Source: Cytophagaceae bacterium SCN 52-12
Lineage (GTDB): Bacteria; Bacteroidota; Bacteroidia; Cytophagales; Spirosomataceae
Length of the DNA stretch: 39,033 nt
NCBI GenBank assembly: GCA_001724175.1
Contig: MEDT01000076.1
Location: 8,619 to 47,651 of the forward strand
Direction: 5' to 3'
Shown here piece after piece: positions 1 to 39,033 of this stretch. The position numbers were made by a program, and so were the translations under genes. The notes below the pieces were generated by a model. It saw only the letters and a list, made by a program, of their open reading frames with translations, was not told where the DNA came from and did not search any database. The stretch's first letter is position 1; each line of letters opens with the position of its first letter.

Positions 1-31
1 GCCCCGCCCGCTTTTCATCCGGATGAGTCGA

Positions 32-1942
32 TCAGTGCTTGGCCCACCAGAGCGGGGTAGTCGTCGCGTCTTCTCCGCCGAGGTATTGCAGGGCCTGGGC
101 ATAGCCTTTGGCATTGCTGGCCGGCAGGCTCGAAGGATACCTGAGACGCTGCGGGAAGAATTTGACATTGCTGGTCATATAATTACCCGAATTAAGCGCC
201 GGCAGGTTCGTCAGCGGATTTTCTACGGCAGGGTTGTCGAAGAAAGGCAATCCGAGCCGGCGTTGATCGCTCCACGATTCGAGCGGAACCCAGGGCGTCT
301 GGGCGATGAACTTCTGCGTGATGATCTTGGTCAGGTGATCGTTCTTTACCGTGCCATTTTTATAAAGATCATTTTTCGGATATGCCTTTTCTACCGTCCC
401 CGCAGCATTTGTATAGCCATTGACAAATGTGGCGGTGTAAGTGGCCGGCGGCTCGGCAGTGTGATCCCAGCTTACGGAAGTCCCGACCCTGTTGAAGTCG
501 GTAGACGCTTTGTATGCAGCGGCAAAGCTGCTGATCTCCCAGAACGCAAAGCTGGCGTCGATGCCTGCTTCATAGGCGGCCTTCCCGCTCATGGGCACGC
601 TCCAGCCTCTTTCCGCGGCTTCAGCCAGCAGGAAATAAGTCTCCCACGGAGCAAAGAAAATACGTTTGTTGCTGCTGTTGCGGAATTTCTGACCGTGGCG
701 GGGCGTTGCGCCATTGAACGAATAGATATTATTCTTTGCTCCTTTAGCACCCCAGGAGCCATAGCTGGGCGCGTTCCAGGTGTATTTGGCATTGAGCGTC
801 TTGACGACGTCGCCTTTATCATTGACCAGCGTCCGTTCAGTCGTGGTAGCGGTGTTATCCCACGACGGGTATGAGTTAAAGTCGGGATTGGTCACATCGC
901 CGGGAATGATATAGGCTTTGTAGGCCCGCGGATCGATGCTGTAGGGCAGCCCGTCGAGCCAGTAGCCGGCAGAGGGGTCGTTGGTCAGGCTGGTAAAATG
1001 ATCATCCAGCTTCAGACCCAGGTAATTCTGAGGCTTGATGAAGCTTGCCTGGTCAGCTCTCACCTGGTCGGCAGATTTAATGCCTCCCAGTCCGAGGAAC
1101 AGGTTATTGATCGTGGAAGAGATCTGGAAGTAATTCCATTCGCGGGTCATTACACCGGTCAGGGCATCCCAGCCCGGTCTTTCCGCAACCTGGAAAGTTT
1201 CGGCCGACTGGGTAATCAGCGGGCCTCCGGCTGCCGCCTCAAATTCAGCTTTGGCTTTCGCCGGATCTACTTCCGATAGCCTCATGGCCAGTCGCAGGCG
1301 CATAGAGTTGGCATATTTCTGCCAGTTAGCGTAGTTGTAGCCGTATGCCTGATCGAATTTGGAGATATCGGAGCTGCTCAGGGAGATATCCAGCTTGGAA
1401 GAAGCGTCTTTGAGCTCGTCCAGGAGGAAGTAATAAACGGCTTTCAGATCGCTGAATTCCGGGTTCTCACCCTGAAACCCGTTAATAGGAATAGGGCCGA
1501 AGTTATCCGCCAGCTCGCTCAGCAGGTAAACGCGCCATATCCTGGCTACCTGTAGCAGGTTCTGGGTATATTCTTTCACATTGCCTGATTCAATCTGCTT
1601 TTCTGCTACCTGGATAGCGGCATAGATACTGTTGAGCCAGCCGCCCATATAAGACATCCCGTAGTAGTCGCTCGACCACCCGTCGTCGTACCCGCCCGTT
1701 GCAATTCCACCGCCGTACTGCTGGCGCCCGGCTGTTTTCCAGTACAGCACAAAAATCCTTTCCGCGATGTGGGGATCCATCTGGCTGTTGATGATGGCTC
1801 CGTTGATAAAGAACTCTACCTGGGTCTGGCTTTCGGTAGCCATGTACGGATCAGCGTTGATCTCATCGAAGTCGGCGCACGACGTGGCGGAGACCAGTAA
1901 TATGATGGAAGGGACGATAACCCTCTTAAACAATGATTTCAT
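32..1942 (-). CDS. SusD/RagB-family outer-membrane lipoprotein (SusD-like 2 type)
   Basis: This is the surface lipoprotein partner of a TonB-dependent SusC channel; it captures substrate above the barrel and acts as its lid. It is 636 aa, somewhat longer than the usual 500-550. The N-terminus is a lipoprotein signal ending in a lipobox-like SATSC, with the lipidated cysteine at residue 22, followed by the DFDEIN start common in these proteins. The C-terminus ends STPLWWAKH, almost the same as the tail of the second SusD in this window (STPLWWDKN). It follows its SusC by 39 bp, so the two are surely co-transcribed. The stop codon lies 31 bp from the window edge, so nothing can be said about downstream genes. 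The substrate cannot be read from the sequence. Confidence 0.93.
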   Translation of the reverse strand: MKSLFKRVIVPSIILLVSATSCADFDEINADPYMATESQTQVEFFINGAIINSQMDPHIAERIFVLYWKTAGRQQYGGGIATGGYDDGWSSDYYGMSYMGGWLNSIYAAIQVAEKQIESGNVKEYTQNLLQVARIWRVYLLSELADNFGPIPINGFQGENPEFSDLKAVYYFLLDELKDASSKLDISLSSSDISKFDQAYGYNYANWQKYANSMRLRLAMRLSEVDPAKAKAEFEAAAGGPLITQSAETFQVAERPGWDALTGVMTREWNYFQISSTINNLFLGLGGIKSADQVRADQASFIKPQNYLGLKLDDHFTSLTNDPSAGYWLDGLPYSIDPRAYKAYIIPGDVTNPDFNSYPSWDNTATTTERTLVNDKGDVVKTLNAKYTWNAPSYGSWGAKGAKNNIYSFNGATPRHGQKFRNSSNKRIFFAPWETYFLLAEAAERGWSVPMSGKAAYEAGIDASFAFWEISSFAAAYKASTDFNRVGTSVSWDHTAEPPATYTATFVNGYTNAAGTVEKAYPKNDLYKNGTVKNDHLTKIITQKFIAQTPWVPLESWSDQRRLGLPFFDNPAVENPLTNLPALNSGNYMTSNVKFFPQRLRYPSSLPASNAKGYAQALQYLGGEDATTTPLWWAKH

Positions 1943-1981
1943 AATGAATTAAAGTCTTTGTATTACGAACAAGATTAAATC

Positions 1982-4900
1982 TTAAAAGCCCAGCGTGAGT
2001 GAAAAGAGGAACGAGCGCATGGTAGGGAACCCGCCGTTTTCAAACCCGACCGCGTTGGTACCTGTTGCAAAAACAGACTCGGGGTCGATGCCATTCAAAT
2101 TACTTTTGATCATCCATACGTTGTTGCATGAAGCGGAAACCCTCGCAGTTTGAAACGTCCTGCCCAGGTGTTTTTTAGGCAGGCTGTAGCTGAGCATCAC
2201 ATTTCTCAGCCTGATATTGGTGGCATCATACAAATAGGCCTCGCCTACCCCAAGGTTGTTGAGGGTAGCCACGGTCCGCCAGTATTGCTGCTGTGTTACC
2301 GACTTGGTATTGGCGGTATAGCCGCCGCTTTCCTGCGCTACTACGCCGTCTACGATCATGTCGGGTCTTTCGCCGCCCGGGGCGGTTACTTTCGCCGAAC
2401 CTACGGCCTGCAGCCCTACGTTTGTTGCGGAAAAGATCTCGCCGCCCAGCCTGGCGTCAATCAGGAAGGAAAGGCCGATCCCCTTGTAGTTGAAGCTGTT
2501 TGTAATGCCTAACAGTCCTTTAGCCTGCTGGTTGCCCAACTTCACGATGTTGGGATCCCGCTGGGGTAACCCGTCGCCGGAAAGAAGCATTTTCCCGACG
2601 TGCGGGCTGGACGGATCTGTAACACGCAGGAACCTCGTTCCGTAGATATCGCCATAAAGGCCTCCTGTAACGGCTCGTATAAACAAGTCGTCGAAAGTAC
2701 CCAGCGTATATTCATTCACACCCTTTTCTGAGGCGATGTCGATAATTTTGTTTTCATTCCTGGAAAAGTTGGCCATGATATTCCAGTTGAGCGATTGCGG
2801 ATTCGTCAGAATTCCGAAATTCGCCATTATCTCGAATCCTTTGTTCTGGATATTCCCTGCATTTATTTTCATGTTTGCATAGCCGCTCAACGGGTCCATA
2901 GGAATATCTATGAGCTGACGTGTGGAGTTTGATTTATACCACGTCAAATCAACACCGAGGCGGTTGTCCAGGAACCGCAGCTCGGCTCCGAATTCCAGGT
3001 TCTTGATCAGCTCGCTTCTCACGTACGGATCTTTCAGCAAAGACTGCCGGCTGGCTATGGTATTGCTGAGGGGATCTTTTGATATAGTATACCCGTTGAA
3101 AAGCTGGTAGGGCGCCAGGTCATTACCCACGGTGGCATACGATGCCCGTACCTTGGCGTAGCTCCACCACGACGGAAGGCTGCTGCCCTGATCTTCCAGC
3201 ATATCGGAAAGTACGTAGGAAAGGCTGTAGGAAGGATAGAAATAAGACCTGTTCTCTTCGATCAGCGCGGAAGACCAGTCGTTCCTGGCGGTGATATCGA
3301 GGAATATCCATCCTGCATAGTTAAGTCCCAGGGAACCGTACAAAGAGTTTATCTTTTTACGGGAATACTTGGGGGTGATGGTGGGCGCTCCTGCCGAGTT
3401 GGTCGGGGAGAAAAGGTTCGGGACTTCCAGGGCACCGGTGCCAACCGAAAGCGCGCTAAATTTCTGCTGCATCAGATTGCCTCCCAATGTGACCGAACCG
3501 CCGAACCTGCCGAAAACGTTATCGCGCTGTGCTTTGATAAGCGCGCTGTAATTGATCTCGCTGAAAGTTTCTTTTCCGGTCGAATAAGAGTTGGTCCGGG
3601 GGCTTCCGGCGTAGGTTTTCGATTCCATATTGGTCGTATAAAGGTCGCCGCCGGCCTTTATTTCCGCATCGAGCCAATCGGTGAACGCATATTTGAGAGA
3701 CCCGTTCATGATAAAGCGGTTCCTGCTATCCTGGTTCAGGTTATACTGGTAGAGCCAGTACGGGTTGGTTTGCGGGCCGGGCGCTCCCGGATACCATATC
3801 ATTTTTCCGAACTCGTCGGTTGCAGCGCTGAAGTCGCCGATATCAAGACTCCGCGGCAGCATATACAACGCATAAACGCTGCTTACATCCCGGCCGTTGA
3901 TCGGGCGGTTATAGCCTGAAGTATTGTTGAACGACATTTTTACGTCGCTTGTCCAGCGGCTTTCCCTGCCGAACCTTGTCGTGGCGCGGGAAGTAAAATT
4001 CAAACGGGTAAGCTTGTTGCCCGGTATAATACTCCTGTCGGCCAGGTAGTTGAGAGAGGAATACACCGAAGTCGAACCGTACTGCTGCTGCAGCGCCAGG
4101 CCGTAATTCTGAGTAGATCCTTTCCTGAGAAACCGGGAAAGGTTGTCATAGATGTTCAGCGGGCCCTGAGTACCATCCCATTTTTTCACGCTCTGCCCTG
4201 TAGCTTTAGGTCCCCAGCTCATGTCTTTCGCGGGATCATAGATGTTTTCATCTCCCTGTCCGAAGGAGTTTTGCAGCTCAGGCCTGATAAAGATGTCCTC
4301 GACACCTAAAGTAGAGGTAAAAGTGATCCCGAGGCCGGGCTGTGTACGCCCCGACTTGGTGGTGATGAGGATGACGCCGTTTCCTGCCCTCGAGCCATAC
4401 AGCGCTGCGGCAGAGGGGCCTTTCAGTACGCTCATGCTTTCGATGTCGTCAGAGCTGATATCGCCGAGCCCGCTTCCCATATCAAGGCCCGCTCCCCAGT
4501 ACCCGTTTTCGGTGGTTCCGGTAAAGTTGTTGATGGGTATCCCGTCTACGACGATCAGCGGCTGGTTGGAGCCGGTAAGCGAGGTGTTGCCGCGGAGCAC
4601 TATCTTGGAAGACCCTCCCGCACCGTTGCTCGACCTGACCACCTGGAGGCCTGCTACCTTACCTGAAAAGGCATTGGCAAGGTTTGTCTCCTTGGCATCG
4701 GAAAGCACCGAGCCCTTTATTTCCTGGATAGCGTACCCGAGCGACTTCTTTTCCCTTTCGATACCCAGGGCAGTTACCACAATCTCGCCGAGCTGCGCCA
4801 CATCTTCCGCGAGGACGACGTCTATAGTGCTGCGACCCGAAATGGCCTCCTCTTTTGTCGAAAAACCTATAAATGAAAATACAAGCGTACCGCTGGATGC

Positions 4901-5089
4901 GGCATTGATCGTGTAGGAACCCTCTATGTCTGTAGTTGTTCCGGTATTGGTGCCTTTCAGGAGGATGGATACACCCGGCAGCGGACTTCCATCGCTTCCG
5001 GAGGTCACTTTTCCAGAAATGGATTGCGACCATGCACTGACGCTCCCGGTAAGGAAAGCAGCAGTAAGAAGAAGTACAAACTTTCGCAT
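1982..5089 (-). CDS. SusC/RagA-family TonB-linked outer-membrane transporter
   Basis: This is a TonB-dependent outer-membrane channel that imports a nutrient with its SusD partner downstream. The 1035-aa protein has a Sec signal (residues 1-21), a carboxypeptidase-regulatory-like domain (about 23-105, with PLPGVSILLKGTNTG and a later FSFIGF strand), the SusC linker EIVVTALGIEREKKSLGYA, a plug domain with the VDGIPI segment, a 22-strand barrel region and a terminal phenylalanine (LTLGF) for BAM recognition. The ATG at 5089 gives a clean signal peptide. Upstream lie a candidate -7 element and a LacI-type palindrome, so carbohydrate-responsive control is plausible. The transported compound is unknown. 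Confidence 0.95.
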   Translation of the reverse strand: MRKFVLLLTAAFLTGSVSAWSQSISGKVTSGSDGSPLPGVSILLKGTNTGTTTDIEGSYTINAASSGTLVFSFIGFSTKEEAISGRSTIDVVLAEDVAQLGEIVVTALGIEREKKSLGYAIQEIKGSVLSDAKETNLANAFSGKVAGLQVVRSSNGAGGSSKIVLRGNTSLTGSNQPLIVVDGIPINNFTGTTENGYWGAGLDMGSGLGDISSDDIESMSVLKGPSAAALYGSRAGNGVILITTKSGRTQPGLGITFTSTLGVEDIFIRPELQNSFGQGDENIYDPAKDMSWGPKATGQSVKKWDGTQGPLNIYDNLSRFLRKGSTQNYGLALQQQYGSTSVYSSLNYLADRSIIPGNKLTRLNFTSRATTRFGRESRWTSDVKMSFNNTSGYNRPINGRDVSSVYALYMLPRSLDIGDFSAATDEFGKMIWYPGAPGPQTNPYWLYQYNLNQDSRNRFIMNGSLKYAFTDWLDAEIKAGGDLYTTNMESKTYAGSPRTNSYSTGKETFSEINYSALIKAQRDNVFGRFGGSVTLGGNLMQQKFSALSVGTGALEVPNLFSPTNSAGAPTITPKYSRKKINSLYGSLGLNYAGWIFLDITARNDWSSALIEENRSYFYPSYSLSYVLSDMLEDQGSSLPSWWSYAKVRASYATVGNDLAPYQLFNGYTISKDPLSNTIASRQSLLKDPYVRSELIKNLEFGAELRFLDNRLGVDLTWYKSNSTRQLIDIPMDPLSGYANMKINAGNIQNKGFEIMANFGILTNPQSLNWNIMANFSRNENKIIDIASEKGVNEYTLGTFDDLFIRAVTGGLYGDIYGTRFLRVTDPSSPHVGKMLLSGDGLPQRDPNIVKLGNQQAKGLLGITNSFNYKGIGLSFLIDARLGGEIFSATNVGLQAVGSAKVTAPGGERPDMIVDGVVAQESGGYTANTKSVTQQQYWRTVATLNNLGVGEAYLYDATNIRLRNVMLSYSLPKKHLGRTFQTARVSASCNNVWMIKSNLNGIDPESVFATGTNAVGFENGGFPTMRSFLFSLTLGF

Positions 5090-5316
5090 AAAAGATGTTG
5101 TTAGCTGATTAGATTTAAGCAGTTACTATTGGTTTTTGAGGTAATAAAGTGTTAGATCATCGATTAAGCCCTTTGCAGGATATAAGATCCCGAAGAGCCG
5201 TTTAGGTTATGTGGATGCCTTATAATTCAACCGGAACTTGCAGCATTGGTTAGAATGAGTGAACTTAATAGCTGCCCGGAACACTTTTAATAGTATTTAT
5301 GTCCTAAATATTGAGA

Positions 5317-5324
5317 CAAAATTA
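5317..5324 (-). promoter_or_regulatory. candidate -7 element of the first susCD operon
   Basis: The minus strand reads TAATTTTG, matching the Bacteroidota -7 consensus TAnnTTTG, about 230 bp upstream of the susC start. No TTTG/TTG -33 element is visible at the usual 17-23 bp spacing, so this rests on one short motif and its position. Confidence 0.35.
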
Positions 5325-5387
5325 ATTGTTTTATTAAAAAAATAAAACTTGTACGAATCTTTTATTAAAAAAATTAAAAAACAAAAA

Positions 5388-5403
5388 ACGGTAACGTTAC
5401 CGT
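5388..5403. promoter_or_regulatory. LacI-type operator candidate, perfect 16-bp palindrome
   Basis: ACGGTAACGTTACCGT is a perfect palindrome with an AACGTT centre and central CG, the layout typical of LacI-family operators. It lies about 65 bp upstream of the candidate susC -7 element, a position that could suit activation or repression. No LacI gene is in the window, so the regulator would be encoded elsewhere. Confidence 0.55.
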
Positions 5404-5416
5404 ATAGGTTTATAGG

Positions 5417-5451
5417 TTGAATCCCGGGGATCCAAAAGAACCGGGATTCAA
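5417..5451. repeat. inverted repeat with 11-bp perfect arms
   Basis: The arms TTGAATCCCGG (5417-5427) and CCGGGATTCAA (5441-5451) are perfect complements around a 13-nt loop. No T-tract follows on either strand, so it is not a classical terminator. It could be a second protein-binding site or an RNA hairpin. Confidence 0.6.
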
Positions 5452-5452
5452 T

Positions 5453-5491
5453 AAAAAACGGGGGTAATGGTTTACATTACCCCCGTTTTTT
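5453..5491. terminator. bidirectional Rho-independent terminator after the thr/hesB unit
   Basis: The stem CGGGGGTAATG / CATTACCCCCG (5459-5469 with 5475-5485) closes a 5-nt loop and is flanked by A6 on one side and T6 on the other, so it can terminate transcripts from either strand. It begins 20 bp past the hesB-like stop codon and separates that unit from the susCD promoter region. Confidence 0.9.
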
Positions 5492-5510
5492 ATGTCGTAC
5501 AACCAGGAAT

Positions 5511-5837
5511 TTACACGGCAAAACTCTCTCCGCAGCCGCAGGTACGGCTGGCATTGGGGTTTACAAAATGGAAGCCTTTGCCGTTGAGGCCGTCCGAAAA
5601 ATCGAGGACGGTACCAGCCAGGTACAATATGCTTTTCTTATCGACAACGATCCTGACGCCTTTGTCCTCAAAAACCATATCGTTCGGTCTTGACTCGGAA
5701 TCAAATTCAAGATTGTACATCAGGCCGGAGCAGCCTCCTCCGACTACGCCTACCCGTATATGGTGATCGTTGGAATGGCCTTCCTGCTCGCGTAACGCGA
5801 GGATCTTAGTTTTAGCAGTTTCGGTTACTGTTACCAT
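5511..5837 (-). CDS. HesB/IscA/ErpA-type iron-sulfur cluster carrier
   Basis: This is an A-type carrier that receives Fe-S clusters from a scaffold and delivers them to apo-enzymes in the cytoplasm. The 108-aa protein keeps all three ligand cysteines: C36 in the GGGCSGLMY motif and C100 and C102 in the C-terminal CGCGESF. Length and motifs fit the family throughout. It lies 80 bp downstream of thrB and directly ahead of a strong terminator, so it is probably the last gene of the thrA-thrB transcript. IscA, ErpA and SufA cannot be told apart from this sequence alone. There is no isc or suf neighbour here. Confidence 0.93.
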   Translation of the reverse strand: MVTVTETAKTKILALREQEGHSNDHHIRVGVVGGGCSGLMYNLEFDSESRPNDMVFEDKGVRIVVDKKSILYLAGTVLDFSDGLNGKGFHFVNPNASRTCGCGESFAV

Positions 5838-5917
5838 CCGGACAATTATTTAAAACCACACTTTATCCAGGGCGTACGCCGCCCGTGAGAAGAAAACGAC
5901 CCTGGCGGCAATTAAGT

Positions 5918-6856
5918 TCAATCGGCAGCCAGGATTCGGGGACCTTCCGAGTTGATTCCTGATACGAATACATTGCTGGAAATACCGGCAGCCGCAAATG
6001 TGCTTTTCATTGCTTCGCCAATTCCTTCAGCTTCCGCGCGCGTACGGGCGAGCGCAAACATGGAGGGGCCCGCGCCGGAAATGCTGCACCCCAGGGCGCC
6101 GCTTTCCATTGCAGCCTGCTTGACCTCGTTGAATTCCGGGATCAGGATAGCCCTCACCGGCTCTATGATGACGTCTACCATCGACCGGCTGATGAGCCCG
6201 TAGTCGCCGGTCATGAGGCCGCTGATCAGCCCTGCCACGTTCCCCATCTGGGTGATGGCGTTTTTAAGCGATACCTCGTTTCTCAGGATAAGCCGCGCAT
6301 CTTTGGTGTTCACTTCCACGTCGGGGTGCACGAGCGTGCAATAGAGCTCGGCAGGAACGGCAATATTGAATACATCCAACGGCTTGTAACTTCTTATAAC
6401 CAGGAATCCTCCCAAAAGAGACGGCCCTACGTTGTCGGCGTGGGCGGCCCCGGCAGCCATCAGCTCTCCCTGCATGGCAAAAGGTAACAGCTCTTTTCTT
6501 GACAACGGGCGCCCGAGCATTTCGTTGAGGGCTACGACCCCCGCTACAGAGCTGGCTGCGCTCGATCCCATCCCGCTCCCGAGGGGCATATTTTTATGAA
6601 GAATAACGGAGGCCCCGAAATCTGAAATGCCGAGGTGCCCGAGCAGGTGCAGCATAACCACCGTTACCGCATTGCGGCCGGCATCGAGGGGTAAACGTCC
6701 TTCGTCGCCATAGATAGCCTCTATTTCGATGCCGGGCTCAGGTTTTCGTTTGATCTCGACGATATCGCCCGGGTTGTCCACCGCAAAACCGAAGATATCG
6801 AATCCGCAGGCTACATTGGCTACCGTAGCGGGTGCAAATACTTTGATGTAGTCCAT
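5918..6856 (-). CDS. thrB: homoserine kinase
   Basis: Homoserine kinase phosphorylates homoserine with ATP to give O-phosphohomoserine, the precursor of threonine, in the cytoplasm. The 312-aa protein is a GHMP kinase. The N-terminus has the typical FAPATVANVACGFD start, the ATP-binding glycine/serine loop PLGSGMGSSAAS lies near residue 95, and the C-terminal GHMP segment GCSISGAGPSMFAL is present. It follows thrA by 34 bp and is surely co-transcribed. The usual next gene, thrC, is not found; a hesB-like gene occupies that place. Confidence 0.96.
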   Translation of the reverse strand: MDYIKVFAPATVANVACGFDIFGFAVDNPGDIVEIKRKPEPGIEIEAIYGDEGRLPLDAGRNAVTVVMLHLLGHLGISDFGASVILHKNMPLGSGMGSSAASSVAGVVALNEMLGRPLSRKELLPFAMQGELMAAGAAHADNVGPSLLGGFLVIRSYKPLDVFNIAVPAELYCTLVHPDVEVNTKDARLILRNEVSLKNAITQMGNVAGLISGLMTGDYGLISRSMVDVIIEPVRAILIPEFNEVKQAAMESGALGCSISGAGPSMFALARTRAEAEGIGEAMKSTFAAAGISSNVFVSGINSEGPRILAAD

Positions 6857-6890
6857 TATTCAAAAACGGGTTGAAATTAGGCGTGGTCTT

Positions 6891-9347
6891 TTATCCGAGA
6901 TAGCTGCTCACACTGATGATATCTGCAAACACCCGTGTGGCAGTTACTTCCGCGCCGGCTCCCGGTCCTTTGATCACAAGAGGGGTATCTTTGTAGCGTT
7001 CGGTGGTAAAAGAGATGATGTTATCGCTTCCTGACAGGTTGTAGAAGGGGTGGTGCCTGTCTACTATTTTCAGCCGGACAGTGGCCTTGCCGTTTTCCAG
7101 AGAGGCGATGAAGCGCAGCCGGCCCCCGGCTTTTTCGGCGTCGGCCAGCAGGCCGGAGAAGTACTGATCCGATACTTCAAGCTGGCGGAAAAATTCATCT
7201 ACCGTCGGCGCCAGGAGGCAATTTTCCGGTAAAAGCCTTGCCACCTCAATATCTTCCGGCTCGAGCGGAATACCTACTTCCCGGGCCAGGATCAGTATTT
7301 TCCGGGCCACATCGAGCCCGCTGAGATCGTCTCTGGGATCGGGTTCGGTAAATCCTTTGGCCTTGGCATCTCTCACCGCTTCTGCAAATGGCAGCTCAGG
7401 GCCGAATGTATTGAAAATATAAGACAGCGTGCCCGAGAGTATCGCTTCGATCTTTACAAACTTATCGCCGCTGGCGATCAGCCCGTCGATCGTGCTGATG
7501 ATAGGCAGGCCGGCGCCCACATTGGTTTCATACAGGAACTTGACGCCGTACTTGAGCGCCGACTCGCGAAGCAGCTTGTAATCGGCGTAAGAGCCGGAGT
7601 TCGCTACCTTGTTGGGCGTTACGATCGAGATAGAAGATTTTAACAGCATCGGGTAATACTGCACAATTTCCTTGTCGGAAGTACAGTCTACAAAAATGCT
7701 GTTCGGGAGGTTCAGCTCCTGGATACGCTGTACAAAGGCCGGAAGGCTGGTCCTCACGCCATTGGTTTCCATCGCTTCTTTCCAGGTAAAGGGAGAGATG
7801 CCTTCGGTGTCGAGGAGCATTTTCCGGGAATTGGAAAGCCCGGTCACATTTATCTCCAGCAGCCTTTCTTCTTTCAGGTAATGTGCCTGGTCGGCGATCT
7901 GGCGGAGAAGGGTTTTTCCGATGAGGCCGGTACCGACGATGAATATATTCAACGATCTTGTCTCCGACTGGAAGAAAACACCATGGATGGCATTAAGCGC
8001 CTTGGAGAGATCGTTTTTCCCGATCACAACCGAGATGTTCAGCTCCGACGATCCCTGGGCGGTAGCCACGACATTTACCCCGTTTTTTCCCAGGACCGAA
8101 AACAGCTTCCCGGATATCCCGGCGCTTCGCTTCATGCCTTCGCCCACAATGGCGATGATCGACAAATGTTTCTGGGTGCTGATCCCGTCGATCTGCCCTG
8201 CTTCAATTTCTTTTTCAAAAACCTTTTCCAGCACAGACTGGGCTTCGGGCGCGTCTTCCGGCCTGATAGCAAAGCATATGGAATGCTCTGACGAAGCCTG
8301 GGAGATCAGGATAACGCTGATGCCGGTTTCGGACAGGGCTGTAAATAAGCGGGATGAAACGCCCGCCACCCCGATCATGCCGCTTCCCTGGATATTGACA
8401 AGCGCAATGTCGTCTATCGATGAAATGCCCGTGATATCGTATTCTTTTGTCGTTTTGGTACGGCTTACCAGTGTCCCCAGGAAAGAAGGATTGAACGTGT
8501 TCAGCACCTTCAGGGGGATATTATGGGCAAAAGCCGGCTGCAGACTGGGCGGATAGATGACCTTGGCGCCGAAATGCGAAAGCTCCATCGCTTCGGCATA
8601 CGATATATCCGGAACCGTAAACGCATTGGGAACCTTCCGGGGGTCGGCGGTCATAATGCCGTCTACGTCCGTCCATATTTCGATAACGGATGCGCCGAGC
8701 GCAGCGCCTATAATGGAGGCTGTATAATCGGAGCCGCCCCTGCCCAGGGTCGTGGTGATCTTATCTTCCGTCTGGCCGATGAAGCCCGTAATGCACTGAA
8801 TGGCGGACCTGTCTCCGAAATGTTCAAGGATACGGGCATTGGTGAGCCGGAAATCCACGTTGGCCATTCCGAAATGATGATCCGTGACAATGAGGTTTCT
8901 CGCATCGCAAAACTCTGCCGAGATCCCCGCGCAGTTTAAAACTACGGAGATGATCCTGGTGGAGAGCCGCTCCCCGAAGCTGACCGTAAGGTCGGACGTA
9001 CGCGGTGAGAACTCCCGGATGAGCGAAACGCCGCGCAGGAGGTCGGCAAGTTCGTTGAACCCCGATTTGGTCAGCGCAATGATATTGCTCTGCGACTGCA
9101 CCGGGATCAGCGATTTGATAAGGGCAAAATGTTTGGCTTCGATGGCGTCCAGAAGCTCTTTATAGGAGTCATTGCCGGCAGCGGCCATACGCCCTATCTC
9201 GAGCAGCTTATTGGTTACGCCGCTCATTGCAGAGAATACCACCGCGACATGCTCACCCTGCCGGATATTGTCTTCAATAATGCTGACGATATTTTTGATG
9301 TTCCCGGCGGAGGCAACGGAAGTTCCTCCAAATTTCAATACTTTCAT
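6891..9347 (-). CDS. thrA: bifunctional aspartokinase / homoserine dehydrogenase
   Basis: This enzyme catalyses the first and third steps of the aspartate pathway to threonine and methionine. The 818-aa protein has an aspartokinase domain (about 1-295, starting KFGGTS, with GRGGSDYTAS near 202), two ACT-type regulatory segments (about 310-460) and a homoserine dehydrogenase domain beginning at the Rossmann motif VGTGLIG (471-477). Length and domain order match the fused ThrA family, so feedback control by threonine is likely, although the effector cannot be proven from sequence. The leader between the start codon and a candidate -7 element at 9453 is about 100 nt and contains a small hairpin and four to five heptad repeats. 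Confidence 0.96.
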   Translation of the reverse strand: MKVLKFGGTSVASAGNIKNIVSIIEDNIRQGEHVAVVFSAMSGVTNKLLEIGRMAAAGNDSYKELLDAIEAKHFALIKSLIPVQSQSNIIALTKSGFNELADLLRGVSLIREFSPRTSDLTVSFGERLSTRIISVVLNCAGISAEFCDARNLIVTDHHFGMANVDFRLTNARILEHFGDRSAIQCITGFIGQTEDKITTTLGRGGSDYTASIIGAALGASVIEIWTDVDGIMTADPRKVPNAFTVPDISYAEAMELSHFGAKVIYPPSLQPAFAHNIPLKVLNTFNPSFLGTLVSRTKTTKEYDITGISSIDDIALVNIQGSGMIGVAGVSSRLFTALSETGISVILISQASSEHSICFAIRPEDAPEAQSVLEKVFEKEIEAGQIDGISTQKHLSIIAIVGEGMKRSAGISGKLFSVLGKNGVNVVATAQGSSELNISVVIGKNDLSKALNAIHGVFFQSETRSLNIFIVGTGLIGKTLLRQIADQAHYLKEERLLEINVTGLSNSRKMLLDTEGISPFTWKEAMETNGVRTSLPAFVQRIQELNLPNSIFVDCTSDKEIVQYYPMLLKSSISIVTPNKVANSGSYADYKLLRESALKYGVKFLYETNVGAGLPIISTIDGLIASGDKFVKIEAILSGTLSYIFNTFGPELPFAEAVRDAKAKGFTEPDPRDDLSGLDVARKILILAREVGIPLEPEDIEVARLLPENCLLAPTVDEFFRQLEVSDQYFSGLLADAEKAGGRLRFIASLENGKATVRLKIVDRHHPFYNLSGSDNIISFTTERYKDTPLVIKGPGAGAEVTATRVFADIISVSSYLG

Positions 9348-9354
9348 TTGTATA

Positions 9355-9389
9355 AAAAGCTATCAGCTGCCAGCTTTCGGCTATCAGCG
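9355..9389. repeat. degenerate 7-bp tandem repeats in the thrA leader
   Basis: Five units in exact register read AAAAGCT, ATCAGCT, GCCAGCT, TTCGGCT and ATCAGCG on the plus strand. The array starts 8 bp from the thrA start codon and lies in its 5' leader. The fixed part is GCT at positions 5-7 of each unit. Three similar arrays precede other genes in this window. Confidence 0.65.
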
Positions 9390-9420
9390 CTTATTCATCG
9401 ACGGTTTGCATTCAATCAAG

Positions 9421-9446
9421 CAGTTGCCGATAGTTGATTGCAACTG
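9421..9446. promoter_or_regulatory. small hairpin in the thrA leader
   Basis: The arms CAGTTGC (9421-9427) and GCAACTG (9440-9446) are perfect 7-bp complements separated by 12 nt. They lie just inside the transcript predicted from the -7 element at 9453-9460. No threonine/isoleucine-rich leader peptide accompanies it, so classical attenuation is not supported. Confidence 0.35.
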
Positions 9447-9452
9447 AGGGCG

Positions 9453-9460
9453 CAAATATA
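9453..9460 (-). promoter_or_regulatory. candidate -7 element for thrA-thrB-hesB
   Basis: The minus strand reads TATATTTG, a match to TAnnTTTG, about 105 bp upstream of thrA. No -33 element is evident at the expected spacing. Confidence 0.4.
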
Positions 9461-9596
9461 CAACTGATTATCCCTGTATGGAGAGAGTTCGGGAAAAATC
9501 CGCTGGTTTCCCCGGAGCCGATGCAGATAAAGCCTGAGGCCGCGCGTCGCCTCTCCACCGTCTACCCGACCCGGTCAGAGACAGGGAAGTGCGCGC

Positions 9597-10337
9597 TTAA
9601 AACCTGAAGACGAACCCTGCGCCGGTATTGATGACGCCTACTGCCCGTTTCTCGTCGATCAGATGGGAAGCCTCGATGCCGCCGACGGTGCCCCGGAGCG
9701 CAATATCCTTAAAAGTAGCCTCGGTAGCGATGGCTTCGGCAAACAGCTTGAACTGGACCACCGATCCGAGCGGGATTCTCAGGCTCATTCCTCCTGCAAA
9801 ACCCCAGCTTTGCGCTTTGACGGGCATCATGACTGCGTCGATGGGATTGTTCCCGCTGGTGGAAGTTCCCTGGAGCGATACTTTAGGAGAAGTGATAAAT
9901 AAACGGCCGGCCTGTGCGTGCGCTTCCAGCGTCAGCGGACCGATCGGGATATAAAGTGCAGGCCCGATCATCAGCGAGCTCTGTTTCCACTCCTGCGCAT
10001 CGGAAATCCAGGAATATTGTCCCTCTTCCCCGAGCAGCATCCTGTACATATTGACCAGCTCGTCGGCTTTCTGAATGACAGGCCCGGGGTTGGTGCTGTT
10101 CACATTGTGATTGGCAGACAGCCGTAATCCGACGCCCGGAAATAGCTTTCTTTCGTAGTTCACCTGGCCGAAATAGCCTGAGCCGGCCATCCCGGCTTTC
10201 GGGTCGTCCAAAGCCTTGCTAGCAAATTTCCCTATCGGGAGACTGTATCCTCCGCCAAAAGAGAAAGCATTTTTCTGACTATAGGAGCTAAAGCTGCAAA
10301 CAATAAATAAGAAAAAGAGACCGGACGTCCTGAGCAT
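9597..10337 (-). CDS. small predicted outer-membrane beta-barrel protein
   Basis: The exact function is not recognised. The 246-aa product has a Sec signal peptide (hydrophobic FFLFIVCSF, cleavage near SYSQ), then FSFGGGYSLPIGKFAS, an opening typical of small porin-like barrels of Bacteroidota. Alternating hydrophobic and polar strands rich in glycine follow, and the chain ends in aromatic FVFRF, consistent with a C-terminal BAM signal. It lies between valS and thrA with its own spacer on each side and has no evident functional tie to either. An outer-membrane beta-barrel domain protein of unknown role is the safest call. Confidence 0.75.
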   Translation of the reverse strand: MLRTSGLFFLFIVCSFSSYSQKNAFSFGGGYSLPIGKFASKALDDPKAGMAGSGYFGQVNYERKLFPGVGLRLSANHNVNSTNPGPVIQKADELVNMYRMLLGEEGQYSWISDAQEWKQSSLMIGPALYIPIGPLTLEAHAQAGRLFITSPKVSLQGTSTSGNNPIDAVMMPVKAQSWGFAGGMSLRIPLGSVVQFKLFAEAIATEATFKDIALRGTVGGIEASHLIDEKRAVGVINTGAGFVFRF

Positions 10338-10372
10338 AGTCTGAAATTTTGTGTGTTTATTTTACACGTTCG

Positions 10373-10396
10373 GGGCCGGACTAAATTGCCCGGCCC
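10373..10396. terminator. GC-rich hairpin downstream of valS
   Basis: GGGCCGG (10373-10379) pairs with CCGGCCC (10390-10396) around a 10-nt loop, in the 112-bp gap after the valS stop. There is no clear T-tract on the transcribed side, so it may be a weak terminator or an RNA 3' end structure. Confidence 0.4.
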
Positions 10397-10449
10397 GGGA
10401 AAAATTTATTTTAAACCGTACAGGTGCTCAGACCGGCTCGCAAGGGAAG

Positions 10450-13065
10450 CTAGAGGCGTGCCAGGGCCTCCCTGATGGTCTGTATTTTCGATTCCGCATC
10501 GGTCTGCTTTTGCCTTTCTTTAAGGACGATCGCCGGGCTGGCATTCTGCACAAACCTTTCATTGCCCAGCTTTTTCATCACCGAATTCAGGAATCCTTCG
10601 GCGTATTCCAGCTCCTTCAGCAGATTGGCTTTCTCCTCTTCCGCGTCTATCTCACCCGACAGGTTCACATAGAACTCATCCGACCTGACGAGGAATGAAA
10701 CCCCGTCAAGATCGTTCCCGTAGCGGATTTCGTCTATGCCGGCAAGCTTCCTGACGAGGGGCTCAAGGGAAACATAAAGCTCTTTTCTATCGGTCCGGAT
10801 ATGAAGGGGGAGCGCCGCTTTAGGGCTTATTCCCTTCGAGCTTCTCAGGTTCCGCAGCGAAGAGACCAGCTCGAACAGGATTTCGAAGTCGGCCAGTATC
10901 TTTTCGTCATAGGCTTTCACCGCCGGGTACCCGCTGATACAGACAGACGCCTGATCCGGCCGCTCGCCTATATGCTGCCAGAGCTCTTCGGTGATAAAAG
11001 GAATGAACGGGTGCGCCAGGCGCATCAGGCGGTCGAAGAAGTCGAGCGTAGCGTGGTAAGAGGCTTCATCGACAGGCTGCTCGAAGCCGGGTTTGATCAT
11101 TTCCAGGTATTGCGAGCAGAAATCGTCCCATATAAGACGATAGACCGCCCGCAGCGCATCAGAGATCCTGAATTTGTCGAAATGGTCCAGGATTTCTTCT
11201 GCAGCCTGGTTAAAACGGGCTTCGAACCAAGCGATAGCCAGCCCGTTGTTCCCCGCAGCAGGCGTGGTGCTCCAGCCTTTCACCAGGCGGAAGGCGTTCC
11301 ATATCTTATTGCAGAAATTCCTGCCCTGCTCGATCAGCTTTTCGTCATAGGGAAGGTCATTGCCTGCGGGAGAGCTGAACAGCATGCCCGTCCTTACGCT
11401 GTCGGCCCCGTATTTTTCGATCAGCTCGATGGGGTCGGGAGAATTGCCGAGCGATTTCGACATCTTTCTTCCGAGCTTGTCCCTGACGATGCCGGTGAGG
11501 TATACGTTACGGAAAGGATATAGACCTTTATATTCGTAACCGGCTATGATCATCCTGGCTACCCAGAAGAACAATATTTCGGGCGCAGTTACCAGGTCGT
11601 TGGTAGGGTAATAATAGCGGATGTCCTCGTTATCGGGGTCTTTAAACCCGTTGAAGACCGAGATCGGCCAGAGCCACGACGAAAACCACGTATCCAGCAC
11701 ATCAGGATCCTGGACGAGGTCTTCTTCGGTAAGGGCAAACAGCTGAAGCTCAGTTTGCGCCTTTTTCAAAGCTTCCCGCTTCGATCCGGCTACGATGACC
11801 GTCCCGTCCTGAAGATAATACGCAGGTATGCGGTGGCCCCACCACAGCTGGCGGCTGATATTCCAGTCGCGGACATTCTCCATCCAATGCTTATACGTAT
11901 TCCTGAATTTGGGGGGAATGAGCCGGATGGTATCATTCATTACATTTTCCAGCGCCGGCCGGCTCAGCCGCTCCATTTTAAGGAACCACTGTTCCGAGAG
12001 ACGGGGCTCGATCACCGCATCGGTACGTTCGGAATGGCCGACATTCGATTTGTATACCTCGGATTTTACCAGCGCTCCTGCCTCTTCGAGCATCCGGACG
12101 ACCTTTTTCCTGGCAACAAACCGGTCTTCTCCCACCAGGATCTGCGCTTTTTCATTCAGCGTTCCGTCCTCGTTGAGCAGATCTATAACCGGGAGGTTGT
12201 GCTTTTTCCCGAGCTCATAGTCGTTGGTGTCGTGCGCCGGCGTCACTTTCAGGCAGCCTGTGCCAAACTCCATTTCGACATATTCGTCTGCGATGACCGG
12301 GATCTCGCGGTTGATGAGCGGCACGAGCACTTTCTGCCCGACCATGTTTTTATACCGCTCGTCGTTCGGGTTAACGCACACCGCCACGTCGGCCATAATT
12401 GTTTCGGGGCGCGTAGTAGCGATGACCACCCCTTCCCCTCCTTCGGGAGATGCTGCGGCGTACCTGATGTAAACCAGCTTCTGGGTAACCTCCTTCATGA
12501 TCACCTCTTCATCTGAAACTGTCGTCCGGGCCTGGGGATCCCAGTTGACCATGCGATGGCCGCGATAGATATCGCCTTTGTTGTAAAGGTCTATAAATAC
12601 TTCTATTACAGCATCATACAAGTCCGGCTCCATGGTAAAGCGCGTCCTGTCCCAGTCACAGGATGCACCGAGCTTCCGCAGCTGCTTAAGAATAATGCCG
12701 CCGTACTTATGCGTCCATTCCCAGCAATATTCCAGGAATTCTTCGCGGGTAAGGTCGCTTTTGCGAATGCCTTTCTCCCTGAGCATGGCGACCACCTTCG
12801 CTTCCGTAGCGATGGATGCGTGATCGGTACCCGGCACCCAGCATGCTTCTTTGCCTTCCATGCGGGCTTTCCGTACCAGGATATCCTGGATGGTATTGTT
12901 GAGCATGTGCCCCATGTGCAATACGCCTGTTACGTTCGGGGGCGGGATCACCACCGTGTAAGGTTCCTTCTGCGGGTCGGGCTTTGAAGCAAAATACCGG
13001 TTCTGGATCCAGTATTCATACCATTTATCCTCGATATCATCAGGGGCGTAAGTCTTCGAAATCAT
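10450..13065 (-). CDS. valS: valyl-tRNA synthetase
   Basis: This class Ia aminoacyl-tRNA synthetase charges tRNA-Val in the cytoplasm. The 871-aa protein shows the HIGH-type motif HMGH (residues 50-53, within PPNVTGVLHMGH), the KMSKS loop (near residue 533), an editing CP1 domain between them, the anticodon-binding helical domain, and the C-terminal coiled-coil arm expected of ValRS (last 65 residues, rich in E, K and L). The ATG at 13065 gives the usual short lead-in before TYAPDDIEDKWYEYW. It is transcribed divergently from the AraC regulator. A candidate -7 element sits 57 bp upstream of the start. Confidence 0.98.
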   Translation of the reverse strand: MISKTYAPDDIEDKWYEYWIQNRYFASKPDPQKEPYTVVIPPPNVTGVLHMGHMLNNTIQDILVRKARMEGKEACWVPGTDHASIATEAKVVAMLREKGIRKSDLTREEFLEYCWEWTHKYGGIILKQLRKLGASCDWDRTRFTMEPDLYDAVIEVFIDLYNKGDIYRGHRMVNWDPQARTTVSDEEVIMKEVTQKLVYIRYAAASPEGGEGVVIATTRPETIMADVAVCVNPNDERYKNMVGQKVLVPLINREIPVIADEYVEMEFGTGCLKVTPAHDTNDYELGKKHNLPVIDLLNEDGTLNEKAQILVGEDRFVARKKVVRMLEEAGALVKSEVYKSNVGHSERTDAVIEPRLSEQWFLKMERLSRPALENVMNDTIRLIPPKFRNTYKHWMENVRDWNISRQLWWGHRIPAYYLQDGTVIVAGSKREALKKAQTELQLFALTEEDLVQDPDVLDTWFSSWLWPISVFNGFKDPDNEDIRYYYPTNDLVTAPEILFFWVARMIIAGYEYKGLYPFRNVYLTGIVRDKLGRKMSKSLGNSPDPIELIEKYGADSVRTGMLFSSPAGNDLPYDEKLIEQGRNFCNKIWNAFRLVKGWSTTPAAGNNGLAIAWFEARFNQAAEEILDHFDKFRISDALRAVYRLIWDDFCSQYLEMIKPGFEQPVDEASYHATLDFFDRLMRLAHPFIPFITEELWQHIGERPDQASVCISGYPAVKAYDEKILADFEILFELVSSLRNLRSSKGISPKAALPLHIRTDRKELYVSLEPLVRKLAGIDEIRYGNDLDGVSFLVRSDEFYVNLSGEIDAEEEKANLLKELEYAEGFLNSVMKKLGNERFVQNASPAIVLKERQKQTDAESKIQTIREALARL

Positions 13066-13121
13066 CGGTTTTTATTCTATTATCAATAAGCCAATCCCTC
13101 TTTTTTCAGGATTCCGGAGTG

Positions 13122-13129
13122 CAAAGATA
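13122..13129 (-). promoter_or_regulatory. candidate -7 element for valS
   Basis: The minus strand reads TATCTTTG, a TAnnTTTG match 57 bp upstream of the valS ATG. No -33 element is seen. Confidence 0.4.
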
Positions 13130-13165
13130 GGTGAATTTATGCAGCGCGGAGGTTGCTAATCCGCT

Positions 13166-13183
13166 CTATTTTCTCTAAAATAG
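13166..13183. promoter_or_regulatory. inverted repeat upstream of the AraC regulator
   Basis: CTATTTT-CTCT-AAAATAG has 7-bp perfect arms around a 4-bp spacer. It ends 37 bp before the regulator's ATG and lies in the divergent valS/araC interval. A palindromic AAAAGCTTTT follows at 13191-13200. Autoregulation is possible, though AraC-family proteins more often bind direct repeats. Confidence 0.35.
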
Positions 13184-13220
13184 CAGGCTTAAAAGCTTTT
13201 CACGACCAACTGTGTATGCC

Positions 13221-14120
13221 ATGAAGCCTGTTGAATTTCACCTGCCTCAGGACTTTGACAAGTCTTTTATAGTCTTCAGGGAAAAGGGAGATTTCTTCCC
13301 GGCGCCCTGGCATTATCATGCGCATTTCGAGGTTGTGCTCGTTACCAAGAGCACTGGAAAACGTATGGTCGGCGATAATATCGGCTTTTTCGGGCCCGAA
13401 GACCTGGTGTTTATGGGATCAAAGCTGCCGCACCTGTGGCTGAATGACAAGATCTATCTCGACCGCGAAGTGCAGGGAGCCGCCGACGCGATCGTCATTC
13501 ACTTTACAGAAGATTTTCTGGGTACAGCGTTTATGTCTATACCGGAAATGCAGGATTTCAGGAAATTTCTTGCGCTGTCCGACCGGGGTATGGCCATCAA
13601 AGGCGATACCAGGAAAGATATCAACAAGCTGATGAAACGTATGCCCGAAATGAGCGGCCTGGAAAGGCTTTCTTCCCTGCTGCTTATTTTTGACATGCTC
13701 GGCAGTACTACCGAATTTGACCTGCTGGCCAGCCCGAGGTATGTCGCTAATTTTAACAGTGATGTTTCGAGCCGTTTCAAGAATGTCATTCACTTCATCA
13801 TGCAGAACTTCGACAAGGACATTACCCTTGCCGAGGTAGCCGAGCACAGCAGCATGGGCGTTACGGCTTTTTGCAACTTTTTCAGGGAGCAGTTCCGCTG
13901 TACTTTTATAGAGTATCTTACGAGCGTGCGGATAGGACATGCCTGCAAGCTGCTTTCCGAAAATGACAGGAATGTGGTGGAAATTGCCTATGAAAGCGGG
14001 TTCAACAACCTGGCAAACTTCAACAGGCAGTTTAAAAAGCTCAAGAACATGACGCCGAGCGACTACCGCAAGCTATATCACGGCATCGCCCGTATCCCTA
14101 CGCATAACTACGCCTCATAG
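13221..14120 (+). CDS. AraC-family transcriptional regulator with N-terminal cupin sensor
   Basis: This is a ligand-sensing DNA-binding regulator. The roughly 299-aa protein has an N-terminal cupin half (about 1-130, with WHYHAHFEVVLV and GPEDLVFMGSKLPHLWLND) and a C-terminal pair of HTH motifs (about 190-295, including ITLAEVAEHSSMGVTAFCNF and the signature around VEIAYESGFNNLANFNRQFK). The ATG at 13221 is preferred; a GTG three codons upstream (13212) is also in frame. It is the only plus-strand gene and converges on the ceramidase-like gene with a 6-bp overlap of stop codons. Its position at the end of operon A makes it a good candidate local regulator, which is inferred from context. Confidence 0.92.
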   Translation: MKPVEFHLPQDFDKSFIVFREKGDFFPAPWHYHAHFEVVLVTKSTGKRMVGDNIGFFGPEDLVFMGSKLPHLWLNDKIYLDREVQGAADAIVIHFTEDFLGTAFMSIPEMQDFRKFLALSDRGMAIKGDTRKDINKLMKRMPEMSGLERLSSLLLIFDMLGSTTEFDLLASPRYVANFNSDVSSRFKNVIHFIMQNFDKDITLAEVAEHSSMGVTAFCNFFREQFRCTFIEYLTSVRIGHACKLLSENDRNVVEIAYESGFNNLANFNRQFKKLKNMTPSDYRKLYHGIARIPTHNYAS

Positions 14121-15473
14121 CAGGGAGGCTGTCATCCCGGCAAGCGCTTCCCTGATCACCGCCTCGCTGTTTTCGTCGGCACAGCGGTAACGGCACCTCC
14201 AGGTCTCATAGCCGCCAAGCGGCAGCTGGTCTTTCGGAGGCACATAGCCGATGTTGCCGTTCGCCATGCTGATCGTAAAGTAAGGCTTCCCTTCGAAGGC
14301 TTCTTTCAGATGCAGGCCGGTTTCTGCAAAAAATTCACCTGCCAGCGCACCGACCAGGACGTCGCCTATGCGGAATGCCTGTACCGGGCACTCTATCGTA
14401 TCGGGAAAACGTTCCACGAGCAATTGCTCCCGGGCATAGAGCCTCCTGATGTCGTCGGGTGTATCCGGCGTAATGGTTTCGTAGTTGGTTTCCGCTATTA
14501 TCCGGGCCGCCTCTTCCAGCTGGGTTTCACCTGGCTTCTCTACCTTCAGGGTCACCTCCGAAAACGTGCTCCTCAAAACCGGCAGCGATTCCCAGCGGAT
14601 GGTATCCATTGAGCCGATCAGCCGGCGGCCGAGATCTTCCCCGATCATTTTACTCTTGGCAAATAGCTCAGACGGATACCGGTCAGGCTGAAGGAAGTCC
14701 CAGATATTGACATCTCCGCTGGTGCCGTTGGTCATCATAGCCACCATCTTTCCCCCCGGCGCAAGCTCATTTTCCAGGTAAGAAGCAAAGACGCCGAAGT
14801 AGTCGGCAGAGATCGTCCCGTTTTCCCAGTCTCCCACGTAATGGAGCGAGTAGTTGGCCAGGATCGAGATCCACTCGCTATCGAGGCTCCTGACGGCCAG
14901 GTAGGAAAGTCCTTTGTCGGGCGACGCCACCCGCCGGTCGATATAGGGCTCGGCTCCGATAGGGTTGGTTTTAACCTTATCGGGGCTGCCGGTAACAGGA
15001 TTGATATAGGCGTAGCCTTCTTTCATATAATACCGCCGGCAGACCACATGTTCCGGGACTTCTATGGATGAAAAGCCTACGGTGGCCGGCTGCAGGTTTG
15101 CTACCGCTTCGCTGACGGCGTCGACCAGCCGGGCGGGCAGTCCGCGGGTATAATCCATATCGATGCTTCCGAGATGCACATCTGTAAGCGAGCCGGCCGC
15201 ATGCGTATGGGTGCTGGCGACCAGGATACTGCCGGCCGGAATACCGGTGGCCGAGGAAATCAGCTTCCTGGTCTCGTCTGCAAACGATTGAGGGATGATG
15301 CAGGTGTCGACAATGACAAAAGCAATAGCCTGTTCTTCCGTTTTGAGTACCAGGGCTCTTGCGAAAAGATCGTCGTGGATATAATTGGCAAAATGGGTAA
15401 TGAAATCGCCGTTGATCCGGGTACCCAGCGGGGGTGTGATATTGACTTTGGCTGCTCCGGCCTGAAGGATCAT
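14115..15473 (-). CDS. neutral/alkaline ceramidase N-terminal-domain hydrolase, cytoplasmic
   Basis: The N-terminus GAAKVNITPPLG and the histidine-rich THTHAAGS segment place this 452-aa protein in the neutral ceramidase superfamily, whose characterised members are zinc amidases that cleave N-acyl bonds. It covers only the catalytic-type domain and lacks the C-terminal immunoglobulin-like domain of true ceramidases. There is no signal peptide, so it probably acts in the cytoplasm, unlike secreted ceramidases. It is the last gene of operon A, 45 bp after the M19 dipeptidase, and that gap is filled by heptad repeats. Such proteins are common in Bacteroidota with unknown substrates. Amide hydrolysis is plausible; ceramide itself is not implied. 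Confidence 0.8.
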   Translation of the reverse strand: MILQAGAAKVNITPPLGTRINGDFITHFANYIHDDLFARALVLKTEEQAIAFVIVDTCIIPQSFADETRKLISSATGIPAGSILVASTHTHAAGSLTDVHLGSIDMDYTRGLPARLVDAVSEAVANLQPATVGFSSIEVPEHVVCRRYYMKEGYAYINPVTGSPDKVKTNPIGAEPYIDRRVASPDKGLSYLAVRSLDSEWISILANYSLHYVGDWENGTISADYFGVFASYLENELAPGGKMVAMMTNGTSGDVNIWDFLQPDRYPSELFAKSKMIGEDLGRRLIGSMDTIRWESLPVLRSTFSEVTLKVEKPGETQLEEAARIIAETNYETITPDTPDDIRRLYAREQLLVERFPDTIECPVQAFRIGDVLVGALAGEFFAETGLHLKEAFEGKPYFTISMANGNIGYVPPKDQLPLGGYETWRCRYRCADENSEAVIREALAGMTASLL

Positions 15474-15478
15474 GGATG

Positions 15479-15520
15479 TAAAGGTTTAAGCTTTAAGGTG
15501 TTAGGTATTAGCTGCCGCCT
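15479..15520. repeat. degenerate 7-bp tandem repeats between dipeptidase and ceramidase-like genes
   Basis: Units in register on the plus strand are TAAAGGT, TTAAGCT, TTAAGGT, GTTAGGT, ATTAGCT and GCCGCCT. Together they fill nearly the entire gap, starting 6 bp from the downstream ATG and running into the upstream stop codon. The fixed part is A-G-G/C-T at positions 4-7 in the first five units. Confidence 0.7.
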
Positions 15521-16601
15521 ACTTCCATGCGTTGCGTAGGAAGCGGAGCCAGTTTTCGTGGAAAATATTATCGATATCCCCGGAAGTATATCCTCTCCGG
15601 GAAAGAAGGTCTTCGAATTTCTGCAAATCGGCTATGGAGTCCATATCCCAGGGCGTCTGCTCGGTGCCGAAGATCCCGTCGAGGTCGCTGCCGATCGCGA
15701 TATGCCGGCTGTTGCCTGCAATCTGGCAGATATGGTCCCAGTGGTCGACCAGCTTTTCGAGCTTGATGTCCAGCTGCCACGGATCCGAAACCGCGTCGAT
15801 GAAGCGGATGTCCATCGCCCAGCAATCGAGCATTCCGCCGATCACCGCGTTCTTTTCGACCAGGATCCTGATCTGCTCGTCGGCAAGCTGCCTTTGATTG
15901 GGTACGATCTTCCTGACGTTGTGATGGCTTGCCCAGACAGGTCCGTCAAATTCCCTGATCGCTTCGTCAAATGCCTTGTCAGTCAGGTGCGTTACGTCGA
16001 GGATAAGTCCGAGCCGTTGTATCTCACGAAGCAGCCGGAACCCTTCATCAGTGATCCCACCGGTAGATTTGGTCCCTCCGGCATATCTCCCCGGGCCGAA
16101 ATGAGAGAGCCCGATTGCCCGCAGGCCGTAGTCGTATGCGCGGTTCAGATAGCCGATCTCTACCAGCGAATCGGCGCCTTCGAGGCTGAGGATGTACCCG
16201 ACAGGCTTTTGCTCGTCAGGTATTTCCGGCGAATGCCACATTTTAAGGTGGGCTTCCAGCTCATCCAGGTTCCGGATGGGCGTCATTTCTCCCAGCGCTT
16301 CCATTTCCTTGTACCAGGAAAGCTGCGCCTGGGTCATGGCCCATGCCTGCTGGGGAGAGCTCCAGGCGGACAGAGAGGGATTTCCTTTCGGTGAAACCCG
16401 GGCCAGCTGTGTGGCCACGACGAGCCCGATCCTGCCTTTTCTCAGCTCAGGAAGACAGACGGTACCCTTACCGCGGTCGGGCTTGTCTCTCATATTGGCC
16501 TCCCGCGCCCGTATGTCGGCGAGAGGCTGCGACAGGTCGCGGTTCCATTCGATGGCATTCATCGAAAGATCCAGGTGCCCGTCTATGATAAATCTTTTCA
16601 T
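15519..16601 (-). CDS. membrane-dipeptidase family (peptidase M19) metallohydrolase, cytoplasmic
   Basis: M19 enzymes are dinuclear zinc dipeptidases that accept dipeptides with a D-residue or dehydro-residue at the C-terminal position. The 360-aa protein keeps the zinc-site set: H9 and D11 (DGHLDL), bridging E141 (SLEGADS), H205 (THLTD), H226 (SHHN) and the late acid region GSDLDG (304-309). It has no signal peptide or GPI/lipid anchor, so it is probably cytoplasmic despite the family name. It lies 17 bp after the degenerate dehydrogenase paralogue. Its presence suggests that a small amide or dipeptide-like intermediate is cleaved inside the cell. The substrate is unknown. Confidence 0.92.
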   Translation of the reverse strand: MKRFIIDGHLDLSMNAIEWNRDLSQPLADIRAREANMRDKPDRGKGTVCLPELRKGRIGLVVATQLARVSPKGNPSLSAWSSPQQAWAMTQAQLSWYKEMEALGEMTPIRNLDELEAHLKMWHSPEIPDEQKPVGYILSLEGADSLVEIGYLNRAYDYGLRAIGLSHFGPGRYAGGTKSTGGITDEGFRLLREIQRLGLILDVTHLTDKAFDEAIREFDGPVWASHHNVRKIVPNQRQLADEQIRILVEKNAVIGGMLDCWAMDIRFIDAVSDPWQLDIKLEKLVDHWDHICQIAGNSRHIAIGSDLDGIFGTEQTPWDMDSIADLQKFEDLLSRRGYTSGDIDNIFHENWLRFLRNAWK

Positions 16602-16618
16602 TGTCGCAGGTTTCGCAG

Positions 16619-17554
16619 CTATATCTGCCGGTCGCTTAACTCTGTCTCGAAGGCATATTTCTTTATCAGCCGGTGGATCTGGTAGCTGAAAGAATTCATC
16701 TTACGTTCCCATTCCTGCGCGTCTTCCTGCGAATAGCTGAAAAATCCCTGTCCGCTTTCCATACCGAGGTGCCCGTTCTCCAGCAGGGCTTCGGTCCCGG
16801 GATCCAGCTTGTTGTCCTGTGAAAGATGACGATTAAGGTCTTTCATGATCACCCCGTATGCCGAGGTTCCCATCAGATCCATATACCGGGCATTCCCCGT
16901 AAACGGCAGGTAATACCCCGCATCGTTCCGGCAGTTACGGTCAATATCCTCATGATCGGCATACCCGTTCGATACGAGGTACAGGGCTTCGCGGGTAAGC
17001 GCTGCGTTCAGCCGTGCCCTTACGCTGAAGCCGCTCCTCACGATGTAGGGATCCTTTCCCCATTCTTTTCCCAGCGACATCACCTGATTCAGGACCGTCT
17101 CGTCAGAAAGGGTATTGCCGATAATCTCAAGGAAAAACGTAGTATGGGCAGGGAGCGACCAGTTAAGCCCGATCAGCCTTTCGGGAGCGCCCGCCGACGG
17201 CTGGAGCTCACCCAGTTCGATGCTTTCCATATTGACGGCCAGCAGCCCGTTTTCGCTGACGTGCCGGCTGCCGGTCTCTATTGCATTTTTCTTATCTTCG
17301 GGCTTGTCGGCTGTAATTAAAATAACCAAGGGGAATTTAACCCCTTCTTCCGGGGCCGGAACCAGGTGAAGTCCGGCTGCTCCGGAAGCCCGCAGCCCGG
17401 ATTTTTCGCTTAGCCTGAGATGCTCTTCCACATGCTCCCGCGCCGTTTCCGGATTTTTGGTGGCAAAGACGACTTCATGGCCGGCGATGACAAGGCAGGC
17501 AGCCACCGTATAGGAAAGCTTGCCCTCACCGATTAAGAGAATGGGCTCTTTCAT
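16619..17554 (-). CDS. degenerate 3-hydroxyacyl-CoA dehydrogenase-like protein, probably altered or non-catalytic
   Basis: This 311-aa protein aligns end to end with its operon neighbour at 20260-21219, including shared blocks APER-GxxW, FLEII, GF and a late GQGFFSYS. Its catalytic set is changed. Using the ATG at 17554, the usual serine is E110, the catalytic histidine is N131 (GLNWSLP against GIHWAEP), and the catalytic asparagine is R179; only the glutamate (E143) is kept. The nucleotide loop reads GEGKLS where the neighbour has GLGLMG. It is unlikely to be a normal dehydrogenase and could be a partner subunit or a repurposed enzyme. An in-frame TTG at 17563 is a less likely start. It lies 30-40 bp after the aminotransferase gene. 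Confidence 0.8.
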   Translation of the reverse strand: MKEPILLIGEGKLSYTVAACLVIAGHEVVFATKNPETAREHVEEHLRLSEKSGLRASGAAGLHLVPAPEEGVKFPLVILITADKPEDKKNAIETGSRHVSENGLLAVNMESIELGELQPSAGAPERLIGLNWSLPAHTTFFLEIIGNTLSDETVLNQVMSLGKEWGKDPYIVRSGFSVRARLNAALTREALYLVSNGYADHEDIDRNCRNDAGYYLPFTGNARYMDLMGTSAYGVIMKDLNRHLSQDNKLDPGTEALLENGHLGMESGQGFFSYSQEDAQEWERKMNSFSYQIHRLIKKYAFETELSDRQI

Positions 17555-17592
17555 GTGGGTCAAATTTTTAATGTGTCGTTAGGGTTCCCCTT

Positions 17593-18897
17593 CTATTGCA
17601 TCTTCCTGAGCACACGGTCAGCCGTATCCAGGAACGACCTGACGTCGTCATCTGTATGCACTGCGCTGATATAGCAGAGGCCGCGCCCGATCACCCGCAC
17701 GCCTTCGTCGTGCAGCCCGGCTATCAATCTGCCCAGCTTCGGTTTGTCGAAGCGTAAAGTGCCGCGATAATCTTCGGCCGGCGCTTCTCCGAAAGCGATG
17801 TTAAACATCGGTCCGGGCCCCTGTACAACCAGGTTCTGCCCGGTTTCACGGGCAATGCCGGTCAGTCCTTTGATAATTTCCTGCCCGAGCCGGAACATTC
17901 TCTCGTAGGGTTGTTCCCTTTCCAGCACTTCCATGGTAGCATATGCCGCGGCTACCGTCGGGTTGCCCGAGTTCATGGTACCGGCGTGAATCACTTTGGC
18001 TTCTTCGATCAGGTGCATCCATTCTTTTTTTCCAACGATCGCGCTGATGGGATACCCGCTTGCGAAAGCCTTGGCGAAAATAGAAAGGTCGGGGGTAATG
18101 CCGAAATAGGATTGAGCACCTCCCAGGTGCAGCCTGAAGCCGGTAATAACCTCATCGAAGATCAGGGCAATATGATGCCTGGTGCAGATATCGCGAAGTC
18201 CCTGCAGGAAGCCTTCTTTGGGAACTATGCAGCCATTGTTGCACATAATGGGCTCGGTAATGATGGCGGCGATCTCGTGCCCGTGCTTAGCGATGGTGCT
18301 TTCGACCAGCTCGAGGTCGTTCCAGGGAAGGATAATGAATTCTTCACGGGAAAGCGGCGACAGTCCCTGCGACCAGGGAAATACATTCGGCTCTTCCCTC
18401 GAACCCAGCGCTTCTTCGGAAGGGGTCGAGATGCCCCAGGCTACGTTGTCGAGCCAGCCGTGGTAATGGCCCTCAAACCGGAGGAATTTGTTTTTGCCGG
18501 TTTTGGCGCGGGCCACCCTGAAAGCGGTTTGCACCGCCTCCGATCCATCCAGGCAGAATCGCATGATTTCGGCAGAGGGAATATGCTGGTTCAGCTTTTC
18601 TGCAAGCTCGATCTCCCGGATATGCTGGCCGGCATAAAGCTGGCCGGTTTCCGAATAGGAACGTACAGATTCCAGCACATGCGGATGGGAATGCCCGAGA
18701 ATGAGCGGGCCCTGGCTTAAAGTGAAATCGAGGTATTCGTTGCCATCTACATCGTAGATCCGGCTTCCTTTCGCATGCGAGTAAAAGATGGCATGCGGAT
18801 GATTGTATTTCCGGAATTCCGAGGCGACGCCGCCGGCAAGCACTTTTTTGCTCCTGGCGAGCATCTCTGCGGACTTGCTGTATCTTGAATTTTCCAT
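17593..18897 (-). CDS. class III PLP aminotransferase, glutamate-1-semialdehyde-aminomutase-like
   Basis: This 434-aa fold-type I PLP enzyme is closest in pattern to glutamate-1-semialdehyde 2,1-aminomutase and related omega/beta-amino transferases. Visible features are the N-terminal AGGVASEFR, the phosphate-site DGSEA near 117-121, the HYHG segment (144-147), cofactor-binding D248 (IFDEVITGFR) and the Schiff-base lysine K276 (FAKAFASGYP). Sitting in a catabolic operon away from haem genes, it is unlikely to be HemL. Amino transfer to or from a small aldehyde or beta-keto acid made by the neighbouring dehydrogenase is a reasonable guess. It is separated from the MFS gene by a 105-bp gap containing two hairpins. 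Confidence 0.88.
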   Translation of the reverse strand: MENSRYSKSAEMLARSKKVLAGGVASEFRKYNHPHAIFYSHAKGSRIYDVDGNEYLDFTLSQGPLILGHSHPHVLESVRSYSETGQLYAGQHIREIELAEKLNQHIPSAEIMRFCLDGSEAVQTAFRVARAKTGKNKFLRFEGHYHGWLDNVAWGISTPSEEALGSREEPNVFPWSQGLSPLSREEFIILPWNDLELVESTIAKHGHEIAAIITEPIMCNNGCIVPKEGFLQGLRDICTRHHIALIFDEVITGFRLHLGGAQSYFGITPDLSIFAKAFASGYPISAIVGKKEWMHLIEEAKVIHAGTMNSGNPTVAAAYATMEVLEREQPYERMFRLGQEIIKGLTGIARETGQNLVVQGPGPMFNIAFGEAPAEDYRGTLRFDKPKLGRLIAGLHDEGVRVIGRGLCYISAVHTDDDVRSFLDTADRVLRKMQ

Positions 18898-18947
18898 GAT
18901 CTGTTCGGAAGAAAAGTTATATTAAAGTTGCGGGCCTGTTTTTTAAA

Positions 18948-18993
18948 GTCGCCAAAGGCGACAGAATAGCACTTCGGGACTGAAAGTCCCGAA
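18948..18993. repeat. tandem hairpins between MFS transporter and aminotransferase genes
   Basis: Two perfect inverted repeats lie 10 bp apart: GTCGCC-AAA-GGCGAC (18948-18962) and TTCGGGACT-GAA-AGTCCCGAA (18973-18993). On the transcribed strand the second-reached stem is followed by TTT and then A-rich sequence, so termination would be weak. They may be a REP-like mobile intergenic element, or an intra-operon attenuator that lowers expression of the last four genes. Confidence 0.6.
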
Positions 18994-19002
18994 GAACGGG
19001 AA

Positions 19003-20259
19003 TTATGACCAGTTTTTAATTTTATATCCTTTTATACTGTAATACAGCAAAAACGCATAGCAGGGGATCAGCACGGTAACGGCGACCTGCGGCGTGTCGG
19101 GGTAAATGTCGATCAGTCTTCCGAAGAGAAGCGGGAACAGGCCCCCTCCGACAACCGACATCAGGAGCAACGCAGCGCCGATCTTGGTAAACGAACCGAG
19201 TTCCCTTACTGCCAGTCCCCATATGGTTCCCCATAGCAATGCGGCGCCGAATCCCATAGCGATCAGGAAGCATACCGACGTAAGCCCTGTCGTAACGTAA
19301 GCGCCGATGGCGAGGAATATGCCCAGAATGGATACATATCTCAGGGCCGACTGCTGCGAGATAAACTTAGGGATTACAATAGTGCTGGTAATATACCCGC
19401 CCAGCATGGCATAAAGCGTGTATTCGGCGAAGTGCCTGGCTTCCATCAACGGAATACCCAGCGCCTTGCTGTAAAGGATGATGCAGTCGATCGGTATCAC
19501 CTCGCACGCACCGGCCATGAAAAGGGCAAGTACGCCCAGTACCAGGTAGGGGTATTGCAATACCGAAGTTTTTTTCTGCTGTCCCGGCAGGATTTCGGGT
19601 TCGCCTTGCTCTTCAACGTCCGGGAGCCGGGAAAACCCTACCAGCACCGCAAGAAGTAACAGGATGATCGTAATGACCAGGTATGGATTTACCACTTTCA
19701 GCACATATTCATCCAGTATGGCTGCCCGCTCAACCGCGGAAGCGGTCGAGACAGATTCGACGATGCTGTCGGCGTTGAGCAGGAAAATTGCGCCCAGTAT
19801 CTGCTGGCTTAAAATGCCGGCGGTTTTGTTGGCGACGCCCATAACGCCTACTCTCTGGGCGGTGCTCTCGATCGGGCCTATGATGGCAACGTAAGGATTG
19901 GCTGCCGTCTGCAGGAGCGCAAGGCCCGTGCCGGTAATAAACAGGCCTGTCAGGAACAGTCCGTAAGTACGCGCATAGGCTGCAGGGAGAAAAAGGGCTG
20001 TTCCGACAGCCATTACAATCAGCCCGATGACCATTCCTTTTTTATAGCCGGTCGATCTAAGGATATAGGCAGAGGGTATGGCCATGATAAAGTAGGCGAT
20101 ATAGGAGGCGAATGCTACCCAAAGCGACTGGAAGTTGGTGAGCTCGAGGCAGATCTGGAAGTAGGGTATCAGCACCCCGTTCACCCAGGTGATAAAACCG
20201 AAAACAAAGAAGAGGATGGCGATGATGCCGAGCGCATAGTAATTGGATCTTCCGGACAT
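19003..20259 (-). CDS. MFS transporter, FHS (FucP-like) sugar:proton symporter family
   Basis: This is an inner-membrane secondary transporter with about 12 predicted membrane segments in 418 aa. The opening ILFFVFGFITWVNGVLIPYF and the next block AFASYIAYFIMAIPSAYIL are typical of the fucose/galactose/N-acetylglucosamine FHS group of Bacteroidota. It probably imports the product of periplasmic processing with protons. The start ATG (20259) directly abuts the stop codon of the upstream dehydrogenase gene, so translation is coupled. FHS members mostly carry sugars or amino sugars, which favours a sugar-like substrate, though specificity cannot be read from the sequence. Confidence 0.92.
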   Translation of the reverse strand: MSGRSNYYALGIIAILFFVFGFITWVNGVLIPYFQICLELTNFQSLWVAFASYIAYFIMAIPSAYILRSTGYKKGMVIGLIVMAVGTALFLPAAYARTYGLFLTGLFITGTGLALLQTAANPYVAIIGPIESTAQRVGVMGVANKTAGILSQQILGAIFLLNADSIVESVSTASAVERAAILDEYVLKVVNPYLVITIILLLLAVLVGFSRLPDVEEQGEPEILPGQQKKTSVLQYPYLVLGVLALFMAGACEVIPIDCIILYSKALGIPLMEARHFAEYTLYAMLGGYITSTIVIPKFISQQSALRYVSILGIFLAIGAYVTTGLTSVCFLIAMGFGAALLWGTIWGLAVRELGSFTKIGAALLLMSVVGGGLFPLLFGRLIDIYPDTPQVAVTVLIPCYAFLLYYSIKGYKIKNWS

Positions 20260-21219
20260 CTAGCTGCGGTTAGGGTTCTGGGCAGGATATTCTGCCGCCA
20301 GGTCATATATTTCTTCGTTGAAAGCAGCGAAATTTTCAGCCCAGCAGGAAGCTTCGGAGTCGCTGTAGCTGAAAAGCCCCTGGCCGGTCGATATGCCCCG
20401 CGCACCCGATTCTACGATCTGTTCCATTATTTTGGGGACCCCACAGGAATTGCTCAGCTTTCCGAACAGCGTGTTCATCCCGTGCAGGTCTTCGAGGCCG
20501 AGGTAGTCCCAGCGACGAAATATGCCCATCAGGGTCATCCAGGAGCCGGCGTCATAGCGGAAGCTCCTGTCGATGTCTTCCAGGCTGATGTGATTACCTT
20601 CCACCAGCGCAAATACTTCGCGGAACACTGCGTACATGAGCCTGTTGGTAATAAAACCGGGCAGGTCTTTCCGGAGAATTGTCGGCTCTTTTCGCCAGTG
20701 GCAGGCCATGTCATAAACCTGCTCCGCGTAGGCGGCCCCGGTTTTTTCTCCGCAGATGATTTCCAGGAAGCGCGTTAGGTAAGCCGGTTCGGCCCAATGG
20801 ATCCCCAGGAATCTTTCCGGCGCTGAAACCATTTCCTGGAGAAAGCTGATCGGTATGGCGGAAGTATTGGTCCCAATGACGGCAGCAGGGCTTATTACAG
20901 CGTCTATTTTCTGCAGAACCGCCTGCTTGACCGGGATTTTCTCGATCACGCATTCGATTACCAGCCGGCAGTCTTCCAGTTGCCGGTAATCTTCGGAAAT
21001 GGTAAGCGATGCCAGGGCCTGCTCCAACGGAACGGCCAGCAGCCCGAGCTCGTTGCAGTGCGCGAGCGCCCGGACAATTTTTTCTTCGGCATTGACCATA
21101 TCGCCGGGCGTGGGTGCAATGGCTTTTACGGGATGCCCGGCCGTCAGCATATTGACGACGATACTTCTTCCCATAAGGCCAAGGCCCACAATCCCGACAG
21201 GGATTTCTGAAGGCTTCAA
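20260..21219 (-). CDS. 3-hydroxyacyl-CoA dehydrogenase-family NAD-dependent oxidoreductase
   Basis: This is a single-chain 319-aa beta-hydroxyacid dehydrogenase of the 3HCDH fold, resembling L-gulonate or carnitine 3-dehydrogenases more than fatty-acid enzymes. It has the Rossmann motif GLGLMG (12-17) and a full catalytic set: S120 (TNTSAI), H141 (GIHWAEP), E153 and N192 (GFITNRL). It probably oxidises a beta-hydroxy group on a small acid in the cytoplasm. The start is a TTG at 21219, because no in-frame ATG exists before the nucleotide motif. It begins 11 bp after ridA and abuts the MFS gene. A catalytically altered paralogue lies three genes downstream. Confidence 0.88.
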   Translation of the reverse strand: MKPSEIPVGIVGLGLMGRSIVVNMLTAGHPVKAIAPTPGDMVNAEEKIVRALAHCNELGLLAVPLEQALASLTISEDYRQLEDCRLVIECVIEKIPVKQAVLQKIDAVISPAAVIGTNTSAIPISFLQEMVSAPERFLGIHWAEPAYLTRFLEIICGEKTGAAYAEQVYDMACHWRKEPTILRKDLPGFITNRLMYAVFREVFALVEGNHISLEDIDRSFRYDAGSWMTLMGIFRRWDYLGLEDLHGMNTLFGKLSNSCGVPKIMEQIVESGARGISTGQGLFSYSDSEASCWAENFAAFNEEIYDLAAEYPAQNPNRS

Positions 21220-21230
21220 CAGGTTAAGAA

Positions 21231-21608
21231 TCAGAGTTTTACGATGCAGTCTATTTCTACCTTGATACCCTCGGCCAAAACGGATTGCACGGTGGTCCTG
21301 GCGGGCTTGTGGTTGGGGAAATAGCTGGCATAAACTTTGTTGTACCTGTCGAAGTCAGCGATATCGGAAAGGTGAACAGTGCATTTTACCGCACGGTCAA
21401 GCGAGCCTCCGGCGGCTTCCACGATGGCTTTTACGTTGTCGAGCGTACGGGAAGTTTCTTCCTCGATGCTGCCCAGCACGAATTTGGATGTTTTAAAGTC
21501 GACGGAAGCCTGGCCGCTGACAAAAAGGAACCCGTCGGCAATAACGCCATCGGAATAAGCTCCGGTTACAAATGAGCTTTCGCGGTCGGGATGTGTGATG
21601 GTTTGCAT
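21231..21608 (-). CDS. RidA-family imine/enamine deaminase, cytoplasmic
   Basis: RidA proteins hydrolyse reactive imines and enamines released by PLP enzymes, giving ketoacids and ammonia. The 125-aa protein has the family's VSGQAS block, the catalytic arginine in PARTTVQ and the C-terminal KVEIDCIVKL. It has no signal peptide, so it acts in the cytoplasm. It is the first gene of operon A, with a candidate -7 element 57 bp upstream, and may protect the aminotransferase or another PLP enzyme of the pathway. A second RidA with a signal peptide is encoded at 34339-34878. Confidence 0.93.
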   Translation of the reverse strand: MQTITHPDRESSFVTGAYSDGVIADGFLFVSGQASVDFKTSKFVLGSIEEETSRTLDNVKAIVEAAGGSLDRAVKCTVHLSDIADFDRYNKVYASYFPNHKPARTTVQSVLAEGIKVEIDCIVKL

Positions 21609-21664
21609 AATAACGCCTTAAATTTTTTGAAAATACGGGTATAGGATAGTGATTTTACCTTTTA

Positions 21665-21672
21665 CAAAGGTA
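21665..21672 (-). promoter_or_regulatory. candidate -7 element of operon A
   Basis: The minus strand reads TACCTTTG, matching TAnnTTTG, 57 bp upstream of the ridA ATG and downstream of the susD terminator. No -33 element is seen. Confidence 0.45.
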
Positions 21673-21739
21673 GGCAGACATGCTCTTTTCTTCTACTATT
21701 ATTGTTTGGATAACTGGTATTATTTTATGAGCCTTTATC

Positions 21740-21773
21740 AAAACGGCCTTGCATTCTCTTGCAAGGCCGTTTT
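21740..21773. terminator. bidirectional terminator after the second susD
   Basis: AAAACGGCCTTGC (21740-21752) and GCAAGGCCGTTTT (21761-21773) are perfect 13-bp complements around an 8-nt loop, ending in T4 on both strands. It lies 26 bp past the susD stop and insulates susCD from operon A. Confidence 0.9.
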
Positions 21774-21798
21774 GTCAGAAATGCTTTGACGGAGATTT

Positions 21799-23385
21799 CT
21801 AGTTTTTATCCCACCAGAGCGGAGTGCTGGCTTTGTCCGGACCGCCAAGCAAACCGACAGCAGCGTCTACCGCGGCTTTGTTCGTAGCTTTCTCAGCATC
21901 CGTAAAAGGAAATCTCCGGATGAACTCGGTAGTCGGAATGTCGTTGTTAACAGAATTAACGACATTGTAAAGTTTGGGGAACCTTGTCCTGCGGAACTCG
22001 GCCCATCCTTCACAGCCGTCGGGGAAGACCGCCAGCCATTTTTGAGTTCCGATCTGCTCGCGTTGTTTGGCCTCTGAAGCGGCCCATTTTACGGGAATAT
22101 CGCTGACCGCAGCTGAGTTCATAGCGTCGCCCGGCGCAACCGGCGGAGTAGTACCTTGGATGTAAGTGTCTACGGCAGCCCCGGAAAAGCCCCACGTCGC
22201 CATCGATTCGCGGATACCTTTTTCATATAACTCTTGTGCGCTTCCTCCCATGTTCCATCCGTTTAAAGCTCCTTCCGCGCGGAGGAAGTAGGCTTCAGCA
22301 GCATGCAGGATATCGGCCGGGACGGCCAGCAGGTTTTCCCAGCCGCTTCCGCTTCCTGTATTGCGGATCCAGCGGGAGCCTACGTTAGAGTTATAATCAT
22401 TGGTATTGAGATCCTGCGTTAACTGGGCAGGACTCAGACCATTTCTCAATCCTTCGTAGGTACCGGTCTTAAATGCAGGCTGAAAGAAAACTGTCATACG
22501 CGGATCGTTATACCCTTTCAGTATGGATTCCATCGTTGCGCTCATGCGAAACTCCTGCCATCCTGAAATACGTGAAATGCCGTTTCCATCCCCGCTGGTT
22601 ACTGCGGTGCGCACCATCATGGCGTCGTCGGCAGCGCTCAGCATCACACCAGATGCCACAGCGGCTTCTGCTTCTGTCTTGGCACGTGTCGGATCTACCT
22701 TTGAAATTCTCAACGCGAAGCGTAGCCTAAGCGTATTGGCAAACTTGATCCATTTGTTAAGATCACCTTTAAACATGATATCTGAGGAGCCGAAAGGCTT
22801 GAGCGTTGCATCACCTGCCTTGGTTTTCAAAAGGGTAACTGCGGCGTCCAGTTTTTTGAAGAAATCATCATAGATGACATCCTGCGCGTCGTATTTTACT
22901 GAAGTAGCGGGTATACCTGCATCGAAATAGGGGATCGGCCCGTAGTAGTCGGTTACCCGGCTAAAGGAAAATACCCACCAGATGTTGGCCATCGCATTTT
23001 CAGGTGTTGTTGAATCATAGTTGTCGAGGATGATTCTTAGCTGGGGAACCACCTGGGTGTAGATCGGGTTCCAGTGAGAGCCTATCCAACCCATATTGGT
23101 GTGATACCGATCTGACTGGAAGTTGGGAGTGGTAGTTGCGTAAAACTGGCACCAAAGATCGGCAAACAGGTTGGTTGCGGTCTGGTACGACGGGTGGTAA
23201 GAACCTTGGGACAAAGCCTGGGAGAACATTTTCGGATATTCATTGGGCCCCAGGGTCATGATCTGGGTCTTACTGATATTCAATTCTTCGAAATCCCCCG
23301 TACACCCTCCGGCAACCCACAGTGAAAGCGAAATGGAAGCCGCTCCAAGCGCTTTTTTATATATATTTTTATTAAAAAATGTCAT
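21799..23385 (-). CDS. SusD/RagB-family outer-membrane lipoprotein (second pair)
   Basis: This is the 528-aa lipoprotein partner of the SusC encoded 30 bp upstream. The signal peptide ends in AGGC, placing the lipidated cysteine at residue 28, followed by TGDFEELN. The C-terminus STPLWWDKN matches the other SusD in this window, so the two belong to the same SusD-like 2 subfamily although the bodies differ. As part of the pair centred in the catabolic locus, it probably captures the compound processed by operons A and B, which is inferred from gene order. Confidence 0.93.
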   Translation of the reverse strand: MTFFNKNIYKKALGAASISLSLWVAGGCTGDFEELNISKTQIMTLGPNEYPKMFSQALSQGSYHPSYQTATNLFADLWCQFYATTTPNFQSDRYHTNMGWIGSHWNPIYTQVVPQLRIILDNYDSTTPENAMANIWWVFSFSRVTDYYGPIPYFDAGIPATSVKYDAQDVIYDDFFKKLDAAVTLLKTKAGDATLKPFGSSDIMFKGDLNKWIKFANTLRLRFALRISKVDPTRAKTEAEAAVASGVMLSAADDAMMVRTAVTSGDGNGISRISGWQEFRMSATMESILKGYNDPRMTVFFQPAFKTGTYEGLRNGLSPAQLTQDLNTNDYNSNVGSRWIRNTGSGSGWENLLAVPADILHAAEAYFLRAEGALNGWNMGGSAQELYEKGIRESMATWGFSGAAVDTYIQGTTPPVAPGDAMNSAAVSDIPVKWAASEAKQREQIGTQKWLAVFPDGCEGWAEFRRTRFPKLYNVVNSVNNDIPTTEFIRRFPFTDAEKATNKAAVDAAVGLLGGPDKASTPLWWDKN

Positions 23386-23415
23386 CTTTCCAATATTTTA
23401 AAGTCTCTTGAATGA

Positions 23416-26400
23416 TCAGAAGCTCAATTGTACGTTCAGGCCGATTGTCCTGGTAGTCGGCAAGTTTCCATAGTCGATACCCTGGTAGTTGCCGGCCCCG
23501 AGATTCATATCCGGATCGAAGTTCATTTTACGTTTCTTTAAACCTGGAATGTCCATCGTGGCATATCCCCTGTAAAGGAAGAAGAGATTACGGCCGGTCA
23601 GAGAAACTTTTGCATTTGTAAAGAAACGTTGGTTAGCCAGTGGAATGTTGTATCCGATAGAGAGCTCACGCAGGCGGAAGTTGGTAGTATTGTAGGTAAA
23701 GAACTCTCCCCATGAATAACGTCCCTGGGAGACAGTCTGCCAGAATTGCTCTGCATTTACTTCTATATCATTCGGCTTTCCTTCGTCTTTCCCTACTGCA
23801 GGCAGCAGCCAGCCTCCTTCACGATAGGCCAGGGTGTAATCTGCATTTCCGTCATATGCCAGGTTTGCTTCAGTTCCCGACACCATCTGGCCTCCTACGC
23901 GTCCATCGATCAGGAAGTTCAGGACGAAGTTTTTGTATGCAAAGGAGTTATTCCAGCCAAGCGTAAACTTGGGGTTGAAATTTCCCAGGTATCCGTTAGC
24001 AGCAGAGATCGGCAGTCCTGTGGTATCGTTTACCATGTATTGCCCATTGGCATTTTTAGCCCAGGTATAGCCGTAAAGATCGCCGTATGAGCCTCCCTCA
24101 TGAGCAGCTACACCAGCAGTACGCACCACTGTGGCAATCCAGGCCTGTTTGATGTTTTCGTGCAGCGTTATAATTTTATTGACGTTGCGCGCAAAGTTGA
24201 TATTCGTATTCCAGGTGAAGGCTCCTTCTTTCAAAGGTTGTCCGGACAGCATAATTTCCACGCCTCTGTTGCGGATCTTACCGGCATTGATAAGCTGGGC
24301 CGTAAACCCTGTACCGGTTGGAAGCTGAAGGGTTAGGATCTGGTTTACCGTAAGGCTGTTGTAGTAGGTTGCATCTATACCCAGCCGGCCTCTGAAGAAT
24401 CTCAAATCAACCCCGAATTCTGTAGAAGACGATATTTCAGGCTTGAGGTTTGCATTCGGAAGCGTAGTATTCCTTGTAATGTACCCGCCTGAACCTCCCG
24501 GGTTGTAAACGTAATAGGGTAGCAACTGGTAGGGGCTGGTGTCATTTCCTACCTGCGCAAACGAGCCTCTTATCTTAGCAAAGCTGATCCATTGCGGAAG
24601 CTGTACGGCATCTGACAACAATAAGTTTGCGCCAAATGAAGAATAGAGATACGAGTGAGGAGCGGGAAGGGTAGAAGACCAGTCATTGCGCACAGAACCA
24701 TCGACAGTCAGGTAATCCCTGAATGAAAGCGATGCGGTTCCAAAAACGTATTGGAGCTCTTTTTGCGAAAACGCCGCTATCCTGCTCAGGTTACTGGCGA
24801 AGTTCAGGTCGAACTTGTTGGTTACCGACAAACCTGTTGCCAATCCGCCCGTTTCCTGGTATTTGTTAAAAGTCTGACCGGCGCCAAAGTTGTAGGTAAG
24901 TCCGAAGTCTTTGCCCAGGCTATTACTTCCGGAAAGGATCAGGTCCATATTTCTCTCAATGGTAGAAGCGACATAGTTCTGATACGTACCCCCGGCAGCA
25001 GTTACGTGGACAACGGTACGGTCAGAAAATCCGCGATCCATTAGATCATCGAATGAATCGAAGCTGATGCGTCCCTGTACATTCAGCCAATCGGTAATCT
25101 TGTATTTGGCTGACCCCAGGATCGTAGAACGGTTCCGTGTCTCGTTGTCGAAGGTACGGTTGATGGTCCAGTACGGGTTCATGTAAATACCTGATGAAGT
25201 CCAGTACGTAGGGAAACCTTCCTCATCCTCGAATCTTTTATACTGGTTCAGATCGACGTTTCTCGGGGTTTTTAACAGGTTCATGACTACACCGTTGTTT
25301 TCGCCCGAGTAAGGTCTGTTTTTCAGCTTTTGGTTTACATAGGTGATCTTACCGTCTACTGAAAGGCGTTTGGTAACATCGGCATTGATCCTCAGGTTAA
25401 CCGTATGACGCTGCAGATCGTTGGTAGGAACGATACCCTGGTTCCCGTTGTGCGTATAGGAAAGGTAGGTTCTTATATTTTCCGTCCCGCCAGAAACTCC
25501 GATAGAGTTGTTGGTAGAAATCCCCGTTCTGTAAAAGTCCCTGATGTTGTTGGGATAAGTAGTTTGCTTACCACCCCAACTGCTTTGTCCGTTCGTGGTT
25601 GACTTACCCTCGGCGCCTTGCCCGTATTCGTTCTGGAATGCGGGAAGCAGGAGAGGTGATTCCATTACCACGCCGGAGTTGATGCTCGTCGAAATTTTTC
25701 CGGAAGATCCCTTTTTCGTCGTAATCATGATCACGCCGTTCGCAGCCCGGCTACCGTAGAGTGCCGCCGCCGCAGCACCTTTAAGAACTGTCATCGACTC
25801 GATATCGTCAGGGTTGATATTGGCTGCTCCGTCACTCCTGTTGTAGCCTCCGAAGTCGGAACCCACCTGGCCTCTTATCGTGTTATCGATGGGTACTCCG
25901 TCAACTACGAAAAGGGCATTGTTTCCGCCGGTAATAGACCGGTTTCCCCGGAGTACCACCCTGGTAGGCGAACCGGGTCCTGAAGAACCTTGCGTAACCA
26001 CAAGGCCGGCAACCTTACCGGAAAGGGTATTGACGAAGTTCGCATCTCTCACTTCATTGAGTTGCTTACCTGACAACTGCTGGGCAGAATACGTCAGCGT
26101 TTTGGCTTCCCTTTCGATACCCAGCGCGGTAACCACGATCTCAGACAGCGCGGTCACGTCTTCAGCCATCGTAACATTTACGGTGCTTCTGCCTCCTACT
26201 GCTATATCCTGGGAAATGAACCCGATAAAAGAAAAAGTCAGCGTGGCGTTTCCGGATGGAGCATTCAGGCTATACTCACCATTTACATCGGAGGAGGTTC
26301 CCGTAGTAGTATTCTTCACTACCACGTTTACCCCGGGTAGGGGATTGCCGTTGCTGTCTGACACTTTTCCCGATACCTGGAATGCCTGAGCCGAAACACC

Positions 26401-26469
26401 GAGAGAGAAGAGCAGCATGCTCAACACAGCAGCAGCAGCCCGGTAAACCGGATGCTTTTTTTGTTTCAT
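23416..26469 (-). CDS. SusC/RagA-family TonB-linked outer-membrane transporter (second pair)
   Basis: This is an outer-membrane TonB-dependent channel of about 1017 aa. The preferred start is the ATG at 26469, which yields the signal peptide MKQKKHPVYRAAAAVLSML with cleavage near GVSAQ; an ATG at 26532 would add 21 residues with no signal-like character. It has a carboxypeptidase-regulatory-like domain (PLPGVNVVVKNTTTG), the linker EIVVTALGIEREAKTLTYS, a plug with the VDGVPI segment, a barrel, and a terminal VQLSF. It forms a pair with the SusD 30 bp downstream. A candidate -7 element and an inverted repeat lie upstream. Confidence 0.94.
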   Translation of the reverse strand: MKQKKHPVYRAAAAVLSMLLFSLGVSAQAFQVSGKVSDSNGNPLPGVNVVVKNTTTGTSSDVNGEYSLNAPSGNATLTFSFIGFISQDIAVGGRSTVNVTMAEDVTALSEIVVTALGIEREAKTLTYSAQQLSGKQLNEVRDANFVNTLSGKVAGLVVTQGSSGPGSPTRVVLRGNRSITGGNNALFVVDGVPIDNTIRGQVGSDFGGYNRSDGAANINPDDIESMTVLKGAAAAALYGSRAANGVIMITTKKGSSGKISTSINSGVVMESPLLLPAFQNEYGQGAEGKSTTNGQSSWGGKQTTYPNNIRDFYRTGISTNNSIGVSGGTENIRTYLSYTHNGNQGIVPTNDLQRHTVNLRINADVTKRLSVDGKITYVNQKLKNRPYSGENNGVVMNLLKTPRNVDLNQYKRFEDEEGFPTYWTSSGIYMNPYWTINRTFDNETRNRSTILGSAKYKITDWLNVQGRISFDSFDDLMDRGFSDRTVVHVTAAGGTYQNYVASTIERNMDLILSGSNSLGKDFGLTYNFGAGQTFNKYQETGGLATGLSVTNKFDLNFASNLSRIAAFSQKELQYVFGTASLSFRDYLTVDGSVRNDWSSTLPAPHSYLYSSFGANLLLSDAVQLPQWISFAKIRGSFAQVGNDTSPYQLLPYYVYNPGGSGGYITRNTTLPNANLKPEISSSTEFGVDLRFFRGRLGIDATYYNSLTVNQILTLQLPTGTGFTAQLINAGKIRNRGVEIMLSGQPLKEGAFTWNTNINFARNVNKIITLHENIKQAWIATVVRTAGVAAHEGGSYGDLYGYTWAKNANGQYMVNDTTGLPISAANGYLGNFNPKFTLGWNNSFAYKNFVLNFLIDGRVGGQMVSGTEANLAYDGNADYTLAYREGGWLLPAVGKDEGKPNDIEVNAEQFWQTVSQGRYSWGEFFTYNTTNFRLRELSIGYNIPLANQRFFTNAKVSLTGRNLFFLYRGYATMDIPGLKKRKMNFDPDMNLGAGNYQGIDYGNLPTTRTIGLNVQLSF

Positions 26470-26579
26470 CCTCCGAAACGGGTATTTCAGGGAGGATTCT
26501 GTAGGTAGTAGAAGTTTTGTAATTACCGACATGCTTTTGTCATTTTAGTTGATGGTTGGTTTTATAAGATTGGTTAATA

Positions 26580-26587
26580 CAAATATA
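26580..26587 (-). promoter_or_regulatory. candidate -7 element of the second susCD operon
   Basis: The minus strand reads TATATTTG, matching TAnnTTTG, about 110 bp upstream of the preferred susC start. There is no clear -33 partner. Confidence 0.4.
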
Positions 26588-26687
26588 TTATTCGGTCTTA
26601 TCCTTTCCCTATATTTTTTAGTGTATTAGTGGTATTATCTTTCAAAAAAGAATTTGTAAAGATATAATAATCTCATTATCAGTATAT

Positions 26688-26707
26688 TGTAAATATATGT
26701 ATTTACA
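26688..26707. promoter_or_regulatory. operator-like inverted repeat upstream of the second susCD
   Basis: TGTAAATA-TATG-TATTTACA has perfect 8-bp arms around a 4-bp spacer, about 100 bp upstream of the candidate -7 element. The sequence is AT-rich, so chance is not excluded. It differs from the LacI-type palindrome before the first susCD, implying separate control. Confidence 0.4.
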
Positions 26708-26726
26708 TGTATACGACGCATTAGTC

Positions 26727-26751
26727 TGGCGGTATCAGTCTTATACCGCCA
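26727..26751. terminator. hairpin downstream of operon B
   Basis: TGGCGGTAT (26727-26735) pairs perfectly with ATACCGCCA (26743-26751) around a 7-nt loop, 61 bp after the last gene of operon B. On the transcribed strand it is not followed by a T-tract, so termination may be partial, allowing read-through into susCD. Confidence 0.5.
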
Positions 26752-26811
26752 TTATTATTACAGTACGTGGATGATTTATCGTTTTGTTGCGATCATCAGG
26801 CTATCCCTGGA

Positions 26812-28557
26812 TCAAGGCCTTCGCGGCGCATCGCCGGGATTTTCCCTTACTCTTTTCACCTCTCTGGGGCTGATCGGATAGGCATTATTTCCGAATCCTG
26901 ACCGTATATACGTTAGTATCTGTGCGACTTGCTCGTCAGTAAGGAAGTCATGAGGGGGCATTACGCCGTTATAGGGTTTTCCTTTTACCGTAATGGGCCC
27001 CGAAAGTCCCTTCAGCACCAGGTCGATCAGCTTAAAAGGGTTTCCCGTCACCCATTCGGAAGCGACCAGCGTCGGATAACGATTCCCATCACCGTTCCCG
27101 TCGCTGAGATGACAGGTAGCGCAGTACAGATTATAAAGCTGCTCACCGGCTGCTATGTTGCCTTTTTGAAGATTGTCTTCTTTTTCGTCCGGGGTTTTGA
27201 TATTGGTCCGCTGTTTCCTGGCCTCCATTCCTGCAAGCTGGGTTTTCCCGAACCCGCTTTTCTTTCCTTTATACATAATCCGCCAGATCTTCCCGTTTAC
27301 GCTCTCGCTGACATACAGCGAGCCGTCGGGCCCCATGGCCAGTCCTACCGGGCGGGCATGCGCGTCGCTGGTGTTGGGGATGGTGTCGATCCCGGCAAAC
27401 CCGTCGGCAAATACTTCCCAGGGACCGTCCGCCCTGCCGTCTTTCATCGGGACGAACGCCACGAAATAGCCTGCCTGCGGATAAGGGGCGCGGATGGTCG
27501 AGCCATGGAAAGCAATGAATGCGCCGTGACGGTATCGCTCGGGAAATTGATCGCCTTTATAGAAAAACACGTTGTTGGGCGCAAAGTGACCCGGGAAGCC
27601 AGTGACCGGCAGCCCCACCGTGTCGGCTCCTCCCGTCCTGGTCTTATCCCCGCCATACTCGGGGTTCAGAAGCTTTTGTCCCTTCATCTGGTCGTAGTAG
27701 TAATAGGGCCATCCCCCGTTGAAACCACGGGGAACCCTGAAGAATTCTTCAGAAGGCAGCAGCGCGCTCTCCCAGGTCGAATAAAGCTCCGGCCAGACGC
27801 GCGAAAAATTATCGCGTCCGTGCTGGGCGGCGTACAGGTTGTTATCCAGCGGATCCCAGTCCATCCCTACAATGCTTCTGATCCCGGTCGCATATTTCTC
27901 GCCGTCTGCCTGCACCTGGTTGAGCTTATCGGCGTCAAACTTCCATATGCCGCCAAACCATTCGAGCTCATCGCAGGGAGATTTGCCTTTTCCTCCCGGT
28001 TTCCTGTTTTCTTCCTGGCACACATCGCCCGGCGCGCCGAACGAAACATAGAGGTTGCCTTCCTTGTCGAAGGCGATTGATTTGGCAGAATGCTCGACCC
28101 TTCTCCCGTTGAGGATAATCGTATCACGAACGACAACTTCGGTTTTTGCTGCGGGTACAAGCTCTCCGTCGCTCAGTTTGGTGCGGTACACGGCTTCCGG
28201 CGTGGAAAAGTAAAGGTAGCCGTTGTAGATCTTCATAGCCGTGCCGTAATTGTGGGAGTCGGTATAGTCGCCGAAATACCTGATGATATCGGCTTTCCCG
28301 TCGCTGTTGGTATCCCTCAGGGCTACGCTCCCTCCTTCCGGGGTGATCCCCCGCAATTTCATGTAAATGTCGCCGTTGGAATTGACGTCGAGATGCCGGC
28401 CCCTGCCCGTGCTGTCTGCCACAACAAGCGCTTCAAACCCGCCGGGCAGAAACAGGCCGCCATTATCCGCGTCTCCGTCAGGAAGCCCTGGCCCCGCCGG
28501 GCCGCAGCAAAAAAGCAGGCTGGTAAGTGTGATTGTGACGCATATCTGCGGAAGCAT
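26812..28557 (-). CDS. sorbosone/glucose dehydrogenase-type propeller fused to cytochrome c
   Basis: This is probably a periplasm-facing oxidoreductase that passes electrons from a sugar-like alcohol or aldehyde to its own haem. The six-bladed PQQ-type propeller (about residues 40-440 of the longest frame) carries FHG, DAHARPVGLAMGPDGSLYVSE and FNGGWPYYYY elements seen in sorbosone dehydrogenases. A C-terminal cytochrome c domain has the haem motif CATCH (487-491) and the likely axial methionine in GVMPPHDF (541). The N-terminus is hydrophobic and ends in FCCG, suggesting lipidation or Sec export. The ATG at 28557 gives a neater signal than the one at 28581. It is the last gene of operon B. 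Substrate and PQQ use are unproven. Confidence 0.85.
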   Translation of the reverse strand: MLPQICVTITLTSLLFCCGPAGPGLPDGDADNGGLFLPGGFEALVVADSTGRGRHLDVNSNGDIYMKLRGITPEGGSVALRDTNSDGKADIIRYFGDYTDSHNYGTAMKIYNGYLYFSTPEAVYRTKLSDGELVPAAKTEVVVRDTIILNGRRVEHSAKSIAFDKEGNLYVSFGAPGDVCQEENRKPGGKGKSPCDELEWFGGIWKFDADKLNQVQADGEKYATGIRSIVGMDWDPLDNNLYAAQHGRDNFSRVWPELYSTWESALLPSEEFFRVPRGFNGGWPYYYYDQMKGQKLLNPEYGGDKTRTGGADTVGLPVTGFPGHFAPNNVFFYKGDQFPERYRHGAFIAFHGSTIRAPYPQAGYFVAFVPMKDGRADGPWEVFADGFAGIDTIPNTSDAHARPVGLAMGPDGSLYVSESVNGKIWRIMYKGKKSGFGKTQLAGMEARKQRTNIKTPDEKEDNLQKGNIAAGEQLYNLYCATCHLSDGNGDGNRYPTLVASEWVTGNPFKLIDLVLKGLSGPITVKGKPYNGVMPPHDFLTDEQVAQILTYIRSGFGNNAYPISPREVKRVRENPGDAPRRP

Positions 28558-28620
28558 GAAATCAGAACGGTACGACAACATGTATAGAGCGTTTAAAGAA
28601 CCGGGAAAACTGAACTATAA

Positions 28621-29871
28621 TTATTGAGGCGACGGGATAGAGATAGCATTGAGATCATATACGATCGTACCGTCTTTGACGGTAAGCTCGCATTCCAGCC
28701 TCTGGTTTCCCTGCTGCTTGTACCGGGCGACGTCAAAAAAGCCGAATCTGCCTTTTTGAAGGTTCAGCACCGCGATATCGGCTACTGCTCCTACAGACAG
28801 GTGCCCCAGTTCCTTCCGGTTAATGACCTCGGCAGGCCGCCAGGTACTGGCTTTGATCACTTCATTCAGCGGCATACCCAGCGCCATGAATTTCGACATC
28901 ACATTCAGCTGGTCCTTCATCCCGGCATTCATGCTGCCTGTATGAAGGTCTGTGCTGATCACATCCGGGAAAAGGCCTGCCTTGATCGCAGGAATAGCCT
29001 GGGAATAACGAAAGCTTCCTCCCCCGTGGCCGACATCGTAGATAATACCTTTTTTGCGCCCCTCCATCACGAAGGGCTTCAGCACTTTCCGGGCGGTATC
29101 GACTATAGACTCTTTGGTATCGAGCAGCTCGCCGTAGACATGAGTGAAAATATCACCGGGGCGCATCTTTTCCAGGAAAAGCGTTTTGAGCGACAGCCTG
29201 GGCGTACAGCCGCCGAAGTCTACCATTACAGGCAGGTTGCTGAGCTTTCCGGCCTCTACCGCCCTTTCCACAGCAAGGAAGCTGGGCTGATGATAGTGAG
29301 CCACTTTGACGCCTACAATGTAATCTGAATATTTTTTTGCGGTATCGGCAGCCATTTTGGGATCCATGTATTTAGCGTCCTGCTGGTATTCGGAGTATTC
29401 GCTGCCTTTCATACCCTCGTAGCCGACATTGAGAAAAGCAAGTACCCTGGTCCTGGAACGATCTGCTATATTCTTTTTAAAGACTGCAAAATCTTTTGCG
29501 CCCGAGCTGCCGGCGTCTACGACGGTCGTCACTCCCACCCGGAATGTAAAGCCGTCGGCAGGGAGAGACCCGAAACCGTAGCTAAGGTCTCCATCCGAAA
29601 CTGTGCCGGCAAATACGTGGGCATGCATGTCTATAATGCCCGGCGTAACCAGCAGCCCGGTTGCATCGACCAGCTGCTTTGCCGTCGCAGGAGCGATGTT
29701 GGCGGCTACGGCGGCGATACGCCCGTTTGCCACCGCTACGTCCATTTTTTTATCGATTTTATTTTTCGGATCGATAACGCGGCCGTTTTTGATCAGGAGA
29801 TCATACTGCTGCGCAGACAATGACAGGCATGACAAGGAAAAGAATAAAAGGCAGGCGAAACGTAATTTCAT
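28621..29871 (-). CDS. exported amidohydrolase/deacetylase-family metallohydrolase (COG3964 type)
   Basis: This 416-aa amidohydrolase-superfamily protein has a Sec signal (residues 1-20, cleavage near LSAQ). Metal-site residues visible are H83 and H85 (DMHAHVF), K189 as the probable carboxylated lysine (VGVKVAHYH), H244 (FTHVY), H282 and D308 (ISTDLHT). At the strand-5 position where most members have histidine, this one reads VMVDFGG (D218). COG3964 proteins were long misannotated as dihydroorotases; characterised members hydrolyse acyl esters, and they often sit beside SelA-like PLP enzymes, as here (36 bp upstream). A deacylase acting in the periplasm is the best guess. Confidence 0.85.
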   Translation of the reverse strand: MKLRFACLLFFSLSCLSLSAQQYDLLIKNGRVIDPKNKIDKKMDVAVANGRIAAVAANIAPATAKQLVDATGLLVTPGIIDMHAHVFAGTVSDGDLSYGFGSLPADGFTFRVGVTTVVDAGSSGAKDFAVFKKNIADRSRTRVLAFLNVGYEGMKGSEYSEYQQDAKYMDPKMAADTAKKYSDYIVGVKVAHYHQPSFLAVERAVEAGKLSNLPVMVDFGGCTPRLSLKTLFLEKMRPGDIFTHVYGELLDTKESIVDTARKVLKPFVMEGRKKGIIYDVGHGGGSFRYSQAIPAIKAGLFPDVISTDLHTGSMNAGMKDQLNVMSKFMALGMPLNEVIKASTWRPAEVINRKELGHLSVGAVADIAVLNLQKGRFGFFDVARYKQQGNQRLECELTVKDGTIVYDLNAISIPSPQ

Positions 29872-29907
29872 ATAGGTTTAAAACCGAAAAAGGCATTGAA
29901 GGCGGAA

Positions 29908-31107
29908 TTATACTGATGCCCTTGCGAGCTCTTCCCGGATCCGGCCCGCCACAATCTTTTCCTGGCCGGGCTGGAGCATGAACACCGTGATCCGTATGCT
30001 GTCAGGCTCTTCCCAGGCAATGGTCTCGATAGAAGGAGTACCCTGCCTCAGCTTTTCTCCCATTTCCTCACGCGTCAGCTTAACGGCCGAAGGGTCCCAT
30101 CCTATTTTCAAAGATGGCGTATGGTTGGCGACAGGCGGAAGGATGTCTTCGGTATAGACGCCTTTCAGGCCTCCGAGCTGATTTTTGATGTGCGCGATGC
30201 GGGCCTCCCACATTTTCCAGTCTTTCGCATGGTCATGTTTTACATAGCGCTCAAGCGCAGCATACATGCCTATGATCTCTTCTTTGTTCACCTTATGCCC
30301 TCTTCCTATTCCTGATCGCGGCGGCGCGCTGAGCCTGGCAGCGGCGATCAGGTCTTTTTTACCCATCAATATACCGGCGCTTTGCGGCCCGAGGAGCGCT
30401 TTTCCCCCGGAAATGCAGACCAGGTCGAAGCCCATTTGATTGAATTTCCAGAGATTTTCGACCGGCGGTACATCGGCTGCGATATCAATCATAGTCGGGA
30501 TCCCGTGTTTTTTCCCCAGCGCTACCCATTCTTCATCCTTGATCTGTCCGACGGGCCCTTCCCGGTTCAGGAACCATAGCATAGCCGTTTTTTCGCTGAT
30601 GGCCCGGGCAAGCTCCTCTTTCGTCTCTACCAGCACAAACTTTATTCCGGTATTTGCCAGGGCCAGGTGATAGCCGTTGGCGTGCGATTTCTGGAGGATG
30701 ACCTCCGATTTCATCCCGGCTGCTTCAGGAAACGGCAGCGCAGCCACTTTTTTGCCATCCATACCGGTGAGCACACCGGCCATTCCCAGCACGAGGGCCG
30801 ACCAGCACCCGGCGGTAACCATTGCCGCTTCGGCTTTACACAGCTCCGCGATCTTTTCGCCCACCTTGTCCTGAACGTCGTCGAGCATGGCATACTTCTG
30901 TGCCGAGCTCTGAATGGCAGCCATGACTTCGGGCGGCATGAGCGAGGCCGTCATGGAGGTATAATTTCCTGCAGCATTGATAAACGTACGAAGGCCGAGC
31001 TCGCTGAAATAGTCCCTCGCGGGAGGCGCCTGGTGCGCTTCAGCTACCGCGCCGGCGCCGAATGCGGGCAACGCGGCTACTCCTTTTAGAATATCTCTTC
31101 TTTTCAT
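29908..31107 (-). CDS. Tat-exported SelA/DgaE-like PLP-dependent lyase
   Basis: This 399-aa fold-type I PLP enzyme is of the SelA-like group that includes D-glucosaminate-6-phosphate ammonia-lyase (DgaE) and is often misannotated as selenocysteine synthase. The Schiff-base lysine is K236 (ISGGKALLGPQ), the ring-binding aspartate is D208 (MIDIAAD), and the GIGRGHKV loop is kept. The N-terminus MKRRDILKGVAAL followed by an alanine-rich stretch is a twin-arginine signal, implying that it is folded with cofactor and then exported. It lies between a Tat-exported unknown and the COG3964 amidohydrolase. Ammonia elimination from an amino acid or amino sugar acid is plausible. True SelA is excluded by size, export and context. 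Confidence 0.85.
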   Translation of the reverse strand: MKRRDILKGVAALPAFGAGAVAEAHQAPPARDYFSELGLRTFINAAGNYTSMTASLMPPEVMAAIQSSAQKYAMLDDVQDKVGEKIAELCKAEAAMVTAGCWSALVLGMAGVLTGMDGKKVAALPFPEAAGMKSEVILQKSHANGYHLALANTGIKFVLVETKEELARAISEKTAMLWFLNREGPVGQIKDEEWVALGKKHGIPTMIDIAADVPPVENLWKFNQMGFDLVCISGGKALLGPQSAGILMGKKDLIAAARLSAPPRSGIGRGHKVNKEEIIGMYAALERYVKHDHAKDWKMWEARIAHIKNQLGGLKGVYTEDILPPVANHTPSLKIGWDPSAVKLTREEMGEKLRQGTPSIETIAWEEPDSIRITVFMLQPGQEKIVAGRIREELARASV

Positions 31108-31113
31108 CAGAAT

Positions 31114-31134
31114 AAAAGGTTTAAGCCAATAGCT
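31114..31134. repeat. degenerate 7-bp tandem repeats upstream of the SelA/DgaE-like gene
   Basis: Three units in register read AAAAGGT, TTAAGCC and AATAGCT on the plus strand. They fill most of the 25-bp gap, starting 7 bp from the downstream ATG and overlapping the upstream stop codon. The array is short, and significance comes from its likeness to the arrays at 15479 and 32497. Confidence 0.5.
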
Positions 31135-32488
31135 ATTTCTTCTTAAAGCTGTCGGGAATAATAAATTCGTATCCTTTCGGCGGCCATGGGCCGATGCTCT
31201 GGCCGGTGGGCCTCGGGTTTGAAGGTAAAATAGGCTCTATTCCTTCCACATTGTATTTTACATTCAGAAAAGGAGTTTTAATCTCCCTGTGATTGTCCAG
31301 GATCGACCGGATGCCCATGTCGATCATACCGCTGGTCAGCAATGTACGCTCTACAGGTCCCTGCGGCTTACCCGTTACCATGAATTTCTGGATATTCAAT
31401 GTAAGATAGCTAAAATGAGAGTAGCTCATGCTATGGTCGAGCACAAACTCTGTGGACACGGTCTTGCCGTCGGCATTTGCGGCATAGGCCCATCCCTGGT
31501 TAACGTATTCGTCAAGCATCAATATCGCGCCTTTCGTCCCGTCGTTGTATTTGATAACCAGCGCTCTCGGATCTTTTACGAGGTCTCTCATGTTGCCCGA
31601 AGCCTTGTCCCTGACCCGGTTGCAGGCCGCTTCGACCAGGGTCCCGGATATCTTCCCGGAATCGATCGCTTTCCATACTTCGTCGCCTCCTATGCCCTGT
31701 ATGCTGGCTACGCCCGTCTCGCCGCCTTTTCTGCGCTCCACCATGCACTGAAGAATTTCCAGGACGTGAAACCCGTAAGCATCCAGGGAGGCATAGCCGA
31801 TCGCAACCGCCTCTTTTAATTTGACGCCTATCGGGTGTACCAGATGGGGGTCACGCCAGCAATAGGGAAGAGAAGAGCCGGCCATCATCGGTACGTTCAG
31901 CTCTTTGGCCCGGTCGTAGATCCATTTACTGTCGAGCCAGCTGTAGGAAAGATGCTTGTCGGAAAACAGCGGCACCGACCTGCCGGACGCGTCGAAAACC
32001 CTGAAAATTTGCTCGAGGTAGTTCATCCTCGGGTACATTTTCATACCAAACCGGTTTTTGGGATATTCTCCGTGCTCTCCTATATAGATCACGCCGTCGA
32101 CCGCGAGCTTGTCGCCGCCCAGCGTGAGCGCCTCCGCTATGGTAGGGTAGAGGGTGGCGTTGTTCATCTTCGCAATGCGTACCCCGGTGTCGTTGTCTCC
32201 TATCTGGTCGATCCATACGGATACGATCTCTACTTCGGGTTCTACCATGCCGTCGTCGGTGGGTATACCGGCAAAGAGTTTGGTGCCGATAACGTCAGCA
32301 TGGGCGCTGTTCCTGTATATATTGGCGATAAACGCAATTTTCTTTTTCCCGTTTTTTTTCCACTCCCGGATCGGGGCAGGGGAAGAGGCGGGATCTGCCG
32401 AAAGATATGTAAGCGGGAGGAAGCCCAGCCCTGCGGTGATACCGGCAGCCTGCTTCAGGAAATTTCTTCTATGATCGTTGGGTTTCAT
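31133..32488 (-). CDS. Tat-exported protein of unknown function, weakly Gfo/Idh/MocA-like
   Basis: The function is not recognised. The 451-aa protein begins with a clear twin-arginine signal (HRRNFLKQAAG, then a hydrophobic run to about residue 30). After a lysine-rich linker comes KKIAFIANIYRNSAHAD, a strand-turn-helix that could be a Rossmann-type start but lacks a canonical GxGxxG. Notable segments are VIYIGEHGEYP, FSDKHLSYSW, AGSSLPYCWRDP and GWAYAANADGKT. Export by Tat suggests that it binds a cofactor before transport. It lies between the GGT-like gene and the SelA/DgaE-like gene and is probably an oxidoreductase or isomerase of the same periplasmic pathway, by context only. Confidence 0.75.
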   Translation of the reverse strand: MKPNDHRRNFLKQAAGITAGLGFLPLTYLSADPASSPAPIREWKKNGKKKIAFIANIYRNSAHADVIGTKLFAGIPTDDGMVEPEVEIVSVWIDQIGDNDTGVRIAKMNNATLYPTIAEALTLGGDKLAVDGVIYIGEHGEYPKNRFGMKMYPRMNYLEQIFRVFDASGRSVPLFSDKHLSYSWLDSKWIYDRAKELNVPMMAGSSLPYCWRDPHLVHPIGVKLKEAVAIGYASLDAYGFHVLEILQCMVERRKGGETGVASIQGIGGDEVWKAIDSGKISGTLVEAACNRVRDKASGNMRDLVKDPRALVIKYNDGTKGAILMLDEYVNQGWAYAANADGKTVSTEFVLDHSMSYSHFSYLTLNIQKFMVTGKPQGPVERTLLTSGMIDMGIRSILDNHREIKTPFLNVKYNVEGIEPILPSNPRPTGQSIGPWPPKGYEFIIPDSFKKK

Positions 32489-32496
32489 CTGTTATG

Positions 32497-32524
32497 AAAA
32501 GGTTTTAGCTGTTAGGTATTAGGT
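32497..32524. repeat. degenerate 7-bp tandem repeats upstream of the Tat-exported unknown gene
   Basis: Four units in exact register read AAAAGGT, TTTAGCT, GTTAGGT and ATTAGGT on the plus strand, starting 9 bp from the downstream ATG within the 78-bp gap after the GGT-like gene. Two units (GTTAGGT, ATTAGST) recur in the array at 15479-15520. Confidence 0.65.
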
Positions 32525-32566
32525 CCCTGAGCTCGTCGGAGGGTTGTTCATGCCGGGGTTGCCGGT

Positions 32567-34339
32567 TTACCAGCCGATCGCATAGCCGTTTCTCCGGGGG
32601 TCTGCGCCTCCCATGATCCATCCCGAGCCGTAGTCTATAACGATGCCCTGCGCGCCGCCGACGGTCATGGTCCAGTCGCCCAGGCTTGTGTCCAGGCTGT
32701 AGCCCATTTCCCTGAGCTTCTGGAGCGTTTCTTTCGGGATACGGGTTTCGATAAACAGCTCTTTGGCCGGAACGCTGCCCATTTCGTCTTTCCACCGGAA
32801 CCGCGGCGCGCTGATGGCATCCTGGATGTTCATCCCAAAGTCGATCACGTTCATCGCTACCTGCGGTACGGACTGCAATATGCCGAAGCTGCCCGGCGAG
32901 CCTACTACAAGGTGAGGCTTGCCGTCTTTATGGAACTGCATCATTCCTCCGATGCACCAGGAGACGCCCTTGCCGGGCTGGAAGCCGTTTGCCGCTTTCG
33001 GGTTAACGGTCATCCATTCGAGGGCGTTGTTAAATGCGACGCCCGTTTTCCCGGCCACATAGCCCGATCCGAAGCCGCCTCCCAGCGTCTGGGTGATCAC
33101 GACGACGTTGCCCCACTGGTCGACAGCCGACAGGCTTGTCGTGGCGTAGCGATACCTGCCGTCGTCGCCGGCTTCAGGCGCTAAGGGAAACACAAAAGTT
33201 TGCTTTTTCCGGTTGGCGAGCCGCTCTTTGACTTTCTGCGCCACTTTTTCCCGCTGTTTGGCTATATATTCTTCCGATAGCAGCTGCTTTACCGGTACCT
33301 CCACGAAGGCGGGATCGCCGATGTACTTATCGCTGTCGATGCGGCTCAGGTTGATCGCTTCGAAAAGATGGGCAAGGTATTCGACGCTGTTGTGGCCCAT
33401 TTTCTTCACGTCGAATCCTTCCATGATCTTGAGGGTCTCAAGCTGCTGTAGCCCCATTCCCGGCGGCGGGTTGTTATAAACGGTATACCCGTGGTACTGC
33501 ATGGAAAGAGGCTCGGTCCATTGCACTTTGCCCGGTACAGAGGCAAGATCTTCGAGCGATACGAAGCCGCCGTCTTTCTTAAACGCAGCTGCGATTTCCC
33601 GGGCGATGTCACCTTTGTAGAAGACATCGGCGCCTTCGGCGGCTATTCGCCGCATGGTCTGCGCAAGCGGCTTGTTGCTGAAAACGTCGCCTATTTTGTA
33701 AGGAGATTTGTCTTTTTTCAGGAAAATGGCGGCAGCTTCCGGGTGCGGAGCTACCCTCTGCACGATACCGGCCCACATAGACTGGTCATATTCGGTTACG
33801 GGCACGCCTTCCTCGAGATACTGAATGGCGCTTTCGAAGACCTTGCTGAGGGGCATGGTACCGTAGTCCTTCAGCGCCCGGTCCCAGCCCGCCAGGTTAC
33901 CGGGCACCGCCACTGTCCTGGGCCCTATTCCCTCCATTCTTCCGCCGTGCCCGGCCCCGTCGTCGAACCTGGTGATGTCTTTTACTTTTTCAGGGTCGAA
34001 GTTTTGGGGAGCCCAGCCTCCGAAAACGAGAGAACGGGTCCGTTTTTCTTTGGCAGAATAGAAAAGCATATAGCCTACGCCTCCCGTGCCAGACATAAAC
34101 GGCTCGACGGCGTTGAGCGAGGCGGCTGCGGCTACTATGGCGTCGATGGCGTTTCCACCTTCCGCCAGGATTTTCTGGCCGGCCAGTGAGGCCAGTGGAT
34201 GGGCGGTCGCCACCATGCCCTTCTTCCCTACTGCGGCAGGCCTGAGATTTTCTTTGGCCGCCTGCGAATAGGCGCCTGCGGCCAGGCAACAGGTTAAGAT
34301 GATTGCCAGCAGCGCTGTTTTATTTTTTGCTTTGTTCAT
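32567..34339 (-). CDS. gamma-glutamyltransferase-family Ntn hydrolase with altered substrate pocket
   Basis: This is a 590-aa exported (Sec signal, cleavage near AYSQA) member of the GGT family, which self-cleaves to form two subunits with an N-terminal threonine nucleophile. The processing site is T400 in ATTSLSAVDQWGN, where classic GGTs have TTH-x-S. The FREMAP-type segment holding the arginine that grips the glutamate carboxylate reads FGGWAP here (106-111), and the usual SSM pocket motif reads SWC (460-462). The fold is therefore kept but gamma-glutamyl recognition is doubtful, and it may be an acylase or amidase. Its start overlaps the ridA stop by 1 bp, so the two are translationally coupled. 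Confidence 0.88.
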   Translation of the reverse strand: MNKAKNKTALLAIILTCCLAAGAYSQAAKENLRPAAVGKKGMVATAHPLASLAGQKILAEGGNAIDAIVAAAASLNAVEPFMSGTGGVGYMLFYSAKEKRTRSLVFGGWAPQNFDPEKVKDITRFDDGAGHGGRMEGIGPRTVAVPGNLAGWDRALKDYGTMPLSKVFESAIQYLEEGVPVTEYDQSMWAGIVQRVAPHPEAAAIFLKKDKSPYKIGDVFSNKPLAQTMRRIAAEGADVFYKGDIAREIAAAFKKDGGFVSLEDLASVPGKVQWTEPLSMQYHGYTVYNNPPPGMGLQQLETLKIMEGFDVKKMGHNSVEYLAHLFEAINLSRIDSDKYIGDPAFVEVPVKQLLSEEYIAKQREKVAQKVKERLANRKKQTFVFPLAPEAGDDGRYRYATTSLSAVDQWGNVVVITQTLGGGFGSGYVAGKTGVAFNNALEWMTVNPKAANGFQPGKGVSWCIGGMMQFHKDGKPHLVVGSPGSFGILQSVPQVAMNVIDFGMNIQDAISAPRFRWKDEMGSVPAKELFIETRIPKETLQKLREMGYSLDTSLGDWTMTVGGAQGIVIDYGSGWIMGGADPRRNGYAIGW

Positions 34340-34878
34340 TACTTCAACTCTACAATCATTTCTATTTCTACAGGAATATTCATAGGGAGCGAGCCGACGC
34401 CTACGGCAGATCTGGCATGCTTTCCGTTATCGCCGAATACATCGACCATCAGGTCAGAAAACCCGTTGATGACCTGCGGATGCTGGTCGAACGTAGGGAT
34501 GGCATTGACCATTCCCAATACCTTTACAAAACGCTTGACTTTATTAAGATCACCTATTTCGGACTTCAGGGCGCCCAGCAGGGAGATTCCCGTGAGTCTT
34601 GCCGCCTCTTTTGCCTGGTTAAGGTCGAGGTCGGCTCCTACCTTGCCTTTCATATATTCGCCGTTTTCCTGGACGGGCCCGTGACCTGATACGAAGACCA
34701 GCTTACCTACCGTAACGGCCGTAACGAAATTGGCAATCGGCTTTCCCGGAGGCTTCAGCGTGATACCCAGCTCTCTGAGCCGTTTTTCGGGGTCAGTATT
34801 TTTTTGGGCGGCGAGCGGAGACACCGACAGCTGGATCGCCAGGAAAACAACGGTGTAAAAGCTAAGAAGTGATTTCAT
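34339..34878 (-). CDS. exported RidA-family protein
   Basis: This 179-aa RidA/YjgF-family protein carries an N-terminal Sec signal (hydrophobic VVFLAIQLSV, cleavage near PLAAQ), which is unusual because RidA is normally cytoplasmic. The family core is intact, with VFVSGHGPV, the arginine in HARSAVGVGSLP and the closing PVEIEMIVELK. The extra N-terminal length relative to a 125-aa RidA is the signal plus a short linker. It is co-translated with the GGT-like gene and lies in the same transcript as an exported PLP enzyme, so hydrolysis of imines formed in the periplasm is the obvious hypothesis. Confidence 0.88.
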   Translation of the reverse strand: MKSLLSFYTVVFLAIQLSVSPLAAQKNTDPEKRLRELGITLKPPGKPIANFVTAVTVGKLVFVSGHGPVQENGEYMKGKVGADLDLNQAKEAARLTGISLLGALKSEIGDLNKVKRFVKVLGMVNAIPTFDQHPQVINGFSDLMVDVFGDNGKHARSAVGVGSLPMNIPVEIEMIVELK

Positions 34879-34907
34879 AGGTATAAAAATTAGTTATAAT
34901 CCGGTAT

Positions 34908-36008
34908 CTACCGGCTTTCCGTTTTTTCGTCCTGCGGCGCATTGTTGCTCCAGAATGAAGCGAGCACCGATGCGGTGAAGCCCATAAGAGGACCGCAAAT
35001 GGCAGAAGCGAGCCCGACGGTGGCTATTTTGCCTATCACTTTGGCAATGCCCGACACCATGCCGGCATTCTGCATGCCTGTCGCAATAGCGATCGTACGG
35101 CAATCTCTTTCCTGCAGCTTAAACAATTTTCCCGCCCAGTAGCCGAAGAAATAGCCCAGTACATTGTGCAGAAAAACAGCCATCAGCAACAAAAAGCCTA
35201 TGTTCAGAATGCTTTCTCTCCCGGCGGAAATGATAATTGCCACGATCAGCGCGATGCCGAACATAGAGACGTAAGGCATGATGTCCTGCAGCCATTTGGC
35301 TTTACCGCTGGTGAGCTTGTTAAAGATGAGCCCGGCCGCAATCGGGAGCAGTACGATCTTGACCATTCCCCACATCATGCCGAGCACGTCGATCTCTATA
35401 TAGCCGCCCGCGAAGAGCCTCATCAAGAGCGGGATAAGCACAGGGGCGATGAGGGTAGTGATCGACGTAACGGTAATAGCAAGGGCTACATTGGCTTTGG
35501 CCAGGTAGCTGAAAAGGCTGGCGGTGACGGAAGTCGGGGCGCAGCCAAGCAGGATGAGCCCGGCGGCGATCTCATCTTCGAACCCGATCAGCCGGGCCAG
35601 TATGAAACCTAAAACGGGCATGATGGTATACTGGGCGATGACCCCTATTATGACCGATTTAGGCGCCCTTGAAAGCTCTACGAAATCTTTGATGCCCATC
35701 GAGCAGCCGGTTCCGAACATGATGAGCTGGATCAGCGGCGTAATCAGGACGGCGGTTTCAAAGCCGTTCCACTCCAGGAAGAGCCAGGGATAGTAAAGCG
35801 CGGTGATGGTGACGCTTAGGATAAATACCGTGAAGGCAAGGCCTTTCAGAGCCGGGATCCCCCTGAACGATATCGAAAGGAAGATCATTCCCGCTACGAA
35901 AAACGGGCCTGCATCTGAAATCCCGCTGGTAACAGCCTTGTAGGCTGTTACCAGAAGAAACGTAATCGCCAGGTATAAAACTATGCGATAGGCGCGGGAT
36001 TGGTTCAA
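34908..36008 (-). CDS. bile acid:sodium symporter (BASS/SBF) family transporter
   Basis: This is an inner-membrane transporter of 366 aa with about 9-10 hydrophobic segments. Motifs such as PLIQLIMFGTGCSMGIKDF and GCAPTSVTASLFSYLAKAN (with a negatively charged or polar cation site) fit the SBF family, which imports organic anions with sodium. In this operon it may carry an acidic product into the cytoplasm. The start appears to be TTG at 36008: no in-frame ATG lies between it and a stop codon at 36060, which is also the stop of the upstream gene, and the first membrane segment begins soon after. A later ATG would remove that segment. Confidence 0.87.
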   Translation of the reverse strand: MNQSRAYRIVLYLAITFLLVTAYKAVTSGISDAGPFFVAGMIFLSISFRGIPALKGLAFTVFILSVTITALYYPWLFLEWNGFETAVLITPLIQLIMFGTGCSMGIKDFVELSRAPKSVIIGVIAQYTIMPVLGFILARLIGFEDEIAAGLILLGCAPTSVTASLFSYLAKANVALAITVTSITTLIAPVLIPLLMRLFAGGYIEIDVLGMMWGMVKIVLLPIAAGLIFNKLTSGKAKWLQDIMPYVSMFGIALIVAIIISAGRESILNIGFLLLMAVFLHNVLGYFFGYWAGKLFKLQERDCRTIAIATGMQNAGMVSGIAKVIGKIATVGLASAICGPLMGFTASVLASFWSNNAPQDEKTESR

Positions 36009-36059
36009 GGAGCGGGAATAGTTAAAAGGGTTTAGAAATAAATATCGTTGAATGCCTTG

Positions 36060-37016
36060 TCAGTGAGCAAATTGCTTCCACTCCCGGCCTGGCGTATCGG
36101 TTCTGAATTTTTCCACGTTCCCCTTGTCCTGGATGGTTACGTAGATGGTTTGACCATCGGGCCCGCCAAAAGCCAGGTTGCTGGGCATTTTGCCGTTCAT
36201 GATCACTTCCCTTACCAGGGTTCCGTCGGGGGCGACAATAGCGACGGTGCCTTTACCGTGCCGGGTGATGTAGAGATTGCCGTTTTGATCGCACCGCATC
36301 CCGTCCATTCCGAAATCGGGGAACTCGATCAGGAGCCTCTTGTTGCTGATGTTGCCTTCGGGAGAGAGGTCATATGCCCAAACCTTTCGCTGTACGCTTT
36401 CGTTGACATACAGGATGTCGTTGCCCGGGCTTACTTCAATCCCGTTGGTAGTGCCCATATTTTCTTCCAGCAATGTAACGGTGCCGTCGGTATCGATCCG
36501 CCAGATGTTGCCGGTTCCTTCTTTCCAGTTCGGATCGCTGGCATACAGCCTGTCGCGGTTGTCTATGGCTATGTCGTTCGGCTGGTTCATCCTGGCTTCA
36601 TGCGCATAGACCGAAATGGCTTTGGTCGCCATATCTACTTTTAGAATATTGTGCTGCGGATAATCGGCTATCAGCATTTCTCCCCTGCTGTTGAACCTGA
36701 TCCCGTTTCCTACGCTTCCTTCGGGCAGCTCTACGAAAATCCCGGCCTCTCCCGAATCGGTCACCATCCCGATGGTACCGGATTTTTCAAAATTGACGGC
36801 ATAAAGTATTCCTTTCGAATCCACGGCGGGGCCCTCTGCTCCCGATGTAAAGCTGTTGGTGTCGGTAACGACGGTTGCTGTAAACATTTCGGTTTCTGAT
36901 TGATTTTCTTTTCCGGAATTGGAAGAGCAGGATAATGTGCCCATGGCTGCCAGCGCCACAGCGGCGAAGGCAGAGGTTCTGATCGTTTTTTCTCCGGAGA
37001 GCAGGGATGCAGTCAT
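36060..37016 (-). CDS. SMP-30/gluconolactonase/LRE-family lipoprotein
   Basis: This is a six-bladed propeller of the SMP-30 family, whose known members open sugar lactones with a divalent metal. With the ATG at 37016 the product is about 318 aa and starts with a lipoprotein signal ending GTLSC, with the mature cysteine near residue 30. Metal-ligand regions are visible as EGPAVDSKG, TNGIEVSPGND and DGMRCDQNGN. A start at 37085 would overlap the preceding gene and bury the signal, so it is rejected. It begins 7 bp after the CBM9-like gene. Lactonase activity would pair naturally with the dehydrogenase-cytochrome fusion at the end of this operon. Confidence 0.85.
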   Translation of the reverse strand: MTASLLSGEKTIRTSAFAAVALAAMGTLSCSSNSGKENQSETEMFTATVVTDTNSFTSGAEGPAVDSKGILYAVNFEKSGTIGMVTDSGEAGIFVELPEGSVGNGIRFNSRGEMLIADYPQHNILKVDMATKAISVYAHEARMNQPNDIAIDNRDRLYASDPNWKEGTGNIWRIDTDGTVTLLEENMGTTNGIEVSPGNDILYVNESVQRKVWAYDLSPEGNISNKRLLIEFPDFGMDGMRCDQNGNLYITRHGKGTVAIVAPDGTLVREVIMNGKMPSNLAFGGPDGQTIYVTIQDKGNVEKFRTDTPGREWKQFAH

Positions 37017-37023
37017 TGATTTG

Positions 37024-37770
37024 TCATTTGAATTCCAGCGTTCCAAAAAACTGAGGTAAATGAAAGTTGGGTTTAGGAAAGTCAACAGGCGCCCATGTAA
37101 ACCAGTGCGGGTTGCTGGTCCTGCTGCCTGTTTTGTAAAAATTGGCGCGCCATCTGGCGCCGGGTTGAGGAATAGTCACATCTGAAAATTTTTCAAGCAT
37201 TGCGTACGGTACGCGGCACTCAATGGTCCACTCGGTCGGCCCCGGTATTTCCGGGTCTACTACCGAAGGCAGGGAATGCGCGATCTCGATTTTGCTTATG
37301 CTCAGGCTGTCCAGTTTCGTAAAATCCGTCCAGGGTTTGGTAACATAGAAGATAAGGGGAGTGCCCCCGGCATTGATCTCCAGGTTGAAGTAGTGCAGGG
37401 GCTGCTTCTCGTCCGGCGAAAAAAAGAATTCCACACAGGAATCGCCGGAGACATTTCCGTTGTATTCCGTTACGGTACTTTTAACGAAGCGGTCGGCTAC
37501 TTTAAAGATCAGGTAAAGATTGTCCCGGTCATAGGCGAGCTTTGCTTCCGTCACAGGCGTAAATCCGGGCAGCTTCCCCATGGGATTGGCCACACGGATC
37601 CCCGGAATTTTTTTCCATTCCTTCTTGTCCCAGCGCCCGTCTACGGGGATTGGCTTACCCGTACGATGCACCTGGTAGGAAGCCTGGCCCATAGCTGGCC
37701 TGAGGTATGCGGAGCATCCGAACAACAGTACGAAAAACAAACACCGGCTTTTCAAGAGGCATTTTGTCAT
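37024..37770 (-). CDS. exported CBM9-like (carbohydrate-binding family 9) protein
   Basis: This protein of about 248 aa has a signal peptide (hydrophobic LFFVLLFGCSAYL, cleavage near AMGQA) followed by a single CBM9-like beta-sandwich. The start IPVDGRWDKKEWKKI, the KLAYDRDNLYLIFKV strand, the SCVEFFFSPD segment and the late WRANFYKTG element are family hallmarks. It probably binds a sugar end or acts as an uncharacterised periplasmic or surface binding protein. The ATG at 37770 is chosen over a TTG at 37782. It is the first gene of operon B, with a candidate -7 element 84 bp upstream. Confidence 0.86.
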   Translation of the reverse strand: MTKCLLKSRCLFFVLLFGCSAYLRPAMGQASYQVHRTGKPIPVDGRWDKKEWKKIPGIRVANPMGKLPGFTPVTEAKLAYDRDNLYLIFKVADRFVKSTVTEYNGNVSGDSCVEFFFSPDEKQPLHYFNLEINAGGTPLIFYVTKPWTDFTKLDSLSISKIEIAHSLPSVVDPEIPGPTEWTIECRVPYAMLEKFSDVTIPQPGARWRANFYKTGSRTSNPHWFTWAPVDFPKPNFHLPQFFGTLEFK

Positions 37771-37853
37771 AGGGCAGCTCAATCGTCAGGCTGAATCTTC
37801 GGTTGCAGCGCTCTCAAGCTGCAAGGTAAATATTTTGCAGATGAGCGTCAAAG

Positions 37854-37861
37854 CAAAATTA
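37854..37861 (-). promoter_or_regulatory. candidate -7 element of operon B
   Basis: The minus strand reads TAATTTTG, matching TAnnTTTG, 84 bp upstream of the CBM9-like ATG. An inverted repeat CTGCAA-N10-TTGCAG (37819-37840) lies between it and the gene. No -33 element is evident. Confidence 0.4.
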
Positions 37862-37901
37862 AATTTTATGAATGCCCTGACCTTCTATTTTCGTTCGCAT
37901 T

Positions 37902-37939
37902 TATGATACTATTTTTTGCAGGTAGTGCGAAGTATCATA
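37902..37939. repeat. inverted repeat downstream of the glycoside-hydrolase-like gene
   Basis: TATGATACT (37902-37910) and AGTATCATA (37931-37939) are perfect 9-bp complements separated by 20 bp, 17 bp past the stop codon of the upstream gene. No T-tract follows on the transcribed side. It may be a weak terminator or an operator for operon B. Confidence 0.4.
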
Positions 37940-37955
37940 TCAATTTTTGCCGCAG

Positions 37956-39033
37956 CTATTTGCCGAGCCTGTACAGCCTGCCTTCTCCGGGCAGCAGATC
38001 AATTGTAATCGTTTTACCGACATTGTCGTAGCTCGTCTTACCAGGATTGCCGTCTGTTTTTGATATTTCCATCACTTCTTTTACCGGTGTTGTCAGTTTC
38101 ACCTCTAATTGGCTGGGTTTCAGAAAAGACCGGTTGGTTATCATCAGATACTCTTTCTTAGAGTTTTTGTCTGTCAGCCTGCTGAGGATTACTTCGGCTT
38201 TTTTATCTGTAACCCGGGCGATAAAATCTGCGGGGGGCGGTTGCGTCCCGGTCCATAGACTGTCGCCGCAATGGTAAACCTCCAGGGCATCGAGGTGAAT
38301 CAGCGTCTTGCCCAGCTGTTTCATTTCGGAGTTTAGCTGCCTGAACGGCTCGTACATATCTGTTTTAACCCCTACGGAATCTATTATACTTTTGTACATT
38401 CTCAGTTCTTCGGTCAGGTTATCCCGGGTATAGTAGGGGTACCACACAGCATTTTTTATGCCGTAGGCAAGGTTGGAGTATACATTCATCCGGAGCTCAT
38501 CGGCGTTCGGCCGGCGCAATTCTACCGTGCCATTGAAGCCCATCCCGAAAGATTGAAGGCATGAAGATGTCTTCAGGTCGTATTTCAGTCCGACCCTCCG
38601 AATGATTTCCAGGTTATTGAAATAGGTTTTTTCCAGCTGGTCTCCGCGTTTGAAGGGATAGTTGTCAAATGCAAGGTATTCAATATTCTCCCTGCCGGCG
38701 CCTTCCACATATCTTTTCAAAAAACTGTGCTCGTAATCTTCCTTCCCATCAATGGCCCAGTCAGGGAGATGATTGAGGTAGGCGTCTTTTGCGGGATCAA
38801 GCCTTTTTACTTTCAGCATCAATTCCACTGCCGACCGGAGCCGCGAAGTGTCAGGCTCATCTGTGATGTAATATCCGGCCAGAGCAGGGTGGTCTTTGAA
38901 ATCGTTTACCATTTCGGCTATCTTCCCGTCTCCCTGTCCGATCCTGCTGTCGAAGACGTACACTTTCAATCCGTGCCTGAGGGCCATATCGAGAGTTTCC
39001 AGGTTCCCCTCGCGGTCGGCGCTGAGGCCAGGG
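37956..39033 (-). CDS. partial glycoside-hydrolase-like TIM-barrel protein, 5' end outside the window
   Basis: The frame stays open to the window edge, so the first visible ATG (38987) is probably internal: upstream codons read NLETLDMALRHGLKVYVFD, a normal barrel strand. The visible 359 codons show ALAGYYITDEPDTSRL, with a DEP motif typical of the acid/base glutamate in clan-A-type barrels, further strand ends such as YLAFDNYPF and NAVWYPYYT, and a C-terminal beta-sandwich ending GEGRLYRLGK. The family cannot be named with confidence; a GH42- or beta-galactosidase-like enzyme is possible. A separate candidate promoter follows it, so it may be a distinct unit from operon B. Confidence 0.7.
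   Translation of the reverse strand, partial: PGLSADREGNLETLDMALRHGLKVYVFDSRIGQGDGKIAEMVNDFKDHPALAGYYITDEPDTSRLRSAVELMLKVKRLDPAKDAYLNHLPDWAIDGKEDYEHSFLKRYVEGAGRENIEYLAFDNYPFKRGDQLEKTYFNNLEIIRRVGLKYDLKTSSCLQSFGMGFNGTVELRRPNADELRMNVYSNLAYGIKNAVWYPYYTRDNLTEELRMYKSIIDSVGVKTDMYEPFRQLNSEMKQLGKTLIHLDALEVYHCGDSLWTGTQPPPADFIARVTDKKAEVILSRLTDKNSKKEYLMITNRSFLKPSQLEVKLTTPVKEVMEISKTDGNPGKTSYDNVGKTITIDLLPGEGRLYRLGK

Follow-up and report, generated by a model that had tools for sequence, protein, structure and literature searches.

The amino sugars of chitin, peptidoglycan and glycosaminoglycans constitute major pools of nitrogen, and the usual account of their breakdown is one of import, phosphorylation and then deamination in the cytoplasm. 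Unphosphorylated glucosaminate is the substrate of D-glucosaminate dehydratase (EC 4.3.1.9), a PLP enzyme described as cellular that converts it to 2-keto-3-deoxygluconate and ammonia. PvdN of Pseudomonas is a Tat-exported PLP enzyme active in the periplasm in siderophore maturation; we know of no RidA partner for it. Atu3266 (PDB 2ogj) and EF_0837 belong to the COG3964 amidohydrolases, which in Firmicutes are paired with DgaE and KDGP aldolase. Atu3266 is reported to hydrolyse acetyl-(R)-mandelate and to have weak activity on N-acetyl-D-serine. DGL (PDB 7lc0) is a cytoplasmic PLP enzyme with a phosphorylated substrate, and mutation of its His-163 leads to release of the free enamine (PMC9529869). 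The closest described route is the Ong pathway for oxidative chitin use in Pseudoalteromonas prydzensis, in which GlcNAc1A is deacetylated and deaminated without phosphorylation. It employs a deacetylase of the amidohydrolase superfamily, a PLP deaminase and an essential RidA protein, and its product is 2-keto-3-deoxygluconate (PMC9537276, PMC12017989).

The locus analysed here lies in a stretch of 39,033 nucleotides from Cytophagaceae bacterium SCN 52-12 (the window). The system would work like the Ong pathway but is not a member of it. The Ong enzymes are cytoplasmic, whereas those of the window carry export signals. OngB belongs to the D-aminoacylase family and OngC to the fold-type III PLP enzymes, while the window codes for a COG3964 protein and a SelA/DgaE-type PLP enzyme. 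The acid originates from an extracellular LPMO in the Ong pathway; in the window it would be supplied by a GSDH-cytochrome and a lactonase. We consider it somewhat probable that the locus serves extracytoplasmic, respiration-linked catabolism of an N-acylated 2-amino sugar or of its aldonic acid. The features that appear to be new are the location, the enzyme families and the respiratory coupling. No description of an extracytoplasmic route of this kind was found in the open-licence literature, which is weak evidence of absence. The sequence-only reading had taken an unphosphorylated version outside the inner membrane to be new. This has to be corrected in that the Ong pathway is already unphosphorylated and uses RidA, although it is cytoplasmic and built from other families (PMC9537276).

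The operon (37782-26812, minus strand) comprises nine co-oriented genes, beginning with that of a CBM9-like protein and ending with that of the dehydrogenase-cytochrome c, and is followed by a SusCD pair. The gaps from the SBF symporter gene to the GSDH gene are 25-78 bp, and the stop of the exported RidA gene overlaps the start of the GGT-like gene by one base. These distances and the shared orientation make a single transcript likely. The window ends at the contig end (base 47651 of the contig), so the 5' side of the operon is cut off. All operon genes named by the sequence-only reading were found on the minus strand where it had placed them. It had not named four others, coding for the CBM9-like, SBF, GGT-like and Gfo/Idh-fold proteins, and had left out the co-oriented SusCD pair and seven further downstream genes (14115-26532).

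The CBM9-like (CBM9_2) product (37024..37782, start uncertain; PF16011, 117.7 bits) has a signal-peptide-like amino terminus and would be an exported carbohydrate-binding protein; its gene is present in 33 of 79 homologous loci. The next ORF opens at 37085, although translation probably begins at the in-frame ATG at 37016, and codes for an SMP-30/gluconolactonase-like lipoprotein (36060..37016; PF08450, 148 bits; lipobox TLSC). Its PDB matches are the gluconolactonases 8djf and 7ris, consistent with a putative sugar lactonase. The SBF (bile-acid/PanS-like) symporter (34908..36008; PF01758, 127 bits), a candidate importer of keto acids or sugar acids, scores 199 bits with the PanS model, below the cut-off of 400. 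The exported RidA-family imine/enamine deaminase (34339..34878) has a signal peptide and exceeds the cut-offs of PF14588 (57.6 bits, cut-off 35) and PF01042 (48.7 bits, cut-off 27.3). Its conserved Arg-156, within the HARSAV motif (at 154), corresponds to the substrate-binding Arg-105 of E. coli RidA, and a hydrophobic amino terminus is found in 36/36 RidA2 relatives. The exported Ntn hydrolase of gamma-glutamyltransferase fold (32567..34339; PF01019, 411 bits) retains the nucleophile T400, but GG replaces its RE motif (VFGGWAP 105-111 versus DFREMAP). The RE-motif arginine, which binds the gamma-glutamyl carboxylate, is thus absent. True gamma-glutamyl chemistry was rejected on this ground, and the protein is probably an amidase of other specificity. 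The Tat-exported Gfo/Idh/MocA-fold protein (31133..32488) has no Pfam match and was assigned from its AlphaFold model (pLDDT 69, pTM 0.73), whose top Foldseek matches are GenD2, inositol dehydrogenase, NAD-dependent glycosidases and GFOR (E down to 1e-14).

The amidohydrolase (28621..29871) has a Sec-type signal peptide, which sets it apart from Atu3266 and EF_0837, and exceeds the NF006689 cut-off (430 bits versus 371). As in these two members of its family, the metal-site motifs are intact (HAH 83-85, K of GVKV, H of THVYG, H of VGHGGG and D of STDLH) and all align with PDB 2ogj (E 4e-42). It is a candidate N-deacylase, which may act on an amino-sugar acid. The last gene (26812..28581) codes for a lipoprotein-type fusion of a GSDH/AA12-like propeller sugar dehydrogenase (PF07995, 40 bits) to cytochrome c (PF00034, 43 bits; haem motif CATCH at 487-491). 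The dehydrogenase profile resembles the fungal quinoprotein 6h7t/6i1q (3e-5), with His-164, Arg-235 and FHGST aligned. No PqqE above cut-off was found in the own genome, which is 79%-complete, so PQQ would need scavenging.

The DgaE-like PLP enzyme (29908..31107), a candidate amino-sugar-acid dehydratase/ammonia-lyase, is a full-length SelA/DgaE-type homologue of DGL (E 7e-28 over residues 33-392). It scores below the cut-offs of both TIGR01437 (153.9 bits versus 385.3) and NF047797 (132.5 bits versus 600). It shares with DGL the PLP lysine, K236, which is invariant in the alignment with exported relatives, and the predicted beta-elimination of the C3 hydroxyl. It differs from this cytoplasmic enzyme of phosphorylated substrates in three features: an added Tat signal, loss of three phosphate arginines and loss of His-163. 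The amino terminus MKRRDILKG is of Tat type and the genome codes for TatC, hence export via Tat is predicted. The DGL arginines R301, R332 and R346 are lost in 114 aligned short exported lyases that retain the PLP lysine; the window lyase has S, I and F at these positions. All three are retained in the C. difficile DgaE-type enzyme, which is encoded in a PTS operon. The arginine loss supports that the exported lyases act on an unphosphorylated amino-sugar acid. The proposed reaction resembles that of EC 4.3.1.9, but that enzyme is described as cellular, whereas the window lyase is predicted to be exported. PvdN offers a precedent for Tat export of a PLP enzyme, although its role is not catabolic.

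The counterpart of the DGL His-162/His-163 loop (NREGPVG, codons 181-187; 30547..30567) is two or three residues shorter in the window lyase and has no His. The 114 short exported relatives have no common His in the His-163 column; 11 of them, not including the window lyase, have a His near position 162. Since His-163 is absent, free enamine would be expected as product, which would explain the exported RidA partner. A wider rule, by which absence of His-163 would suffice to predict an adjacent RidA gene, is weakened by Rhizobium enzymes that retain this residue yet adjoin RidA, and by DgoK-type operons that lack it and have no RidA in the run. An AlphaFold model of the lyase built from 11 sequences was of poor quality (pLDDT 56) and was discarded.

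The exported lyase is found in 79 Bacteroidota/Balneolota loci, accompanied by COG3964 in 72/79 and by the dehydrogenase-cytochrome in 47/79. Among the 77 loci with a scorable run, the same-strand run of the lyase also includes COG3964 in 68, Rid in 47 and GSDH in 42. With ~6 Rid genes in a genome of 5.1 Mb, ~0.02 would fall within 20 kb by chance; the linkage of the lyase with its partners is thus more than chance. A Pgl-type lactonase replaces SMP-30 in L034, L112, L114 and Granulicella. The Granulicella locus codes for the lyase, RidA, COG3964, this lactonase and a BBE/FAD oxidase, that of Halorussus for a PIG-L deacetylase, the lyase, glucose 1-dehydrogenase and Rid, and that of Halomontanus for a D-aminoacylase, PIG-L, GH20 and heparinases. 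Such unrelated sugar oxidases, lactonases and deacetylases acting as stand-ins support an unphosphorylated amino-sugar acid as substrate. The same is supported by sister clusters that add DgoK (PF05035), a KDPG aldolase above cut-off and a galactonate-type MFS transporter. GH20 or sulfatase genes are close to some Bacteroidota clusters. In the DgoK-linked operons the run includes neither RidA nor GSDH, which means that none of the operons has the full series of steps. The clade of the window lyase, found mostly in GGT/M81/SBF contexts, is separate from the DgoK-linked clade, and its substrate may therefore differ. No KDG kinase or aldolase is encoded within the window and no DgoK was found in the 79%-complete genome, which codes for a KDPG aldolase 61% identical to that of a DgoK cluster.

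The route that we infer, with its substrates, order of steps, role for RidA and cargo of the symporter, would begin with uptake of the compound across the outer membrane by SusCD. The GSDH-cytochrome c lipoprotein would oxidise C1 to the lactone, with electrons passing to the respiratory chain, and the SMP-30 protein would open the lactone. The N-acyl group of the resulting N-acyl-D-amino acid would be removed by the COG3964 enzyme, and the DgaE-like enzyme would eliminate water across C2/C3. Lacking the DGL proton donor, it would release an enamine, and the exported RidA would assist in turning this into a 2-keto-3-deoxy acid and ammonia. The keto acid would then be imported by the SBF symporter. 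A possible role for the GGT-like and Gfo/Idh-fold proteins is to trim an extra amide or glycosidic group specific to the window subtype. The sequence-only reading had placed deacylation first; oxidation, lactone opening and then deacylation is the likelier order because the characterised COG3964 member is said to act on alpha-acyl carboxylates. Its proposal of an extracytoplasmic oxidative route through an unphosphorylated amino-sugar acid, with PLP deaminase and RidA, is strengthened by comparison (arginine loss, sister clusters, stand-ins). Glucosamine is no more than a possible substrate for the window itself, whose lyase belongs to a clade distinct from that linked to DgoK and has GGT-like and Gfo/Idh-fold proteins and, in relatives, M81 as partners.

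These partners also bear on other readings of the cluster. It could degrade N-acyl or peptidyl beta-hydroxy-D-amino acids, with GGT-like, M81 (in relatives) and M19 proteins as peptidases, COG3964 as D-aminoacylase, the lyase and RidA deaminating D-serine- or D-threonine-like products, and GSDH and SMP-30 acting on another sugar moiety. The GGT-like gene in the operon, the M19 gene downstream and M81/MlrC in 14 related loci fit this scheme, as does the acceptance of D-serine and D-threonine by the Ong deaminase (PMC9537276). We regard it as unlikely, for it leaves unexplained the conservation of a sugar dehydrogenase and lactonase with the lyase, the DgoK/KDPG aldolase sister clusters, and the PTS, MupG-family and KDGP aldolase genes that neighbour the C. 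difficile DgaE/COG3964 pair. The MupG-family neighbour and the peptidase-like partners of the window subtype would suit muramic-acid or muropeptide-like compounds, from which, after C1 oxidation, the lyase would eliminate the C3 D-lactate instead of water while GGT-like, M81 and M19 proteins trim the peptide. This variant is very unlikely: amidase, lysozyme and etherase genes are absent from the cluster and no direct sequence pointer to a lactyl group was found.

The genes could also form a polysaccharide-utilisation locus in which different enzymes serve several unrelated moieties in no linear route, RidA being a general scavenger of enamine stress. This would accommodate the differences in gene order and composition among loci and the presence of a Gfo/Idh-fold protein and CBM9, which have no pathway step. 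The tight same-strand linkage of the lyase with COG3964, Rid and GSDH counts against it, as does the recurrence of the same functional set, made partly of unrelated proteins, in Acidobacteriota and haloarchaea; we hold it to be distinctly unlikely. The amino-sugar route remains the preferred reading. A broader claim is put forward tentatively, as somewhat short of probable: that Bacteroidota and Acidobacteriota share a widespread, undescribed respiratory pathway by which amino sugars are oxidatively deacylated and deaminated to completion without crossing the inner membrane, whose lyase, devoid of proton donor and phosphate site, would depend on exported RidA for enamine conversion. If so, periplasmic oxidation and deamination would shift where nitrogen and carbon emerge and which community members take them up, and the pair of exported PLP enzyme and exported RidA would gain a catabolic role. 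A lyase without proton donor that releases enamine also suggests a cause for the unexplained need for OngD (RidA) in the Ong pathway.

The SusC/SusD outer-membrane uptake pair (21799..26532, minus strand; PF07715, PF12741) follows the operon also in Larkinella and Dyadobacter. The co-oriented genes further downstream (14115..21608, minus strand), which probably complete the locus, code for a cytoplasmic RidA, two 3-hydroxyacyl-CoA-dehydrogenase-like proteins, a NagP/GluP-type MFS transporter, a class III aminotransferase, an M19 dipeptidase and a ceramidase-like hydrolase. In L046 and L051 several genes of these types adjoin the exported lyase; in L040, CerA/AraC do so. The simple route has no step for the GGT-like and Gfo/Idh-fold proteins nor for the aminotransferase and dehydrogenases encoded downstream. 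The match of this aminotransferase to the GntE model (390 bits, cut-off 525) was taken as a family-level resemblance, and a guanitoxin-related reading was not adopted. The locus ends at an AraC-type regulator gene on the plus strand (13212..14120; PF12833, 75 bits), and a regulator of this type likewise borders the cluster in L040 and L051.

The minus-strand operon (37782–26812) lies on a contig of 47,651 bases, of which the window covers 8619–47651 so that its right end is that of the contig, from a 5.12 Mb Bacteroidota genome that is 79% complete. From 5' to 3' it codes for a CBM9-like protein (start at 37782), an SMP-30 lipoprotein that is a putative sugar lactonase (37016), an SBF symporter (36008), an exported RidA (34878), a GGT-like protein (32567–34339, start at 34339), a Tat-exported protein with no Pfam match (32488), the Tat-exported DgaE-like PLP enzyme, here termed lyase (31107), the exported amidohydrolase COG3964, a putative N-deacylase (29871), and a sugar dehydrogenase fused to cytochrome c (GSDH-cytochrome c, 28581–26812). 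SusC/SusD and seven further genes of the same orientation follow down to position 14115. These seven genes (14115–21608) code for a RidA, two 3HCDH-like proteins, a NagP/GluP-type MFS transporter, a GSAM/GntE-like aminotransferase, an M19 dipeptidase and a ceramidase-like protein; an AraC regulator is encoded on the plus strand (13212–14120). All genes listed by the sequence-only reading, which proposed a possible extracytoplasmic, unphosphorylated oxidative route for an amino sugar or related amine, are present in the operon, but its list lacked four operon genes and the downstream half of the locus. Next to the end of the contig, a further open reading frame (37956–38987) has no Pfam or NCBIfam match; by eye it looks like a TIM-barrel glycosidase that carries a beta domain at its C terminus.

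The operon is conserved as a cassette. When 84,980 species, each represented by one genome, were scanned with the aligned exported lyases as query, 416 relatives were identified. In the best 79 loci of these 416, the region within about 10 kb of the lyase gene carries COG3964 (72 loci), GSDH-cytochrome (47), RidA2-type (33) and RidAx-type (28) proteins, SBF (31), SusC (30) and SMP-30 (24). The stricter count of same-strand runs with gaps of at most 400 bp (77 loci) associates the lyase with COG3964 in 68, any Rid in 47 and any GSDH in 42. An RR pair is found in the first 25 residues of 96 of 102 lyases, and a hydrophobic amino terminus in almost every COG3964, RidA2 and GSDH-c protein. The gene order of the window is retained in Larkinella and Dyadobacter (L039, L040, L045, L049) with the particularity that an M81 peptidase gene is inserted between those of SBF and RidA.

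COG3964 (28621–29871) aligns to 2ogj with every metal-ligand motif retained, the lyase (29908–31107) has its PLP lysine (K236), and the exported RidA has R156, which in its family is the arginine for binding of the substrate carboxylate. Most of the GSDH part can be aligned with the fungal quinoprotein 6h7t/6i1q (E 3e-5), the presumed catalytic histidine (H164) and the FHGST motif being matched, and the cytochrome c domain has its CXXCH. The GGT-like protein keeps a nucleophilic threonine, but its carboxylate-binding RE motif is replaced by GG, which makes ordinary gamma-glutamyl transfer unlikely; it is likely an uncharacterised amidase. The Pfam-less Tat-exported protein has a predicted Gfo/Idh/MocA fold, its model (pLDDT 69) giving Foldseek matches to GenD2, inositol dehydrogenase, NAD-dependent glycosidases and GFOR (E to 1e-14).

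In DGL (7lc0), the characterised cytoplasmic relative of the lyase, the substrate phosphate is modelled near Arg-301, Arg-332 and Arg-346, and the pair His-162/His-163 is reported as strictly conserved (PMC9529869). These arginines are replaced in 114 exported short lyases, except for an R at the Arg-332 column alone in three sequences, and the window lyase has S, I and F instead. In the same 114 proteins the PLP lysine is invariant, and the His-163 loop is shortened and lacks the histidine. The missing phosphate site speaks for an amino-sugar acid without phosphate as substrate class. All phosphate arginines and the histidine are retained in the DgaE of a Clostridioides difficile plasmid (NZ_CP149720.1, L133:5745–10903), whose gene lies in one run with PTS genes and genes for a MupG-family protein, COG3964, KDGP aldolase and a PfkB kinase. 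This run is a cytoplasmic phosphorylated counterpart of the cassette, possibly acting on a muropeptide sugar.

In sister Bacteroidota clusters (Daejeonella, Chitinophagaceae) the lyase and COG3964 genes directly precede those of a DgoK-family kinase (PF05035, 173 bits), a KDPG aldolase (TIGR01182, 175 bits against a cut-off of 156) and an MFS transporter of the galactonate type, a gene content that points to a 2-keto-3-deoxy-hexonate as product. The acidobacterial version (Granulicella tundricola plasmid pACIX902, L135:9107–17480) codes for RraA, exported lyase, exported RidA, a second PLP enzyme and COG3964, with a BBE-domain FAD oxidase and a Pgl-type lactonase where the cassette has GSDH and SMP-30; its lyase lacks the DGL phosphate arginines. 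The DgaE-like genes of two haloarchaeal plasmid loci (L131:5196–10735, L134:5570–10660) have lost all or most of the phosphate site. Halorussus groups PIG-L deacetylase, lyase, glucose 1-dehydrogenase and Rid, and the Halomontanus lyase gene neighbours D-aminoacylase, PIG-L, GH20 and heparinases; the two loci probably code for a cytoplasmic archaeal amino-sugar oxidation route. The route is supported most strongly by the finding that different proteins supply the same set of functions (oxidise, open, deacylate, deaminate, hydrolyse). The exported enzyme set is real and conserved and its chemistry class well supported, its substrate being putative.

DGL H163A has nearly normal turnover and releases free enamine, seen at 293 nm; its authors suggest that the histidine prevents this release, and name RidA as remover of such enamines (PMC9529869). 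Since the exported lyases naturally lack His-163 and most adjoin an exported Rid, RidA would finish the reaction that they begin. The correlation between His-163 loss and a Rid neighbour is not strict: in Rhizobium the histidine is retained, yet RidA is present, and the same-strand runs of DgoK-type operons lack RidA.

In a tree of 110 lyases, the window lyase belongs to a clade of 35 (SH-aLRT 96) that is dominated by GGT/M81/SBF contexts and separate from the DgoK-linked lyases. Most of the seven downstream genes also neighbour an exported lyase in L046 and L051, where the aminotransferase, dehydrogenase, second RidA, NagP/GluP-type MFS transporter and M19 dipeptidase recur; L046 additionally has a DHDPS-family aldolase. 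These cytoplasmic functions hint at a putative substrate that has an additional amine or amide group. A KDPG aldolase encoded in the genome shares 61% identity with that of the DgoK clusters; in the 79% complete sequence DgoK was not detected and no PqqE scored over cut-off, so that PQQ, if used, would be scavenged.

Similar chemistry is described for the Ong pathway, whose enzymes are all cytoplasmic: GlcNAc1A is deacetylated by OngB and deaminated by OngC (fold-type III), and the RidA-family OngD is required (PMC9537276). The novelty attributed earlier to an unphosphorylated route as such was therefore overstated. The window enzymes come from different families and would act in a different compartment, so the locus is not a member of that pathway, and its lyase is a distant relative of DGL for which three tests of the DGL family were negative. 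The open-licence literature searched describes no extracytoplasmic version built from these enzymes.

A second cassette copy (lyase, COG3964, exported RidA and an exported RraA-like protein) is found in the same genome, apparently split over two contig ends (L027:1–1628 on C110, L127:1–2413 on C74). A longer exported DgaE-like paralogue (~535 residues, extra C-terminal domain) often occurs in the same clusters (L036:8778–10436, L037:9362–10969, L038:9169–10848 and 14 loci of the 79-locus set). Operons that have two or three paralogues of the lyase plus two copies of COG3964 (L053, L056, L063, L065, L071, L074, L077) suggest that the substrates are several related amino sugars, or that one compound contains more than one amine. 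In L033 (8059–8739, genome G004) a truncated lyase gene, apparently a decaying duplicate, adjoins an intact copy.
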